From Filimonas lacunae (lineage in GTDB: Bacteria; Bacteroidota; Bacteroidia; Chitinophagales; Chitinophagaceae), in the NCBI RefSeq assembly GCF_002355595.1, contig NZ_AP017422.1, positions 5,708,823 to 5,772,822 on the forward strand: a stretch of DNA of 64,000 nucleotides, read 5' to 3'. This document shows, in pieces, positions 1-64,000 of this stretch. A program made the position numbers and the translations under genes. Numbering within the stretch: the first letter of the stretch is position 1; each line of letters starts with the position of its first letter. Below the pieces are notes generated by a model. That model was not told the origin of the DNA and did not search any database. It saw only the letters and a program-made list of their open reading frames with translations.

Positions 1-828
1 TGGATTACTGATATGCCTTAATAAAGGCACCATCCGTTTTCTTAAAATTAAAAAACCAACCCCCACCAGCACTATCCATAAAGCAACGATGCCGCCCAAA
101 AAAGCAAGCATGTACCAGCCATAAAACACAAATACTTTCAATCCTTTCTCTGCCACTACAGCCGCCAGCGCACCAAACACACCAATGGGAGCAAAATACA
201 TTACATAGCTAACCATTTTCAATACTATATGTGCGGCTGCATCCAGGCCTTTTATTACCGGTTTGGCATAATCGCCCATAGCTGCTGCGGCCAGACCAAA
301 GAATATAGCAAACACAACAATATGCAATATTTCATTGGTTGACATGGCCTCAAATACACTTTTAGGGAACACATGCAACACAAAATCTTCCAGCGAAAAG
401 CCTTTGGCATTGGCCACCACCTTGCCGGCAGCTTCTACCGTTTCTTTCGATTGGCTTAAACGGTTTACCTCATTTAAATCGATTAAAGTTCCGGGGTGCG
501 TTAAGTTTACCAGCACCAGGCCTAATAATAAGGAAACAAGAGAAGCAGAAACAAACCACAGCATGGCCTTCCCGCCTACACGACCTACGGTTTTTAAATC
601 GCCCAGTTTGGCAATTCCCACTACCAGGGTAGTAAATACCAATGGAGCAATCACCATTTGTATCAGTCGTAAAAAGATGGTGGTTAATAGCTTGATATTC
701 TTCGAAAATGTCACAACCAGCTGTGCATTTCCCGTTTCAGCCGCTCTCCAGTTCACTCCATACCCCACTGCTATACCCACAATCATCGCCAGGATAATGA
801 ACGAAGTAAGCCCACCTTTTTTCATCAT
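1..828 (-). CDS. Dicarboxylate/amino acid:cation symporter (DAACS family), 3' part outside window
   Basis: Inner-membrane sodium- or proton-coupled uptake of dicarboxylates or acidic amino acids (GltP/DctA type). I translated the minus strand by hand: 276 codons run from an ATG pair at 828/825 to the window edge without a stop. The N-terminus is a hydrophobic helix (FIILAMIVGIAVGYGV). The family motif IFLRLIQMVIAPLVFTTLV lies at residues 51-69. Further on, FAPIGVFGALAA, typical of the fourth or fifth helix, is present. Family members are about 400-430 aa, so roughly a third of the protein, including the conserved substrate/sodium-binding hairpin region, is missing only because the window ends. 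The gene is divergent from the amino-acid permease at 992, so the 163-bp gap holds both promoters. Family confident, substrate not. Confidence 0.85.
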   Translation of the reverse strand, partial: MMKKGGLTSFIILAMIVGIAVGYGVNWRAAETGNAQLVVTFSKNIKLLTTIFLRLIQMVIAPLVFTTLVVGIAKLGDLKTVGRVGGKAMLWFVSASLVSLLLGLVLVNLTHPGTLIDLNEVNRLSQSKETVEAAGKVVANAKGFSLEDFVLHVFPKSVFEAMSTNEILHIVVFAIFFGLAAAAMGDYAKPVIKGLDAAAHIVLKMVSYVMYFAPIGVFGALAAVVAEKGLKVFVFYGWYMLAFLGGIVALWIVLVGVGFLILRKRMVPLLRHISNP

Positions 829-926
829 GTTGGAACTTTATAAGTGCGCAATATAGCATTTATGATGTAAAAGCCTTACCCACACACCAACAGAAAGGGG
901 AAAAATACCCACATCTGGTAGAAAGT

Positions 927-959
927 TTTGGAGGGAAAAATGATTATGACTTATTTTTC
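927..959 (+). promoter_or_regulatory. Candidate Bacteroidetes-type promoter of the permease gene
   Basis: TTTG at 927-930, then 21 bases, then TATTTTTC at 952-959, one base off the TAnnTTTG consensus. It lies 33 bases upstream of the ATG at 992. Pattern match only. Confidence 0.4.
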
Positions 960-991
960 CAAATCGTTTAGCTAAAAATCGAATTACTGTT

Positions 992-2506
992 ATGAGTTTA
1001 TTTGCGAAAAAATCTATCCATTCCCTGATGACGCAAGCAGCCGATTCAGAGAAGGGATTAAAAAGAACTTTGGGTCCGGTAGCCCTGGTTGCATTGGGTA
1101 TTGGAGCCATTATTGGTGCGGGTATCTTTGTAAGAACTGCAGCCGCAGCAGGCGGTCACGCAGGCCCCGCCGTTACCATTTCCTTTATGATAGCCGGTTT
1201 AGGTTGCGCCCTGGCGGGTTTATGTTATGCAGAATTTGCATCCATGATACCTATTGCCGGTAGCGCTTACACCTACAGCTATGCTACCATGGGTGAGTTG
1301 ATTGCGTGGATTATTGGATGGGATCTGGTACTGGAATATGCCCTTGGTGCAGCCACAGTTGCAATTGGCTGGTCGCAATATCTCAACAACTTACTACAAA
1401 GCTTTTTTGGGTTCACCATACCCTTTGAATGGTGCCACTCGCCCTTTCAGATATCCGATGCAGGCGTTCACGGCATCGTAAACCTGCCGGCCATTGCCAT
1501 CATTTTACTGTTATCCTTATTATTGATTAAAGGCACAGCAGAGTCGGCCATCGTAAACAACATTATTGTAATTATTAAAGTGGCTATCGTTTTACTGATC
1601 ATTGGCGCTGGCTGGAGCTTTATTAATCCTGCCAACCACACGCCGTACCTTATTCCGGCCGATGCAGGAACTGTAGTGCTGAACACTGGTAAAGTACACA
1701 ACTATGCCGATACGCTTAACCACGGCTGGTGGGGCGTTTTAAGAGGCGCCAGCATCGTATTCTTCGCCTTTATTGGCTTTGATGCCGTTTCTACCGCTGC
1801 ACAGGAAGCTAAAAACCCACAAAAGCACATGCCGCTGGGTATCCTTATTTCACTGGCTTTCTGTACTATTTTATACATCCTTTTCTCTCACGTACTTACC
1901 GGTCTGGCTCCTTTTAAAGAGTTTTTGACTACTGGTGGCGAAGCTTCTGTTTCTTATGCTATCAATAAGTATATGACCGGATACGGCTGGTTGGGCAAGC
2001 TGGTAACAGTATCTATTTTAGCTGGATTCTCTTCTGTTATCCTGGTAATGTTATTAGGCCAGACCAGGGTGTTTTACACCATGAGCTCCGACGGCTTAAT
2101 TCCTCCTGTGTTCTCTAAGCTGCACCCCAAATTCAGAACGCCTTACAAATCACAATTACTGTTTTTTGCATTCGTATCTATTTTCGCCGGCTTTGTTCCC
2201 GACAGCATTGTAGGTGACATGGTAAGTATAGGAACCTTATTTGCGTTTGTGCTGGTTTCTATCGGTATCCTTATTTTACGTAAAACCGATCCTAATTTAC
2301 CACGTCCTTTCAAAACGCCTTTATACAAAATAGTATGTCCGCTGGGCGCTATTGTGTGTTTATGTATGATCGCTTCCGAAGGCTGGGAAAACTGGGCACG
2401 CCTGATTATATGGCTGATCATAGGTTTTGTAATCTACTTCACCTATGGCAAAAAGCATAGTAAAGTGCAAAAAGCCCTTACCGAAGGTTCTTCAGACAAT
2501 GCATAA
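992..2506 (+). CDS. APC-family amino acid permease
   Basis: Inner-membrane amino-acid transporter of the APC superfamily, 504 aa, of the cationic amino acid transporter (CAT/YhdG-like) type with 12 or more predicted membrane helices. Around residues 30-48 it carries the hallmark first-helix motif GIGAIIGAGIFV, with the unwound GxG substrate site. IGFDAVSTAAQEAKNPQKHMP near residue 260-280 is the conserved helix 6/7 region, and GQTRVFYTMSSDGLIPPVF near 350 is the helix 8/9 loop typical of CAT-like members. Length and helix count are normal for the family. The gene stands alone, ends at a strong hairpin terminator and is divergent from the DAACS symporter. Substrate cannot be read from sequence. 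Confidence 0.88.
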   Translation: MSLFAKKSIHSLMTQAADSEKGLKRTLGPVALVALGIGAIIGAGIFVRTAAAAGGHAGPAVTISFMIAGLGCALAGLCYAEFASMIPIAGSAYTYSYATMGELIAWIIGWDLVLEYALGAATVAIGWSQYLNNLLQSFFGFTIPFEWCHSPFQISDAGVHGIVNLPAIAIILLLSLLLIKGTAESAIVNNIIVIIKVAIVLLIIGAGWSFINPANHTPYLIPADAGTVVLNTGKVHNYADTLNHGWWGVLRGASIVFFAFIGFDAVSTAAQEAKNPQKHMPLGILISLAFCTILYILFSHVLTGLAPFKEFLTTGGEASVSYAINKYMTGYGWLGKLVTVSILAGFSSVILVMLLGQTRVFYTMSSDGLIPPVFSKLHPKFRTPYKSQLLFFAFVSIFAGFVPDSIVGDMVSIGTLFAFVLVSIGILILRKTDPNLPRPFKTPLYKIVCPLGAIVCLCMIASEGWENWARLIIWLIIGFVIYFTYGKKHSKVQKALTEGSSDNA

Positions 2507-2543
2507 TAAATAGCCATCATAGCTTTTATCAACTGATAATGAA

Positions 2544-2574
2544 GGGGTTTGCCACAGGCAAGCCCCTTTTTTTT
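2544..2574 (+). terminator. Rho-independent terminator after the permease
   Basis: GGGGTTTGCC (2544-2553), ACA loop, GGCAAGCCCC (2557-2566): 10-bp stem with one G-T wobble, followed by eight T. Confidence 0.9.
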
Positions 2575-2608
2575 AGCTGCATTCGGTTAATCCTCTTTTA
2601 CCCATTCT

Positions 2609-2639
2609 TTTGCAGGCTGAAGGTTAAATACTAATTTTG
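2609..2639 (+). promoter_or_regulatory. Promoter of yebC (Bacteroidetes consensus)
   Basis: TTTG (2609-2612), 19 bases, TAATTTTG (2632-2639): exact match to the TTTG / TAnnTTTG consensus of the Bacteroidetes primary sigma factor. Predicted transcription start about 2645. Confidence 0.75.
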
Positions 2640-2644
2640 CGCAC

Positions 2645-2662
2645 GCCCGGGCAGTCCCGGGC
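2645..2662 (+). other. GC-rich hairpin at the predicted 5' end of the yebC transcript
   Basis: GCCCGGG (2645-2651), loop CAGT, CCCGGGC (2656-2662): a perfect 7-bp all-GC stem that begins about 6 bases after the promoter -7 element, so it would form the extreme 5' end of the mRNA. It is followed by an AT-rich leader to the ATG at 2691. Confidence 0.5.
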
Positions 2663-2690
2663 CTTATTATCTAAATATTTATAACATTAT

Positions 2691-3413
2691 ATGGGCCGGA
2701 TATTTGAAGTTCGTAAAGCCACCATGTTTGCCCGCTGGGACCGGATGGCGAAACAGTTTACCCGCATAGGAAAGGAAATTGCCATTGCTGTTAAAGCTGG
2801 CGGACCCGATCCAGCTACTAACCCTGCTTTACGTCGTTGTTTCCAAAACGCCAAAAACGTAAACATGCCTAAAGACCGCGTAGAAGCGGCTATTAAAAGG
2901 GCTCAGGGCAAGGAAATGGAGAATTACGATGAAATTCTGTATGAAGGTTATGCGCCACACGGTGTAGCCCTGCTGGTAGAAACAGCTACAGACAACCACG
3001 TAAGAACAGTAGCGAACGTAAAAGCCATTTTCAACAAAGGAGGTGGCTCTTTAGGAAACAGCGGTAGCGTAAGCTTCCAGTTTAAAAAAATGGGTGTGTT
3101 TAAACTGGCTCCTGCCGGCTTAAACGCAGAAGACCTGGAACTGGAACTGATTGATTTTGGTTTGGACGAGCTGGGTGAAAGCACTGGCGAAAACGGAGAA
3201 CCTATTATCGTGTTACGTTCTGCATTCACCGATTTTGGTAACCTGCAAAAAGCGCTGGAAGATAAAGGCATTACTCCTTTAAGTGCCGAACTGGAATGGA
3301 TTCCCGGCACTACCGTACCGGTAACCGATGCACAGGCAGAAGATATCAGTAAATTAATTGAAAAACTGGAGCAAGACGACGATGTAAGTAAAGTATTCCA
3401 TAACATGGGATAA
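2691..3413 (+). CDS. yebC: YebC/PmpR family (TACO1-like) protein
   Basis: Cytoplasmic YebC-family protein, 240 aa. Family members were long annotated as transcription regulators; more recent work links them to translation, relieving ribosome stalling, as for mitochondrial TACO1. The N-terminus [19 protein letters not shown] is the Bacteroidetes form of the usual MAGHSKW start. [13 protein letters not shown] and [19 protein letters not shown] (about 32-64) are the core helical domain, followed by the acidic strand domain ([34 protein letters not shown]). Length is normal. Monocistronic, with its own consensus promoter and a bidirectional terminator. The start is fixed by the conserved MGRIFE. 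Confidence 0.93.
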
Positions 3414-3430
3414 TGCTCATAAATCATCTT

Positions 3431-3474
3431 TTACCAAAAAGGGCCGTATCAAATGATGCGGCCCTTTTTGGTAA
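3431..3474. terminator. Bidirectional terminator between yebC and the OmpA-like gene
   Basis: 20-bp inverted repeat (3431-3450 and 3455-3474, loop AAAT) with one wobble pair. The stem centre is GGGCCG/CGGCCC flanked by A5 and T5, so it ends in a U-run on both strands. It sits between convergent stops at 3413 and 3485. Confidence 0.92.
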
Positions 3475-3484
3475 AGTAATATTC

Positions 3485-5290
3485 TTACTTCTTCAATATA
3501 GTAAATTCTGTTCTTCTGTTCAGCTTCCTTCCCTCCGGATTATCACTGCCATCAGGGTTAGTGTTTGGCGCTACTGGTTTGGTAGCTCCGTACCCTTTTG
3601 CAATGATCCTGTCAGCACTGATACCTTTACCGATAATATAGTTTACACAACTTTGGGCACGAGCCAGTGACAAACGCTGGTTATAGGCATCTGCACCTTT
3701 TCCATCCGTATGTCCTCCTATTTCAATAATCATATTCGGATTTGCCTGTAACAGGGCTACCAGTTTGTTCAAAGAAGCTTCTGAACCATCCAGTAATTCC
3801 GACTTATCATACGCATATAATACAGAAGTTAGTACACCGCCTTCTGTAGAATCAATAACAGGTGTTGGCTTTGCAACCACAACAGGGTCATTCACCGGCT
3901 CTGGTGCTTTATCAGGCTCAGGAGTTTTTACCACAGGCTCCGGCAATTTCCTGGTTATCGTAAACAACTCCAGGCAGCAGGCTTCCGACCTGTCTGAGCT
4001 TAACCATACTTCACTTAAAATATCAGCATTAGTAGCCTTTGTTGTAAAATAAATATCATCTTTTACCGAGTTCACCGGATAGCCCAGGTTTTCCGGTTCG
4101 TTAAAGCTGCCAACAGCTCCTTCACTACTGAATAAATCAAAGCCCCCCATGCCTACACGGCCATTGGTAGCAAACACCAGCGTTTGGGCAGCGATAGAAT
4201 AATAAGGCGCCTGTTCGTCATTAGCCGTATTAACAACCTTACCTGCATTCATTACAGCACCTACTTTCCCTGCTTCTTCAATAGCCGTATACCAGATATC
4301 AAAACCACCTTCACCACCTGGTTTATTGCTGGCAAACAACAGGTAACGCCCATCATAAGTTACAAAGGGTTGCTGCGAGCTGTAACCCGGCTGATTTACC
4401 GTTGCAGGCAACGCTACCGGCTCACTCCATTTATCGCCCTGGCGGGTACTTACATATATAGCTGCATTTTTATCGCCTTTGGCATTCCAGCGGGTCAGGT
4501 ACATTACATTACCGTAACCCGTTATAGCAGCCACACCTTGCTCCATCGTTTTTACCTGGGGCACATCTGCTATAGCCACAGTGGCATCCTGTAAATTAGC
4601 CTGGTATAACCTGTTGGCGTGATGCCCGTCGTTTTGTTCGGGGCGGGTGCTGGTAAACAGTAAAGTAGAAGCAGTCAGCCACACAGGAGCATAGTTGGCC
4701 CCATTGCTGGTTAACAGACCATCAGCCGCTTTCACGGTATAATACTGTACTTCCGGCTTGCTTAATTCTTTACGGATAAACTGGATGTTTTTTATTTCAC
4801 GCTCGGCTCCTGACTTGTAGCTATCATCAACTGTATACGTTTTCAAAAAGCTGGCAAACAACCCTTCCGCTTCCTCATACTTGCCTAAAGCCCTTAATTG
4901 TTCCGCCAGGTGAAAACTTGCCAAAGGGAATTTGTCATCCTTACCTTCCAGCAATTGCTTGTACGCGGTTTCTGCCTTGGCAGGATAGTTCAGCAACCGA
5001 TAACTTTCGGCCAGTTGCCATTCCGCCTTTTCCCGGCTACTTACCGCAACATCTTTTTTATTGGCAGATAACTGCGGCTTATAAGGATCAAAACCTTGTT
5101 GTAAAGCTTTATCCCCACTTCCTTTATGTAAGTATTTTTCGTAATAATCGGCTGCCGAAGCATAATCTGCCTTGGCAAAATAATTATCGCCAGCCTTCAA
5201 AAAGTCGTACACAAATTGTGCCTGTGACCAGGAAGCAGCTATACAAAACAATCCGGTAATAATATATTTTTTAGTCATACCCATTTGCAT
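3485..5290 (-). CDS. OmpA-family protein with TPR and PD40 repeats (PorE-like, T9SS-associated)
   Basis: Exported periplasmic/outer-membrane protein, 601 aa. A signal peptide (ITGLFCIAASWSQAQ) is followed by TPR-like repeats (about 28-180; DNYFAKADYASAADYYEKYL), WD40/PD40-type propeller repeats (about 195-400; LLFASNKPGGEGGFDIWY, LVFATNGRVGMGGFDLF), a Pro-rich linker, and a peptidoglycan-binding OmpA C-terminal domain (about 487-601; GGHTDGKG, LSLARAQSCVNYI, EGRKLNRRTEF). This is the architecture of Porphyromonas PorE, except that I see no carboxypeptidase-regulatory domain between the propeller and OmpA parts. It is the last gene of the T9SS cassette, 27 bp after the PorP/SprF gene; such proteins tether T9SS complexes to peptidoglycan. 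Met-5 (MTKKY) is an alternative start at 5278. Confidence 0.88.
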   Translation of the reverse strand: MQMGMTKKYIITGLFCIAASWSQAQFVYDFLKAGDNYFAKADYASAADYYEKYLHKGSGDKALQQGFDPYKPQLSANKKDVAVSSREKAEWQLAESYRLLNYPAKAETAYKQLLEGKDDKFPLASFHLAEQLRALGKYEEAEGLFASFLKTYTVDDSYKSGAEREIKNIQFIRKELSKPEVQYYTVKAADGLLTSNGANYAPVWLTASTLLFTSTRPEQNDGHHANRLYQANLQDATVAIADVPQVKTMEQGVAAITGYGNVMYLTRWNAKGDKNAAIYVSTRQGDKWSEPVALPATVNQPGYSSQQPFVTYDGRYLLFASNKPGGEGGFDIWYTAIEEAGKVGAVMNAGKVVNTANDEQAPYYSIAAQTLVFATNGRVGMGGFDLFSSEGAVGSFNEPENLGYPVNSVKDDIYFTTKATNADILSEVWLSSDRSEACCLELFTITRKLPEPVVKTPEPDKAPEPVNDPVVVAKPTPVIDSTEGGVLTSVLYAYDKSELLDGSEASLNKLVALLQANPNMIIEIGGHTDGKGADAYNQRLSLARAQSCVNYIIGKGISADRIIAKGYGATKPVAPNTNPDGSDNPEGRKLNRRTEFTILKK

Positions 5291-5317
5291 AAATGATAAT
5301 AATGTTGAGAGCTTCGT

Positions 5318-6316
5318 TTATAACCTTGGACACACAAAATCCACTTCGGGCGTTTTGCGGGAACGAATACCAATAACAGATAAAGAAATTTCAAAACTAT
5401 TGGTGCTGCCCGCCAGCTTACCTAAATCTGACTTGTTAATATCATAGCTGGCGCCTAGCATCCACTGGTTATAAGTAAAACCGATGTAAGGTGAAATAGC
5501 ATCCTTAAAGCGGTAATTACCACCCAGCATTACACTGGTTTCTTCATTCACTTTATACTGTCCGTAAGCACCCAACATTTTTTCTTCCGCCGATCTTTGC
5601 TTCAGGTATAAAGCATTGGGTGTAACAGAGAACACATCCGACACTGCAATACGCACACCCGCATGCACCGTGTAACGTACCGGAAACTTTTCTTTCCCGG
5701 TAGAGCTAAAAGCATCATCCGGTTGCGTTAAATGCGATACAGAAAACCCGCCATACACATTGGCTTTTTTACCTGGAGTAGCATCAAAATACATCACACC
5801 CGCCGCAGCATCCAATGCCAGTGCAGAAGTGCGATTTAGGATCTCGCCGGAGTTATTACCCGAAAAACCGGTAATGGGGTTCCACTGCGATCCGAAGGTC
5901 ATTTTATTCCTGTCAAACCTGCGTTGAATTATACCAAACTGCAATCCCAGGTGCAGGCGATGAAAACCTTCCTTACCAAAACGAACACCTGTATAGGCCA
6001 CATTGCCGTATGCTGTGGTATAAGAATACCCTCCATCGCCAGCGGTTTGCCTGAGTACACTTACACCGGCATTAATATTTTTATTAGTAGTAAATTCTCC
6101 CGAAACACCACTGGTGGCAAACGGAGTTCCCAGATTCCCCCACTGGTTGCGGTAAATACCCGACACCCGGTAACTACCATCAAAAGCACCGGTAAGTGCA
6201 GGGTTTAACCAGGCAGGATAAGTATAGTATTGCGAAAAATGCGGATCAACCTGAGCCTTCGTTTTACCCGCGCACATTAGCAACAGCAGCAGCGACAATT
6301 GAATTGAATATCTCAT
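5318..6316 (-). CDS. PorP/SprF family type IX secretion outer-membrane protein
   Basis: Outer-membrane beta-barrel, 332 aa, of the PorP/SprF family (TIGR03519). SprF is needed for export of the gliding adhesin SprB, and homologues usually lie next to genes for proteins with type B C-terminal domains. Visible: signal peptide (LSLLLLLMCAGKTKAQ), then the family signature DPHFSQYYTYPAWLNPALTG, and later GVRIAVSDVFSVTPNALYLKQ and IGFTYNQWMLGASYDINKSDL. Length is typical. It lies 26 bp downstream of the 1388-aa adhesin and 27 bp upstream of the OmpA gene. By the SprB/SprF precedent it probably serves as the substrate-specific partner for the two large adhesins encoded just upstream. Confidence 0.92.
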   Translation of the reverse strand: MRYSIQLSLLLLLMCAGKTKAQVDPHFSQYYTYPAWLNPALTGAFDGSYRVSGIYRNQWGNLGTPFATSGVSGEFTTNKNINAGVSVLRQTAGDGGYSYTTAYGNVAYTGVRFGKEGFHRLHLGLQFGIIQRRFDRNKMTFGSQWNPITGFSGNNSGEILNRTSALALDAAAGVMYFDATPGKKANVYGGFSVSHLTQPDDAFSSTGKEKFPVRYTVHAGVRIAVSDVFSVTPNALYLKQRSAEEKMLGAYGQYKVNEETSVMLGGNYRFKDAISPYIGFTYNQWMLGASYDINKSDLGKLAGSTNSFEISLSVIGIRSRKTPEVDFVCPRL

Positions 6317-6342
6317 AGCAGAAAGTTTTAAAAAATCATAAA

Positions 6343-9300
6343 TTAACGGATAATAGTAACCGAGCCGCTTAAAGTAGGCAAACCAGTTCCCAGTTTAATG
6401 ATATAGTAATAAGTACCTGTTGGCACATCCTGCCCGTTCATGCGCCCATCCCACGGCTTAGCATATCCTATGCTGTGAAACACACTCTGTCCATACCGGT
6501 TAAACACATCAATAACTCCATTGGTATAAGACGACAGATAAGGTATTTCCCACACATCATGTATACCATCCCCGTTAGGCGTAAACACATTGGGCGGCGC
6601 TATATCACGTAATATTTTTACCGTTAACGTATCTGTAGTGGTACAGTTAAATTCACCTGTAGCCGTAAGCGTATAGGTTACATCCTGTGTAACAGTTAAA
6701 TAAGGTTTTAATATGTTGGCATTACTCAGCCCCGTAGCAGGATACCATTGTAACTGGTAAGCAGAAGAATTGGCATACGCATCAAACTGCACCTGCGTTC
6801 CTTCTTTTACCATAAAGGAAACACCCGCATCAATAACTGGTTTGGCATGTACCACTACACTTTTGGTAAGCGGCAACGAAGCACAGCCTTTGGCATTTTT
6901 CACCACCAGGGTGGCAGTAGCCGTACCAGCCTGCTTATACACTTTTACAGGAGATGCTATAGAAGCGGTAGTTCCGTCACTAAATGTCCATCCCCATTTG
7001 CTTACTGTGCTACCAGCCGCAGTGCTGGCATCAGTAAACTTCACCTGCCCATCCTGACATATTTCCGCTGGAACAACCGTAAAGATGGCCACAGGCTTAT
7101 CCGAGAATTTATCAGCCACCTTAGCAGCTGTATTCACACAACCTGCGGCAGTAGTGGCAGTAAGTGTTACGGTATAACTTCCACTGGTAGCATATATGTG
7201 GGAAGGGCTCACTGTTGCAGACGTAGAAGTACCATCTCCAAAATTCCAGTTATACGCCAGAGAACCATTGCCCGGCACAGAAGATTTGTTAGTAAACACT
7301 GCAGCACCGCCCGGCATACAAATAGTATCAGGCACTGTAAAATCAGCTACCGGCAAAGGCTGCACCACCACGCTTTGTGTATCAGGCACGCTGGCACAGT
7401 TATGGTTGCTGGTAGCGGTAAGTATTACCCTGTAAGTACCATAAGTTGCATAAGTATAATCGAATGCAGTACCAGTGGTTTTATTGGAGGTATTCTTGTC
7501 ACCAAAATTCCAGCTCCATTGTGTAATCGTGTTTCCTGTAGCCACAGTAGCCGTTGGAGTAAACTTCGTTGGCCCACCTGCACAAACATTATTCACAAAA
7601 GTAAAATCAGCCACGGGAGCAGCATATACTTCAATAGTTTGTTTGGCAGAATCAACACAGCCCAGGTCAGTAGTATATACATACCAGATAGTATGCACAC
7701 CTGCCCCTGCCTGTGACGGCGTAAATACTCCTGTGGTGCTGGTACCTGGCCCTTTGTATATACCTGTTCCGGGAACACCATTGGTTACAAGCGCTTTGGC
7801 AACAGAAACAGCGGCCGCCTTTTCACATACAGCCGTTAACACATCATAAGTAAACTGGGGTGCAGGGTTGAAAACTGCTTTGATAACCGTATCAGTCACA
7901 CAACCATTCGTGCTGGTTGCCTTATAAGTAACATTATAATTTCCATACTGAACGTAAACATGGGAAGGACTTGCCACTGTAGCTGTATTAGGATTGGCTG
8001 CAGTAGCATTGGCATCTCCAAAATTCCATTGATGACTGGTAATAGTTTGTCCATCTGCAACTGTGCTGTTGTTGGCAAAAGTAACCATACCATCTTTCGG
8101 CAAACACCCTTCCGGATAACTGATGCTGACAGTGGGTGCGCTATATACTTTTACCACCTTACTTATAGTATCACTGGCACACAAACTGCCGGCCTTTACT
8201 ACCAGTTTTACAGTATAATTACCACCTGTGTTATAAGTTTCCGGCTGTGTAATGTTGGTCGCGGATGTTTGTGTATTACCATTGCCCATGATCCAATACC
8301 ATTGCAGGCTGCCGGTTCCTTCATAAGTGGCAGTTCCGGTAAACGTATAGGTTCCTTTAGCGCAAATAACAGGCTCGTTGGCTACAAAAGCTGCCTGTGG
8401 AGGCGCATATACTACAATTTTTTTCACTGTATCGGCTACACAACCCTCTGTAGTAACCGACCGCAACTTCACCGGCTGATCAGCGCCTGCTGCCAGCAAA
8501 TGCACTGTATCCTTACCTGTTGCAGTAGCAGCATCGGGAAATAACCAGTTCCATTGATAAAACGTATATCCTTCCGGAGCTTTATCGGTTCCGGAAAAAT
8601 GCACCGTATCCAGTGTACAATTGGTATTGCGGCTAAACGTATAATCATTTTTAGGCTTGGGTTTCACAATGATGCGCAGCAGCAGCTCTTCTTTATGATC
8701 GCACTTTTCAATTTCAGGACTGGTAAATTCAGCAGGCAGATAAAAGGTATCTGCACTATTAAACTGGTAGGTACCCGGAAGCGTGTACTTATAGTATAAG
8801 GCCCCGTTTAACTCCACTGTTTCCGTAGAAACCGGGGCGCTATCTGTTACATCAACAGCCGGCGAAAGGCTGCCTGCCAATGCACTCAGCTTCCAGGTAA
8901 TACTGGTAGGCTTATAGGCTACTAACGCAAAAATAGACACCGGGGCATCTACACAGGTAAAAGCATTAGGCTCGTTGGTGGCACTTAAGTTATTATGGAT
9001 AGAGCTTCTGGCATCCAGGTTATAGATATGCGTTCCTGCATTATAAGCATAACTTTCCCCACTGCCCAATCCATAGGTAATGGCAGTAAAAGCCGAGTCA
9101 CTGGTTACCACACATTGCCCTGGAGGATCTGCAGGGTAAGGCCATAATCCCCCCCATCTTTTCACCACCACAGTAAAGTCCGGCATTTGAGGGTGTGGAT
9201 AGGAGTAATATTCAGCAGCAGAAAAAGACGATACAGGCTGCCCGTCAATACGAAGAGAAGACAAGCCTGTTCCTTTGTTTGTTACAATTAAGGTAAGATA

Positions 9301-10509
9301 GTTAACGACAATAGCGTTTCTGTTATTTCTGAAAAAACCGATATTATTAATTCCCTGATCAATCGGGCTCAGGTAAATCATATCAGGATCTGAATTCAAA
9401 CTGGCTCCCGGGCAACCCGCCCGCCCGCCCAGCAAATACTGTGCAACCATTATCGGCTTGTCAGCCTCAACTACATCGGCAGTAGTACTTTCAAAATAAT
9501 AATAGTTGTTCTTCAGCCCGGTTAGTACCACCCCATTTCGTTTAACAACTGTATTCACATCCTTCACCAATACCTTGTAGGAATTCAATGTTAAAAAATT
9601 CACTTTATCGTCCCTTGAAGTAGGCGCAGTTAAATAACGTTTACCCCAGGCATGTGTAGGAAATACCTGCTGCATATCGGGCTCCTGATAACCATAGTTA
9701 CAAGTTGTTTTACCCTGGGTACTGCTACATCCGGAAAAAACACCAATAGGATAACACTGACCAGCGCCATTATCCACCGACAAGAACTTAGTTCCCGACA
9801 TTTCATAGCCACCACCTCCGCTTCCATCACTCACCCCTTTTTCACTCAACATCTGGTACACCTCTCCTTTTTGCAGTGTTACATAAAAGGGAGTGCCCGC
9901 CGCTTTCCCTGCATAGGTTTTTATACTAGGGGTAATTTCCACCTTTGTGTTGTCGTGGCTGGCTATTACATACGCCCACGAACTGGTACCTCCCGACTGA
10001 TTGGTATTTAAAGAATAATAACTATAACCCCAGGTATTTACCGGCATTAACATGCTGGCCCCGGAAGCGCCTGTAGCAATTACATGCGCGTAAGCTACAA
10101 TAGGTTTGGTACTGGTGATATGTATACCTCTGTCTGTATATAAACCCTCGCTACCGCCAGACAACTCATCCCGGAATAATCGGGCATCTATCATCGTTGC
10201 ATCATTGTATTTCGGCATTTCGTCCGATACAATAACGGTGTGTGCTGCTACAGAATATGTTTTCGTCCAGGTAGTATTATTAATAGAAACAGTAACCTCA
10301 GCAGCTTCATCTCCAGCACTGAAATACAGAAAAAGACTTTGTGTATTTCTTAAATTAGGATCTAATGGATCGGGTATCTTATCCATAAAATAATGATGCC
10401 CATAGCCCGTCCAGAACTCAGTGCCCCTATTGGTAGGTTCCTGTGCATGCAACCATGCACAGGAACTTAGCCAGAAAATCAAACATAATATAGAGCGTTC
10501 AAACTTCAT
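6343..10509 (-). CDS. 1388-aa PKD-repeat surface protein with T9SS type B sorting domain
   Basis: Predicted cell-surface adhesin. Order of parts: signal peptide (1-22, ending WLHAQ); an IgGFc-binding-protein-like N-terminal domain at about 28-490 (RGTEFWTGYGHHYF; DRGIHITSTKPIVAYAHV; ASMLMPVNTWGYSYYSLN); a run of about six PKD/Ig-like domains at about 600-1300 with recurring WxWxFGD signatures (WNFGDANATAANP, WSWNFGDKNTSN, YNWNFGDGTSTS) and cysteine pairs; and a gliding-motility-associated type B CTD at about 1306-1388 (NVFTPNGDGIHDVWEI, IDVFNRYGQSVFHS, WDGRMNGQDVPTGTYYY). The CTD directs export by T9SS. The ATG follows the stop of the 3265-aa gene with no gap, so translation is probably coupled. 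Ligand unknown. Confidence 0.9.
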   Translation of the reverse strand: MKFERSILCLIFWLSSCAWLHAQEPTNRGTEFWTGYGHHYFMDKIPDPLDPNLRNTQSLFLYFSAGDEAAEVTVSINNTTWTKTYSVAAHTVIVSDEMPKYNDATMIDARLFRDELSGGSEGLYTDRGIHITSTKPIVAYAHVIATGASGASMLMPVNTWGYSYYSLNTNQSGGTSSWAYVIASHDNTKVEITPSIKTYAGKAAGTPFYVTLQKGEVYQMLSEKGVSDGSGGGGYEMSGTKFLSVDNGAGQCYPIGVFSGCSSTQGKTTCNYGYQEPDMQQVFPTHAWGKRYLTAPTSRDDKVNFLTLNSYKVLVKDVNTVVKRNGVVLTGLKNNYYYFESTTADVVEADKPIMVAQYLLGGRAGCPGASLNSDPDMIYLSPIDQGINNIGFFRNNRNAIVVNYLTLIVTNKGTGLSSLRIDGQPVSSFSAAEYYSYPHPQMPDFTVVVKRWGGLWPYPADPPGQCVVTSDSAFTAITYGLGSGESYAYNAGTHIYNLDARSSIHNNLSATNEPNAFTCVDAPVSIFALVAYKPTSITWKLSALAGSLSPAVDVTDSAPVSTETVELNGALYYKYTLPGTYQFNSADTFYLPAEFTSPEIEKCDHKEELLLRIIVKPKPKNDYTFSRNTNCTLDTVHFSGTDKAPEGYTFYQWNWLFPDAATATGKDTVHLLAAGADQPVKLRSVTTEGCVADTVKKIVVYAPPQAAFVANEPVICAKGTYTFTGTATYEGTGSLQWYWIMGNGNTQTSATNITQPETYNTGGNYTVKLVVKAGSLCASDTISKVVKVYSAPTVSISYPEGCLPKDGMVTFANNSTVADGQTITSHQWNFGDANATAANPNTATVASPSHVYVQYGNYNVTYKATSTNGCVTDTVIKAVFNPAPQFTYDVLTAVCEKAAAVSVAKALVTNGVPGTGIYKGPGTSTTGVFTPSQAGAGVHTIWYVYTTDLGCVDSAKQTIEVYAAPVADFTFVNNVCAGGPTKFTPTATVATGNTITQWSWNFGDKNTSNKTTGTAFDYTYATYGTYRVILTATSNHNCASVPDTQSVVVQPLPVADFTVPDTICMPGGAAVFTNKSSVPGNGSLAYNWNFGDGTSTSATVSPSHIYATSGSYTVTLTATTAAGCVNTAAKVADKFSDKPVAIFTVVPAEICQDGQVKFTDASTAAGSTVSKWGWTFSDGTTASIASPVKVYKQAGTATATLVVKNAKGCASLPLTKSVVVHAKPVIDAGVSFMVKEGTQVQFDAYANSSAYQLQWYPATGLSNANILKPYLTVTQDVTYTLTATGEFNCTTTDTLTVKILRDIAPPNVFTPNGDGIHDVWEIPYLSSYTNGVIDVFNRYGQSVFHSIGYAKPWDGRMNGQDVPTGTYYYIIKLGTGLPTLSGSVTIIR

Positions 10510-13500
10510 CTACCTCACCAGATTTATAGTACCTTTTTTAGTTTCCCGTTTACCATTATCCAGCAAAATGTCGGCTACATAAATGTATACGCCCGAAGGT
10601 TGCGGCTTGCCTTTGTAAGTACCGTTCCAGCCGGTGTTCTTATCATTGGTTTCAAACACCTTCTCACCCCACTGGTTAAATATCATTAAACGCAGTTGCT
10701 GAATGCTGTTACCATATATTTTAAAGTATTCATTCTCGGCCGGGCCATTGTTATCAGGTGTAAACGAGTTAGGAATAAATACTTCCTGTACCATGGTAGT
10801 GGCCGATACCGCTGTGGATATGGCAGGCACACAGCTACCTAACACTCTTACCTTAATGGTTACTGTTTCACCTAAGCTTAAACCGGTAACTGTATGAGAA
10901 AGACCGTCGCTACCCGATGGCGCTATCCACGTAGTACCATTATCAATACTTACCTCATACCCAGTCGCACCAGGCACAGCAGCCCACACAAAAGTGATGG
11001 TGTAAGAAGTAATAGCGCCCGCTTTTACCACTGGTGCCGGTAACGGAGCGTTGATAGCAACAGGCTTGGTAGTATCACCTAAACAACCGTTGGCATCTAT
11101 CACATCCAGTCGCACCTGGTAGGTGGCAGCTGTTTTATAAGTATGTACCGTATCTTTTGTATAAGCAGCAGCACCAGCATCATTAAAGTCCCACTTCCAG
11201 TTGATAATAGAAGCATTATTTACCGTTTGTGCCGATCCGCCAAACTGCGTTTCACTACCTAAACAGGTACCATCGAATACAAAATCAACCAGTGGCGCTG
11301 CTGCTACCTTAATTGGCACCAATGTCTCCTGTTTAGAATCGCAGGCATCAATGTCAGGATGTGAGATATAAGCAGTGATCACATAGTCACCAGGTGCATT
11401 CAACACGTATTGCTGATCTAATGCATATTGATAGTAAGTAATGCCATTGATAACAATGGTATCGGTAGCCTTCGGAAACTCTGTATGCACATCCGCATTA
11501 GGCGATAATTGTGGCACAGTACTCAGCTTCCAGTCAATAGCAGTAGGCTGTACAGTGGTCATCAGGCTTAACTTAAACGGTGTACCCGCACAGGTATAAT
11601 CGTTATAACCACCGCCTGGTGAATAAGAGTTACTCAGGTTTACTTTGGTATTCAGGTTCAGCACCATGGTTCCGGCATTGTAACCGTAGCTTTCATAAGC
11701 ACCCATACCATAAGTAACACCGGTAAATGATGAATCACATTTCACAATGGACTGTCCCTTGCTGGCTGTCCAGCGTACTACTACTACTGTATAACCAGGC
11801 AAATTAGGATGCGCATAAGCATAATCCCAGGTGTTAGCGCCATCAATGGTTAATGAACTCAACCCTTTGGTAGGCACAATCAAAGTGAGGTATTGCACGA
11901 GAATAGCACTGGTAGTGTTCCTGTACAATTGCGCTTCTTTCACACCTTGCTCTATCGGGCTGATAAAGAACATTTCCGGATCACCCATAGAATCTGTTAC
12001 ACCACAGCTATGTGTAGATGGCTGAAACTGTGCCACCAGCACCGGCTTATCTGACTTAATATAATCAGCGGTACTGCTGGCAAACTCGTAGTAACGATTG
12101 CTTACCAAACCACTCAGCAGAGAACCATTCAACTCTACTAAGGTGTTAGGATCTTTTACATATATACGGAACACGTTTGTTAATAATCGTTTAGCATCGG
12201 TGTAGTGCGAGCTTGGCGCTGTAAGGTATTTTTTACCCCAGGCCTGGTAAGGGAAGTTTTGCTGTAACACATTATCACCTGTTCCACTGGTACTAAACAT
12301 GCTACAATCAAAACCGGTAAGGTTACTTCCCGAGAACACAGCTACCGGCCAGCATTTGCCATTGTCGTTTTGAACCGAACGGATTTTTGTTCCGGTTAAA
12401 TCGTAAGACACTTCCATACCGTCGTCAATAGCACCTATAATTTGATATACCTGGCCTTTTTTCAACGTTACCCTGAATGGCACATTGGCCACATGCCCTT
12501 GTGTAGGCACAGACGGTGTAATTTCCACCACAGTACTGTCGTAGGCGGCTATCACCTCCACCACAGAAGCGTTTACATTACCCGGGTTATAGGTTTGTCG
12601 TGGCGTTAGTGCATAGTATTCATAACCATAGGTACCCACAGGCAGTAACATAGTAGCTGCAGATGCCGAAGGACCATAGATGTGTGCATAAGCCGAAATA
12701 GCTTCATCACTTTCAATACTGATACCGCGATCGTACAAGCCTTCTTTCAGCAACCTGGCATCAAACTGGCCTGCTTTAGGCATCAGGTCAGAAGTAATGG
12801 CAGTGTTTGCAGGCACCGTATAGGTTTTTGACCATTGTGTTCCATTAATCTTAATGGTTACGTGTGCAGTTTTACTACCCGCACCTAAATAGAACACCAT
12901 ATCCTGGGTATTGCCCATGGTAAACAATACTGTATTAGCATAAGGAGCCCAGAACATGGTGCCACGGCTACTGGTATCACGGGGAGTTTTAACAATAGGA
13001 TCAGTGGGCGCTTCTTTACCATCAGTAAGCCCTGTAAATTTCGCTAACACGGCAAGTCCGGTATCAGCGATAGAGTTACCAATAGTATCCAGTTTGCTTT
13101 TGCTGGAAATTTCCCAGACAGCTGCATTGGTTTTGCCCAGTTTAATAGTGGTTTCTTTTTCAATAGTTCCTCTCCATGAATTTACATAATACTGTTTCAC
13201 AGCATGCCCTGTTGGCGCAGTACCGGTTGTAGTAAATGCAGTGTAGAAGTACATGAATGGCTGATTAGCTGCCAGACCTTCCGGCGCTACACCTGAATAT
13301 CTTTTGCCTTCAATTTTGGAAGGCACAGTGCTACCCCAGTTAATAATGGTTACCGTATCCGTTCCCAGCATAAATACCTGCTGACTATTTGCCTGCGGCA
13401 CTGCTGGTGTGGCCGTTAATAATACCGGAGCCACTGTTGGAGTAAATTCATAAGCCCCCATATCAGGCACACCGGTTTCCATAGTAACAGGACGCGCAAT

Positions 13501-16500
13501 ACCATTTATATCTTTTTTACTTTCCGGCACCTGCACACCGCGTCCGTGCATAGCCCACACATTGGCATTGGCTACATCAGGAGTCAATAATTTTTTATCT
13601 GCAAAAACAGGTTTGTACACTAACGAGCTGTAATCCACATTACCCGCATTCTGCCACTGTTCCAGACTTACCAGGTTATTACCGTTATACCATACCAGTG
13701 TAGCGCCTTCGCTATACAACAGGTTGTAATCAATACCTCCTGTAACAGCGTTATACATTTTTAGCGCTGCACCACCGCCACCAATGTTGGAGAAGATGTT
13801 GTTATAAGCAAATGCACCAGGAGAAAACGCAGCTGCTGCGCTGTTTTCTGTAGCAGATTCTATTTGTATAGAGTTATTGTAATAAGCACAGCCATCGCCA
13901 GCGCCCTGACTATTAATACCATAAGCTTCGTTTCCTTTTGTGCCAATAACAATTACGTTATTCATGGCAGAGAAGCTAGAAGCGTTGGTGTAAGGGTTTA
14001 AACCAGTAACACTACCCGTGTTGGTGCTATCGGCCAGTATAATATTACCGGAAACCGATCCCCTGTTACTACCGCCAGCGCTTACAAACACGATGATAGC
14101 AGAAGTGGAACTGGCAGTATTGGTAATGGTGATTTTATTCTTATCTACTTTATAAGCCGAATCACATTTCTGCATCCAAATGCCATAAGAACGCACATTC
14201 TGGATACCGTCTTTATTAATAGTATTACCGCTTATGGAAACATAATTGATATTCTGAGCGAAAATATTAGCATTATAACTGTTGTTTACCGTGTTGCTAT
14301 CTATCACAAATTTCTGCGCATAACGCTCTACACCAAACAGGTAAACACCGGCCATACCGTTGGTAATGGTATTTTTGGTAATCACATTCTCCACACCATA
14401 CAAATCCTTACCATACACCCCCACCACATTTTCCGAAGTATTACGCGTTACAGGTAAGTCTATAATACAACCTGTAATGCTATCGTAAGAAGAAGTGCCT
14501 GTGAATTCTACCGCCCTGGCATAATCAGTGCCATCAGGCTTAATGCTCATGTTTTTGAAAATAATGTAGTTGGCTGTATCCAGTTTCACCACATAATTGG
14601 TATCGCTGGTAGTAGCAGCTGTAACAATAGTGGTAGCAGCCACATTATCCTTACTCAAAAAGGTTACAGTAGCTGTTGCAGAAGTTCCCGGTATTTTAGG
14701 CACCCTTACCCTTTCGGTATAAGTACCCGGGGTTACTAAGAAGCGAACGGCACCTTCAATACCACACGACATCGCTGCAATAGCCTCACCAAACGACTGG
14801 AAGTTTTTATTACCGGCCGGCAAAGCAGGATCAATAGTATAATCACCTGCCAGCAGTCCCTGGTTTATAGATAATTGCACAGGCTGTGAATAGGCTACAC
14901 CAGTGCCACATACAACTACCGCGCGGAACCAGGCATCTTTTGAAACCAGTTCGTAATTGTAAAAGCCAGATGCAGAGGTATCACTGATAGTCGTCCAGGT
15001 ACCGTCAGCTGCTGACGCACGCTGCCATACATATTTCTGGCCACCACCTGCACTATTGCCATTTAATGTTAATTGTGCCTGTGCCCCCATACAAGTTCCT
15101 GTAGCAGGAGTAACAACCGCTACGCCCGGTGTAGGCGGAGCTGTACAAGGTGCACTGTTAAACTCAAACGCTCCCAGGTCTGGCGAAGAAGTATTTCTTG
15201 CTACATTGTTAATATCCGTGTTAATACCAACCGGTGCACCAGTGTTATCCAGTGCAGGCAGTGTGGAAGCAAATTTACCTGCCGCCGTATCTTCATAAGC
15301 CGGATCAAAGCTTACAGAACTGGCATCCACATTCGCTGCTGCTCTCCAATCGGCCAGGCTTGCCCTGTCAGCCCCATAGAAACCTGTAAACTTATTAGTG
15401 CCGGCATCTACCCATATATCATTAAAATCAGAAATAAAGCTATAACTGTTAGGAGCATATATACCATATCGTTTGCCTGTGCCGCCACGTAACACGGTAA
15501 TAATATTATTCTTCACTTCAGCACCGCTGCCGTTCTCTAACTGCATATACATGCCTTCTGTCAGCGATGATCCAGTGTAGTCTTTGTTGTCCAGCGAAAT
15601 AGTGTTATGATAAAAACGGGTTTTTCCGGAATAGCTATAGTAAATACCATAAGCAGCGCCCTTTCCATTAAAATTATAAATCAGATTATTAGACACTGTA
15701 TTCGGTGCATAATCGTATGGCGAAGTTCTATCCAGGTATATACCATACATACCCTGTGTAGAAGCAGGGTTGCCGCCAAACGGAGTGTGTATCCTGTTTT
15801 TGGAAATCTGCAGGTTGTGGCTGTTCTGAATAGGAGATGCCCCACCACCTCCTTGAACCATGATACCATAGAAGGTATTTACACTGGTTCTGTTAGGCCT
15901 GCTGATAACATTACCTTCAATCACAGTACTCATAGAACAACCCAGGTAAACACCCGTAGAATAGAAGTCCTTGATAGTATTGCCAATTACCTTATTGCCC
16001 GTATTGGCCGAATTATATCCCCCCATCATGCTGATGCCACAATAGCCCCCTATAATAGTATTATTCTGGAATAGGTTATAATCTGAATAAGTATCATTGG
16101 AAACAGAAGAATAATAAGTACTTCCATTTACCAATATACCTACATAGCTGGAAGACGAATTATTAAGCGGCATCAGGATAGTACTATTGCGGAAAGTATT
16201 ATAATTAGCGCTCTTTTTTAAATTAACACCTATGCCATAATATCCTGTACCAATAGTATTAATTACCAGACTATCAAAAATGATATAATCTGTCTTTTGT
16301 AAAGTAATTACCGCCTGGTTGTCGTAATCTGAAGAAGAATAAGCGAGCGTGTCACCATTACATTTGAACGTAATAGTATTCACCGCTGATGTACCAGGGA
16401 TAGAATCCATGATCAGTTGCTCGTTATACGCCTTTCCACCAGGTAATACATTAAATACCACAGGCCCTTTAATACCACATTTCAATGCCTGGTAAGCCTC

Positions 16501-19500
16501 GTTAAAGCTTTTGAAATCACCTGTTCCCTCCTGGTCAATAGTGTATACACCAGCAGCCAGCATAGCGTCTACTGCTATAGAAATAGGCTGGGTATAAACA
16601 GTGGTACCCTTACAGGTTACAGCTGCCCTGTAAAACACAGCATCGGTACCAGGCAGTGTAATAAAATTAGGTTTGGTTTGTACGTTACTGATAGGTGCAT
16701 AAGTACCCGTTTCAGTAGTAGAAGCCTGCCACTGGTAAGTTTGTAAACCACCCGTAGAGTTGCCGGTAAGGTTCAGTTCCAGTTTATTGCCTTCACAAAT
16801 TTCATCGCTATTAGCCACCGCAGTACCTGCCACAGGAGCAACACAAGGAGGAGCCGTAAATTCATACGCACCCATATCCGGATGTGAAGCATCCCTGGCC
16901 GCACCAGCAAGATCCACCAACACCGATACCGGCTGGCCCGAATTATCAATAGCACCACTCTGCGGTTTAAAGTTACCGGCAGCCACATCCGTATATACCG
17001 GATCTACAGATGCCGAATTAGCATCGTTGGTACCTTGTTGAAAATCGGCAAGGCTTTTACGAGTCAATGCACTTCTGTATCCAATGCTGGCATTAGTAGC
17101 ATCACTGGCTATAAAGTAGTTATTATAATCAGAAGCGATACCGCTTTCCCTGGTAGCATAATACATAGCATATTTATTACCATCTCCTTTACGGCTGATA
17201 GTAATGATATTGTCTTTAATGCGAATACCACCAGCAGTATTGATCTGATAAAAACCATACGAATCATAATTACCGGAGCCATCTACATGAATGGTATTAT
17301 GATAAAAAGAAACACCATCAGAACCGGAGTTATATAACCCGTAGGCTGATCCCGAACCAGTCATGTTATAGATCAGGTTGTTGCTGATTAAATTTTCTGC
17401 ACCAGCATATGCATCAGCCGAATTAAGATAGATGCCATAAAAATCGTCCGTAGCATCAGGACTGCCACCAAATGGATTGGTGATAATATTACGGGTAACG
17501 ATGTTGGAAATTTGACCAGTGTTCAGGTAAATACCCATCACAGAACTGGATGAAGTACGGGTAGGACGACTGATATAGTTACTGTCAATAAGGGTATTGA
17601 TACAGTTAGAAGTCCATATACCTGCATTCAGGAAGTTAACGAATTTGTTACGGCGTATAATGTTACGTACGTTCGGCTTGGTTGCATTACCTGCCAGTGA
17701 AATACCATAGTATCCCCCTACCACAGTATTGTCTTCAAATATATTATCATCCGAAAAAGCCTCCCCCCATTCAGGGTTGCCACTGGCCATGCCATTCACT
17801 ACTATACCGCTATAACCATGATCGTAAATAGTTAAAGTAGTATCTGAATAGATAGTACAACGACGGATAATATTAGAATCAGCATCATTCATTAACTGTA
17901 TACCAAAGCCATAGTACGAAGCGCTGGCCCCTGGTGCATTGATCACCAGGCTGTCTATAATTAAATGATCTGTTCCGTTCAGCTTTACTACAGCCCTTTC
18001 ATTTGTGTTATCAGAAATATAGAAAAGCATGTTGCCATTACCGTTAATGGTAATAGTATTCACCGGAGATGCACCAGGCACAGGTGTAGTGATCAATTGT
18101 TCGTTGTAAGGGCCAGATCCGGGCACTACGTCAAATATTACCGAGCTGGTAATACCACACTGAACAGCACTCCACGCATCGTTAAACGATTGAAAATTTC
18201 TTCCACCGGTAGCAACGGCCTTATTAATGGTGTAATTGCCGGAAAGTTTGTACTTGGTAGTAAGCTGTACCGCTTCGGAAGGTGTATTCCCCGTTCCGCA
18301 ATACGTTACCAGCCTGTACCAGGTATCGGTAGTTTGCGCCACTGTTACTTGCTTGGCTGTACCACCAGCAATATCTGTCCAACTGTTTTTATCAGCCGAA
18401 TATTGCCATTGGTAAGTTAAACCATCGCCTACTGCACCACCACTACTGGTTAACAGCGCACTGGCAGCTGAACACACTGCAGTTTGTGCAATATTTACAG
18501 TAGACGCAGCCGGAGGGTTAGAACAGGTAAGATAGGTAAACTCATAAGCACCCACATCAGGTGTGGTGGCATCACGCACGGCCAGATCAAAATCTTCACC
18601 AATTCCAGCTGCTGTTCCTTTATTATCCAGCTGTATATTATTCGGTTTTAAATTATCTTCTTTAGCATTCAGAAAAAACGGATCAATCAGCACACTTGAT
18701 AAGTCACTGCTGGTTTTGGTTTGCCAGCTGCTTAATGTTTGTTGCCCCGAACCTGCATAACCGATAAAATGGGATGCTATAGGCAACATATAAATATCGT
18801 TATAGTCACTTGTTAAAGTAACTGCATCAGTATTCTTGTAAATGCCATAACAATTACCCGCACCGCTTCTTTGGATATCCACTATGTTATTTTTGAAAAT
18901 AACTCCCGTTGCAGTGGTACTCATATAAAAACCAGCAGAAGCCTGTGCGCTTGCCTGAGTGCTGGTACTATCAAAAAATATGGTATTGTGGTAATAATAG
19001 GCATAATCAGAAGATTGATTATATAAGCCTATTACTTGTCCTGCTCCTTTAAAACCATACATCAGGTTATTGGTAACTATATTCGGGCTGGAAATATCCG
19101 CATCACAACCACTAAAGTAGATACCATAACTATAAGTAGTACTACCCGTGTTAGCACTACTAAGATTATAAATTCTGTTACGGGTTATTTGTAAGCCTGT
19201 ATTTTCAGATTCTACCAGGATACCACTGAAAACAGATAGCGAGATACGCTTGGGTTGCGAAATACTGTTACCTGCAACAATGGTTTCAGTGGTTGTATTC
19301 AAATTAACACCGGCAGTATAAGCATCTTTAATAATATTATTCAATACCTGGTTGTGGGTACCACTTCCTGTAATACTAATACCGTACCTGCCTCCTATTA
19401 TAGTATTGTTCTCAAAAAGGTTTTCATCGCTATAGCTGTTCGTCCAGCCTGTATTGTTATCAGCACCGCTTACAACTATACCGGAATAGCCATCAAAAGT

Positions 19501-20307
19501 GTTATTCTGTCCTGCATTAATAGTACACTTTCTAATAATATTACCATCAGCATCATTCGTCAACACAAAGCCAAAACCCGACTGGCCCGTAGTAGCATTT
19601 ACCTGCAGACTATCGAATATAATATGATCAGCGCCATCCAGCTTAATAATGTAGCGTGAATCGTAGTAGCCTGTTCCTGCATAAGAAACGGTATTTCCGT
19701 TACCATTAAAAGTAATCGTATTGATATCTGAGGCCCCTTTTATTTCCGGAATAACCAGTTGCTCTTTATAGTTATATCCTGACGTTGTTACATCAAACAC
19801 AACAGGCCCCACTAAACAGGAACTCGTTAATTTTTCTATAGCGCTTGTAAAAGAAGGGAAATTGGTTTCTGTTTGTGGAAGGGATGCATTAATAGTATAG
19901 GTGCCCGACATCCCCACTTTTACTGTTATTGTATCAGAAACCACTATTAAAGAACCATTGTACAAACATTGTCCTATAATTCTATAATAGCTCGTGCCAG
20001 GCATTGCCGGCGATTGTATAGCATTGTTCTGCGGATCGAAAGAAGGAGCCGACATAGATACAAAGGCATCAGAAGGCGATGCTGCCCACTGTACAAAGAA
20101 GAATACAGACGGATCTGTTGTATTACTGGCTAATGTAAAACTCAGCTGTGTACCCGGACACACACCTGTTACATCTGGTGGAACCATCTTTCCTATAGTA
20201 GCAGTTCCACAGGGCGGCTGCGCCAAACCGGGAACGGCTGCCATACATAGCAGTAGTGGTAATAAAAATTTCCTACAAACGAACACTTGTAAGTAATCGA
20301 TCTTCAT
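10510..20307 (-). CDS. 3265-aa beta-helix/IgGFc-like/PKD giant surface protein with T9SS type B sorting domain
   Basis: Very large predicted surface adhesin and first gene of the cassette. Signal peptide at 1-29. Four successive units of about 555-570 aa start near residues 134, 690, 1255 and 1824. Each has an NFQSF-type entry helix, a right-handed parallel beta-helix (IIFDSLVIN, NLIYNF, GIYL repeats), a closing DxGAYEF, then, after the first three, a Cys-flanked Ig-like domain (TYQWQYS, WYRLVTYCG). After these come an IgGFc-binding-protein-like domain (about 2450-2900; RGTMFWAPYANTVLF, LLPVGTYGYEYYAL), one PKD domain (about 3000-3085), one fibronectin-III-like domain (about 3087-3170) and a type B CTD (about 3173-3265; FIPNSFTPDNNG, IFNQWGEKVFE, GVYIYVADI). 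No catalytic motif for a polysaccharide lyase was recognised in the helices, so binding or structure is more likely than enzymatic action. Confidence 0.9.
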   Translation of the reverse strand: MKIDYLQVFVCRKFLLPLLLCMAAVPGLAQPPCGTATIGKMVPPDVTGVCPGTQLSFTLASNTTDPSVFFFVQWAASPSDAFVSMSAPSFDPQNNAIQSPAMPGTSYYRIIGQCLYNGSLIVVSDTITVKVGMSGTYTINASLPQTETNFPSFTSAIEKLTSSCLVGPVVFDVTTSGYNYKEQLVIPEIKGASDINTITFNGNGNTVSYAGTGYYDSRYIIKLDGADHIIFDSLQVNATTGQSGFGFVLTNDADGNIIRKCTINAGQNNTFDGYSGIVVSGADNNTGWTNSYSDENLFENNTIIGGRYGISITGSGTHNQVLNNIIKDAYTAGVNLNTTTETIVAGNSISQPKRISLSVFSGILVESENTGLQITRNRIYNLSSANTGSTTYSYGIYFSGCDADISSPNIVTNNLMYGFKGAGQVIGLYNQSSDYAYYYHNTIFFDSTSTQASAQASAGFYMSTTATGVIFKNNIVDIQRSGAGNCYGIYKNTDAVTLTSDYNDIYMLPIASHFIGYAGSGQQTLSSWQTKTSSDLSSVLIDPFFLNAKEDNLKPNNIQLDNKGTAAGIGEDFDLAVRDATTPDVGAYEFTYLTCSNPPAASTVNIAQTAVCSAASALLTSSGGAVGDGLTYQWQYSADKNSWTDIAGGTAKQVTVAQTTDTWYRLVTYCGTGNTPSEAVQLTTKYKLSGNYTINKAVATGGRNFQSFNDAWSAVQCGITSSVIFDVVPGSGPYNEQLITTPVPGASPVNTITINGNGNMLFYISDNTNERAVVKLNGTDHLIIDSLVINAPGASASYYGFGIQLMNDADSNIIRRCTIYSDTTLTIYDHGYSGIVVNGMASGNPEWGEAFSDDNIFEDNTVVGGYYGISLAGNATKPNVRNIIRRNKFVNFLNAGIWTSNCINTLIDSNYISRPTRTSSSSVMGIYLNTGQISNIVTRNIITNPFGGSPDATDDFYGIYLNSADAYAGAENLISNNLIYNMTGSGSAYGLYNSGSDGVSFYHNTIHVDGSGNYDSYGFYQINTAGGIRIKDNIITISRKGDGNKYAMYYATRESGIASDYNNYFIASDATNASIGYRSALTRKSLADFQQGTNDANSASVDPVYTDVAAGNFKPQSGAIDNSGQPVSVLVDLAGAARDASHPDMGAYEFTAPPCVAPVAGTAVANSDEICEGNKLELNLTGNSTGGLQTYQWQASTTETGTYAPISNVQTKPNFITLPGTDAVFYRAAVTCKGTTVYTQPISIAVDAMLAAGVYTIDQEGTGDFKSFNEAYQALKCGIKGPVVFNVLPGGKAYNEQLIMDSIPGTSAVNTITFKCNGDTLAYSSSDYDNQAVITLQKTDYIIFDSLVINTIGTGYYGIGVNLKKSANYNTFRNSTILMPLNNSSSSYVGILVNGSTYYSSVSNDTYSDYNLFQNNTIIGGYCGISMMGGYNSANTGNKVIGNTIKDFYSTGVYLGCSMSTVIEGNVISRPNRTSVNTFYGIMVQGGGGASPIQNSHNLQISKNRIHTPFGGNPASTQGMYGIYLDRTSPYDYAPNTVSNNLIYNFNGKGAAYGIYYSYSGKTRFYHNTISLDNKDYTGSSLTEGMYMQLENGSGAEVKNNIITVLRGGTGKRYGIYAPNSYSFISDFNDIWVDAGTNKFTGFYGADRASLADWRAAANVDASSVSFDPAYEDTAAGKFASTLPALDNTGAPVGINTDINNVARNTSSPDLGAFEFNSAPCTAPPTPGVAVVTPATGTCMGAQAQLTLNGNSAGGGQKYVWQRASAADGTWTTISDTSASGFYNYELVSKDAWFRAVVVCGTGVAYSQPVQLSINQGLLAGDYTIDPALPAGNKNFQSFGEAIAAMSCGIEGAVRFLVTPGTYTERVRVPKIPGTSATATVTFLSKDNVAATTIVTAATTSDTNYVVKLDTANYIIFKNMSIKPDGTDYARAVEFTGTSSYDSITGCIIDLPVTRNTSENVVGVYGKDLYGVENVITKNTITNGMAGVYLFGVERYAQKFVIDSNTVNNSYNANIFAQNINYVSISGNTINKDGIQNVRSYGIWMQKCDSAYKVDKNKITITNTASSTSAIIVFVSAGGSNRGSVSGNIILADSTNTGSVTGLNPYTNASSFSAMNNVIVIGTKGNEAYGINSQGAGDGCAYYNNSIQIESATENSAAAAFSPGAFAYNNIFSNIGGGGAALKMYNAVTGGIDYNLLYSEGATLVWYNGNNLVSLEQWQNAGNVDYSSLVYKPVFADKKLLTPDVANANVWAMHGRGVQVPESKKDINGIARPVTMETGVPDMGAYEFTPTVAPVLLTATPAVPQANSQQVFMLGTDTVTIINWGSTVPSKIEGKRYSGVAPEGLAANQPFMYFYTAFTTTGTAPTGHAVKQYYVNSWRGTIEKETTIKLGKTNAAVWEISSKSKLDTIGNSIADTGLAVLAKFTGLTDGKEAPTDPIVKTPRDTSSRGTMFWAPYANTVLFTMGNTQDMVFYLGAGSKTAHVTIKINGTQWSKTYTVPANTAITSDLMPKAGQFDARLLKEGLYDRGISIESDEAISAYAHIYGPSASAATMLLPVGTYGYEYYALTPRQTYNPGNVNASVVEVIAAYDSTVVEITPSVPTQGHVANVPFRVTLKKGQVYQIIGAIDDGMEVSYDLTGTKIRSVQNDNGKCWPVAVFSGSNLTGFDCSMFSTSGTGDNVLQQNFPYQAWGKKYLTAPSSHYTDAKRLLTNVFRIYVKDPNTLVELNGSLLSGLVSNRYYEFASSTADYIKSDKPVLVAQFQPSTHSCGVTDSMGDPEMFFISPIEQGVKEAQLYRNTTSAILVQYLTLIVPTKGLSSLTIDGANTWDYAYAHPNLPGYTVVVVRWTASKGQSIVKCDSSFTGVTYGMGAYESYGYNAGTMVLNLNTKVNLSNSYSPGGGYNDYTCAGTPFKLSLMTTVQPTAIDWKLSTVPQLSPNADVHTEFPKATDTIVINGITYYQYALDQQYVLNAPGDYVITAYISHPDIDACDSKQETLVPIKVAAAPLVDFVFDGTCLGSETQFGGSAQTVNNASIINWKWDFNDAGAAAYTKDTVHTYKTAATYQVRLDVIDANGCLGDTTKPVAINAPLPAPVVKAGAITSYTITFVWAAVPGATGYEVSIDNGTTWIAPSGSDGLSHTVTGLSLGETVTIKVRVLGSCVPAISTAVSATTMVQEVFIPNSFTPDNNGPAENEYFKIYGNSIQQLRLMIFNQWGEKVFETNDKNTGWNGTYKGKPQPSGVYIYVADILLDNGKRETKKGTINLVR

Positions 20308-20562
20308 GAGAATGCAGTTAGTTTAGAGAATTTTCCGTACCAGCGGCGAGAGTTTTGGTTCCAGAAAAAGAGCCGCCAATTACAGCTCTAAAGTTATTTA
20401 TACCACCTATTGAAATTGTGTGTAAAAATATTCAATTAAAAAAATGGCTATTTATACCTATAAATTGGGTAATTTGGCAGAGTAACTAACTGTATTTACC
20501 ATTGCCTAACAAAAAAATGCCGATTATGCCATAGAAAAGTAATTCTATAAACTACTGTAGAT

Positions 20563-22593
20563 ATGAGATTCGCGTACAAGTGCCCTATTGCTAAACACTT
20601 CCTGCATCCGGTGCGTAGTACAACGCTCTGCTTAAGTATTTTATTGCTTTTCCTTTTCCCGCTGGCTGCATCTGCTCAACAACTTACCCGTCCCGAAGGC
20701 AGCAATCTACAGGATACAGCCGCTATTCATCGCCTGCTAAAGACCGGCAGAAGCATCAAACATTCCTTTCCCGACAGTGCCTTTTATTACTTTAATAAAG
20801 CGTTGATAGGCAGTTATGGGGCCAATTACAGCGAAGGCGTGGTGTTGGCCCAGTACGAGCTAAGCAGATGGTATTACAACAGCAATATCCAGTTAAGCAT
20901 TAACAGTGCCTGCGCCGCATTAACAGAGTTTGAGAAAGAACATCTTACCAATAACACCTTAAAGTGCCAGGTATACCTGGCCTTAGCCAAAGCCTACGAG
21001 GCCAATGCTAAAATAGATTCAGCCGCCTATTACTATTATTATCTTAATGAAGAAGTTGACAAAGGCCGGATTAAAGACCCCTACTTTGAAGTTTCCTTAT
21101 ACACTACGCTGGCGCTATTCTGGCTGAATAGTGATAACCAGCTGGACCCGGAGTTTGCCAAACCTTTAAAAAATTTTATTGATAAAGCACAGCACACCCT
21201 CAACCAGCTACCAGACAATTCCAGCACCAATGCCAGCTTTTACCAGCTACAGGCTATTTACTATTTAAGCATCAACCGCTACGACTCGGCGCGTTTTTAT
21301 TTACAAAAGCAGCTGGCGTTATGCGAAAACACAACACCCATGCCCTCCAGCATGGCTTCTGTGTTATTAAACATCAGCAACGCTTATGTAATGGAGCATA
21401 AGCCGGGCGAAGCTATTCCCTACATCAACCGGGTGAGAAGTACGTATAAAAGCATTCCTACCCAGGATCGTTACTATATCACCGCCAACTTACACCTTGC
21501 CGATGTGTATTTTCAACAGAAAAAGTATGGGGAATGCATACGTATTTTAGACAGTACCTGGCATTACTGTAAAGTCAATTTTGTAAATAAAGACGTTGCG
21601 GATGCCTATAAAATATATGGCGATTCGTACGAGAAGCTGGGCATGAAAGACCAGGCCCTCACTTATAAAAACCTGTACATCACCTTATACGATAGCCTTG
21701 CCAAACGCGACCGGCTGAACATGAGCTACAAAATGGAAAGCAGGTACCGGCTTGCCGAAAAAGATAAAAAGCTCGCCGAACAAAACCTCACCATTTCCCA
21801 GGCAGAAAACGATGCCCGTAGAAAAAATTTCTGGGTGGCAGCCATCTCCTTCCTCGCCATACTGATGATACTGGTGGCTATATTATGGCTGCGCAATATC
21901 AGGCATGCACAACGGTTACAGACTTACCAGTTTGAAAAACAGATGGAAATAAGCCGCCTTACCTATACCATACAGGGAGAGGAAAAAGAAAGAAGACGCA
22001 TTGCCGCCGAACTGCACGACGGTATTGTAGGTCTATTGGTGGCAGCTAAAATCAACCTCAACCTGGTAAAAAAGGAGTATCATTTCAGCAACGAATCTAA
22101 TTTTACCGAAGGGCTGCAACTGATAGATCAGGCCGCATCAGACCTCAGAAAAACCGCGCATAATATGATGCCGGAGATATTAATGCAAGATGGGCTGTTA
22201 AAAGCACTGGAACAATTTTGCAACAGCATAGCAGCTAACAACACCACCAGCATTTACTTTGAAATTGTGGGTACACCCGTAAAACTAAAATCCTCCCTGG
22301 AACTGGCATTATACCGCATTGTTCAGGAACTGGTACATAATATTATTAAACATGCCAGGGCTACAGAAGCCATGATACAGATCAACTTTTTTGAAAACGA
22401 GCTTTCTATTACAGTAGAGGACAATGGCGTAGGCATGGATGTGCACACTACCACACAGGGAATAGGCATTAAAAGCATTTACGACCGGGTAAAAGCCATC
22501 AACGGCAACATCACTATCGAAAGCGGATATTCAAAAGGTACGAGTATTTATATTAATTTAGATTTGCATAAAGAAAATCTCGAAACTGCATGA
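20563..22593 (+). CDS. TPR-containing sensor histidine kinase (HisKA_3/NarL type)
   Basis: Membrane sensor kinase, 676 aa. Signal peptide or first membrane segment (LCLSILLLFLFPLAASAQ), a long periplasmic TPR-rich region (about 60-390; helical pairs such as YYYYLNEEVDKG and NRYDSARFYLQKQL), one membrane helix at about 422-444 (FWVAAISFLAILMILVAILWL), a coiled linker, a HisKA_3 dimerisation helix with the phosphoacceptor His in RRRIAAELHDG (about 475-487), and an HATPase domain (LVHNIIKHA about 590; DNGVGMD; GIGIKSIYDRV; GTSIYINL). It overlaps its response regulator by 4 bp (ATGA) and is divergent from the T9SS cassette across a 255-bp gap, so control of surface-protein expression is a plausible but untested role. 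Confidence 0.92.
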   Translation: MRFAYKCPIAKHFLHPVRSTTLCLSILLLFLFPLAASAQQLTRPEGSNLQDTAAIHRLLKTGRSIKHSFPDSAFYYFNKALIGSYGANYSEGVVLAQYELSRWYYNSNIQLSINSACAALTEFEKEHLTNNTLKCQVYLALAKAYEANAKIDSAAYYYYYLNEEVDKGRIKDPYFEVSLYTTLALFWLNSDNQLDPEFAKPLKNFIDKAQHTLNQLPDNSSTNASFYQLQAIYYLSINRYDSARFYLQKQLALCENTTPMPSSMASVLLNISNAYVMEHKPGEAIPYINRVRSTYKSIPTQDRYYITANLHLADVYFQQKKYGECIRILDSTWHYCKVNFVNKDVADAYKIYGDSYEKLGMKDQALTYKNLYITLYDSLAKRDRLNMSYKMESRYRLAEKDKKLAEQNLTISQAENDARRKNFWVAAISFLAILMILVAILWLRNIRHAQRLQTYQFEKQMEISRLTYTIQGEEKERRRIAAELHDGIVGLLVAAKINLNLVKKEYHFSNESNFTEGLQLIDQAASDLRKTAHNMMPEILMQDGLLKALEQFCNSIAANNTTSIYFEIVGTPVKLKSSLELALYRIVQELVHNIIKHARATEAMIQINFFENELSITVEDNGVGMDVHTTTQGIGIKSIYDRVKAINGNITIESGYSKGTSIYINLDLHKENLETA

Positions 22594-23210
22594 TCCGGAT
22601 AAGCATGGCCGATGACCACATTATTGTTCTCAGTGGTTTTCAGAAAATTGTGGCAGAAGCAAACGACATTACCATTATTGGAACGTATACCAACGGGGAC
22701 GATCTGTTAAAAGACATTCCGGTAAACAAGCCGGACATCCTGATACTGGATATACAAATGCCCGGCAAAAACGGCATTGAGCTGGCATCTGTTATACGTA
22801 AAAAATACCCTGAAATTAAAATCATCGTGCTTTCCAGTGTAGAAGTGCTGGCGCAGGTGAAAAAGATTTTACAGTTGGGCTGTATGGGTTATCTGCTCAA
22901 AAACATTGACTCCAACACATTTCTAACAGCCATCCGTACGGTATATAATAACGAACAGTTTATTCACGAAGAGCTGCGCAAACACCTGGTGAACAATCTT
23001 TTTACCCCTGCTCATTTTGTAAAAATCACCCGTCGCGAAAAAGAGATTTTACAACTGATAGCACAGGAAATGACCACCCAGGAAATTGCCGACAAATTAT
23101 TCCTGAGCACCCACACCATTGTAAATCATAGAAACAGCCTGCTGCAAAAGTTAAATGTAAAAAATACAGCAGGCCTGATGATGAAAGCAGTGGAAGAAGG
23201 CTTGCTTTAA
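22590..23210 (+). CDS. NarL/LuxR-family response regulator
   Basis: DNA-binding partner of the preceding kinase, 206 aa. The receiver domain occupies about 1-120: acidic pocket D8/D9, phosphoacceptor D54 in LILDIQMPG, switch residues S82-S83 (VLSS), and the conserved lysine in YLLKN. A LuxR-type helix-turn-helix is at about 143-206 (TRREKEILQLIAQEMTTQEIADKLFLS then THTIVNHRNSLLQKL). The start ATG overlaps the kinase stop (ATGA), so expression is coupled. Its stop overlaps the convergent DUF3857 gene tail-to-tail by 4 bp, and no terminator hairpin was seen there. Confidence 0.94.
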   Translation: MIRISMADDHIIVLSGFQKIVAEANDITIIGTYTNGDDLLKDIPVNKPDILILDIQMPGKNGIELASVIRKKYPEIKIIVLSSVEVLAQVKKILQLGCMGYLLKNIDSNTFLTAIRTVYNNEQFIHEELRKHLVNNLFTPAHFVKITRREKEILQLIAQEMTTQEIADKLFLSTHTIVNHRNSLLQKLNVKNTAGLMMKAVEEGLL

Positions 23211-25114
23211 TTATTCTTTACCAAAACCAACGTGCTCCTGTCTGCCTTATACATATCGGCAATAAACTTTGCCAACCCGGTATAGTCTTCCGGAGGAAAG
23301 CGGCCGGCATTGCGCTCACAAACACGCTCTAAACGAATGGTATTACCCTCATAAAAAAAGGAAATAGCGTAACGACCAAACTTATTTTGAAGGGTTATAT
23401 TTTTAGGCAACGACTCTAATACATAACCAGCAGGCACTGTAATGAATACAGAGTCTACATCTGTATAAGAGTAAGGATAATCAATTTCCGTAACCCTTGG
23501 CTTGTCGGTAGACAGTTTAGACCTTGTTTTGTTAAACAGATTAGGCACAACAAACAATCTTTTTCCTGAAGCCGAAGCATAGGCGGGTGACTGCACGTGC
23601 AGGTTTTCTGTCACCTGTGGCATAGCAGCTTTCTGCTCGTCATAATCGATCTTATCCACCTTGTAGGTAGGCAGCCCTAAAGTGTTATTCAAATACTTTT
23701 CCCGTTGCTCTTTACTGGCGTAATGTATCAATGAATGGGGCAGCTCCTGTTGAATACCTGTAAACACAGTACGCACATCCGCAATCAAATTGCCGTCCCC
23801 GTCAATTTGTGCATTGATCCTGCGCCACTGAGCGTTATCCGCTGCGGAATACCGGGGCGTATACACCACATGCCCACCGTCACTATCAATTAACAAAGCT
23901 TGCTTATTACCAGTGCTTCTACCCATATAACCCGCACAAGCTGTGCTACTGGTACACTCCAGCCAAAGACTGTCTTTATCACCTGGCACACACAAAATAG
24001 CATGCGTAAAAAAAGGAGCCGGAAAATCTTCCCATAATCCCTTTTTACCTTCACCTGTTCTCACTAATACATAATTAGCAGGTATACCCACCTCTTTCAA
24101 AAGACTTTTCATATAGTTAGACAAAGCCTTACAATCGCCATACTTTTTCTCCGCCACGTATTTAGCATCAAAAGGCTGCCATCCTCCAATACCCACCTGT
24201 ATACCTATATAACGTGTATTCTTCTGCATATACTCATACAACACCCTTACCTTCTCTCTTTTATCGGCAATACCATCCACAAGCGCATGCACTTCTTTTT
24301 TTACCGGATCGGGTAACACATCCCTGCCTTCATTTAAAGTTTGAATAAACTTACCCAGGTTTTGCCAGGAGCTCATATTGCCTTTATACCCTCCTATTTC
24401 AAAATCAACCGGGGCCAGTTGCACACTACAGGTGATCTCTTTCCAGGCGGGCTGGTAAACTTCATACTCCACCGGCTTTACATGCTTCACTTCCCATTTA
24501 TAAGTACGCACCGATTTTTCTTCTGCTATATTGGGTGTGCCATTATACACAAACTGCTTATAACGTAAAGCATAGGTTAATGGCGTTTCCACCACCAGGG
24601 CACTTTGTTGCACAGCATACGCATCATCTTCTACCGGCTCCCAGCGGGGCAGAAAAAACACCCCGTCCAACTCTTTCACATCTTCATACTCCACTGTATA
24701 AGGATATTGGCGGTAATAAAAATTATGTTTCTTATAACGCGCATCTGTTACCAGGCTCTCATCATCATCATAAGCAGCATCGGAAATATCTTTCTTTTTT
24801 ACCGATTTCAATTTCTTACCGCCAGCATCATACAAAGCTCCCGAAATATCACTTAACGAGTGCATCTTATCGTAGTAGTTGCTGTAAACCGCATAATCAT
24901 CACCATTCTCATTTAATATAGTAATAGCATATTTGTGATACACCACCGCCCTTCCGGCATCCTTTATTACCACCCTTAATTGCTCCTGCCTTTTTACAGC
25001 GTTGGCATTTGCTTTTAGTGAATCAGGAATCAGGCTCACACTATAGTCCTGTGACAAACCCCATAAAGGCAGCTGCAGCAAAAACAAAACAAATATGTTT
25101 TTCATAACACCCAT
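23207..25114 (-). CDS. DUF3857 / transglutaminase-like exported protein (apparently intact core)
   Basis: Exported protein of 635 aa. Signal peptide MKNIFVLFLLQLPLWGLSQ starts at the second Met. DUF3857 domain at about 40-210, with alternating strands and the KYAITILNENGDDYA-type motif; transglutaminase-like core at about 260-400 with the nucleophile Cys in KKYGDCKAL (about 325), His in FFTHAILCV (about 372) and an acidic residue in LWLECTSST (about 387); then a DUF3858-like beta-rich C-terminus (YPYSYTDVDSVFITVP). Such proteins are common in Bacteroidota, and their substrates are mostly unknown. The ATG at 25114 overlaps the upstream gene's stop (TAATG), so the two are translationally coupled. 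It converges with the response-regulator gene. Confidence 0.85.
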   Translation of the reverse strand: MGVMKNIFVLFLLQLPLWGLSQDYSVSLIPDSLKANANAVKRQEQLRVVIKDAGRAVVYHKYAITILNENGDDYAVYSNYYDKMHSLSDISGALYDAGGKKLKSVKKKDISDAAYDDDESLVTDARYKKHNFYYRQYPYTVEYEDVKELDGVFFLPRWEPVEDDAYAVQQSALVVETPLTYALRYKQFVYNGTPNIAEEKSVRTYKWEVKHVKPVEYEVYQPAWKEITCSVQLAPVDFEIGGYKGNMSSWQNLGKFIQTLNEGRDVLPDPVKKEVHALVDGIADKREKVRVLYEYMQKNTRYIGIQVGIGGWQPFDAKYVAEKKYGDCKALSNYMKSLLKEVGIPANYVLVRTGEGKKGLWEDFPAPFFTHAILCVPGDKDSLWLECTSSTACAGYMGRSTGNKQALLIDSDGGHVVYTPRYSAADNAQWRRINAQIDGDGNLIADVRTVFTGIQQELPHSLIHYASKEQREKYLNNTLGLPTYKVDKIDYDEQKAAMPQVTENLHVQSPAYASASGKRLFVVPNLFNKTRSKLSTDKPRVTEIDYPYSYTDVDSVFITVPAGYVLESLPKNITLQNKFGRYAISFFYEGNTIRLERVCERNAGRFPPEDYTGLAKFIADMYKADRSTLVLVKNN

Positions 25115-27132
25115 TAGTTCACTTTTTTAAATACAATTTTCTCGTTTTGCTTTTTTACTATATAAGTAAAAAAGTCACGCAGGGTTTGATAATCATCCGG
25201 CCAGAAAGTAGCTTTATTCAATACCAGCCTGCTTCTTAACTGAATACGATCTTCCGATGCCACCGCAATAAATTCAAACTTACCTTCATTTTCATTCAGG
25301 TTCACCCGGGCTGATTTAGGCAACTCCTCCACCTTATACCCTTTAGGCATTTCCATATTCAACACATAGGTTTCATCCCGGCAATAGGGCATTTCTACGG
25401 GATACAGGCGTTCTGCCGCCTTAAAAGGATTTTCCTTATACAAATCATCGCCTATCACAGGTGAGAAATACACCAGCGATTCATCGTTCAGCGAAAATTT
25501 AAAATCGTAATGATACGAAACCGGTTCTTCCAACACCTTTAACGAATCAATGCCACTATTCGCCATATCTACATCCAGGGAAAAGCCTTTTTTGATGTTA
25601 TTGAAAAACTCATCTTCTTTTATTTTTTTCAGATTGCTACGTATCACTGTAGAACCATTATACCCCTTACTGCTTACAAACGAACCCGAAAGTCCCTCTT
25701 TCTCCTCATTAACGATAAAAACAGTAGTTAAACTAGATTCACGCAACGAGTCAGCATCCAGTTGAACCACATAAGGTTCTTCACTAATAATGCGCCCCGA
25801 GCCATTGTAGCACTGCAAAGGCAGTTTACCAAATCCCATGTTAGGCTGCGTAGCATCCAGTAAATAAAACTGATCCTCTACCTGTACCCTGCATATGGCA
25901 TAGTTAAACTTATTCATAATAGGATAGGCATCCAGCACCTTACCCCGCTCCCGCGTACTTAATATTACCGGATCGGCGGTGAATCCGCGACTTCTGTACA
26001 TAGCGGTAAGCAGTAAATTAATATCCGCTACATTCCCTTTCTTCGACTGACATGTTTTCTTTAATGATTGCGACCGGTAAATATCATAATCATCTGTGCA
26101 GGTATAATGATCCCGTATGTTTTCATAAATTTTCCTGGCAACATCCAGGCTTTTATCAGACTGCGGCGCCACCAGTTTCAACTCGTCATCCATCCAACCA
26201 CTCCTATCAGAAAGCCCTTCCCCGAACATCTCGCTTTTCAGCATCTTTTCGGCAGCTTCGTTCCAGGTATTCATAACATGTTTTACCGGTTCGTTGGGAT
26301 AACGAATGGCAGACAGCTGAAACTCTATTTTAGCCACGTGATTTCTTAAGGTAGTAGTATATGCTTCGCTTTTTAAGGCTGGCACATCTTTCATGGCCCA
26401 TACAGATGTTACAATATTACCGCTCCAGGTAAAGTTCCGGGAAGGTGAAGAAGGTGTTGCTCCCGGAGCAGTGATATGAAAACTGCTATAGTTTACCATA
26501 GCGGTATCTATAGCATACGGACAATAGCCTTGTTTTACAAAAACAAAATCGAACAACTCCGGAATACTCACTTCATACTGGCACCATAAGCGGGGATATT
26601 CATCCTGGTAACGCCAGGTAGGAATTCTTCTGGCATCAGGAGTTGTTATTTCATAGGTATATTCAATAATGGAACCTTCTTTTATAGCAGGAAAAGTGAA
26701 TTTTTGAGTTTGCGATTCCGCTCCTTTGTCTTTAAATAAGCTGCCTTTTTCCAAACGGGTGGTAACCACTTTCCCGCCTTCCAGGTTATAGGTGGCCACT
26801 TCCAGCCCGGCTATTTTTTGTGCATCTTCATTGCGCCCGAACAAACTCAACTCTACCGTTGCTAAATCAAAAGCATTTTTATGTAACAGGTGTATCCGTA
26901 CATGATGCTTAAACACTACATTAAAAAAGCCATCATTATTTCCTTCGAACGAAGCATAACCTACATCAAACAAGTAAACAGCATCAGCCGAACTATCTAC
27001 CGCATAAGCAGTAGCCGCAAAATCTTCTGGTTTAACATCGCCAAATTTGAATTTTGGTATTTTTTTCTGGGCAGACGCCAGTGTTACACCCAGCAAAAAG
27101 GGCAAAAGCAAGGTCGCAATTGTTTTATTCAT
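25114..27132 (-). CDS. DUF3857 / transglutaminase-like exported protein with degenerate active site
   Basis: Paralogue of the downstream gene, about 672 aa from the ATG at 27132 (MNKTIATLLLPFLLGVTLASAQ, a clear signal peptide). An upstream in-frame TTG at 27159 would add nine residues that spoil the signal peptide. Order: DUF3857 (about 30-230), transglutaminase-like core (about 300-440), beta-rich C-terminus. The Cys position of the core reads KKGNVADINLLL, with no Cys, and the His position reads KFNYAICRV, with Asn. Only the Asp (YLLDATQP) is kept. It is therefore probably not a cysteine protease or transglutaminase and may act as a binding partner of its neighbour. The pair forms a two-gene operon. 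Confidence 0.83.
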   Translation of the reverse strand: MNKTIATLLLPFLLGVTLASAQKKIPKFKFGDVKPEDFAATAYAVDSSADAVYLFDVGYASFEGNNDGFFNVVFKHHVRIHLLHKNAFDLATVELSLFGRNEDAQKIAGLEVATYNLEGGKVVTTRLEKGSLFKDKGAESQTQKFTFPAIKEGSIIEYTYEITTPDARRIPTWRYQDEYPRLWCQYEVSIPELFDFVFVKQGYCPYAIDTAMVNYSSFHITAPGATPSSPSRNFTWSGNIVTSVWAMKDVPALKSEAYTTTLRNHVAKIEFQLSAIRYPNEPVKHVMNTWNEAAEKMLKSEMFGEGLSDRSGWMDDELKLVAPQSDKSLDVARKIYENIRDHYTCTDDYDIYRSQSLKKTCQSKKGNVADINLLLTAMYRSRGFTADPVILSTRERGKVLDAYPIMNKFNYAICRVQVEDQFYLLDATQPNMGFGKLPLQCYNGSGRIISEEPYVVQLDADSLRESSLTTVFIVNEEKEGLSGSFVSSKGYNGSTVIRSNLKKIKEDEFFNNIKKGFSLDVDMANSGIDSLKVLEEPVSYHYDFKFSLNDESLVYFSPVIGDDLYKENPFKAAERLYPVEMPYCRDETYVLNMEMPKGYKVEELPKSARVNLNENEGKFEFIAVASEDRIQLRSRLVLNKATFWPDDYQTLRDFFTYIVKKQNEKIVFKKVN

Positions 27133-27454
27133 ATAAGAGTGTAAGGGTGGGTATTTCAATTATACCACACAATAATACAAATAATAAAATTTCGTTGGAA
27201 TAGAAGGTTTATTCATGCCGGGTATAACAATTTTGCCTTCCGGTTGTCATTTCCAGCAGAGAAATGGTGTTTAAAAAATATCCGCACAAAACCGCCAAAC
27301 AAAATTAACTTTGCCGCACAAAAACGCACATATTTCATTTTTATCCGCGTTTTCTCGTGAGTTCCGCTCAGGCATCCCGCCTGTATGATGTGCATACCGG
27401 ATAAAGAAAAGGTGCCTGTTACCGCAAAACTTCATACTCAATTAAATAACAACC
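27133..27454 (+). promoter_or_regulatory. Divergent intergenic region upstream of nagB
   Basis: 322 bases between divergent genes. On the plus strand TAACTTTG at 27306-27313 matches the TAnnTTTG -7 element, but I see no good TTTG 19-21 bases upstream of it. That promoter would leave a leader of about 140 bases before the ATG at 27455. No riboswitch or tRNA-like fold was recognised. On the minus strand no convincing promoter match was found. The rest is AT-rich with no supportable ORF. Confidence 0.35.
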
Positions 27455-29356
27455 ATGGTAGACTCTTTTGAAAAGGTACCCTGTTTTATTTACGACAACA
27501 GTAAACAAGGCTCCCTGGCTATTGCACAAACAATAGCCGCTCTTATTACCAGCAAACAGCAGGAAAGCAAACCCTGCGTGTTAGGCCTGGCCACCGGATC
27601 TTCTCCCAAACTGGTGTATGCCGAATTGGTGCGCATGCACAAAGAAGAAGGTTTGAGTTTTCGTAATGTCATCACCTTTAATCTCGACGAATACTATCCC
27701 ATCGACGCGGATGCCCTGCAAAGCTATAAACGCTTCATGTACACCCACCTGTTTAACCATGTTGACATGGTAGCCAGCAACATTCATATACCCGATGGCA
27801 GCATTCCTAAAGAAGAAGTGAAAAGCCATTGCGCGGCCTATGAAGCCCTGATTGAACAATCAGGCGGTATAGATTTACAGATATTAGGAATAGGCAACAA
27901 CGGTCATATCGGTTTTAACGAACCCGGCTCCACCCTGTTTTCCAAAACACGCCTGATCACGCTGGATAATTCCACCCGGCTGGCTAACTCCTTCGAGTTT
28001 ACCAATATGTCGGAAGTGCCACGCCTGGCCATTACCATGGGCATCAGCACCATATTAAAAGCCAAAAAGATTGTTCTGATGGCCTGGGGCCCGCTGAAAG
28101 CCCCTGTAGTACAGCAAGCCGTAGAAGGCCCTGTTACTGATTATGTACCCGCTTCGCTGCTGCAACAGCACGATGATGTACAATTTATCATGGATACTGC
28201 CGCCGCCACAGAATTGACCCGCAATAAATCGCCCTGGCTAACCGGTGAATGTGAATGGAGTACCGACATGATTAAAAAAGCCGTTACGCAAATGGCACTA
28301 AAACTGTCCAAGCCCATTCTTAGCCTTACCGACCGCGATTACAATGAATACGGCTTGAGCGATCTGCTGGTGGAAAAAGGCGATGCCTACGAAGTGAACC
28401 TACAGGTGTATTATATGCTACGTGATAGCATTACCGGCTGGCCTGGCGGTAAACCCAATGTGGTTATCCCTAACCACCCCGAGCGCTCCAACCCCTACCC
28501 TAAAAAAGCAGTGATCTTTTCTCCGCATCCGGATGATGATATTATATCTATGGGTGGCACCTTTCAACGCCTGCACGACCAGGGGCACGAAGTGCATGTA
28601 GCCTATCAAACCTCCGGTAACATTGCCGTAACAGATGAGTTTGTAACCCGCTTCCTCGATTTTGCCGTAGGCTTTGAAGACCTGTTTGGTATCAACAGCG
28701 AAATGAGCCAGAAAATATTGCAGGAAGCCCGCGCCTTCTTACAATCTAAAAAGAGCAACCAGATAGACACGCCCGAAATAAGGGCCATCAAAGGGCTGAT
28801 ACGCCGCTGCGAAGCCAAAGCCACTTGTAGGTATGTAGGCCTTACAGATGACAAAGCCCATTTCATGAACCTGCCCTTTTACGAAACCGGCGCTATCGAA
28901 AAAAAGCCAATGGGCGAAGCCGATGTAGAAATGACTATAAGCCTGCTACGCCAGATACAACCCCAGCAGATCTATTGCGCCGGCGACCTGGCCGACCCGC
29001 ATGGTACCCATAAAGTTTGTCTGGACATTATATTTGAATCGATGCGCCGCCTGAAAGCCGCCGGTGATGCCTGGGTAAAAGACTGCTGGGTATGGCTGTA
29101 TAAAGGCGCCTGGCAGGAATGGGATATTTCCGAAATAGAAATGGCCATCCCTATGAGCCCCGACCAGGTAATGAAAAAACGCTTCGGCATTTTCATACAC
29201 CAAAGCCAAAAAGATTCGGTTCCCTTCCAGGGCAGCGACTCCCGCGAGTTCTGGCAACGCGCCGAAGAACGCAACGCCAATACCGCTAATATTTACGCGC
29301 AACTTGGTCTAACTCAATACGCTGCCATGGAAGCCTTTCGTCGCTGGCATTACTAA
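27455..29356 (+). CDS. nagB: Glucosamine-6-phosphate deaminase fused to a PIG-L/LmbE-like domain
   Basis: Cytoplasmic two-domain protein, 633 aa. The N-terminal domain (about 15-270) is NagB, converting glucosamine-6-phosphate to fructose-6-phosphate and ammonia: LGLATGSSPK (phosphate loop), FNLDEYYP (catalytic Asp), GIGNNGHIGFNEPGS (catalytic His/Glu) and the TMGISTILKAKK region are all present. The C-terminal domain (about 345-600) is PIG-L/LmbE-like, with the zinc motif SPHPDDDIISMGG and a later DLADPHGTHKVC. This fusion of about 640 aa recurs in Bacteroidota NagB proteins; the function of the second domain is not settled. It is monocistronic, ending in a hairpin whose right arm also carries the tRNA promoter. 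Confidence 0.93.
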   Translation: MVDSFEKVPCFIYDNSKQGSLAIAQTIAALITSKQQESKPCVLGLATGSSPKLVYAELVRMHKEEGLSFRNVITFNLDEYYPIDADALQSYKRFMYTHLFNHVDMVASNIHIPDGSIPKEEVKSHCAAYEALIEQSGGIDLQILGIGNNGHIGFNEPGSTLFSKTRLITLDNSTRLANSFEFTNMSEVPRLAITMGISTILKAKKIVLMAWGPLKAPVVQQAVEGPVTDYVPASLLQQHDDVQFIMDTAAATELTRNKSPWLTGECEWSTDMIKKAVTQMALKLSKPILSLTDRDYNEYGLSDLLVEKGDAYEVNLQVYYMLRDSITGWPGGKPNVVIPNHPERSNPYPKKAVIFSPHPDDDIISMGGTFQRLHDQGHEVHVAYQTSGNIAVTDEFVTRFLDFAVGFEDLFGINSEMSQKILQEARAFLQSKKSNQIDTPEIRAIKGLIRRCEAKATCRYVGLTDDKAHFMNLPFYETGAIEKKPMGEADVEMTISLLRQIQPQQIYCAGDLADPHGTHKVCLDIIFESMRRLKAAGDAWVKDCWVWLYKGAWQEWDISEIEMAIPMSPDQVMKKRFGIFIHQSQKDSVPFQGSDSREFWQRAEERNANTANIYAQLGLTQYAAMEAFRRWHY

Positions 29357-29362
29357 AAAAGT

Positions 29363-29404
29363 TTCCGTCAAAACTGATTTTTTTTAAAATCAATTTTGAC
29401 GGAA
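29363..29404 (+). terminator. Terminator of nagB
   Basis: Inverted repeat of about 19 bp (TTCCGTCAAAACTGATTTT and its near-complement, one mismatch) with a T-rich loop, starting 6 bases after the nagB stop. Confidence 0.7.
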
Positions 29405-29426
29405 TTAATATTTCCCCTTATTTTTG
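29395..29426 (+). promoter_or_regulatory. tRNA promoter, embedded in the nagB terminator
   Basis: TTTG (29395-29398), 20 bases, TATTTTTG (29419-29426): match to TTTG/TAnnTTTG. The -33 element is inside the right arm of the nagB hairpin. Confidence 0.65.
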
Positions 29427-29473
29427 CCGCCCATTAACGCAGGAACACTCCCGCAAAAATGGAAAAAACCTCC

Positions 29474-29547
29474 GGCGAGGTAGCTCAGCTGGTTAGAGCA
29501 TCGGATTCATAACCCGAAGGTCGGCAGTTCAAGTCTGCTCCTCGCTA
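29474..29547 (+). tRNA. tRNA with anticodon CAT (probably Met)
   Basis: 74-nt cloverleaf: acceptor GGCGAGG / CCTCGCT (first pair G-T), D-arm GCTC...GAGC, anticodon loop TTCATAA, T-arm GGCAG TTCAAGT CTGCT, discriminator A. CCA is not encoded. Anticodon CAT fits elongator Met, with lysidine-modified tRNA-Ile(CAU) or initiator not fully excluded; the initiator is less likely because the stem lacks the three G-C pairs. The innermost anticodon-stem pair reads A-C, a mismatch worth checking. The accessory region begins directly downstream, as expected for a tRNA used as an integration site. Confidence 0.92.
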
Positions 29548-29553
29548 CATTTT

Positions 29554-29588
29554 AAAAGTCCAATAAAGTAAAATTTATTGGACTTTTT
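29554..29588 (+). terminator. Terminator of the tRNA
   Basis: AAAAGTCCAATAAA, loop GTAAAA, TTTATTGGACTTTT then a run of T: 14-bp perfect stem. Confidence 0.88.
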
Positions 29589-29632
29589 TTTATTTATCCA
29601 TACGCTAAAGCGGGCATAGTTTTAAATCGGAG

Positions 29633-30580
29633 ATGACACGAAAGAAGCTATATATTCCAGAAGAGGTAAAAGCAGACATTAAAAAACATATTTCTAGCAA
29701 ATATCCACTAGCACTTGAAGGATTTTTTTCTGCAAGTGAAGAAGAAGATGCATTAACCGGGGACTTAGGAGGTACGTTAAGAATTAAGAATCAAAGAGTG
29801 TTTGTAAAAGATAGTCAAATTGAAACCCCAGGGGAATGGACATGGAGTATAAACTATCATAAATTCAGAGGAAGAGGCCCTGGCGCAACAGAGAATAAAT
29901 TAGGAGCAGATGGAATTTTTGAATTAACACTACAAATTGGAAACCGAGTAGAAAAAAAATCACTGCTATTTCAATCGAAAATAAGCTGGAAAGATGATCC
30001 TAATATTTTAAGAGAAGCTATCAAATTAACAACATGGCGTGAAGCTGCGTTTGTCTTAAATTTTACTCCCACAGAATACGAAGCTATAGACCTTGACACT
30101 ATTATTAAATCCAGAGGAAAACGGCCCTCCAAGATAAACTTCACTCCCCTAGACCAATTTATAGGAGAAAACTTCTTAGAATGTATAGTTGGAGACATAG
30201 ATTTAAGGTATAATGCTACAACCCGAAAATTATTTTGGAGAACAAATGACGGGCAATATGTGTCAACAAAATTTTCGATTCCTCAAAGAATTGCAATACA
30301 AATAAATGCTCCCGATTTGGATACCTCAAACTCAAAATACAGAGAAATAAAAAATGAAGACATTCACAACTTCAGAATGAATACATCAGCGGAAGAGATT
30401 CTTTCTCTTGAAAACAATTACTCACCAAACGAACTAAAAAAAGCTCGGGCGGCTAAAGCATTAATTTATCATTCAGATGCTCATTCTTTTGGAGATAAAC
30501 TTTTAGATGAACTTTTGAAGGTTAGAATGCAAGAAATAAATGTCGCACATGACTTTCTAAAGAGCTCCATAAAGGAATAG
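29633..30580 (+). CDS. Candidate PD-(D/E)xK-like protein with degenerate C-terminal J-domain
   Basis: 315 aa, cytoplasmic, no signal peptide. Not a family I can name. The central part has E87, then LGADGIFEL (D93), then LLFQSK (Q114, K116). That E-x5-D-x20-QxK spacing in GADxxF/LLxQxK context resembles PD-(D/E)xK nuclease-like domains in bacterial defence and restriction proteins. The C-terminus (about 255-313) reads like a DnaJ J-domain: NYSPNELKKARAAKALIYH followed by SD, a short insert, then MQEINVAHDFLKS. The HPD tripeptide is HSD (280-282), so DnaK stimulation may be lost. The gene is AT-rich (17 G/C in the 60 bases 29641-29700) and lies immediately 3' of a tRNA, both signs of transfer. 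Function inferred, not shown. Confidence 0.6.
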   Translation: MTRKKLYIPEEVKADIKKHISSKYPLALEGFFSASEEEDALTGDLGGTLRIKNQRVFVKDSQIETPGEWTWSINYHKFRGRGPGATENKLGADGIFELTLQIGNRVEKKSLLFQSKISWKDDPNILREAIKLTTWREAAFVLNFTPTEYEAIDLDTIIKSRGKRPSKINFTPLDQFIGENFLECIVGDIDLRYNATTRKLFWRTNDGQYVSTKFSIPQRIAIQINAPDLDTSNSKYREIKNEDIHNFRMNTSAEEILSLENNYSPNELKKARAAKALIYHSDAHSFGDKLLDELLKVRMQEINVAHDFLKSSIKE

Positions 30581-30593
30581 GTTACTAGCATTT

Positions 30594-30637
30594 GAAAAGG
30601 GTGTCTCATAATTAAATGAGCCATCCTCTTTTCGTTT
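30594..30637 (+). terminator. Probable terminator after the J-domain gene
   Basis: Imperfect inverted repeat (GAAAAGGGTGTCTCAT / ATGAGCCATCCTCTTTTC, a few mismatches) followed by GTTTTTAT. Confidence 0.55.
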
Positions 30638-30708
30638 TTATAACGTAAAGAAATACCGAAATCAGGCAATTTTGGTTCAAATAAACTCTAACGATTAATT
30701 AAGGCTAT

Positions 30709-31641
30709 ATGAAATCTGGGCAACCTAAAAACCATCATTATGTTCCCAAAGTATACTTGAAACGATTCGCTGATGAGAATAGTGACTTCTTTCAATTGTG
30801 CAAAAAGTATAAAAGCATTTCAACAAGACACATATCACAAGTCTGTTATGAGAGAGAGTACTTTAAAATTCAGAGAGAGGAAACCAAAGCCACTCAAAAT
30901 ATTCAAGACGAGCATTATATAGAAAAAAACAGTTTTGTTTCACAAGAAAACTCCTTGCCAACACTTGTAGACCTTGTAAGTCAGCAACAATCAACTGCAT
31001 TTTGGATACCAAAACATCAACTGGAAGCACTTATTGGTACACTGATCACTATAAAACAGCGCAATCCTACACATAGGCAACTTGTAACAAGCTTAATGAA
31101 AAGCAAAGTAGCTGCCGGAGAACTCGAAAAAAGAATTACTCCTTACCTTGACCTGGTAGAGAAAATGGACAAAAAAGGCCCTTGGACATCCATAGACACT
31201 ATAAAAGAGCAGTTCAAAAATGAACCTTCAAAAGCAGAAGATATTTATACTCAAACTTTTTTGGAAAAAAACCCTAAACTGGTACAAAGAGTAACTCAAA
31301 CACTTTTGCAATCAGCAGTGCAGATATACCATGCACCAGCAGGTCATGAATTTTTCACGTCAGACAATCCTGGCTTTATTGCCTCTGGAGACATCATTTT
31401 TAATTTTAGCGGACTTGGCGGACCGTTTACATTTGCATTTCCCCTTAGTTCGTCCGCTTGCCTAATTATTAGTAGCGACAATCCCAGTACAACATTACAA
31501 CATCATGTCACAATCTATCCTAGAGAATGTACGTCTACACAAGTAGATATGATTAATCAGGCAACAAAAGTAATAGCCCAACATAAAATATTCGCTAAGA
31601 GTCGAAACTATATACAACGATTCAAGAGTTTATTTATGTAG
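30709..31641 (+). CDS. DUF4238 domain-containing protein
   Basis: 310 aa, cytoplasmic. The N-terminal KNHHYVPKVYLKRFAD, the central Gln/His-rich helical part (HQLEALIGTLITIKQRNP) and the C-terminal FFTSDNPGF plus FAFPLSSSACLII are the marks of DUF4238, a family of unknown function often met in accessory regions and defence islands. Codon use is AT-rich like the gene before it. 128 bp and a probable terminator separate the two, so they may be separately transcribed. Nothing in the sequence identifies an activity; the conserved His-Tyr at the N-terminus and SDNP motif are candidate active-site residues by conservation only. Confidence 0.82.
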   Translation: MKSGQPKNHHYVPKVYLKRFADENSDFFQLCKKYKSISTRHISQVCYEREYFKIQREETKATQNIQDEHYIEKNSFVSQENSLPTLVDLVSQQQSTAFWIPKHQLEALIGTLITIKQRNPTHRQLVTSLMKSKVAAGELEKRITPYLDLVEKMDKKGPWTSIDTIKEQFKNEPSKAEDIYTQTFLEKNPKLVQRVTQTLLQSAVQIYHAPAGHEFFTSDNPGFIASGDIIFNFSGLGGPFTFAFPLSSSACLIISSDNPSTTLQHHVTIYPRECTSTQVDMINQATKVIAQHKIFAKSRNYIQRFKSLFM

Positions 31642-31695
31642 TAATGCCAAATACAGATCCACAACAAATAGCAACCCTTATTAATCGAAATCCTA

Positions 31696-31778
31696 CTTTT
31701 CACTCTGGCAAATCGCAAAAGACGATAAAATCAAGCAACACTTTGTTCGACATTTGTAAATTCCCGGCTACACTTAAA
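31696..31778 (+). repeat. 83-bp direct repeat, copy 1
   Basis: Aligns without gaps to 33651-33733 at 73 of 83 positions (my count). It starts CTTTTCACTCTGGCAAATCG and ends CGGCTACACTTAAA. Both copies run straight into a hairpin terminator. It contains GTTCGACAT and CCCGGCTACAC, which faintly recall a tRNA T-arm and acceptor end, but no full tRNA folds. Confidence 0.85.
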
Positions 31779-31807
31779 GCCTTTCAGATTTTCTGGAAGG
31801 CTTTTTT
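31777..31807 (+). terminator. Terminator downstream of repeat copy 1
   Basis: AAGCCTTTCAGA, loop TTT, TCTGGAAGGCTT, then T-run: 12-bp stem with one wobble. It could end the DUF4238 transcript. Confidence 0.8.
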
Positions 31808-32031
31808 ATTTCTATTCAGCGTACAAACCCCATATCCCATTTTAAACTATTCATCGGTTGTTGTACCGTTTTTCTGCGGCTAACATAAGTAAGCCGAAGC
31901 CTTTATTAGACGAATGTGGGTTGATCCTAAGAAAAGTAAAGGGCAATGGCAGTAGGTTTCCAGAAAACCTGTATGAGGAAAAGTAGTGCTTTCCGCTTCC
32001 ATATGCTAACGGACGGGCTCTTCGTTTGTAC

Positions 32032-32269
32032 GGACGAGCTGCTCGTCCTATAGGACGAGGCATTGGAAAGCTCTTTCAGGCATTCGGAGCGTGCTTTTTG
32101 GGTGCCTATACCATCAGACAAGCTGCTGATTCCTGCAAGCCTAACGCTCGTCCTATAGGATAAGCAGCTCAGCCGTTGTTACGGGCTGCTTATCCTATAG
32201 GACGAGGGGCTCAGCACAACAGACGAGCAACAGGTTCTATAGAGCGAGTTGCTCGTCCTATAGGATGAG
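32032..32269. repeat. Cluster of nested palindromes with core TCCTATAGGA
   Basis: Four near-identical 18-mers built on TCCTATAGGA lie at 32042-32059 (CTCGTCCTATAGGACGAG, a perfect palindrome), 32147-32164, 32189-32206 and 32252-32269, plus a decayed copy near 32234. The second and third copies are mutually inverted within 22-bp perfect arms (32147-32168 / 32185-32206). Further inverted repeats are GGACGAGC/GCTCGTCC (32032-32048) and 10-bp arms 32222-32231 / 32248-32257. GAGGC...GGAAAGCTC follows the first and last copies, so about 210 bp looks duplicated. No ORF spans it convincingly. The flanks 31860-32030 and 32283-32685 hold nothing I can identify. Confidence 0.8.
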
Positions 32270-32282
32270 GCTACGGAAAGCT

Positions 32283-32685
32283 CCTTTTTTATGAAATCTG
32301 AAATAAGGAAAGACCCACTTCTAAAGGCAGCTAAAAGGTTAACCAGCAAGATTTTTATGTAAAACCGAATCTACTTTAATGCTGATTTTTTGCTATTACA
32401 ATTTACTTTTTAACCCTATTGTAACATTGCTGAAAAAGACAATGGGGTAGGTATATTTACCAACTTTAGGAACAGCTGCCAATACTTGTGCAACGTATGG
32501 ATATTGTTTAGAATAGCTTTCCAGAGTTCCTGCTTTCACTCCACAACTTTTGTACATGCCCTTTTATACTTCGTAGTCAAAAAATATTCATTTTCTGACT
32601 GCAAAAAAACGTCTTGCCTCATTCCTGTTTGTATCGTTCCTAGAAAAAACAAATTAAGCTATCACGGGCAATGCACTGGTGGCTT
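32283..32685. other. Non-coding AT-rich stretch, nothing recognised
   Basis: About 400 bases between the palindrome cluster and the stop of the DUF3592-like gene. Short ORFs here have no family resemblance. No RNA gene or repeat of the window was found. Confidence 0.5.
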
Positions 32686-33531
32686 TTAGCCAGGCAAATC
32701 CTTGGGCATGAACTTGATAGGGTCATCCATCTTAACCTGCCATTTCTCATTAGGCATATAATCATCAAGAAAAATCTCCTTAAATCCATCAATGAATAAA
32801 TAAGAATCAAAGTCCACGAAGAAGACCATCCTAACACCATCCTCTATAAGTTTTCTCGCTTCCTCATTATTAATTTTATCCTCGCCAATCGCACTCAAAA
32901 AAGAAACAATCTGCCTGTCATCGACATTATAAACGTTACCGCGAAAGACAAATTCCTGATTACGAACCTCAAAGGAACGGTCATACTTTCCGTAATTCAA
33001 TATCCAATAAGCTATAGGCATTAAATAAAAGGAATAACTACCCTCGAATCTGATAGCACCAAGCAGATAATTGTGATCTAATTTCTCGTTGGTAGTTTGC
33101 GGCAATGGCTGTCCCATGAGTGCTTCCGTGTTCTTTTTCGACTCTTCAGAGGCATCCATCTTTCTTCGCAAAGGCTTTTTACCAGAAACCCGAACACTCA
33201 AAAGGAGTAATCCCCCGGAAAAAAGAACACTCAACCAAAAGTCCCTTACAGGTTTTTCCTCCGGAAAAAGCACTACAGACTTACCTTCTTCAATAATCAC
33301 ATCAACCTGCTCTCCCACATTATGTGACGTACCAAATATTCCAGCTACTTTTTTGTTGTACACTTTACCACGATATTCGAAACTTGCATACGAACCCGAC
33401 TCTTGCTGACCAGACAGGTGGGAGATCGTTGCAAGCACGTGCTCACCATGCTCATAGACGTGCAATCGGTCTCCTGCTTGCTTAATAAGGAAAATAGATG
33501 CAAGCATGATAACATATATAACGATTTTCAT
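32686..33531 (-). CDS. DUF3592-like membrane-anchored protein
   Basis: 281 aa. An N-terminal hydrophobic segment (IVIYVIMLASIFLI), then a DUF3592-like beta domain (about 25-95: ATISHLSGQQESGSYASFEYRGKVYN ... GEQVDVIIEEGKS), a second membrane segment (about 98-114: FWLSVLFSGGLLLLSVRV), and a C-terminal part of about 165 residues that I do not recognise (FEVRNQEFVFRGNVYNVDD; RMVFFVDFDSYLFIDGF). DUF3592 proteins are small membrane proteins of unknown role. It is the only minus-strand gene between the two 83-bp direct repeats, standing alone. Function unknown. Confidence 0.6.
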   Translation of the reverse strand: MKIVIYVIMLASIFLIKQAGDRLHVYEHGEHVLATISHLSGQQESGSYASFEYRGKVYNKKVAGIFGTSHNVGEQVDVIIEEGKSVVLFPEEKPVRDFWLSVLFSGGLLLLSVRVSGKKPLRRKMDASEESKKNTEALMGQPLPQTTNEKLDHNYLLGAIRFEGSYSFYLMPIAYWILNYGKYDRSFEVRNQEFVFRGNVYNVDDRQIVSFLSAIGEDKINNEEARKLIEDGVRMVFFVDFDSYLFIDGFKEIFLDDYMPNEKWQVKMDDPIKFMPKDLPG

Positions 33532-33650
33532 GAGGTGAATATAATTAGAATCAAAACTTAGGGGGTGCTTTTCTATAAAACATTCCCAATTAGATTATTC
33601 AGCAGTTTTATTTATGAGCTAACTATCCTTAGCAAAGTACTACCTATCTG

Positions 33651-33733
33651 CTTTTCACTCTGGCAAATCGTAAAAGGCAATAAAATCAAAAAGTACTTTG
33701 TTCGACATCTGTATATTCGCGGCTACACTTAAA
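33651..33733 (+). repeat. 83-bp direct repeat, copy 2
   Basis: Second copy of the element at 31696-31778 (73/83 identical, same orientation, 1955 bp apart start to start). It also runs into a hairpin, though of different sequence. Confidence 0.85.
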
Positions 33734-33767
33734 AGTCTCTCAAATATTTGGGAGACTTTTAAGTGTA
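33725..33767. terminator. Hairpin downstream of repeat copy 2
   Basis: ACACTTAAAAGTCTCTCAAA / TTGGGAGACTTTTAAGTGT arms around TAT, about 19 bp with one wobble. T-rich on the 3' side; works as a terminator on either strand. Confidence 0.7.
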
Positions 33768-33787
33768 CTTTACAGCCCCCCCCACAT

Positions 33788-34375
33788 ATGAAGGATTTAA
33801 AGCACAACCCTACCAACCGCGCAAGCTATCTTTTCATCCTATTTCTGACACTTTTCACTTCACATTTTTCATTTACTGGCACAGCTCAAACAATACCTAA
33901 TTGGGCTGATACTGTTATTGCACTAACAAAAGAACTGAAAACAAGCACACTAAGTTTTAAATATCCAGATCAATGGGATTTACAAAAGATGAAGGACGAA
34001 TACAGTGCTGTTTATTCTGTAACGCCAGACCCTATGAAAAACAGCTCTATCAAAACCTTCCAGATTAACCAGATGAAAAAGCAAGGACTCTCTTTCAATG
34101 AATTTATCAAAATGGCATTGGAACGCAAACCAGACGAAGGGTCCGTAAAGTGGAAAGTAATAAACAAGCGAAAAAGCACCTTTAAAAATAATCAAGCACT
34201 GCAATTTCAACTACTATACGAGGAAGAAGATCCCACACTTTCAAGTGTGTATCTAATCAATGGTAAACAATTTTTCTATATGGTCATTATTGTAAACCAC
34301 AAAGAAAAAGACGCTCTTGCTCTTTGCATGGACAAAACAACAGCTGCTATGCTTGCATCCATTATACTGAAATAA
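33788..34375 (+). CDS. Exported protein of unknown function (PsbP/DcrB-like fold suspected)
   Basis: 195 aa from ATG 33788 (an upstream TTG at 33698 would put the repeat and hairpin inside the gene, so it is rejected). Signal peptide around SYLFILFLTLFTSHFSFTGTAQ. The mature part begins with FKYPDQWDLQKM, then SSIKTFQINQMKKQGLSFNEFIKMAL and SSVYLINGKQFFYMVIIVNH: the order of a YPxxW strand, an amphipathic helix and a central sheet resembles PsbP/DcrB-like proteins. Resemblance only. It sits among other small exported proteins on the same strand, 123 bp upstream of the next. Confidence 0.6.
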   Translation: MKDLKHNPTNRASYLFILFLTLFTSHFSFTGTAQTIPNWADTVIALTKELKTSTLSFKYPDQWDLQKMKDEYSAVYSVTPDPMKNSSIKTFQINQMKKQGLSFNEFIKMALERKPDEGSVKWKVINKRKSTFKNNQALQFQLLYEEEDPTLSSVYLINGKQFFYMVIIVNHKEKDALALCMDKTTAAMLASIILK

Positions 34376-34498
34376 GGAATACTCATTCACGAAAACCCAA
34401 CTACCTTTACAATAATTACTTTTATCAAATCGTAATACTACTATTACCCATTCTTAAATAAGCGGGAACAAAGTTATCTTACTCTACAAAAACACTTT

Positions 34499-34909
34499 AT
34501 GCATAACAAACGCATCATAACATTAACAACCTTGTTTATAATAGTAAGTGCATTCCAGGATATAGCTTCAACAAAGAAACTAATCGTTGGAAGCTGGATT
34601 TTTGAGAAATTTGACTTCCCCAATTACATTTCACCTAACAGTGAGGAAGCACGTAATGCCAATAAAACCAATAAAGGATTGGTAGTTACATTTACCGCAG
34701 ACAACCAGTTTATATCCTCCCAACCCGGCGGCATTAAAGCCAACAATGCACATCACGTTTACCGGCTCTTAAAAGATGGAAAACATCTGGTAATAGGTTC
34801 AACCAAAGCAGGTGATACCCTGGAAATAGATAAAGTGGATGCATTTCACCTTGTATTGTATTCAGAAGGCAGACCTGGCATTTATTTTTCCAGGAAACCT
34901 GCACACTAA
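34499..34909 (+). CDS. Small exported lipocalin-like protein
   Basis: 136 aa. Signal peptide (ITLTTLFIIVSAFQDIAS), then LIVGSWIFEKFDF, VVTFTADNQFIS, HLVIGSTKAGDTLEIDKVDAFHLVL: the GxW start and repeated strand pairs fit the lipocalin-like families found widely in Bacteroidota (glycosyltransferase-independent, ligand unknown). No lipobox Cys is evident. It is not clearly in an operon, with over 100 bp on both sides. Function unknown. Confidence 0.55.
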   Translation: MHNKRIITLTTLFIIVSAFQDIASTKKLIVGSWIFEKFDFPNYISPNSEEARNANKTNKGLVVTFTADNQFISSQPGGIKANNAHHVYRLLKDGKHLVIGSTKAGDTLEIDKVDAFHLVLYSEGRPGIYFSRKPAH

Positions 34910-35117
34910 CTCTCAGAATATATAGGAAAAGAGTCTAAGCAGACACCTTAACAAAGAATTAATTTGAAGGGTATACACCTAAGATTTTCTTTTTAGCAGC
35001 TTTACATATTCAGTTGTTTCTGCGAATAAGATCTTCCTTCAAAAGATCGCTCGTATGTCAATAATCTGAGCGTCATGAGAAAGGCTTATTCACAAAACTA
35101 CTTTTCATCTTAAAAAC

Positions 35118-35615
35118 ATGAAACACATAATCCTTATCTTTCTTGCAGCCCCATTCTTTTCTTTTGCTCAAAATCCGGAGCTACATATTATAAATGGCCA
35201 CTACCTGCATGAAAGTACTTTCTCTATACCCGGAAAATCCAAATCAATATTATATCAAATAGCCAATCAATGGGTGGCAACAGACATCAAAGATCAAAGA
35301 AGAATCAGTCAAACAGATTCAAAAGATACAGGAAAGATCATTGAAAAAATAAGGTTCAACACCCTTTACGAAGGCGGAACAGATTTAATCAACGAAACAA
35401 CCGTTACCATCGAATGCAGTAATGAGAAAATTAAAATAAAACTATCTAATTTCCAATACTCTATAGGTAGTGACACCTCTAAAGTGATCATTGACAATAT
35501 CATCCAATTTGCAGCCCCAGAACAGATTGCCAGACACAGGATGTGGTATCCGATTGACAGAACGGCAACTGAGATCATTGCCAATTTCAGAACATGGTTA
35601 AAAAGCAAGCTATAA
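35118..35615 (+). CDS. DUF4468-like exported protein
   Basis: 165 aa with a signal peptide (MKHIILIFLAAPFFSFAQ). The mature part has the DUF4468 (TBP-like fold) pattern: an early strand, KSKSILYQIANQWVATDIKD, then VTIECSNEKIKIKLSNFQYSI, and a C-terminal helix (EIIANFRTWLKSKL). Role unknown. The phosphatase gene follows after 13 bp on the same strand, so the two are probably cotranscribed, though one product is exported and the other is cytoplasmic. Confidence 0.6.
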   Translation: MKHIILIFLAAPFFSFAQNPELHIINGHYLHESTFSIPGKSKSILYQIANQWVATDIKDQRRISQTDSKDTGKIIEKIRFNTLYEGGTDLINETTVTIECSNEKIKIKLSNFQYSIGSDTSKVIIDNIIQFAAPEQIARHRMWYPIDRTATEIIANFRTWLKSKL

Positions 35616-35628
35616 CACTAACAACAAT

Positions 35629-36129
35629 ATGCCCACAAAAATTTATTGGATACATCAATTTCCCAATAACGCACGACTAGGTATTATGCCACGCCCCCGG
35701 GGTGCAGATTGGCTGGCAGACGAGGTAATACACCTTAAACGTCAACAAGTAACTGTCCTTGTGTCCTTATTGGAAAGCACAGAAATACACGAACTGGAAC
35801 TACAGGAAGAAAATGCGGAGTGCATGATTAAAGACAGAAGCATTCCACCTGACGCTACCGGCTTTGTCAAAAATCTATTGCAAAAAGTCAATAACGGAGA
35901 ATCCATTGTTATTCATTGCAGAATGGGTATAGGCAGGGCCTCAATTATTGCTGCGAACATTTTACTACTGAATGGCTATACCGCCGACCAGGCGCTCGCC
36001 AACATCAGCAAAGCACGCGGTTTGAAAGCTCCTGATACAGAAGAACAAATAGCTTGGCTAAGAAAACAGGAAAGACAATCTTACTACCCAACCCAGAAGA
36101 TACTGGACACGATGGCACCTATAAAGTAA
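35629..36129 (+). CDS. Dual-specificity-type protein phosphatase
   Basis: 166 aa, cytoplasmic. The cysteine phosphatase P-loop is HCRMGIGRAS: nucleophile C97 and R103 in the Cx5R pattern, followed by the Ser/Thr-like hydroxyl (S105). D75 in SIPPDATGF is a good candidate general acid. The helix LLLNGYTADQALANISKARG after the P-loop is typical of DSP/PTP domains from bacteria. Complete for a minimal DSP (about 150-170 aa). It lies 13 bp behind the DUF4468 gene in the accessory region. Substrate unknown. Confidence 0.85.
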   Translation: MPTKIYWIHQFPNNARLGIMPRPRGADWLADEVIHLKRQQVTVLVSLLESTEIHELELQEENAECMIKDRSIPPDATGFVKNLLQKVNNGESIVIHCRMGIGRASIIAANILLLNGYTADQALANISKARGLKAPDTEEQIAWLRKQERQSYYPTQKILDTMAPIK

Positions 36130-36178
36130 AGCACATAGCCCCTTCCTCAATACGCTAAAATATGCTATCTTCCTGTAT

Positions 36179-36457
36179 ATGAAAACAAGCCACCTGGTCA
36201 AAATAATCCTGCTAACCATTCCTGCCATTACCCTGTTATATGTTTTCCTGCTTAGAGATAGAATAGAAGGAGGTACCGGAATCGGCGGTGGCTCTTACGA
36301 TCTCACAAAAACGTTCACTGCTATTGCAATCGGGTTATACCTGTTAGTACTAAATTTATTTTTACTCATTCAGAATGCGCAGGCAAATAAATTCTTTCTG
36401 CTTGGTGGCGGAGTAATGCTTATGATTACTGTTATTATAGCTGTCCGTACTTTTTAA
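36179..36457 (+). CDS. Small membrane protein, unknown
   Basis: 92 aa with three hydrophobic segments (IILLTIPAITLLYVFLL; AIAIGLYLLVLNLFLLI; FFLLGGGVMLMITVIIAV) separated by a glycine-rich loop (EGGTGIGGGSYD). No family recognised. Start ATG at 36179 is supported by the first helix directly following a positive MKTSHLVK. It lies 49 bp after the phosphatase gene on the same strand. Confidence 0.55.
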   Translation: MKTSHLVKIILLTIPAITLLYVFLLRDRIEGGTGIGGGSYDLTKTFTAIAIGLYLLVLNLFLLIQNAQANKFFLLGGGVMLMITVIIAVRTF

Positions 36458-36551
36458 CACATCGCTATATTATCCCTCAGCCCCCCTCTTTTATACCTAC
36501 CGTTTGTTTTCATGATGACCCGTGCTATTCTTACAATACCTAAAGAAAGCA

Positions 36552-36643
36552 TTTCAAAAATGTGGCATATGCAAGCTACTTCCTCCATGGCTATGCAATT
36601 TGCGCGCACGGCGCGGAGCTTTGCATATGTCACACTTTCGAAA
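36552..36643. repeat. Long imperfect inverted repeat between convergent genes
   Basis: Arms of about 26 bp at 36552-36577 and 36617-36643 share TTTC-AAA-TGTG-CATATGCA-AGCT with three substitutions and one 1-base gap; the loop is 39 bases and contains GCGCGCACGGCGCG. It lies between the ends of convergent genes (36457 and 36660). No U-run flanks it, so a terminator role is uncertain. A spurious short ORF (36512-36715) overlaps it. Confidence 0.6.
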
Positions 36644-36659
36644 ACCGAACTCTTTTCTA

Positions 36660-37352
36660 TTAATATACATTTAGCACGTAATACGAATCTACCGCTTCCT
36701 GCCCCGTATAATTAGGCCCCGCTTTATCGTCAGCACCTATATATGTAAGACTAAAATGAATATTGCGCGTTCCTTTACAACGCACTAATTTTCTACGCGC
36801 ATTGTAATCAATATCATTTTCCCGGAATAACGTCTTCAAATACTGATGATCTTTATCCCCTTCAATTTTAATACTATTCCAATCCAAATCGGCTATTAAC
36901 ATCCCATTACTCTTAACCGCTTTTAAAGCTACAGACAATGCCTTTAGTTTATCCCCGATGTAATGTATACCATGCACACAGGTAACAAGATCATACTGCT
37001 CTTCATTGTTCCAATGCACCAAAGAAGCAGTTATAAACCGAAGACAGTTAACTGAGGGTGGAATCATCTGAAAATCACCCACCAGATCAACACCGGTTAA
37101 GGTAACGTTATCCTGACTTTCTGCCACCTTTAGTCGCTCCGCATATTGAAGCAGCGCATTTCCTTCACCACAACATAGATCCAACCATTTTGCATGCCCC
37201 TGCTGCTTTAAACAATCATCCAGAAACTCTTCCGGATTAAACTTTAATTCACGCTCATAACTATTAACACCACTGGCATTTCGCTTCCGGTTCATCCTGT
37301 TGTTAGCCACAATGGGTGACCATACCAGCTCTTCTTCTGTTAATAACTTCAT
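36660..37352 (-). CDS. Class I SAM-dependent methyltransferase
   Basis: 230 aa from ATG 37352 (the longer frame starts with TTG). Rossmann-fold methyltransferase: motif I WLDLCCGEGNALLQYA, motif II acidic LTGVDLVGDF, motif IV YDLVTCVHGIHYI, then LKAVKSNGMLIADLDW. The substrate is not visible; no rRNA or tRNA recognition domain is present. It is the only minus-strand gene in this part and is divergent from the M61 peptidase. Normal length for a stand-alone methyltransferase. Confidence 0.85.
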   Translation of the reverse strand: MKLLTEEELVWSPIVANNRMNRKRNASGVNSYERELKFNPEEFLDDCLKQQGHAKWLDLCCGEGNALLQYAERLKVAESQDNVTLTGVDLVGDFQMIPPSVNCLRFITASLVHWNNEEQYDLVTCVHGIHYIGDKLKALSVALKAVKSNGMLIADLDWNSIKIEGDKDHQYLKTLFRENDIDYNARRKLVRCKGTRNIHFSLTYIGADDKAGPNYTGQEAVDSYYVLNVY

Positions 37353-37513
37353 AGTATACAAATATAAAACTTAAACAAGCCGTAAGTAGTCCCCCATCAC
37401 CCTAAACGCACTTATACCCAAAACCAGATATTTCAGTTAATACTTGTTAATATCAGTAAAGTGTTTACGAATACCTGGTAATAATTTGCTGCTTACAGCA
37501 ACTATTCAACACT

Positions 37514-39046
37514 ATGTCTTTTCTAAAACTACTACTGCCCGCTATAATACTGGCATGCACCGTACATCTCTCATCCCGGGCACAACCCGCACAGTTCCAC
37601 TACACCGTATCCATGCCACAACCGCAATCACATCAGCTGCACATCCAGCTTATCGCAACCGGCATTACCCAAAGCATCACCGATTTTACTATGCCTTCCT
37701 GGATGCCCGGTTATTACCAATTACTGAATTACGCCGGTAAAGTGTCTGGCTTTGCAGCTACTGACAACAATCACCAGCCACTTAGTTGGGAAAAAACCGG
37801 GCATAGCACCTGGCGGGTCATACACAGTGCCGGTAGCGCTATACACCTGGAATACGACGTTAATGCCAGCACCAATTTTGTAGCACAACCCTGGCTGGAT
37901 AGCACCCATGCTTATATAGCACCTACCGGGGTGTTCCTGTATCCGGCAGGCTACCTGCAAAGTGCTGTTAGCCTTACGGTTCAACCCGCGGCACAATGGC
38001 CCAACATAGCCACTGGATTGGCAAAAACCAATACCAATACTTTCCACGCAAACAATTTTGATATATTATACGACTCGCCCATTCTAATAGGCCAGTTGGA
38101 GTCAACACCTTCTTTTACCGTAAAAGGCATTCCGCATTATTTTACAGGCTGGCGCATCGGCAACTTTGACAAACAACAGCTCAGTAATGATTTACAAAAA
38201 ATGATTACCAGTGCAGCAAACATCATTGGCGAAATACCTTATCCCCATTATACCTTCCTTGCCATTGGCCCCGGCCGGGGTGGTATTGAACACCTGAACT
38301 CTACTACTATCAGTTTCTCGGGCGAACACCTGAACACACCTGAAGGCAGAGAACAGATGCTCAGTTTTATGGCACACGAATATTTCCATCACTATAATGT
38401 AAAAAGAATAAGACCTGTTGCATTAGGCCCGTTCGATTACACCAGGGAAAACATCACCAACATGCTATGGGTATCGGAAGGGCTTACGGTTTATTATGAG
38501 TACATTGTTCTACGTCGCGCAGGGCTCATGACTACAGAAAGCCTGTTGCAAAACCTGCAACATAACATAGCTGCTTACGAAAACACATCTGGCCGCCTTT
38601 ACCAGTCGCTCACACAGGCAAGCGCAGAAACCTGGCATGACGGACCTTTTGGCCGTTCTCCCGATTCCACCATCTCTTATTATCAAAAAGGTCCGGCAAT
38701 GGGCATGTTACTGGATTTTGCTATCCGCAACGCTACTAACAACAACAAATCGCTCGATGATGTAATGCGCACATTGTATTACCGGTTTTATAAAGAAAAA
38801 CAAAGAGGTTTTACAGATAAAGAGTTTCAGCAGGTATGCGAAGCTACCGCCGGCATCAAACTGGATGAATTCTTTGAGTATATCTATACTGTTAAAACAC
38901 CCGACTATACCAAATACCTTGGATATGGTGGCATTGCTATAGATCTGCAAACAACCTCTTCTAATAAAAAAATATATTCCTTATCGTTTATCAGGGAGGT
39001 TACTCCTTTACAGGAGGCTATCCGAAAAAGCTGGCAGGGATTATAA
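37514..39046 (+). CDS. M61 family (glycyl aminopeptidase-like) exported peptidase, PDZ domain cut short
   Basis: 510 aa. Signal peptide (LLLPAIILACTVHLSSRAQ), an N-terminal beta domain (PSWMPGYYQLLNYAGKV), then the zinc peptidase core: SFMAHEYFHHYNVKRIRP (HEYxHxxN, about 285-300) and the third ligand Glu in LWVSEGLTVYYEY. After the thermolysin-like domain, family members have a PDZ domain; here the sequence enters it (GGIAIDLQTT, YSLSFIREVTPLQEA) and stops about 40 residues in. Typical members are about 600 aa. I found no continuation in other frames, and a perfect palindrome follows 9 bases later. The metal site is complete, so the enzyme could still work. Confidence 0.85.
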   Translation: MSFLKLLLPAIILACTVHLSSRAQPAQFHYTVSMPQPQSHQLHIQLIATGITQSITDFTMPSWMPGYYQLLNYAGKVSGFAATDNNHQPLSWEKTGHSTWRVIHSAGSAIHLEYDVNASTNFVAQPWLDSTHAYIAPTGVFLYPAGYLQSAVSLTVQPAAQWPNIATGLAKTNTNTFHANNFDILYDSPILIGQLESTPSFTVKGIPHYFTGWRIGNFDKQQLSNDLQKMITSAANIIGEIPYPHYTFLAIGPGRGGIEHLNSTTISFSGEHLNTPEGREQMLSFMAHEYFHHYNVKRIRPVALGPFDYTRENITNMLWVSEGLTVYYEYIVLRRAGLMTTESLLQNLQHNIAAYENTSGRLYQSLTQASAETWHDGPFGRSPDSTISYYQKGPAMGMLLDFAIRNATNNNKSLDDVMRTLYYRFYKEKQRGFTDKEFQQVCEATAGIKLDEFFEYIYTVKTPDYTKYLGYGGIAIDLQTTSSNKKIYSLSFIREVTPLQEAIRKSWQGL

Positions 39047-39054
39047 ATAAATAC

Positions 39055-39091
39055 CGGGCAACCCGGTACTTTTAAAGTACCGGGTTGCCCG
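39055..39091. other. 37-bp near-perfect palindrome (hairpin) after the M61 gene
   Basis: Arms CGGGCAACCCGGTACTTT and AAAGTACCGGGTTGCCCG, with a single base between them. There is no T-run after it (GTAATCC follows), so it may be a terminator of the factor-dependent kind or another structured site. Confidence 0.7.
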
Positions 39092-39161
39092 TAATCCTTC
39101 CTGGTTAATAAAAGCGCTTTTGTTTATTTATCTACAACTATTTTTCATCACGAAAACCCTA

Positions 39162-39194
39162 TTTGGAGCACATACACCGCATCGGGTACATTTG
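39162..39194 (+). promoter_or_regulatory. Promoter of the tail-spike-like gene
   Basis: TTTG (39162-39165), 21 bases, TACATTTG (39187-39194), 41 bases upstream of ATG 39236. Good match to the Bacteroidetes consensus, so the gene probably has its own promoter. Confidence 0.6.
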
Positions 39195-39235
39195 CATGGT
39201 AAGTATTTCTAACCAATTAAAAACACTTGTAACCT

Positions 39236-41923
39236 ATGGCGGTAGATTCGTTTAACACCAGAACGGGTGCAGTTACACTCAATGCTACAGATGTAAACAA
39301 CGCCCTTTCTTTTACTCCTGAAAACACAGCTAATAAAAAAACAACCGGCACATTAGGCAGCAGCACCAGCCTGTTTCCAGCCGAAGCAGTAGTAAAATCT
39401 TATGTAGATGACCTGGTAGATGGAGAAGACCTGGAACTCGTAAACAACCACCTGCGTTTTAAAAATTACCTGTCCACCAACCAGGCGCTCAAAAGAATTA
39501 TCATCAGAAGTGCAGCCAGCTTTGCCAATTTACAGGCGCAGTTTACAGGCAACACCAATTGTATTTTTGAAATCAGGTATGAGCATGATTTTGGTGGCAC
39601 CGCTACGGCAGGCTATCCTACACTTACTATCCCGGCAAACAGCTGCCTGTATTTTAACGGAGGGTTGTTTAAAAATGGCATCGTAGCCTTCAGCAACACC
39701 TACCTGAAAACACCTTTTCTTTACAGGATATTCGACAACATTACGTTTACCGGCAATTGCCTGAATGATGAAATTTACCCGGAATACTTTGGCGCAAAAG
39801 GCGATGGTAGCAATGACGATACAGCCGCCATCAGAAGCGCAACTTTATTTACCAGCAACACCGGCACTACTACGGTAAAATTCACCAGGATCAAGTACAA
39901 GGTAACCGAGCCACTATTCGCTTCTAAAGCAAGCATTACCCATTTCTGCTGGCAGGGCGTAAGGGAAGAGAAGGGGCATAACTCCAATTCATCTAACCGT
40001 TACCGGGTAAACATTTCGTATGAACCTGCGTCCACTGTTTCTTTAAACGATTACATGATCATACTGGATGGCATGCAATCTGCCAGCCCCAACATTCGTC
40101 TGGCGCCTCCTATCATCAAAAACCTTTCCTTCCTGGCTACCAATGGCGGTAACATCCTTAAAATCGACAGCAACGGCTATCAATCTCCTGTATTAGGCAC
40201 ACTCATCACCGATTGTAGTTTCTTTGGTAAAAGCAAACCATTACCTGAATACCAGGCCATTAACATTACACTCGAAAATCAATACCTGATTCACTTAGAT
40301 AGCCTGATGGAGCACACTTTACGCAGGTTATCTGTTACCAATGGAACCTATGGCATTTACCTGAAGGATAACGACGATGGCAGTTATGAAGATATCAGGT
40401 TAGGAGGTCAGTTTATCCCCATATATCTTGCTGAAAGTAAGTTCGACACACTGTTTCAGCGCTTCAGAAATATTGAAATAGAATCTTCCTCCGGCGCCCA
40501 TATTGTACATGCAGGACAACCGGCAATTTTTGAAAACTGCCATCTGGAGCAAGGCAGTCAAACATTAACCACACTTACAGATACTGCCATTCCGGAAGCG
40601 GATAGAATCACCTGCGCCACCACAGCCTATTCTAATGTAGTTGTATTTACAGCATCCATGACTAATGTGCTGTTCCCCAACGTATCTGTGTTACGACTCA
40701 CTTATACCAATGGCGAAAAACAATACCTGGTAGTAAAATCAGTAAGCGATAAAAATGTAACGGTGTATGCCAACAACTACAGCACCGATGACACCTATGC
40801 CACTACTATATTCAAAACCGCATCCGGCATATCAGTTGAGCGTGTGCACTCGCAACTGTATGTTAACATTGAACAAAGCAGCTATCTGGGCAACATATCC
40901 TTCCAGGGTAAAGAGAACGTACCTGTAGCTATTGTTCAAACCAGCAAAAACGATATTGTATTCAACAACTGTGATAACAGTAACCACAACGGCCTACCCC
41001 TGCAAATTGTAAATAACCGGCAAATTGTAGGCACTTATCCGCAGTCAGGCGTAGTAAAATGCATTAACAATGCCCGTGGTCTGGTAGGCAACACGGTTTC
41101 ACACCCATTTTGCATAGCCGAGTCCAGCGAATATTTCCTGGCAAACGAAGAAAGCACCGATGGCAGAAGATTTGCTATGCGCGGCAGCACTGACCATCTT
41201 TTGTTTGATAACAAATGGCAGTTCACCACTAAAAACATGGGCCGCGGTGGCGGATGGCATAATGAAAGAAATGAAATAAAACTGATTACCGGCGAAGAAG
41301 GCACTTCTCAAACCTATTATGCCTGGTATACCAATACCATAACCGGACAAACAAAGTCTATTACCAGTGAAGACTGCTATTTACGCATTAAAGTAATTGG
41401 CAAAGCAGAAACAGGCAGTGAAACGGTATATATAAAAGCTTACATCAACAACCTGACCCCGGTAACCCTTGGAACAATTACCTTTTCCACAGCTTTACAA
41501 ACCTACGAGCTGATAGTAAAGAATCCGTTTGCTGTAGCCGACCGTGCCTACTGTATACTGGAAGCCACCACCAACGCCACTTCCGGCACCGGCAATAAAG
41601 TATTGATTGCCGGCATCAGCGCCGAAAAAACAAGCCTGCCCTCACTCACAGGCGTTGTAGCGCCCGACGGTAACATTACTGCACCCCCAGGCACTATTTA
41701 CCTGAAAAAAGGAGGTAGCTCCGGCGAGGTGATCTATGTAAAGCAGTCAGGAACCGGAAACACAGGCTGGTTCAATATCAGCGCGCATACTACCACTGCT
41801 GTATCAGCCGACAATGCTTCTGCACCAGGCAGCAGTTATTCCCAAACAGAAGTGCAGTCCATTCTTACCGAGCTACGCGATCTTAAAACCAAGATGCGTG
41901 CCGCCGGCTTATTAGCCAGTTAA
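39236..41923 (+). CDS. Orphan phage tail-spike/tail-fibre-like beta-helix protein
   Basis: 895 aa, no signal peptide. The N-terminus DSFNTRTGAVTLNATDVNNAL is the short repeat seen at the start of phage tail fibres. A pectate-lyase-type right-handed beta-helix starts at EYFGAKGDGSNDDTAAIR (about 183-200) and runs to about 640, followed by a carbohydrate-binding-like beta domain (about 690-800), the phage-type APPGTIYLKKGG...TGWFN segment and a C-terminal coiled coil (SQTEVQSILTELRDLKTKMRAAG), which suggests a trimer. No capsid, sheath, baseplate or integrase gene is nearby. GC content matches the chromosome. It could be part of a decayed prophage, of a contractile injection system encoded elsewhere, or a domesticated glycan-binding/degrading protein. 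Confidence 0.75.
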   Translation: MAVDSFNTRTGAVTLNATDVNNALSFTPENTANKKTTGTLGSSTSLFPAEAVVKSYVDDLVDGEDLELVNNHLRFKNYLSTNQALKRIIIRSAASFANLQAQFTGNTNCIFEIRYEHDFGGTATAGYPTLTIPANSCLYFNGGLFKNGIVAFSNTYLKTPFLYRIFDNITFTGNCLNDEIYPEYFGAKGDGSNDDTAAIRSATLFTSNTGTTTVKFTRIKYKVTEPLFASKASITHFCWQGVREEKGHNSNSSNRYRVNISYEPASTVSLNDYMIILDGMQSASPNIRLAPPIIKNLSFLATNGGNILKIDSNGYQSPVLGTLITDCSFFGKSKPLPEYQAINITLENQYLIHLDSLMEHTLRRLSVTNGTYGIYLKDNDDGSYEDIRLGGQFIPIYLAESKFDTLFQRFRNIEIESSSGAHIVHAGQPAIFENCHLEQGSQTLTTLTDTAIPEADRITCATTAYSNVVVFTASMTNVLFPNVSVLRLTYTNGEKQYLVVKSVSDKNVTVYANNYSTDDTYATTIFKTASGISVERVHSQLYVNIEQSSYLGNISFQGKENVPVAIVQTSKNDIVFNNCDNSNHNGLPLQIVNNRQIVGTYPQSGVVKCINNARGLVGNTVSHPFCIAESSEYFLANEESTDGRRFAMRGSTDHLLFDNKWQFTTKNMGRGGGWHNERNEIKLITGEEGTSQTYYAWYTNTITGQTKSITSEDCYLRIKVIGKAETGSETVYIKAYINNLTPVTLGTITFSTALQTYELIVKNPFAVADRAYCILEATTNATSGTGNKVLIAGISAEKTSLPSLTGVVAPDGNITAPPGTIYLKKGGSSGEVIYVKQSGTGNTGWFNISAHTTTAVSADNASAPGSSYSQTEVQSILTELRDLKTKMRAAGLLAS

Positions 41924-41951
41924 CACCTGCACTACCCACCCTTAAAAAACC

Positions 41952-41979
41952 AATAAGCCCCGGATAACCGGGGCTTATT
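41952..41979. terminator. Bidirectional terminator between the tail-spike gene and the aminotransferase
   Basis: AATAAGCCCCGG, loop ATAA, CCGGGGCTTATT, followed by T-rich sequence; 12-bp perfect stem between convergent stops. Confidence 0.9.
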
Positions 41980-41982
41980 TTA

Positions 41983-43065
41983 TTATTTATCCATTACCTC
42001 CAGCAGTTGCTGTAGCTCCTGTTTTGTATTATAATAATGCAAAGACACTCTTAATCCCGTGCCCCTGTTCACACCAATGATGTTAGCAGCACGTATTGCC
42101 TCCTTTACTCTATCCGATACCTGTATTGTAAAAATAGGTGCATGCTGTTTGCGCATGCTGATAGCCGCATCAATTACACCACGCTCTGTAAAAGCCTTCA
42201 TAGCCTTTGCTGATAAAAGATCAATGTGTTGTAACAATTGTTCTTCTCCCCATTCCTGCCTTAAACGAATGGCCTGCCCTAAGCTTCCATAACTAATAAA
42301 GTCAAGATGACCAGGTTCAAACTGTAAGGCCAGTTTATTCTTCTCTTTCAGAAACAACTCATTGGGGCCTGACAATTGCTGCGCCTTTGTATATAAACGC
42401 GCTGCAGCTTCCTCCTTCACTAACACCACGCCATTACCATACCCACCCGACAGCCATTTATAACCACTGGCTAACACAATGTCAATAGCTGTGTCTTCAA
42501 AATGAAAGGCAGTAGTGCCAAAGTATTGTGTAGCATCTGCCACTATCAGCAAGGAAGGGTAAGCAGCTTTAATAGCAGCAAACAAATCCAGGTTCAGCGT
42601 AATGCCATTCAGATAATGCGTGATGCTGCAAGCCAGCATCGTAGGTCGAAAACGCTTTACCGCTTCCAGTATCCGTTGTTCCAGTTGTTCATACAGGAGC
42701 AGGGAAATAAACTCATGTTCCCATCCCCTGCTTTTTACCTGGTAGGTGATAGAAGGATAATCATCCTGTAACAACAACACACGCTGGGGGCCTTCCAGCC
42801 CATCCAGCACCTTCCCAAAACCAAACGACATGTTAGGCACCAGGAAAGTATAGCCGGGCTTTGCATGAAAATACCCGGCAATGGTTTGTCGGGCATCTTC
42901 CACAATAGCATTACCGGTAGTGCTTCTGAATTCACTGGCGCCTATGCTAAACTGACGATCCGTTTCGCGTCGCCATTCCATTAGCGGAACAGATAATAAG
43001 CCGGCGTTGGCTGTATTTAAATATGTGCAGGTTTCTAATACCGGAAACAGTGGAGAAAAGTTCAT
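41983..43065 (-). CDS. Class V aminotransferase-like PLP enzyme
   Basis: 360 aa, cytoplasmic, fold type I PLP enzyme of the class V/cysteine desulfurase-like group. The PLP lysine is in LASGYKWLSGGYGNG (about 200-215), with the Asp/His-type cofactor contacts in LIVADATQYFG (about 170) and SITHYLNG before it. The N-terminus CTYLNTANAGLLSVP is typical of class V enzymes. The specific reaction (transaminase, desulfurase, lyase) cannot be read; no catalytic Cys loop of the IscS kind is evident. It is followed, 17 bp away in the direction opposite to transcription, by the permease gene whose transcript runs into it. Confidence 0.82.
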   Translation of the reverse strand: MNFSPLFPVLETCTYLNTANAGLLSVPLMEWRRETDRQFSIGASEFRSTTGNAIVEDARQTIAGYFHAKPGYTFLVPNMSFGFGKVLDGLEGPQRVLLLQDDYPSITYQVKSRGWEHEFISLLLYEQLEQRILEAVKRFRPTMLACSITHYLNGITLNLDLFAAIKAAYPSLLIVADATQYFGTTAFHFEDTAIDIVLASGYKWLSGGYGNGVVLVKEEAAARLYTKAQQLSGPNELFLKEKNKLALQFEPGHLDFISYGSLGQAIRLRQEWGEEQLLQHIDLLSAKAMKAFTERGVIDAAISMRKQHAPIFTIQVSDRVKEAIRAANIIGVNRGTGLRVSLHYYNTKQELQQLLEVMDK

Positions 43066-43082
43066 AAGTAAATATAAGTAAT

Positions 43083-45503
43083 CTACTCACTTTTCAAACT
43101 CTTCACCGGGTTGGTTAAAGCTGCTTTTATCGATTGAAAACTAATAGTAACCAAAGCAATGCCTACCGAAGCCACTGCCGCCAGCCCCACTATCCACCAT
43201 TGGATATTTTGCCGGTAAGCAAAACCCTGCAACCATTCATGCATAGCCAGCCATGCCAGTGGTGTAGCTACCAGTATAGCTATTACCACCAACTTAATAA
43301 AATCGGCCGATAGCAGGGTTACAATAGTGCGCACATTGGCCCCCAGCACTTTGCGTATCCCTATTTCTTTGGTGCGCTGCTCGGCTGCATAAGCAGCCAG
43401 TCCAAACAAACCTAAACAGGCTATCACAATAGCCAGCGTGGTAAACGCCACAGAAATAGTACTTACCCTTTGCTCTGCACGGTAATCGGCATCAAAATCC
43501 TCATCCATAAAAGTATAATCAAACTGGCGGTGCGGTGCCAGGCTACTCCATTGCGCTTTAATACGATCTATGGTACCAGCTGCTCCCATACCACTTACTT
43601 TAACCGTTAATGACGTGTTTTCACGTCCGTAGAATAATGTAAGCGGCGTGATATTATCCCGGAGCGAGCTAAAGTTAAAATCTTTGATCACCCCTATCAC
43701 ATGATAGGTTTTAGTAGTTTTCAACATATTATCCTGCGGCATTATCAACTCCTGCTGCAAAGCATTTCCCCCCATCATCCTCGCTGCTGTTTCATTTACA
43801 ATAATAGCCAACGAATCCATACCCATTTCCTGCGAAAAATTTCTGCCCGCTTTCAATTGAATACCCAGCGTAGGCACATAACTTTCATCCACCACCCACA
43901 CCTGCGACGAAATAGCTTTATCATGTTCCAATGCAGCCGATCTAAATAAAACAGTACTGTTCCGGTAAGAAGATGTAGGTAAAAACCCCGTCATAGTAGC
44001 CCCACTAACCCCTTGTATCTTTTTCACTTCCTGCTTAAATACCTCTGCATTGTTCCCTAAATCACCCAGGTGATGCACTACCAGCATTTGCTCCCGGTTA
44101 TAACCCAGGTCTTTATTACGGATATACGCTATCTGGTTATAAATAACCAGTGTACCAATAATCAGGAAAACAGAAATAGCAAACTGAAACACTACCAGTA
44201 AACTTCTTAGCCTGCCGCCTTTAAAACCAGCACTTAACTTACCCTTCAACACCTCTACCGGTTGAAAGCCCGACAGGAAAAAAGCAGGATAGGAACCCGC
44301 TACACAACCTACCACTATCACTGTAAGCAACAATGCCGGAACCAGCCATTTCAACGACTGCACACTAATGCTGATATTCTTACCGGAAACATGGTTAAAC
44401 AAAGGCATTAACAAAGCCGCCACCAGCACTGCCAGTATAGCCGCCACAAAAGTGATGAGTATAGATTCTGATAAAAATTGTGCTATCAATTGCTTTCTTG
44501 GCGAGCCTAATACTTTGCGCACGCCTACTTCCCTTGCCCGGTTGGCGGAGCGGGCAGTAGACAGGTTCATAAAATTTACACAGGCAATCAATAGTATAAA
44601 AGCCGCTATCACCGAGAAGATGTATACATATTGCATATTACCGTTCCTGCCCATCTCACCTACCCGGTTAGAGTGCAAATGAATTTCCTTTACTGGTGTA
44701 AGGTTCATCCGGTAATAATTACCGCTTCTTTCAAAAGCATCTATATCCAGGTGCATAAGGCTTTGCAGCTGTGGCCCTGCATACTTACGCATAATCTGTG
44801 CAAACACCGGTTCAAAGGCTGCCTTCTTAACGTCAGGCTTCAGCAGCACATACGTAACAAAATTATTACTCAGCCATGCTTCTTCCCTACCTTCTTCCAG
44901 TGAAGCCATAGACAGGAACAGATCAAAATTAAAATGCGATTGTACCGGCATATCATGTATCACACCGGTTACTTTATAGGGAATACTGTCATCCAGTAGC
45001 AGCGTTTTACCCACTGCATGCACATCATCAAAATATTTTTTAGCAGTGGTTTCATTGATCACAACCGTACGGGGTTCTACCAATGCCCTACCTGCATCGC
45101 CCTCTATCATACCTAGCGTAAAAACAGAAAACAAAGTAGAATCTACAAACACCACCCGATGCTCCTGTATGTCCTGCGCACCTTTCCGTACATTAAAAGC
45201 TCCCTTCTCCCTAAACCGTACTACTGTTTCTACCTGCGGATAGTTCTGCATCAAAACGCCAGCCAGTGGGGCCGGAGAAGTAGTATACGATTTTTCATTA
45301 CCTCCAAACTTGATATCGTTGTTGATACGAAATATCCTGTCGGCTTTTATATGGTATTGATCATAGCTTAACTCATCAGCCACATAGTACACAATCAGCA
45401 TACAGGTGGCCAGGCCCAGGGCCAAACCAATAATATTAATAGCCGTAAACCCCTTTCTTTTTTTCAGGGAGCGGAACGCAATCTTCAGATAGTTAAACAG
45501 CAT
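43083..45503 (-). CDS. MacB/FtsX-type ABC transporter permease
   Basis: 806 aa with the common Bacteroidota architecture: N-terminal helix (GFTAINIIGLALGLATCMLI), a MacB periplasmic core domain (about 45-240), a FtsX membrane domain with three helices (about 285-420; ANRAREVGVRKVLGSPRKQL is the cytoplasmic loop signature), a second helix and periplasmic domain (about 425-660), and a second FtsX domain (about 690-800; RTKEIGIRKVLGANVRTIV). No ATPase gene lies next to it. These permeases typically work with a separate LolD/MacB-type ATPase. It precedes the class V aminotransferase gene by 17 bp and may be cotranscribed with it. Confidence 0.9.
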   Translation of the reverse strand: MLFNYLKIAFRSLKKRKGFTAINIIGLALGLATCMLIVYYVADELSYDQYHIKADRIFRINNDIKFGGNEKSYTTSPAPLAGVLMQNYPQVETVVRFREKGAFNVRKGAQDIQEHRVVFVDSTLFSVFTLGMIEGDAGRALVEPRTVVINETTAKKYFDDVHAVGKTLLLDDSIPYKVTGVIHDMPVQSHFNFDLFLSMASLEEGREEAWLSNNFVTYVLLKPDVKKAAFEPVFAQIMRKYAGPQLQSLMHLDIDAFERSGNYYRMNLTPVKEIHLHSNRVGEMGRNGNMQYVYIFSVIAAFILLIACVNFMNLSTARSANRAREVGVRKVLGSPRKQLIAQFLSESILITFVAAILAVLVAALLMPLFNHVSGKNISISVQSLKWLVPALLLTVIVVGCVAGSYPAFFLSGFQPVEVLKGKLSAGFKGGRLRSLLVVFQFAISVFLIIGTLVIYNQIAYIRNKDLGYNREQMLVVHHLGDLGNNAEVFKQEVKKIQGVSGATMTGFLPTSSYRNSTVLFRSAALEHDKAISSQVWVVDESYVPTLGIQLKAGRNFSQEMGMDSLAIIVNETAARMMGGNALQQELIMPQDNMLKTTKTYHVIGVIKDFNFSSLRDNITPLTLFYGRENTSLTVKVSGMGAAGTIDRIKAQWSSLAPHRQFDYTFMDEDFDADYRAEQRVSTISVAFTTLAIVIACLGLFGLAAYAAEQRTKEIGIRKVLGANVRTIVTLLSADFIKLVVIAILVATPLAWLAMHEWLQGFAYRQNIQWWIVGLAAVASVGIALVTISFQSIKAALTNPVKSLKSE

Positions 45504-45663
45504 ATGAGATAATTATCTATGAAAAACTACGAACTATCTACAAAATAGCGTTCCAATTATATAAGCAGCTCATTTTCAAGCCACAGAGCAAGCTGCACAG
45601 GGCGTACATTGTATCATAACCGAACAAGGAGAGTACGCAACCAGACAACACCCTGTTCCCCGA

Positions 45664-45695
45664 TATAAAAATACCCGGCATTCACTGCCGGGCAT
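45664..45695 (-). terminator. Terminator of the aldo/keto reductase transcript
   Basis: On the minus strand: ATGCCCGGCA, loop, TGCCGGGTAT then TTTTTAT. Stem about 8-9 bp with a T-run. Confidence 0.75.
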
Positions 45696-45721
45696 TACGC
45701 ACTATCCCCCAATCACGCTTT

Positions 45722-46759
45722 TTAATAAAATTGAGGTGGCGGGTTCAGCTTCAGATTCTGACGCTGATGCCAGTAAGGATAAATAGTAGGCACTTCGCTG
45801 GCCTTATCCAGTTTTTGTACCTGCTCAGTGGTTAAGTTCCAACCTACTGCACCCAGGTTCTGCTTCAATTGCTCCTCGTTGCGGGCGCCAATGATGATAG
45901 AAGAAACTGTGGGTCTTTGCAGCAACCAATTCAACGAAATCTGCGCAACTGTTTTACCGGTTTCTGCTGCCACTTCCTCCAATGCATCTGTAATGCTATA
46001 CAGCACTTCTTCCGGCACAGCCATGTCCGGCACCGGGCTGCCACCTTGCGCCACACGGGTATCTTTAGGCACGGGTTTATTACGGCCATACCTGCCGCCC
46101 AGGCGACCAGCTGCTAACGGACTCCATATAATACTGCCCACTTTCTGATCCAGGCCTAATGGCATCAGCTCCCACTCGTATTCCCTGTTGGCCAGCGAAT
46201 AATATACCTGGTGCGCCACATAGCGGTTCCAACCATATTTTTCAGATACCGCCAATGACTTCATCAAATGCCAGCCGGAAAAATTAGAACAGGCTATGTA
46301 ACGTACTTTACCACTCGCTACCAGATCATCTAACGTACGCAGGGTTTCTTCCACAGGCGTGTTGCCATCAAAGCCGTGCATATGGTATACATCAATATAA
46401 TCAGTGCCTAATCTTTTCAGGCTGCCTTCTATCTGCCTTACCAGGTGATAACGGGAAGAGCCCTGATTGTTAGGCCCCTGGCCAAACGTAAAAGTAGCCT
46501 TGGTAGAGATCAATACTTTATCACGTATGCCTTTCAACGCCTTGCCTAAAATTTCTTCCGACAAGCCATCTGAATAAATATCTGCTGTATCAAAAAAGTT
46601 CACCCCTGCATCCATACAAAGATTCACCAAACGTGTAGCTTCTTCTACTTGTGTGGCACCCCATGCTTTAAAAAACTCCCCATTTCCCCCAAACGTAGCG
46701 GTACCAAAGCTTAGCACAGGTACTTCCAAACCCGAAGCACCTAATTGTCTGTATTCCAT
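45722..46759 (-). CDS. Aldo/keto reductase
   Basis: 345 aa, cytoplasmic NADPH-dependent oxidoreductase. The family TIM-barrel motifs are visible: FFDTADIYSDGLSEEILGKAL (catalytic Asp and Tyr), VLISTKATF (catalytic Lys), YIDVYHMHGFD (catalytic His), ACSNFSGWHL, and the C-terminal cofactor-binding SSIIIGARNEEQLKQNLGAVGWNLT. Length is typical. The gene lies 26 bp downstream of the amidohydrolase on the same strand, so an operon is likely. Substrate unknown. Confidence 0.92.
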   Translation of the reverse strand: MEYRQLGASGLEVPVLSFGTATFGGNGEFFKAWGATQVEEATRLVNLCMDAGVNFFDTADIYSDGLSEEILGKALKGIRDKVLISTKATFTFGQGPNNQGSSRYHLVRQIEGSLKRLGTDYIDVYHMHGFDGNTPVEETLRTLDDLVASGKVRYIACSNFSGWHLMKSLAVSEKYGWNRYVAHQVYYSLANREYEWELMPLGLDQKVGSIIWSPLAAGRLGGRYGRNKPVPKDTRVAQGGSPVPDMAVPEEVLYSITDALEEVAAETGKTVAQISLNWLLQRPTVSSIIIGARNEEQLKQNLGAVGWNLTTEQVQKLDKASEVPTIYPYWHQRQNLKLNPPPQFY

Positions 46760-46784
46760 AATTGCGATTTATGTGATTTACTGA

Positions 46785-48152
46785 TTAGTTTTTTGCCAAT
46801 GGCCCTTTACTCACTTCTTTACCGGCCTTGTACACCGCTTCAATGGTTCTGGTGTTTTTGATGTTCACTTCCGGGTTACTACCCAATATAATAAAATCAG
46901 CCACCTTACCTTTTTCCAGCGTACCATATTGCTGATCTATCTTCAACACTTTAGCCGCATTTCTAGTAGCCACTGTAATAGCCTGTAAAGGTGTAAGCCC
47001 TGCCTGCACCATCAATTCCAGTTCCAGGTGTTCCGAAAAACCTTGTGCCCGTAAAGGCATAGCGCCGGAATCAGTACCCAATGCCACCAGTATACCCGCA
47101 GAAGAAATTTTTTCCAGGTTACGCAGTGCCATTTCAAAAGCAGCCACCTTTACCGGGTAGTCAGGTGCATTCTTTAATTTATCCTGGTAAGCCTGCGAAG
47201 TGATCATTTCATATACACCCGGCTCCAGCGATTTTTTAAAGAACGGATCATTGATCCACTCCGGCTTGCGTGCATAGATATAAGCAAATTCATCCAGCGA
47301 TAAAGTAGGTATATACACTACGCCTTTTTCTTTCATAGCTGCCAGCAATGTATCATCAACCACCTTATCCCGAATGCTATGACCTATAATATCCAAACCA
47401 TCTGCCACCAGTTGTTTGGCATCAGACAAATAATACAGGTGTGATGCAACACGCAGTTTTCTTTTATGGGCTTCTTCAATGATCTTCCGATAAATATCCG
47501 GCGATAGTTTTTGAGCGTATTTGCCATTGAAATCATCTACCCACATTTTAACTACTGTTGGCGACAGCTTAGCCACACTATCCATTTCCGGCACCACCTG
47601 CTCCGGAGTAGCAGGCCTGAACACCTTATCCATAGCAAACGATAATGGCGGCGCTCCATCTACCGCACCAAAACCATAGCCGGCAGTATGCAGCCGGGCG
47701 CCTGGCATCAAACCTTTCTCAGAAGAATCGCGCAGGCCGCTTTCAAACAGCATAGGCCTGTCTGTTCCCATTACCAATATATTACCTATGCCATAATCTT
47801 CATACTTATGCAACTGCGCCAGTATATTGGTGCGTGTGTAGTTCTCCGGCTTAGTAGTGGTATCTTTTAAGGTTCCCACATGCACATGCGCACTTATCAG
47901 CGCCGGCATAATGGTTTTGCCGCCCAGGTCCAACACCGTAGCATCTCCCTCTTCCAGACCTGCCCCTATTGCCGCAATAGTGTCGCCCTGTATCAGTATA
48001 TCCGTCATGGGCACCGGCATGCCGCCATTGCCATCAATGAGGGTTACATGTTTCAGCAATACCTTGTTATTGTCTTTATTGTGGCAGGCTGTTAATAAAA
48101 TGCCTGCACAAACCGCTGTTACTAATCCCTTTATCATTTGTTTCATCATCAT
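46785..48152 (-). CDS. Amidohydrolase family lipoprotein (imidazolonepropionase-like)
   Basis: About 456 aa from the Met run at 48152-48146; the longer frame adds Cys-rich residues in front of the signal. It has a lipoprotein signal peptide with lipobox LTAC (ITAVCAGILLTACHNK region), then a metal-dependent amidohydrolase: HVHVG (two His ligands, about 80), VVKMWVDD (candidate carboxylated Lys), SHLYYL and IGHSI (further His), ALGTDSGAM (Asp). Several of these enzymes are prolidase- or imidazolonase-like; the substrate here is not visible. Predicted to be anchored in the envelope. It is divergent from the AraC gene at 48294. Confidence 0.88.
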   Translation of the reverse strand: MMMKQMIKGLVTAVCAGILLTACHNKDNNKVLLKHVTLIDGNGGMPVPMTDILIQGDTIAAIGAGLEEGDATVLDLGGKTIMPALISAHVHVGTLKDTTTKPENYTRTNILAQLHKYEDYGIGNILVMGTDRPMLFESGLRDSSEKGLMPGARLHTAGYGFGAVDGAPPLSFAMDKVFRPATPEQVVPEMDSVAKLSPTVVKMWVDDFNGKYAQKLSPDIYRKIIEEAHKRKLRVASHLYYLSDAKQLVADGLDIIGHSIRDKVVDDTLLAAMKEKGVVYIPTLSLDEFAYIYARKPEWINDPFFKKSLEPGVYEMITSQAYQDKLKNAPDYPVKVAAFEMALRNLEKISSAGILVALGTDSGAMPLRAQGFSEHLELELMVQAGLTPLQAITVATRNAAKVLKIDQQYGTLEKGKVADFIILGSNPEVNIKNTRTIEAVYKAGKEVSKGPLAKN

Positions 48153-48293
48153 TGTATTGTAGTACAGGTGCATTTTCCCACAACAACACTGCCACATTTT
48201 CCACTATACCCACGCGCTGCCCAATGTTAAAATTAGCGCTGCCCGCAGGGGCGCACCTTGTATTTTGCCCACATAAACTTGTATTTTTATAAC

Positions 48294-49163
48294 ATGACCA
48301 GGCTAAAACAATTCGAACCCCTTGCAATTCACGACTTTGAAGAAGCAGAGTTTCATCTGCCGGTACACAGCCACACCTATTACGAGATCATTTACATTCA
48401 CAACGGCTGTGGCATTCATCACCTCAACAACAACCAGTTACCTTATAAAGAAGGCGATATTTTTTTGTTATCCCCGGAAGATGAGCACTACTTTGAAATA
48501 GAGAAGAGTACCCGTTTTACTTATATCAAGTTTACCGACGATTATTTCAGCAATAACAATTACCTGGCTCCCACTGCGTGGACACATATGCGCCCCGAAG
48601 CAGTGATGCAACACAAATTGCTGAAAGAAATGAAACTGCAGTTTAACGAACCATGCAGAAGCATTTTAAAAAATACCATTGACAATATAGTCGCGTATAA
48701 CTGCCGTAAAGATGTGGGCAGCTCTGCTATCATGTTCTTCCAGATACTATCCATATTCGGACTGGTAAGAGAAGGACTGGTAAAAATGGATGTACACCTG
48801 AATAACAGCCTGCCTGATAAAGAAAAGCTGTTATCCTACATACACCAGCATATATACGAACCCCATACCGTGCAGGTAAAACAAATAGCGGCACACTTTA
48901 ATATTGCCCCTAATTATTTCAGCGCTTACTTCAAAAGAAACTTCGACATGAGTTATAAGGAGTACCTGAACAATTACCGCACGCGCCTGATAGAGAAACG
49001 CTTTACCAATGGCGGATTAACCTTAAAGCAAATAGCCAGCGAATTCGGCTTTACAGATGAAAGCCACTTATCTAAATTCTTTAAAAAGAAAACAGAGCAA
49101 AACCCCAGCAGTTACAGAAAGAACAATGTACCTGCAAACGATAGAGTAAGCTTACCCGCATAA
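48294..49163 (+). CDS. AraC family transcriptional regulator
   Basis: 290 aa from the ATG at 48294 (a TTG-initiated frame starts at 48258 but lacks support). N-terminal cupin-like AraC-ligand domain (FHLPVHSHTYYEIIYIHNGCGIHHL...EGDIFLLSPEDEHYFEI), then a double helix-turn-helix at about 195-280 (VQVKQIAAHFNIAPNYFSAYFKRNFDMSYKEYL; TLKQIASEFGFTDESHLSKFFKKKTEQNPSSYR), complete for AraC family. Divergent from the amidohydrolase/aldo-keto reductase pair over a short shared gap, so it is a likely regulator of them. Confidence 0.9.
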   Translation: MTRLKQFEPLAIHDFEEAEFHLPVHSHTYYEIIYIHNGCGIHHLNNNQLPYKEGDIFLLSPEDEHYFEIEKSTRFTYIKFTDDYFSNNNYLAPTAWTHMRPEAVMQHKLLKEMKLQFNEPCRSILKNTIDNIVAYNCRKDVGSSAIMFFQILSIFGLVREGLVKMDVHLNNSLPDKEKLLSYIHQHIYEPHTVQVKQIAAHFNIAPNYFSAYFKRNFDMSYKEYLNNYRTRLIEKRFTNGGLTLKQIASEFGFTDESHLSKFFKKKTEQNPSSYRKNNVPANDRVSLPA

Positions 49164-49176
49164 AAAATTTTATTGA

Positions 49177-49218
49177 TAAAAGCATAAGCCATCTGTAATA
49201 AGATGGCTTATGCTTTTA
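49177..49218 (+). terminator. Terminator of the AraC gene
   Basis: TAAAAGCATAAGCCATCT, loop GTAATA, complementary arm: 18-bp perfect stem with A/T-rich ends, 14 bases after the stop. Confidence 0.88.
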
Positions 49219-49236
49219 TACAACGCTATTAACAAA

Positions 49237-49268
49237 GAAAAAGGCCGTCTTTTACAAGACAGCCTTTT
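49237..49268 (-). terminator. Terminator of the esterase gene
   Basis: AAAAGGCCGTCTT, loop TTAC, AAGACAGCCTTTT, one mismatch; on the minus strand it ends in a T-run. Confidence 0.8.
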
Positions 49269-49289
49269 GTGTGTATGCACCCCAAACCC

Positions 49290-50336
49290 CTATTTTAAAC
49301 TTCTTTTTATTTCAGCAGCCGCTTGCAACAATACAGCGTGTGTGCCTGGTACTTGTGCTAAAGGATTTAATAAACCCCAGTCGTGAATCATACCCTGGTT
49401 GCGTACTAAGGTAACAGGTACACCAGCAGCATCCATTTTGCGGGCATAAGCTTCGCCTTCGTCACGCAGTACATCATTCTCAGCAACTTCTACCAAAGCA
49501 GGAGGTAAACCTTTTAATTGTTCAGCAGTAGCCTGTAAAGGAGAAGCATAAATTTCTTTACGCTGCGCCGTATCAGTGGTGTAATTATCCCAAAACCATA
49601 TCATCATGTTACGGGTTAAAAAGCGACCGGTAGCAAACTGATAGTAAGAGCCGGTTTCAAAGCTGGCATCTGTTACAGGCCATAACAGCACTTGTAATTT
49701 AATTTCAGGGCCTTTTTTATCTTTCGCCATCAGCGCTACTACAGCAGCCATATTACCACCTACGCTGTTACCTGCTACCGCCAGTCTTTTACTATCTACA
49801 TTAATTTCTTTACCATGTGCAGCAACCCATTTAGTAGCAGCATAAGCCTGGTTAATAGCTACCGGGTAATGTGCTTCCGGTGAAGGTGTATAATCTACAA
49901 ACACCGCAACAGCACCCGAATTCACAACCAGATCACGTACTAAACGCTGGTGGGTAGGAAAGTCGCCCAGTACCCAGCCACCACCATGAAAGAACATGAA
50001 TACAGGAAGTACACCATTATTATTAGCAGGACGAACGATGTGCAGTTTCACTGTCAGTCCGTCTTCTGTAATTGTTTTTTCCGTTACCGTAATGCCCGAC
50101 AAATCTACTTTCACAGAGTTTTGTGCGCCCACCAATACAGCCCTGGCTTCTGTTGGCGTCATTTGTTCCATCGGCTTACCAGTGCCGGAGTTCAATACAT
50201 TTAAGAAGGCTTTGGTGTTGCTTTCAATAGCAGGATCAGTAGCCGGATTAGAAGGTGTTACTGTTTGTGCGTTGGCAGTAACTAAAGCAGAAGCTATCAC
50301 AGTAGACAATAAAAGCTTTTTCATTTTGCGTATCAT
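49290..50336 (-). CDS. Exported alpha/beta hydrolase (HSL-type esterase)
   Basis: 348 aa. Signal peptide (KKLLLSTVIASALVTANA, with either Met-1 or Met-5 as start). Hormone-sensitive-lipase-type features: oxyanion hole MFFHGGGWVLGD, nucleophile elbow VAGNSVGGNMAA (Ser about 190), Asp in ENDVLRDEG and His in GMIHDWG. Complete catalytic triad. An esterase or acyl hydrolase in the periplasm; substrate unknown. The AraC-type gene upstream (50441-51289) is separated by about 100 bp on the same strand. Confidence 0.9.
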   Translation of the reverse strand: MIRKMKKLLLSTVIASALVTANAQTVTPSNPATDPAIESNTKAFLNVLNSGTGKPMEQMTPTEARAVLVGAQNSVKVDLSGITVTEKTITEDGLTVKLHIVRPANNNGVLPVFMFFHGGGWVLGDFPTHQRLVRDLVVNSGAVAVFVDYTPSPEAHYPVAINQAYAATKWVAAHGKEINVDSKRLAVAGNSVGGNMAAVVALMAKDKKGPEIKLQVLLWPVTDASFETGSYYQFATGRFLTRNMMIWFWDNYTTDTAQRKEIYASPLQATAEQLKGLPPALVEVAENDVLRDEGEAYARKMDAAGVPVTLVRNQGMIHDWGLLNPLAQVPGTHAVLLQAAAEIKRSLK

Positions 50337-50440
50337 TTAGTTTGTATGTCATTGATTTGATAACACAAAACTAGCTGAGCCGCTGCCCCTGTACAATGTA
50401 TGAATGGCTACTTCCGTTGTACTTTTCCCCCCTTCGCTAT

Positions 50441-51289
50441 TTATACCCCGGAACTCTGATAAGATTTACGAAAATGCTGTGGTGACACCTCTACATGGTT
50501 GGTGAACAAGCGTATAAAATAAGCAGGATCATCATAACCTAACTTATAACCCACTTCTTTTACACTAAGCTCGGTATGCGCCAGCAGGCGTTTCGCTTCC
50601 AGTATAATGCGATCTTTAATAATATCGTTAGGCGTGTCTTTGCTGTATTTGGCAATGCGTTTCTGCAATGCTTTAGGCGTCATATTTAATAACGCCGCAT
50701 AATCTGCTACGCTATGGCGGGTAATATAGTGTGCTTCTACCAGCTGGCTAAAGCGACGGGCAAACTCTACCTCCTGCCGGTTTTCCAGGCTTGCTACCTG
50801 GTGCGCCTGCTTCCACAAACGGGTGGAGCGGATAATGATTTGCTTTAACAGGATGCGCAGCATTTCTTCCATGCCGCTTTCCTCCTGTTGCATCTCGGTT
50901 TTTATTTCTGTAAAAATACCCTGCATTAAAGCGCTTTGCGCTGCATCCAGGTACACTACAGGTATCTCATATATATTATGGAATAAAATGCCATCACAGG
51001 CCACTTCGGCATCGTGCATTTCCACGCAATAAAAGTCTTTATTATAAAACAACATGGCCCCGTTGCAAAGCGCTTCGTCAAACTGGTACCATTGGCCACC
51101 CTGCACAAAAAATAAGGCGTCCTGCTCCAGATGGTAGGCTTTAAAGTCCACCTGGATAGAACCGCCTGCTTTTAAAAAGATGATTTTAATAAAGTCGTGA
51201 TAGGAAGCCAGCTTACCTTCTTCAATATTGTTGCTGTCTATATCGGTATATCCTAATTTCTTGATTTCAAACTGACGTAATTGCTCCAT
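50441..51289 (-). CDS. AraC family transcriptional regulator
   Basis: 282 aa. N-terminal cupin-type sensor (about 1-150; FLKAGGSIQVDFKAYHLEQDALFFVQGG), C-terminal AraC double helix-turn-helix (about 190-275; SVADYAALLNMTPKALQKRI; SVKEVGYKLGYDDPAYFIRLFTNHVEVSPQHFRK). The gene lies 12 bp downstream of GH43 on the same strand, so it is likely cotranscribed and a candidate regulator of the GH43 gene or of the esterase further on. Confidence 0.9.
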   Translation of the reverse strand: MEQLRQFEIKKLGYTDIDSNNIEEGKLASYHDFIKIIFLKAGGSIQVDFKAYHLEQDALFFVQGGQWYQFDEALCNGAMLFYNKDFYCVEMHDAEVACDGILFHNIYEIPVVYLDAAQSALMQGIFTEIKTEMQQEESGMEEMLRILLKQIIIRSTRLWKQAHQVASLENRQEVEFARRFSQLVEAHYITRHSVADYAALLNMTPKALQKRIAKYSKDTPNDIIKDRIILEAKRLLAHTELSVKEVGYKLGYDDPAYFIRLFTNHVEVSPQHFRKSYQSSGV

Positions 51290-51301
51290 ACACCCGGAAT
51301 T

Positions 51302-52288
51302 CTACCTTAAAGGTAGCGGTTTTGGCGCAACTCCCTCTTTCGTAATCACCACCGGCAGTATCAATCCCTTGTCGTCAAACCGCATCACCTCAATACAGGT
51401 TTCCCGGTGGTCGCGGTGTTTATCGCCCAGCGGACGGCGGTGGTATACGATATACCATTCATCTTTACCCGGCACCTGTATTACGGAATGATGCCCTGCA
51501 CTGGTGGCCACCTTTGGGTCTTGCTGCAACACCACCCCTATGCGCTGAAAAGGACCAAAAGGCGAATCGGAGATAGCATAGGCCACCCGGTAATCCGGAC
51601 CGCCCCAGCCGCCTTCACTCCACATAAAATAATACTTGTTATTACGCACAAACATAAAAGGCCCCTCCACATACCCTTGCGGCGTTACCTCTTTAAACAG
51701 GCTACCATCCGGCAAAGGCTCCAGTCCTGTAAAATCATCTTTCAATCGTACCACGTTACAATGCTGCCATCCGCCATAGAACATATAATAATGCCCGTCA
51801 GCATTTTTAAACACAAATTGATCAATAGGTTGCGCCCCATTTACAATGGTATCTATTAATGGCTTACCCAGGTAATCGGTAAACGGGCCGGATGGTTTGT
51901 CTGCCACAGCTACGCCAATACCGCCTACTTCTCCGGCATGCACATCGTTGGCGCTGAAAAAGAAATAATATTTTTCGCCTTTCTGCACCACGGCCGGCGC
52001 CCACATGGCCTTGTTAGCCCAGTGTACATGCTGTGTGTCTAATACGTGGGAATGCTTTGTCCAATGCACCAGGTCGGGCGAAGAAAAGGCATCAAAAAAC
52101 ACCTGATCTTCGTACAAAGCAGAAAAAGTAGGGTAAATCCAATACTGGTGCTGAAACACCGCTCCTTCCGGATCGGCATACCAGCCCTCAAAAGCAGGGT
52201 TATGATGATATACAACACTATCAGCCGCCTGTGCAGCCAGCCGGGGATAACCGGTAAGCAATAGTATGGTGAAGAATAGTATCCGCAT
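51302..52288 (-). CDS. Glycoside hydrolase family 43-like enzyme
   Basis: 328 aa with signal peptide (ILFFTILLLTGYPRLAAQA). Five-bladed propeller typical of GH43/117-type clan enzymes: NPAFEGWYADPEGAVFQHQYWIYPT supplies the catalytic base Asp, NGAQPIDQFVF the pKa-modulating Asp, and TPQGYVEGPFMFVRNNKYYFMWSEGGW the acid Glu. GH43 enzymes are arabinofuranosidases or xylosidases; the substrate here is not read. Exported. The gene follows an operator-like palindrome (52345-52368), with the AraC regulator 12 bp downstream. Confidence 0.88.
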   Translation of the reverse strand: MRILFFTILLLTGYPRLAAQAADSVVYHHNPAFEGWYADPEGAVFQHQYWIYPTFSALYEDQVFFDAFSSPDLVHWTKHSHVLDTQHVHWANKAMWAPAVVQKGEKYYFFFSANDVHAGEVGGIGVAVADKPSGPFTDYLGKPLIDTIVNGAQPIDQFVFKNADGHYYMFYGGWQHCNVVRLKDDFTGLEPLPDGSLFKEVTPQGYVEGPFMFVRNNKYYFMWSEGGWGGPDYRVAYAISDSPFGPFQRIGVVLQQDPKVATSAGHHSVIQVPGKDEWYIVYHRRPLGDKHRDHRETCIEVMRFDDKGLILPVVITKEGVAPKPLPLR

Positions 52289-52344
52289 CTTTACTTTTTC
52301 AGATAAAAATGGACAATTCTGCCTATAAAATCAGGAATCTCGTC

Positions 52345-52368
52345 ATCGTTAACAATTGCATTAACGAT
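52345..52368. promoter_or_regulatory. Operator-like palindrome upstream of the GH43 gene
   Basis: Arms ATCGTTAA (52345-52352) and TTAACGAT (52361-52368) with 8 bases between them. The left half continues as TTAACAATTG, which recurs as TTAACAATTGATTA at 53858-53871, upstream of the Nudix-type regulator gene. Confidence 0.55.
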
Positions 52369-52376
52369 TACAAGAT

Positions 52377-53111
52377 TTAGTATTTATTCCGTCCGTTTTC
52401 GTTCGGATACAAGGTTGGCACCGGATCACTTTGCCATACCTGTTTGGTATCAATATCCATAGCCGACAACTTACCGTAATAAGCAGCTCCCGTATCTATA
52501 TTCCACACATTGCAGGCATTCATCGGCTCTTCTACATCATAGTTGAGCGTAGGCGTATGCCCAATGTATATTTCATGAAAAATCTTTAATCTTTTAGGAT
52601 ACAGGTTAGAATGCGTTTGAATACGCTTGTCCATTACCAACGCCATTTCCCACAGGGTTCTGTCCCAGTAGTAATTGGTGCTGTAATGTTCTTTTTCCGG
52701 GCCGTGCATAGAAGCAAAACCAGCATGTATAAAAAGACGGTTCTGTTCATCAACGAAGTAGTGTTGCATGCGGTTAAAAAAAGCCAGGTGTATGGGCCAC
52801 TCTTCGGCAGCGACTTTTTCATAGCTGGTTACCGTAGCCACGCCACCATTCATTTGCCAGTAACTATCGGGCAATGCACCATGTAGCCACTGCTCGCACC
52901 AGGCATCGTGGTTGCCTTTGATAAAAGTGCAGCTATAGTCCCTGTCCAGCTGCATCAGGTAGGCTATCACTTCTGCCGATTCGGACCAGCCATCTACATA
53001 ATCCCCTAAAAAAATCAACCGGTCTTCTTCTTTCTTAGGTTGTATGCGTTCTATCAATTGTACCAGTGCTTTATAAGCACCATGAATATCTCCTATTACA
53101 TATACTGCCAT
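52377..53111 (-). CDS. PPP-type metallophosphatase
   Basis: 244 aa, cytoplasmic. Dinuclear metal phosphatase of the PPP/ApaH-like group with the three classic motifs: MAVYVIGDIHGAY (GDxHG), FLGDYVDGW (GDxVDR-like, Gly in place of Arg) and FIKGNHDAW (GNHD), then a later His in FIHAGF and GHTPTL. Substrate (protein phosphate, dinucleotide polyphosphate) is unknown. It lies 8 bp downstream of the Nudix-type gene, so the two form an operon. Confidence 0.88.
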   Translation of the reverse strand: MAVYVIGDIHGAYKALVQLIERIQPKKEEDRLIFLGDYVDGWSESAEVIAYLMQLDRDYSCTFIKGNHDAWCEQWLHGALPDSYWQMNGGVATVTSYEKVAAEEWPIHLAFFNRMQHYFVDEQNRLFIHAGFASMHGPEKEHYSTNYYWDRTLWEMALVMDKRIQTHSNLYPKRLKIFHEIYIGHTPTLNYDVEEPMNACNVWNIDTGAAYYGKLSAMDIDTKQVWQSDPVPTLYPNENGRNKY

Positions 53112-53119
53112 AACCGTAA

Positions 53120-53803
53120 TTATATACCTACACTTAATTGAAACTGATTTTTTTTGAGCTTTTTATTAAACCGGTACAGGTCAGGATGCCTGTTCTGTAA
53201 TCCATCGCGCTTGGTACCGGTGTTAATGATGTATTCCGAATCGAGGATCTTTCTGCGGAAGTTGCGGCGATCGATAGTAATATCCAGTATGCATTCATAC
53301 AGCTCGTGCAACTCTGTCATGGTAAATAATTCATCCAATAGCTCAAAGCCTATAGGCATGTATAATATTTTAGACTGCAGGCGCTGCAAAGCCATTTTAA
53401 AGATCTCTTTATGATCAAAGCCCAATGCCGGTATCTTTTTTACCGGAAACCAGACCACATCGTTCGCCATTTGCCCGGCAGTAACGGTAAACTTGTGCGG
53501 GTTCACCAATGCATAATAAGCTACCGAAATAGCCCGCCCCCTTGGATCGCGGTCGGGATTATCGAAAGAATACAATTGTTCCAGGTATACATTATCCATG
53601 CCCAGCTTGGTTTGCAACACCCGTGAGCAGGTTTGCAAAAATGTTTCGTCCATTTGCACAAACGCCCCGGGCAGCACCCAGGTGTTGGCAAAAGGTTCGG
53701 CATTCCTGTTCAGCAGCAACACAGATAATTCATTTTCGTGATACCCAAAAACCACCAGGTCAACTGCTAAGGAAGGATTCTTGTATGATTGAAATGCTTT
53801 CAT
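53120..53803 (-). CDS. Nudix-fold transcriptional regulator (NrtR/AraR-like)
   Basis: 227 aa from ATG 53803 (the longer frame begins with GTG). N-terminal Nudix-fold domain (about 1-135), VDLVVFGYHENELSVLLLNRN and ANTWVLPGAFVQMDETFLQT. The Nudix box (GX5EX7REUXEEXGU) reads as GAFVQMDETF...RVLQTKLGM: the REUXEE glutamates are V, T and K, so hydrolysis is unlikely. The C-terminus (about 150-227) is a winged-helix-like domain (FTMTELHELYECILDITIDRRNFRRKIL, FRRKI). This matches NrtR, whose degenerate Nudix domain senses a ligand, and Bacteroides AraR of the same family (arabinose). Probably a sensor-repressor, with the phosphatase downstream and the GH43 gene nearby. Confidence 0.82.
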   Translation of the reverse strand: MKAFQSYKNPSLAVDLVVFGYHENELSVLLLNRNAEPFANTWVLPGAFVQMDETFLQTCSRVLQTKLGMDNVYLEQLYSFDNPDRDPRGRAISVAYYALVNPHKFTVTAGQMANDVVWFPVKKIPALGFDHKEIFKMALQRLQSKILYMPIGFELLDELFTMTELHELYECILDITIDRRNFRRKILDSEYIINTGTKRDGLQNRHPDLYRFNKKLKKNQFQLSVGI

Positions 53804-53857
53804 TACTCTTTGCGTTATAAGCACACAAATAAACCTAATTTCCCGCACAAAACGTAC

Positions 53858-53871
53858 TTAACAATTGATTA
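53858..53871. promoter_or_regulatory. Second copy of the operator-like core, upstream of the Nudix regulator
   Basis: TTAACAATTGATTA, sharing TTAACAATTG with the site at 52345-52368. It sits in the 122-bp divergent gap between the Nudix regulator (start 53803) and the LytS-like gene (start 53926). Confidence 0.45.
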
Positions 53872-53925
53872 TATGCGTTGTTACGAGGCAAACTCCTAAT
53901 TTACAACCTTATTAGGCCTACATCC

Positions 53926-55023
53926 ATGAAAACAAGAATTGCAACAGTGCTGGCACATATTACCGGCTGGCTGGTGTTTTTATACCTGCCTTTGCTGTTT
54001 ATCAGCGGGCAAAACGATAGCGTTTCCCTGGCTACACTGGTATTTTCCACTCCTTACTGGGCGTTTGCCTGCACCTATATAGCCGTATTCTATATCCATT
54101 CGTATGTGTTGATTCCGTTGGCTCAACAGCGAAAACAACCCATTGTGTATGGTGCAGCTATAGTGCTGCTGCTGGTGGCCATTTACTACCTGCGCCCGTT
54201 CGATCACCTGGTATCGCACTTTTCACGAACTGCCGCTGCACCCACCCCAGGCCCTATGCCTTTTCCAGGCGAGCCGCCACCACCCGGCCCCATAGGCCCA
54301 CGCGGCGGCAACATGCCGCACCATGCCCCTATATTCGATATCATGAGCCTGATATTGTATTTCCTGTTATTGATTTTAAGCTGGGGCATTAAAATAACCG
54401 ACAACTGGAAAACAGCTACCGAGCGCGAAGCCCGTGCCGAAGCGGATAAAGCCAGTGCTGAGCTTTCGTTTTTAAAAGCACAAATTAACCCGCACTTCCT
54501 GTTCAATACCCTCAACAACATCTATGCGCTTACCATTAAAACCAGCCCCGAAGCAGCCGATTCTATTTTAAAGCTGGCTAAAATAATGCGCTATATCACC
54601 AACGAAGCCCATCGAGATTATGTGCCTTTGCAAAACGAACTGGAATGTATAGCCGATTTTATTGCTATTCAACAACTGAGGCTGGGCGCTAAAACCCAGG
54701 TGGCGTTCACCATCAACGGGCAGGCAGGCAGTCATTTAATAGCCCCGCTGATTATGATGACCTATATAGAAAATGCTTTTAAATATGGCATCAGCAAACA
54801 AGAGGCATCAATTATACAAATAGAGATATCTATAGAAAAGGACGTAATCACCTTGCTTTGCCGTAACCGGGCCTTTATTAACATACATCCCGAAGAAAGC
54901 ACAGGCATAGGTATTGCCAATACACAAAAAAGGCTAACGCATTTATACAATGGTAAACATACGATAGCCATCAGCAACCAGGAGGGATATTTTACGGTAA
55001 ACCTTACCCTGGCGTTACAGTAG
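53926..55023 (+). CDS. LytS-like sensor histidine kinase
   Basis: 366 aa from ATG 53926 (the TTG frame at 53878 is longer but unsupported). Four membrane helices (about 1-160, the last FDIMSLILYFLLLILSW after a Pro/Gly-rich loop), then the His_kinase domain with the phosphoacceptor in AQINPHFLFNTLNN (about 190), and an HATPase-like domain (YIENAFKYGIS about 280; IGIANTQKRLTHLY). Typical partner of LytTR regulators in Bacteroidota. The response regulator follows 38 bp later on the same strand. Stimulus unknown. Confidence 0.92.
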   Translation: MKTRIATVLAHITGWLVFLYLPLLFISGQNDSVSLATLVFSTPYWAFACTYIAVFYIHSYVLIPLAQQRKQPIVYGAAIVLLLVAIYYLRPFDHLVSHFSRTAAAPTPGPMPFPGEPPPPGPIGPRGGNMPHHAPIFDIMSLILYFLLLILSWGIKITDNWKTATEREARAEADKASAELSFLKAQINPHFLFNTLNNIYALTIKTSPEAADSILKLAKIMRYITNEAHRDYVPLQNELECIADFIAIQQLRLGAKTQVAFTINGQAGSHLIAPLIMMTYIENAFKYGISKQEASIIQIEISIEKDVITLLCRNRAFINIHPEESTGIGIANTQKRLTHLYNGKHTIAISNQEGYFTVNLTLALQ

Positions 55024-55061
55024 GCCTTTTTTGTACATTTAGTGAGCTATAAAAAATAACT

Positions 55062-55769
55062 ATGCCGTTGCGATGCATTGCTATTGACGACGAACCACTG
55101 GCACTGGAGGTGATCCGCGACTTTGCAGAACGGATAAACGAAATGGAGCTGGTAGCTGCTTTTGAAGATGCCGTTTCGGCCAGTGAGTTTATCAGAACCA
55201 CCGGTAATATCGATCTTATCCTGATAGATATACAAATGCCGGCTATCACCGGTATACAGCTGATTCAATCGTTGCAGCACAAACCTTTATTTATATTCAC
55301 CACCGCTTATAAGGAATTTGCTTTTGAAGGTTTTGAAATGAACGCAGTGGATTACCTGTTAAAACCCATTGCTTTTGAGCGCTTTGAAAAAGCCATTACC
55401 AAAGCCATTGACATGCACCGGCTAAAACAACAAAAGCCTTCCTTACCGGAAGGCTCGCTGATGGTGTATGCTGAATACAACATGGTGAAAATTAACTATG
55501 TGGATATTGAATATATAGAAAGTGTTCAGGACTATATACGCATCCATATCAAAAACAGCAAACCCATTATGACGCTGTTACCGCTGAAAAAAGTGCTGGA
55601 GAAACTACCCGAACAATTGTTTCAGCGCATTCACCGCAGCTATATAGTAGCCGTGAATGAGATACAGGCCATCTTACACAAAAAGATAAAACTCACCTCC
55701 GGCACCGAGCTTCCCGTAGGAGAAAGCTATGCCAGCTTTATCCGTTCGTGGAAACAACAGGGCCAGTAA
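55062..55769 (+). CDS. LytTR-family response regulator
   Basis: 235 aa. Receiver domain at 1-120 with acidic pocket IDDEP (D9/D10), phosphoacceptor D56 (LILIDIQMP) and the switch Lys in DYLLKPI. A LytTR DNA-binding domain at about 135-235 (YMVKINYVDIEYIESVQDYIRIHIKN, FQRIHRSYIVAVNEI). Pairs with the LytS-like kinase upstream. Target genes are not visible; the GH92 gene on the opposite strand ends 64 bp away. Confidence 0.94.
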   Translation: MPLRCIAIDDEPLALEVIRDFAERINEMELVAAFEDAVSASEFIRTTGNIDLILIDIQMPAITGIQLIQSLQHKPLFIFTTAYKEFAFEGFEMNAVDYLLKPIAFERFEKAITKAIDMHRLKQQKPSLPEGSLMVYAEYNMVKINYVDIEYIESVQDYIRIHIKNSKPIMTLLPLKKVLEKLPEQLFQRIHRSYIVAVNEIQAILHKKIKLTSGTELPVGESYASFIRSWKQQGQ

Positions 55770-55832
55770 AAAATGGCAGCTACAAGTTGCTGCAATTCTA
55801 CTATATAATGGTATACAATCAGACCGACAGTA

Positions 55833-58088
55833 TTAATGTGCCGACAAAGGCGTATCACGCAAAGCAATACTCAACACGCCCCCCTGCTGTAGCATAGCAT
55901 GGGTAATATATCGCGTGGCAACAGGCTTCCCATTCCACCGTACCGATGCTATATAGGCAGCACTTGCGCTTTGTTTACTTACCCGTATGGTCACCCGCTT
56001 GTTACCGGGTAATTGCAATACGGCTGTATCAAAAATGGGAGCACATAATTGATATTGACCCGACACCGGATCTACCGGGTAAAAACCAATAGCTCCAAAA
56101 ATGTACCAGGCGCTCATCTGGCCGGCATCATCATTACCACTCAATCCACCAGGGCCATCTGAATACTCATCGTTTAAAATCTGCCTTACCTGCCGCTGGG
56201 TTTTCCAGGGTGCATTAGTATAGTTATACATAAAAGGGATCTGATGCCCCGGTTCGTTACCATGCCAGTACTCCCCTTTTTCAAACAGGCTATCCAGTGC
56301 TTTTTCCAGTTGCGTCTTTCCACCCATCAGCTTTGCCAGTTCGGGCACCTGCTGCGGCACATAAAAAGTATACTGCCTGGGCGTTCCTTCGGTAATGTAA
56401 AACTCCCGCACATCAGGACGAAAGGGCTGGTACCAGCTGCCATTGGCATAACGCGCACGCACCATGCCCACACTGGTATCCAATACATTTTTATAATTGG
56501 CTGCACGGGCATTCAATAGCTGGTAATCCCTGGTTTTACCCAGCCCTTTAGCCACTACCGATAAAGCATAATCGTCATACGCATATTCCAATGTACGGCT
56601 CACCTGTTCTTTCTTATGAAACGCTTCCGGTACACTGTCTTCAATAGGTATATATCCATAACGCAGGTAAGAAGTTAAAGCCCTGCGTCCCTTGCCATTC
56701 TTATAGTCGGCACCGGATGCCTCAGTAAAAGCATTCTGACGCATTAAGCGGTACGCTTCCTGCACATCATAATTACGAATACCCTTGGCCCAGGCCGAAG
56801 CAATAAAAGCGGTACTGTGGTCGCCTATCATAGCAGCGGTATAACTGTTCCAGCAAGGAAAAACAGGCAACCAGCCACCATTGGTTCCTTTATCCACCAG
56901 CGAACGCACAAAATCGTTCACCCGCACAGGTTCCAGTATTTCCAGCAAAGGCAGTTGCGCACGGTAGATATCCCACATAGAAAAATCATCGTAATAATGC
57001 CCGTTCTTCATTTGCTTTAACTGGTAGTTACCGGCAAACACAGGGTACGTACCATCTATATCGCTAAACAGGCGCGGGTGCTGCATGGCATGATACATAG
57101 CCGTATAAAAGATGCGCTTATCTTTTTCGTTAGCCGTGCTTACGGTTATTTGCGATAAAGCCTTCTGCCAGGTTTGCTGCGCCTGTTTTAATACCGTAGC
57201 AAAAGCGAAAGCGGGTATCTCTTGCTGCAGGTTCTTTTGGGCAGCCTGCAAACTGGTGAAAGAAGTGCCTACGCGAATGCGCAACTGCTCTCCTTTCTGC
57301 AAAGCAAAACCGATATAAGCCCCCAGGCTGGGTTTGTTTTGCAGGCTATCTGTTGTAAACAGGGTAGCGCCGGAAAAGGTACCGGCTACTGTAGCGGTCT
57401 TTTCTGCTTTGATATAAAAATAACCGTTAAAGCCGGCGGACTCGCCCCAGCCCTGGTAAATACGATGGGCAGGGTTGTAGCCCCATATTTCGCCGGTTTG
57501 GGCATTCACCTTTATAAAGCCTTTATCTTTATCGCTGTTAGGTGTTACCAACAGGTATAGGCTATCGTTTTGCAGTAAGGTAAACTGCATAATACCACAA
57601 CGCTCTGTTGCGGTGATTTCTGTAATAACTGCAGGTAGCTGCAAGCGGTAATAAGCCGGCGTGGTTATTTCCTGCTCATGCGAAAAAGCGGCGCCATATT
57701 GCGCCGGCTGGGTTTGCAGTTTTCCGGTAACCGGCATAACGGTAAAGCTTCCGTAATCCTGGGTACATGAACCACTTAACCAATGCGTGCCCCGGAAGCC
57801 GGTTAACACTTTGTCTTTATAAAAATAGGGCGGCACACATTTCTGTTCTGTTAACTGTGTTTGAGGGGTCCATTGCGTCATGGCAAAAGGCATTCCTACC
57901 GCCGGTATGGTATTGGCATTTTTTTCCGTGCCTTCGCCATGCTTTACAGCCGCAGGGGTAGTACTACCTGCAGTGCCAGCCAGTGGCTGTACATACTTCC
58001 AAAGTGTATCCTGCTGGGCTTTCACTACTAAACTGCATACCGATACACCTACAAGAGCGGCAAATAATCGTTTTATTACTGGTTTCAT
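55833..58088 (-). CDS. GH92 family alpha-mannosidase
   Basis: 751 aa from ATG 58088 (an upstream TTG makes MM). Signal peptide (FAALVGVSVCSLVVKAQQ). GH92, calcium-dependent alpha-1,2-mannosidases: N-terminal beta-sandwich (FRGTHWLSGSCTQDYGSFTVMP), then the (alpha/alpha)6 catalytic part with HPRLFSDIDGTYPVF, FSMWDIYRAQLPLLEI (metal/active-site loop), and GNDDAGQMSAWYIFGAIGFYPVDP; the GNDD Asp pair are the family's catalytic residues. Exported mannan/N-glycan degradation is the usual role. It lies 11 bp downstream of the GH28 remnant on the same strand and not next to SusC/SusD genes. Confidence 0.93.
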   Translation of the reverse strand: MKPVIKRLFAALVGVSVCSLVVKAQQDTLWKYVQPLAGTAGSTTPAAVKHGEGTEKNANTIPAVGMPFAMTQWTPQTQLTEQKCVPPYFYKDKVLTGFRGTHWLSGSCTQDYGSFTVMPVTGKLQTQPAQYGAAFSHEQEITTPAYYRLQLPAVITEITATERCGIMQFTLLQNDSLYLLVTPNSDKDKGFIKVNAQTGEIWGYNPAHRIYQGWGESAGFNGYFYIKAEKTATVAGTFSGATLFTTDSLQNKPSLGAYIGFALQKGEQLRIRVGTSFTSLQAAQKNLQQEIPAFAFATVLKQAQQTWQKALSQITVSTANEKDKRIFYTAMYHAMQHPRLFSDIDGTYPVFAGNYQLKQMKNGHYYDDFSMWDIYRAQLPLLEILEPVRVNDFVRSLVDKGTNGGWLPVFPCWNSYTAAMIGDHSTAFIASAWAKGIRNYDVQEAYRLMRQNAFTEASGADYKNGKGRRALTSYLRYGYIPIEDSVPEAFHKKEQVSRTLEYAYDDYALSVVAKGLGKTRDYQLLNARAANYKNVLDTSVGMVRARYANGSWYQPFRPDVREFYITEGTPRQYTFYVPQQVPELAKLMGGKTQLEKALDSLFEKGEYWHGNEPGHQIPFMYNYTNAPWKTQRQVRQILNDEYSDGPGGLSGNDDAGQMSAWYIFGAIGFYPVDPVSGQYQLCAPIFDTAVLQLPGNKRVTIRVSKQSASAAYIASVRWNGKPVATRYITHAMLQQGGVLSIALRDTPLSAH

Positions 58089-58099
58089 CAATCCCGTTT

Positions 58100-58606
58100 T
58101 TATGGAAGATATTGGATGGCGTTTTCACCGGTTACCGGCAGCTGTATATTGTTCAGCACCGGCTTTTCGCTTTTACGAAACACGATAGCGGGTGCCGCTT
58201 TGCCGGATAATACCTGCACACCGGTAAGCGATAAGCGGGTAACATCATCAGCAATAATAGCCGTGCGAAAATCGTCTTTTTTATAAAAAAGTGGAACGTT
58301 GTTCCCATAATCCAACCGGTTAACACTTCCCATTAAAACAGCATTTTGCGCCAGGTGCAGCTCTGTATTACTTTTTAATTGGAGGGAACCTGTTACAAAA
58401 CGCCCGGCAGGCACCAGCACCCTACCACCGCCCGCAGCTGCGGCTTTGTTAATAGCAGCCTGTATGGCAGCGGTATTCACCGTCAGGCCATCGCCTTTAG
58501 CGCCAAATTGGGTAATAGTATAAACTGTTTTTACTTTTTGCTGCGCAACAGCAGCCGTAAACAAGCAAAGCAATACATGTAGCAGCAGGCAACCTTTCCG
58601 TTTCAT
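58100..58606 (-). pseudogene. GH28-family remnant lacking the catalytic core
   Basis: 168 aa from ATG 58606 (the longer frame begins with GTG). A signal peptide (LLLHVLLCLFTAAVAQQ) and the N-terminal entry of a GH28 polygalacturonase-type beta-helix: ITQFGAKGDGLTVNTAAIQAAINKAAAAGGG, VLVPAGRFVTGSLQLKSNTELHLAQ. It then jumps to a tail (LTGVQVLSGKAAPAIVFRKSE... GENAIQYLP). GH28 enzymes are 400 or more aa; the NTD, DD, GHG and RIK motifs are absent, so the catalytic part seems deleted in frame. It could still be expressed as a small non-enzymatic protein. It sits 11 bp in front of GH92. Confidence 0.65.
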
Positions 58607-58659
58607 TGGGGGAAATAGTTTAGGTAAGTATTGCACAAATATACATGTTAAAACAAGCG

Positions 58660-59700
58660 TTAAGCCCCCCTTCTTTTCGCGGCAGAAGATTCCCGCACTA
58701 CCAGGTGGGCAGGCAGTTGTATAAACTTTTTCTGGCTGGGAGCGCCGGTGGGCTGCAATTCGTTCAGCAACAGGTTTATGGCCTGGTGGGCTATGTCCTG
58801 CACAGGCTGCGCCACTGCGGTGATAGAAGGCGTGAACAGTCCAAAAAATTCATGATCATCAAAGGATACCACTGCCACATCCTCCCCTACTTTCAGACCT
58901 ATTTGCTTAAACACTTCCAGGCCACATGCCAGCAGGTAGTTGGTGGCAAAGAAAACAGCATCAGTTTGGGGCTGTGCAGACATAAAATCTGCAATCTGTT
59001 TTTTCACTACCGCCGACTGCTTATCTACATAAGCAATTTTATGGGTGTAAGATTCCAGTCCATACTGATCCAGTGCCATATGATAACCCGCCTGACGTTC
59101 GGTCATTTGCGATTGCTGAGAAGTGGTAGTGACCAGCACAATGTTTTTATAGCCGTTCTCTATTAAATGCACAATACCATCATATGTACCTTTATAATTA
59201 TCAACACCAATATAATTGGTTTCCAGGCCGGGATAATACCTGTCAAACAATATCACAGGCTTCTTCATCTCCAGCAGATCCTTCACTTCGTTATCGATGC
59301 CTTCTGGTGCGGTGATGATATAGCCATCTACATGCCTGTCGGCAAACATGGTAATCAATTCCCTGGTTTTTTCCAGGTTATCTTCTGTGCTGCCGTAAAT
59401 AATTTTATATCCGCGTTGGTAGGCATTGTCTTCTATCTGCCGTGCTATATGTGCAAAAAACGGGTTAGAGATATCTTCCACCAACAAGCCTATGGTATTG
59501 GTTTTACCGGTGCGAAAGCTTTTAGCCAATACGTTAGGCTGGTAGTTGGTTTGCTGCACCAGGTCTTCCACTTTTTTAGTAAGGGCATCGCTGATACGCA
59601 TTTCTTTAGCCTTGCCATTCAAAATAAAAGATACGGTGGTAACTGAAATATTCAGCTGGCGTGCTATGTCTGCAATCGATACGCGTTTTTTACTTTGCAT
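58660..59700 (-). CDS. LacI family transcriptional regulator
   Basis: 346 aa. N-terminal LacI helix-turn-helix (SIADIARQLNISVTTVSFILNGK) with hinge-helix region (QPNVLAKSFRTGKTNTIGLLVEDISNPFFAHI), followed by the periplasmic-binding-protein-like sensor domain (AFFATNYLLACGLEVFKQIG; FDDHEFFGLFTPSITAV). Complete. Because it is on the same strand and directly upstream of GH28/GH92, it is a likely regulator of those genes. It lies 53 bp upstream of the GH28 remnant and 21 bp downstream of the radical SAM fusion gene. Confidence 0.92.
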   Translation of the reverse strand: MQSKKRVSIADIARQLNISVTTVSFILNGKAKEMRISDALTKKVEDLVQQTNYQPNVLAKSFRTGKTNTIGLLVEDISNPFFAHIARQIEDNAYQRGYKIIYGSTEDNLEKTRELITMFADRHVDGYIITAPEGIDNEVKDLLEMKKPVILFDRYYPGLETNYIGVDNYKGTYDGIVHLIENGYKNIVLVTTTSQQSQMTERQAGYHMALDQYGLESYTHKIAYVDKQSAVVKKQIADFMSAQPQTDAVFFATNYLLACGLEVFKQIGLKVGEDVAVVSFDDHEFFGLFTPSITAVAQPVQDIAHQAINLLLNELQPTGAPSQKKFIQLPAHLVVRESSAAKRRGA

Positions 59701-59721
59701 ATCGCTAATATAATCAATTAT

Positions 59722-61476
59722 CTATTTAATACTTTTCATTTGTATGTTCTCCCGCAAATTTCCCGATACGCCCAGACAGTATTCGCACGACTGCAATGGT
59801 ACAGCAGCATTCAGATATTCTAATGCCTTTGCAGCAAAAGCAGGATCATTCACGGGTATGCCATCTTCTTCTGAGTAGGTAGAAGACGTTGTTTGCACAG
59901 GCTTATTCTTCATGTGCAAAAATTCATTCATATATGACGCACGGGTACACTTATAAAAAGTGCCATTGCGCACAATCAGGCAACGATGCCGCATCCAGCA
60001 ATCATTATATATTTCCTGAACTCTTTCTTTGTCAGTGATGGCATCTTCAACAAATATTTCATTAAACTGTTCAACATATTTAATATTTAATACTACCTCG
60101 TATTCCCGCGCCTTGTCTTTTACCTGTTGCAGCAGGTTAGCCTTCATAGGCGCACTGATATAATGAGAAATCGTCAATTGATCTATGTTCTCCCAGAACA
60201 CGTTAGACATACGATGCAGCAGCAAACCATTAGAAACCACCCTTACCACCGGTGCAGCGCCCGAAGATTTTATCACCAGTAACAGCTCATCCAACTGCGG
60301 ATGCAAGGTAGGCTCGCCGCCTGCTACCTTAAACACATCGGGCCGCAGGTGCGTTTTTACAAACGCACAGATGTTGGTGATCTCTTCAATGCTCATAAAC
60401 TTTTTGGCGTTGAAGGGTGAAATATTACAGCAATCGCGGCATTTTAAATTGCAATGCTCCGCCACATGCACCTCAAACGATTCTGTGCGAATAAGATCGC
60501 CTTCTAACACATACTTGGGTGTAACTCCCTGTTCCGTTTCTCCTTTTTTCACATACAACGCTTCCAGCTCTACCAGCAACTCTTCGCGGCAAATAGCGGC
60601 CTGCACAAAACTTACCACGCAGGCAGGCGATAAAAAGCGCGGAACAAACCTTTCCAGGAAAGCCCTGTCGTGCTCGTGCTTATAATATACACGCATGTGC
60701 ACGATGTCTTCCAGTGCAAAACCGTAATGGATGTTATACTGCTTTAAATTAAACTGGCTACCCAATATGCGCAGGTTGTGTATGCTTTCATATAACTGAT
60801 CGTGTACATCCCCTTCATGTAATGAATGCTCGCCTTTAATACTGGCTGTTCCGGACGAAAGCAACAGGCGTTGCCCCTGGTTATTAAAAACAACACCCCG
60901 GCTAAAAAAAGGAGCCACCTGGCCATACCGGCTGGAGTATTGAAAGGCAGGCACCTGGTCTTTATTCTCAATCTGCACCAATGGCGTGGTCACCGCCATA
61001 AACGTTACCGTAAGCACATTGCCCGCTACCCCTACTGCACTGGCGGCCGGCACAGGCATAGCCCCCATCCTTTCACCATAGTAAGTTTTAAAAGCAGCCT
61101 GGCGGCCGGCATTAAACCAATGATATACCGTTTCTGTTTCGTTTACACGGGAAACTATAGCAGGCAAATAATTCCAGAAGCGGATAATGGTGTAGGCGCT
61201 ATAGGCTTCCATAGCGCTGAACACCGCCAGGTAAGCCTGCATCACCACCTTTTCCATATCCTCTGCACCGGTGGATAAAGGCAAACTGATAACACCCGAA
61301 ACCCCATTAGCGGTAACAGATAGCGATACATTATGAATGCTGGCAGTTTCTGCAACGCCCGCCTGTTCTGTTACCCAGGCATCTACAAAACGATCGCCTG
61401 CATAAGTAACTTTTACGGCGCACAGCTGCTGTTGCAATAAGGCCTGGTATTGGTTTTCATCGGATACGTATAACAT
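59722..61476 (-). CDS. Chorismatase-like domain fused to a radical SAM enzyme
   Basis: 584 aa from ATG 61476, which follows the PIG-L stop after 2 bases; a longer frame from 61494 overlaps it. Residues 1-310 read as a chorismatase (FkbO/Hyg5/XanB2) domain: RFWNYLPAI (99-107), HWFNAGRQAAF (119-129), PAASAVG (143-149), YGQVAPFFSRG (184-194), SGTASIKGEHSLHEGD (208-223), and AAICREELLVELE (293-305), which has the conserved C-terminal Glu of the active site. These enzymes turn chorismate into 3- or 4-hydroxybenzoate or a cyclohexadiene diol carboxylate. Residues about 335-584 are a radical SAM domain: CNLKCRDC (C342, C346, C349), GGEPT (386-390). C-terminal cysteines (CWMRHRC, YKCTRA, CEYC) look like an auxiliary cluster. 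Cofactor and product are inferred. Confidence 0.8.
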   Translation of the reverse strand: MLYVSDENQYQALLQQQLCAVKVTYAGDRFVDAWVTEQAGVAETASIHNVSLSVTANGVSGVISLPLSTGAEDMEKVVMQAYLAVFSAMEAYSAYTIIRFWNYLPAIVSRVNETETVYHWFNAGRQAAFKTYYGERMGAMPVPAASAVGVAGNVLTVTFMAVTTPLVQIENKDQVPAFQYSSRYGQVAPFFSRGVVFNNQGQRLLLSSGTASIKGEHSLHEGDVHDQLYESIHNLRILGSQFNLKQYNIHYGFALEDIVHMRVYYKHEHDRAFLERFVPRFLSPACVVSFVQAAICREELLVELEALYVKKGETEQGVTPKYVLEGDLIRTESFEVHVAEHCNLKCRDCCNISPFNAKKFMSIEEITNICAFVKTHLRPDVFKVAGGEPTLHPQLDELLLVIKSSGAAPVVRVVSNGLLLHRMSNVFWENIDQLTISHYISAPMKANLLQQVKDKAREYEVVLNIKYVEQFNEIFVEDAITDKERVQEIYNDCWMRHRCLIVRNGTFYKCTRASYMNEFLHMKNKPVQTTSSTYSEEDGIPVNDPAFAAKALEYLNAAVPLQSCEYCLGVSGNLRENIQMKSIK

Positions 61477-61478
61477 AG

Positions 61479-62381
61479 TTATTCGGTTTTGCACCAGAAT
61501 AATTCCTGGTATTGGTTATCATGTATAGCGGCAAGCAACGTTTTTTCAATATCCTGCTTCTCTTCTCCAAACAAAGCAGGCCATTCGGTATCGTAGCAAC
61601 TGATGGCATCCGCCTTGGCCAACACACTGTGCAGCGGCATACTATGCGCCTGCCTGGCATACATCCCATCAGGTAATTGCCATTGCAACACATGTTGATA
61701 AGGCTGTCGCAACAGTCCCCATTCGTGCTGCCACATAGCATAGCTACGTGCTTTATCTTCTTCCGAACTGATATAACTGGTAATAAAGCGCAATGTGGAA
61801 GCAGTAACAGCAGGCGCTTCAAAACTTCCGTACGCGGTGGCTGTATCCGGCACACCTTGTAATTGCGTCATACGCACCATGCTCCAACCTGGTAGCCAGG
61901 CATAAGGCAAATCTTCATACCAGCGTATAGTGGCATGTGTGATCATTTTGCTGCTGGCATAGACTACCTGGTGATCAATATGTCCGCCTACGCCTAATGG
62001 AAAATATACCACATCGGGCTGCAGGGTTTGCACCAGCGATTGCAACCGGGCAGCTATGCGTTCCGCTACCGGCAGCTCCTGTTCGGGCAACTGGTGATGA
62101 AACAATAAGGTATTAAAATTATGATAGTGACTGTTGCGCAAAGGCGCATCTGCAAAACCGAGGTGTATAGCAGTAGCGCCTAATAAAGCGGCGGCACGAA
62201 TATCATCATTTCTCCGTACTTCATACAAGGCATTTACTACGGCATCATCCTGCTCTCCCGAACTGGTAAACACACTGGCAATGGTTACGGCTGCTGTAGT
62301 GCCTGCCACACTTGCTATATAAGCACCACAGCTTAACACCACATCATCCAGGTGGGGCGATATAAATAATAGTTTAGTCAC
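61479..62381 (-). CDS. PIG-L/LmbE family hydrolase
   Basis: 300 aa starting at GTG 62381, inside the end of the glycosyltransferase gene (8 bp overlap; no ATG nearby). Zinc-dependent PIG-L domain: LLFISPHLDDVVLSCG (metal ligands H and D), YEVRRNDDIRAAALLG, and VVYFPLGVGGHIDHQVVY near residue 145 (second metal His). It acts in the cytoplasm on N-acetylglucosamine-type amides in known families (deacetylation); in this cluster a sugar added by the neighbouring glycosyltransferase would be the natural target. Members with this sequence (HLDD) occur in natural-product clusters. The stop precedes the fusion gene's ATG by 2 bases. Confidence 0.87.
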   Translation of the reverse strand: MTKLLFISPHLDDVVLSCGAYIASVAGTTAAVTIASVFTSSGEQDDAVVNALYEVRRNDDIRAAALLGATAIHLGFADAPLRNSHYHNFNTLLFHHQLPEQELPVAERIAARLQSLVQTLQPDVVYFPLGVGGHIDHQVVYASSKMITHATIRWYEDLPYAWLPGWSMVRMTQLQGVPDTATAYGSFEAPAVTASTLRFITSYISSEEDKARSYAMWQHEWGLLRQPYQHVLQWQLPDGMYARQAHSMPLHSVLAKADAISCYDTEWPALFGEEKQDIEKTLLAAIHDNQYQELFWCKTE

Positions 62382-63612
62382 AAGGTGTTAATGGTTTACG
62401 GGTGTTATATAATTGAATGATCAGTTGTGCCGCTTCCGCAGCGCCACCTTTTTGCCGAAACGCTTCTCCTGCCAAACGGGCACGCTCTTTTTCAGCCGCA
62501 CCATTATGCAATAAAGGCAACAGCTGTTGCCGGTACACCGATGGGGAAGGCTGTGCAGGGTCCAGCACTACCCCCACACCTGCATGCTCAATAAATTTTG
62601 CCTGCAAAAACTGGTCGTTACAAATAGGTAGCACTGCCACAGGCACCCCATTGGCCAATCCTTCCATTACCGAGTTAGCACCGCCATGTGTAATTAACAG
62701 CTGCACGTGCTGTAACACCTGTAACTGCGGCGCATACGGCACGGCTATAACATTATCCGGCAGGCTGTTTACAAAATCGGTATAATACAATTCATTAATA
62801 GAAAATATCAGTTGTATATCTTCATCATACAAGGCTTCTGCTACTGCCCGGAATAACTGCGGGTGATAATAAATCTGGCTTCCCATTGACATATATATTT
62901 TCTGTGTGCCGGGCAGTAATTTTTCAAAAGGAAAATCAGCTTCGTCCCCTCTTTTTCCGGCGGGGAAGCTATTTCCTACGTAAAAAGAAAAATCATTCCT
63001 GCTAAAACGGCGCGACACATATTCCTCTACCGTAAACACGATATTGAGCCAGGGCGATATTACATCGCTTACTTTAAATTGTGGTTGCCAGTCTGGTGTA
63101 GTCATCAGCTCCTGCCGCAGGTAATCCAGGTCATCCAGCGTATCCGTCAGCTCGCACTGCCAGCCATCGGGGGTAACAGGATTTAAGGAAGAAGAAACGC
63201 CTGCCCAGGGAATACCTGCACGGTTAGCTACTATAGCAGCGGCATACACCATAGGATCGGTAACAATAATATCCGGCTCAAACGCATCCACCGCCTGCTG
63301 TATCCGTTGCACCTGTGCAGGCACCGCATCTATCAGTAAAGTTTTAATCCAGTTACGCAACCAGGCTATATCGGCCAGTTGCTCTACAAAGGCTTTGCCT
63401 TTGGTAATAAAACCTTCGCTTACATTCACTACAGTGGTATCGTAAAACACCTGCTGGTGCAAACCTGCGGCCTGCAACTGGTCAGAGATATCTACCTGTG
63501 CAAAAAATGCCAGTTCAAACCCGGCCTGCTGTAAATGCTGGGCAATGCCAATCATCGGGTTAATATGTCCTTTCTCCGGAATAGTAACTATCAATATCTT
63601 TTTAGTTTGCAT
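62374..63612 (-). CDS. GT1 family (UGT/MGT-type) glycosyltransferase
   Basis: 412 aa, GT-B fold glycosyltransferase of the macrolide/flavonoid type. N-terminal acceptor domain starts ILIVTIPEKGHINPMIGIAQHL (the GHxxP helix). The C-terminal nucleotide-sugar domain has YMSMGSQIYYHP, APQLQVLQHVQLLITHGGANSVMEGLANGVP (H of the HGG motif binds the diphosphate) and the following LPICNDQFLQAKFIEHAGVG. Complete, no signal peptide, cytoplasmic. It overlaps the asparagine-synthase-like gene by 11 bp and the PIG-L gene by 8 bp, so the genes are cotranscribed and translationally coupled. Sugar donor and acceptor are unknown. Confidence 0.88.
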   Translation of the reverse strand: MQTKKILIVTIPEKGHINPMIGIAQHLQQAGFELAFFAQVDISDQLQAAGLHQQVFYDTTVVNVSEGFITKGKAFVEQLADIAWLRNWIKTLLIDAVPAQVQRIQQAVDAFEPDIIVTDPMVYAAAIVANRAGIPWAGVSSSLNPVTPDGWQCELTDTLDDLDYLRQELMTTPDWQPQFKVSDVISPWLNIVFTVEEYVSRRFSRNDFSFYVGNSFPAGKRGDEADFPFEKLLPGTQKIYMSMGSQIYYHPQLFRAVAEALYDEDIQLIFSINELYYTDFVNSLPDNVIAVPYAPQLQVLQHVQLLITHGGANSVMEGLANGVPVAVLPICNDQFLQAKFIEHAGVGVVLDPAQPSPSVYRQQLLPLLHNGAAEKERARLAGEAFRQKGGAAEAAQLIIQLYNTRKPLTPCD

Positions 63613-64000
63613 ATACTTTAGACCAGTTGATTAAACAAATCATATTAAAAAGCATCATCCTTTCATTTTCTGTTACAGTTGGCAACTGACACAAGGCTTC
63701 CAGCGCCGGGCGATGCAAACAGGCATCTACAAAATCGTTGCGCTGCTGTAACAGGGTATGTAACACCTGCTGGTAACCTTTACCCAAACGCGGATCGCGT
63801 GGCAGGGCCGATTTTTTGCGCCAGGCATATGCTTTATCCAGCCATCCCAACGCCGCCGTTCTTACTACATACTTTTCCATGCCGGCTTTAAAACCATAAC
63901 GGGGCAACACCTGCGATGCCACCGTAAGCACTTCCCTGTTGGCAAACGGCACCCGTGCTTCCAGTCCGGCGTGCATGGTATGTATATCGCCGTTATGCAA
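63602..64000 (-). CDS. Asparagine-synthase-like protein, 5' part outside window
   Basis: The last 132 or so codons of a larger gene; the frame is open to the window edge and the first codon (TTG at 64000) is not a real start. MHAGLEARVPFANREVLTVASQVLP followed by KAGMEKYVVRTAALGWL and WRKKSALPRDP is the end of the AsnB C-terminal synthetase domain (ATP-dependent amide formation), with ANRE instead of the usual LDHR-type sequence after RVPF. It therefore belongs to the asparagine synthase-like group, which includes natural-product amide-forming and cyclising enzymes. The stop is inside the glycosyltransferase gene (11 bp overlap). The N-terminal glutaminase domain, if any, is not visible. Confidence 0.83.
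   Translation of the reverse strand: MHNGDIHTMHAGLEARVPFANREVLTVASQVLPRYGFKAGMEKYVVRTAALGWLDKAYAWRKKSALPRDPRLGKGYQQVLHTLLQQRNDFVDACLHRPALEALCQLPTVTENERMMLFNMICLINWSKVYAN

Follow-up and report, generated by a model that had tools for sequence, protein, structure and literature searches.

Investigation of a 64,000-nucleotide stretch of the Filimonas lacunae genome (hereafter the window) revealed a single gene encoding a protein in which a chorismatase-like N-terminal half is joined to a twitch radical SAM C-terminal half. In the window genome (G000), a second genome of the same genus (G114) and a genome of another genus of the same family (G795), this fusion closes a run of six genes on one strand which touch or overlap at most junctions and encode, in this order, an APH-like kinase, an NMNAT-like protein, an AsnB-like amidotransferase, an MGT glycosyltransferase, a PIG-L deacetylase and the fusion itself (Table 1). 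Our tentative reading is that the fusion serves as a bifunctional enzyme in a compact pathway of six genes leading from chorismate through a radical-edited aryl aminosugar to an NAD-like dinucleotide, a pathway whose substrates, step order and product we infer.

Domain layout and the chorismatase half

The fusion gene lies on the minus strand, with an ATG at 61476 and a stop codon ending at 59722 (an alternative GTG start at 61494 is possible), and its 584 codons are free of internal stops; the plus-strand frame over 59722-61476 contains stops throughout. Every chorismatase and radical SAM motif listed in a preliminary description of this DNA is present in the protein, namely RFWNYLP (residues 99-105), FNAGR (121-125), PAASAVG (143-149), SGTASIKG (208-215), ICREELLVE (295-303), CNLKCRDC (342-349) and GGEP (386-389). 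In the phmmer alignments, a linker of 16 residues separates the last chorismatase-aligned residue (307) from the first residue aligned with the SpeY chain 7wzv (324). A full-length fold computed from a two-sequence alignment was unusable (pLDDT 36.1), and structural comparison therefore covers the radical SAM half alone. A misassembly, or a frameshift join of two separate genes as considered in the preliminary description, is ruled out by four intact copies of the fusion, 60-66% identical to the window protein.

Table 1. Positions of the fusion, its neighbours and related genes (window coordinates unless a locus is named).
Feature	Position	Strand	Remarks
Chorismatase half, residues 1-317 including linker (family match 23-307)	60526..61476	-	E303, C296 and G209 kept; A147 replaces Hyg5 Gly173
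Twitch radical SAM half, residues 318-584 and stop	59722..60525	-	CX3CX2C, GGEP, presumed auxiliary-cluster Cys, candidate H-atom donor C499
PIG-L-family N-deacetylase, 300 aa	61479..62381	-	HLDD and HIDH motifs
MGT-type glycosyltransferase, 412 aa	62374..63612	-	Few-base overlap with both neighbours
AsnB-like amidotransferase, C-terminal part	63602..64000	-	Whole gene 592 aa, extends beyond window; L002 8425-10203
NMNAT-like genes	L002 10204-11118; L007 6120-7046; L013 5201-6109		Extra N-terminal half
NAD-salvage-type genes upstream of cassette	L002 12178-15292, just past window end	-	Same trio in L013 1090-4213, other genus

The N-terminal half matches PF21168, the FkbO/Hyg5 N-terminal domain, over residues 34-161 (67.7 bits against a cut-off of 27, E 1.3e-18; 87.3 bits for the G114 fusion) and TIGR04444 over residues 23-307 (model positions 32-310 of 311, E 7.9e-46). 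The TIGR04444 score of 156.8 bits lies under the cut-off of 325, which indicates a divergent chorismatase, and a match to PF01042 at residues 202-307 was likewise under its cut-off. In phmmer searches, Hyg5/FkbO-type PDB chains were matched with E values of 5.8e-26 to 1.4e-24, and the alignment to the Hyg5-type chain 5ag3 places E303 on Glu334, C296 on Cys327, G209 on Gly240 and A147 on Gly173 (Hyg5 numbering). According to the available part of the source (PMC7170507), Glu334 is the essential acid of Hyg5 and corresponds to Glu325 of Nat-hyg5, in which Gly164, Gly231 and Cys318 are residues of the 3-HBA-forming subfamily; Nat-hyg5 positions were converted to Hyg5 numbering in this analysis by a shift of nine.

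The catalytic glutamate E303 is invariant in the four fusions, and G209 and C296 retain two of the three Hyg5-type (CH-II) positions. At the remaining position, the first of the three, all four fusions have A147 in place of the glycine carried by Hyg5 and FkbO as well as by two free-standing relatives; FkbO itself has alanine at both the Gly240 and the Cys327 positions. The fusion thus resembles the Hyg5/FkbO chorismatases (PDB 5ag3, 5a3k, 4bps) in its homology over residues 23-307 and in the catalytic Glu, Gly240 and Cys327, but differs from them in the attached radical SAM domain, the alanine in place of the remaining Hyg5-type glycine and the TIGR04444 score. The chorismatase-like character attributed earlier to this half is borne out by PF21168 and the matched chains, and assignment to another RidA-like family devoid of active-site residues did not occur, the catalytic Glu and the Hyg5-type Cys being kept. 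Judged from its residues, the N-terminal half very probably has chorismatase activity and would probably yield a hydroxybenzoate, with 3-HBA as the likeliest product; A147 in place of glycine in all four fusions would weigh against a firm product assignment. Elsewhere in the same phylum, a free-standing chorismatase relative adjoins a carbamoyltransferase and a methyltransferase in a small chorismatase locus (L014, 3693-7705).

The radical SAM half and its relatives

Regarding the C-terminal half, PF04055 was detected over cut-off at residues 339-436 (33.8 bits against 29.5, E 4.7e-8), with C342, C346 and C349 forming the CX3CX2C motif. Residues 318-584 were modelled from 24 sequences with a mean pLDDT of 87.4, the alignment drawing on 22 relatives chosen for the length of their matches among the 80 viral-contig loci listed. 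With this model, SpeY accounted for each of the best four PDB chains in Foldseek (E 1.4e-23 to 5.0e-22, query TM 0.84), followed by BlsE (7.9e-8, TM 0.48), and phmmer comparison of the fusion with 7wzv gave an E value of 9.6e-32. The radical SAM assignment of the preliminary description thus holds, with SpeY, the spectinomycin dehydrogenase, as the closest solved relative; its chains are titled twitch radical SAM dehydrogenase. AprD4 as the nearest relative was excluded because the Foldseek titles identify 7wzv as SpeY, and a diol-dehydratase reading was dropped for the same reason. On viral contigs (L025-L104), SpeY/HygY-type radical SAM relatives are frequent, making up at least 308 of 600 candidate stretches.

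The fusion shares with SpeY (PDB 7wzv, 7wzx, 7x0b) the fold of the whole domain, the CX3CX2C motif, the same four later cysteine positions and a CxxCLG motif near the end. These later cysteines, C493, C510, C564 and C567, presumably bind an auxiliary cluster; in the radical SAM alignment A5, C493 and C510 are present in all 24 rows, and among the 20 rows with a letter at the respective position, C564 is found in 19 and C567 in 20. Unlike the fusion, the SpeY chain consists of one domain of 322 residues; identity between the two is 28%, and SpeY has a serine (chain position 203) where the fusion has C499. This cysteine is invariant in all four fusions and is not specific to epimerases, since Cys is common at that column in the wider family (14 of the 24 rows of A5).

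A search of 72,556 plasmid records yielded 10 matching the fusion, none of them covering 80% of the query. A radical SAM protein from Streptomyces sp. SAT1 ranked first, with 31.4% identity over fusion residues 311-584 (E 2e-36). The presence of APH(7'')-Ia at 94.88% in its locus suggests a hygromycin-B-type cluster and, by this locus context alone, a HygY-like enzyme. Its Cys183 falls on C499 of the fusion, and we take Cys183 to be the H-atom donor of HygY, the twitch epimerase of hygromycin B, which reportedly reveals latent dehydrogenase activity upon mutation of a single cysteine. Enzymes of the SpeY and HygY types act on carbinol carbons. On balance, the carbinol of an aminosugar is favoured as the target of the radical SAM half, and we lean to a similar degree towards an epimerase rather than a dehydrogenase. 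In NeoN, the neomycin epimerase, a cysteine is the H-atom donor as well, as far as the available part of the source goes (PMC10991966).

Distribution of the fusion and composition of the cassette

Full-length fusions were detected in four genomes, those of G114, G795 and the metagenome-assembled genome (MAG) G984 (locus L005), which is labelled Parachlamydiaceae, being 66, 60 and 63% identical to that of the window, respectively. The fusion is present in two of the three genomes of the genus and, in overlapping samples of the family, in 2 of 195 and 3 of 394 genomes; in the larger sample there were also a chorismatase standing alone in G135 and a radical SAM protein standing alone in G839. A search of 395 genomes of the phylum returned the window's own fusion, one lone chorismatase (G383) and one lone radical SAM protein (G498). 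PF21168 was found in 2 of 298 genomes of the order, both times in a fusion, and in none of 14 control genomes; among the relatives of G984, 1 of 49 has the full fusion, with two weak radical SAM matches besides, and a scan of GTDB contigs gave one locus. Chorismatase and radical SAM protein as separate genes in one genome were not detected among the sampled genomes, with at most three candidates scored per genome. The fusion is rare. The unusual nature ascribed to it earlier stands: in the open-access literature searched, the available parts of the texts do not describe a chorismatase-radical SAM fusion, one co-mention concerning other genes, and the six-gene set was not found there either.

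Among the 394 family genomes, profiles of the fusion and of the cassette NMNAT each match G000, G114 and G795, and the NMNAT profile matches none of the others at E 1e-8. Pairwise identities are 46-54% for the kinase (four genomes), and 63-68% for the glycosyltransferase and 38-45% for PIG-L (three genomes). In G984, contig C498 carries the kinase, NMNAT and AsnB genes followed by a 120-residue start which by eye resembles the cassette glycosyltransferase and gave no Pfam match, and contig C489 carries the end of PIG-L and the fusion. In this MAG the kinase frame (273 aa) and the NMNAT frame (228 aa) are short. At L107 2390-3854 they overlap and are shorter than elsewhere, which could reflect assembly or decay.

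Regarding the partner enzymes, the nearest solved relatives of PIG-L are Dbv21 and the teicoplanin pseudoaglycone deacetylase, which remove the acetyl group from a glucosamine on a phenolic oxygen. The glycosyltransferase matches the MGT family model with E 2e-45, its 155.5 bits lying under the cut-off of 260, and its solved relatives include YjiC and the oleandomycin glycosyltransferases. The best solved relative of the AsnB-like protein is 7ylz, titled 'hydroxyamidotransferase' (174.6 bits vs 143.9 for E. coli AsnB), and its GDAADE motif has AADE in common with GEAADE of 7ylz, as against GSDE in GEGSDE of AsnB; the likeness to 7ylz is not decisive, since the asparagine synthase model TIGR01536 is also passed (356.1 against 267.1). 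The NMNAT-like protein of the window genome is of the archaeal type (PRK01153, 135.4 against a cut-off of 127; TIGR01527, 113.5, under 181.2) and has the motifs FHNGH (FHxGH) and SSTLIR (SSTxxR). These motifs vary in G114, G795 and G984, and the G114 protein, in which the first reads PLHNGH, scores 111.3, under the PRK01153 cut-off. The segment on the acceptor side differs from that of MJ0541, the tryptophan that we take to stack on nicotinamide in archaeal NMNATs is absent, and the N-terminal half resembles a degenerate copy of the protein's own catalytic half (hhalign probability 92.4). The kinase belongs to the APH family, and a search for solved relatives at E 0.01 gave none.

Immediately ahead of the cassette in G000 and G795 lie genes encoding an NrtR-type regulator, a NadM-Nudix-type protein and a nicotinate/nicotinamide phosphoribosyltransferase (NadV-type), and in G795 the start of the kinase overlaps the phosphoribosyltransferase gene. 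The regulator was recognised by NrtR_WHD in G000 and by the NtrR model in G795 (E 6.6e-41, under cut-off). The NadV-type protein scored 582.5 against 405 with the NCBIfam model for nicotinate phosphoribosyltransferase, Pfam adding NAMPT_N, and a phosphoribosyltransferase family match over cut-off was obtained in both genomes; family matches of the NadM-Nudix-type protein are weak (best in NCBIfam 49.0 against 397). The NadV-type gene is present in a single copy in G000, G114 and G795, in G114 on another contig than the cassette, and in G984 the cassette stands behind dipeptidase-type and TerC-type genes. The link to NAD may thus be positional, and the idea that the NAD-salvage genes are dedicated to the pathway is weakened. 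The cassette occupies three different settings across the four genomes and, provided that the MAG is labelled correctly, appears to have crossed between phyla. The dipeptidase-type gene of C498 (PF01546) has matches in 27 of 32 genomes taken as relatives of G984, G984 included, with a best foreign identity of 67%; this supports C498 as a real member of the MAG and weakens the possibility of contamination for this contig, the one with the kinase, NMNAT and AsnB genes that the test covered.

Other genes were observed in these regions. A reverse-transcriptase gene (PF00078; L003 1-954 and L002 19431-20000) is located some 7 kb past the cassette start, and proteins that we read as SusC/SusD-like are encoded near the copy in G114. 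Within the window, two proteins, 3265 and 1388 aa long and bearing IgGFc-binding, PKD and type IX CHU_C domains (3485-20307, minus strand), adjoin an OmpA-domain protein, and a 178-aa ORF (58100-58636, minus strand) matches residues 4-58 of the 213-position PF12708 (pectate-lyase-like), perhaps as a truncated gene.

Proposed pathway and alternative readings

In the proposed route, the N-terminal domain would split chorismate, most likely into 3-hydroxybenzoate and pyruvate; amidation of the carboxylate by the AsnB-like enzyme would yield 3-hydroxybenzamide, which resembles nicotinamide. The MGT glycosyltransferase would attach a GlcNAc-type sugar to the phenol and PIG-L would strip its acetyl group. 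The radical SAM domain would abstract H from a carbinol carbon of the resulting aminosugar and epimerise it with C499 as H donor, or oxidise the carbinol if C499 is not the donor. The APH-like kinase would phosphorylate the sugar, and addition of AMP by the NMNAT-like enzyme would give a dinucleotide built like NAD; by analogy, the series of aryl acid, amide, glycoside, sugar phosphate and adenylate would parallel NAD synthesis. Chances are even that the amide forms on the aryl acid, the kinase and NMNAT would act on the glycoside, and an AMP dinucleotide as the end product falls somewhat short of an even chance. Glycosyltransferase and PIG-L steps occur in aminoglycoside-type pathways, and radical SAM editing of an aminosugar would be common to the proposed route and to NeoN and other aminoglycoside-type aminosugar editing, from which the route would differ in its aromatic, chorismate-derived aglycone and in the added kinase, NMNAT and amidotransferase.

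The preliminary description had the radical SAM domain act on the chorismatase product or on a partner carrying it. With relatives from aminosugar loci, and with a glycosyltransferase and a deacetylase in the operon, the former is less supported and the latter comes close to the reading favoured here, a glycoside being more likely as substrate than the free chorismatase product. Direct action would mean that the radical SAM domain epimerises or dehydrogenates a carbinol of the FkbO-type trans-3,4-dihydroxycyclohexa-1,5-diene carboxylate, channelled to it by the fusion, with the sugar genes acting later. We consider this unlikely: the domains are fused in all four cassettes and occur as separate genes in no sampled genome at up to three scored candidates each, the third Hyg5-type residue is changed (A147), and the diene has two carbinols, the target type of SpeY/HygY enzymes, but C296 and G209 are of the Hyg5 type where FkbO has alanine twice, and both SpeY and the HygY-like relative stem from aminosugar antibiotic loci, matched by the sugar enzymes of the operon.

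NMNAT-superfamily enzymes can produce ADP-sugars, and a conventional aminoglycoside-like or aryl glycoside antibiotic, a radical-edited hydroxybenzoate glucosaminide, might be made with the kinase and NMNAT-like enzyme supplying an ADP-sugar donor, in analogy to HldE, or inactivating the product for self-protection. The aminosugar-type radical SAM relatives, the glycosyltransferase and PIG-L pair and the APH-family kinase would fit such a product, which we hold to be rather unlikely given that the six genes include no transporter and that the nucleotidyltransferase is specifically NMNAT-like. Quite improbable is a mere tether, in which the two domains serve separate steps at a ratio fixed by the fusion, the product has nothing to do with nicotinamide or NAD, and aspartate or some other acid is the substrate of the AsnB-like enzyme; the tight operon with overlapping genes and the TIGR01536 score agree with it, but it leaves the NMNAT and kinase pair and the place behind NAD-salvage-type genes in two genera unexplained, and the AsnB-like motif differs from that of asparagine synthetase B.

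Returning to the favoured route to an NAD-like dinucleotide, NMNAT converts benzamide riboside mononucleotide to BAD and Vacor mononucleotide to VAD, and such NMNAT-made NAD mimics are known as poisons, as described in the available parts of the sources (PMC6770829, PMC10889166). With the activation of benzamide riboside, tiazofurin (to TAD) and Vacor as it appears in these parts, the proposed route would share phosphorylation followed by the action of NMNAT on the glycoside of a nicotinamide-like base; BAD, TAD and VAD arise when ordinary enzymes of the host activate drugs or poisons, whereas the route would use a dedicated gene set, start from chorismate and have a hexosamine in place of ribose. 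A further extension, somewhat unlikely in our view, is that of a dedicated, horizontally moving six-gene pathway, the bifunctional chorismatase-radical SAM protein being one of its enzymes, that turns chorismate into an aryl-carboxamide aminosugar adenine dinucleotide as a natural NAD mimic; this compound could be an antimetabolite or an unrecognised cofactor or signal.

Thus, each domain belongs to a known family, and it is their fusion and the six-gene set that are new relative to the open-access literature searched. The set would offer a short route, open to testing, by which chorismate becomes a radical-edited aryl aminosugar. Its NMNAT and kinase pair suggests that the end product is a nucleotide, of a kind met, in the available parts of the sources, as host-activated drugs and poisons. 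Being common to Bacteroidota and a MAG labelled Parachlamydiaceae, the gene set suggests a transferable trait, and the system would show whether radical SAM enzymes of the SpeY/HygY type accept glycosides of simple aromatics.
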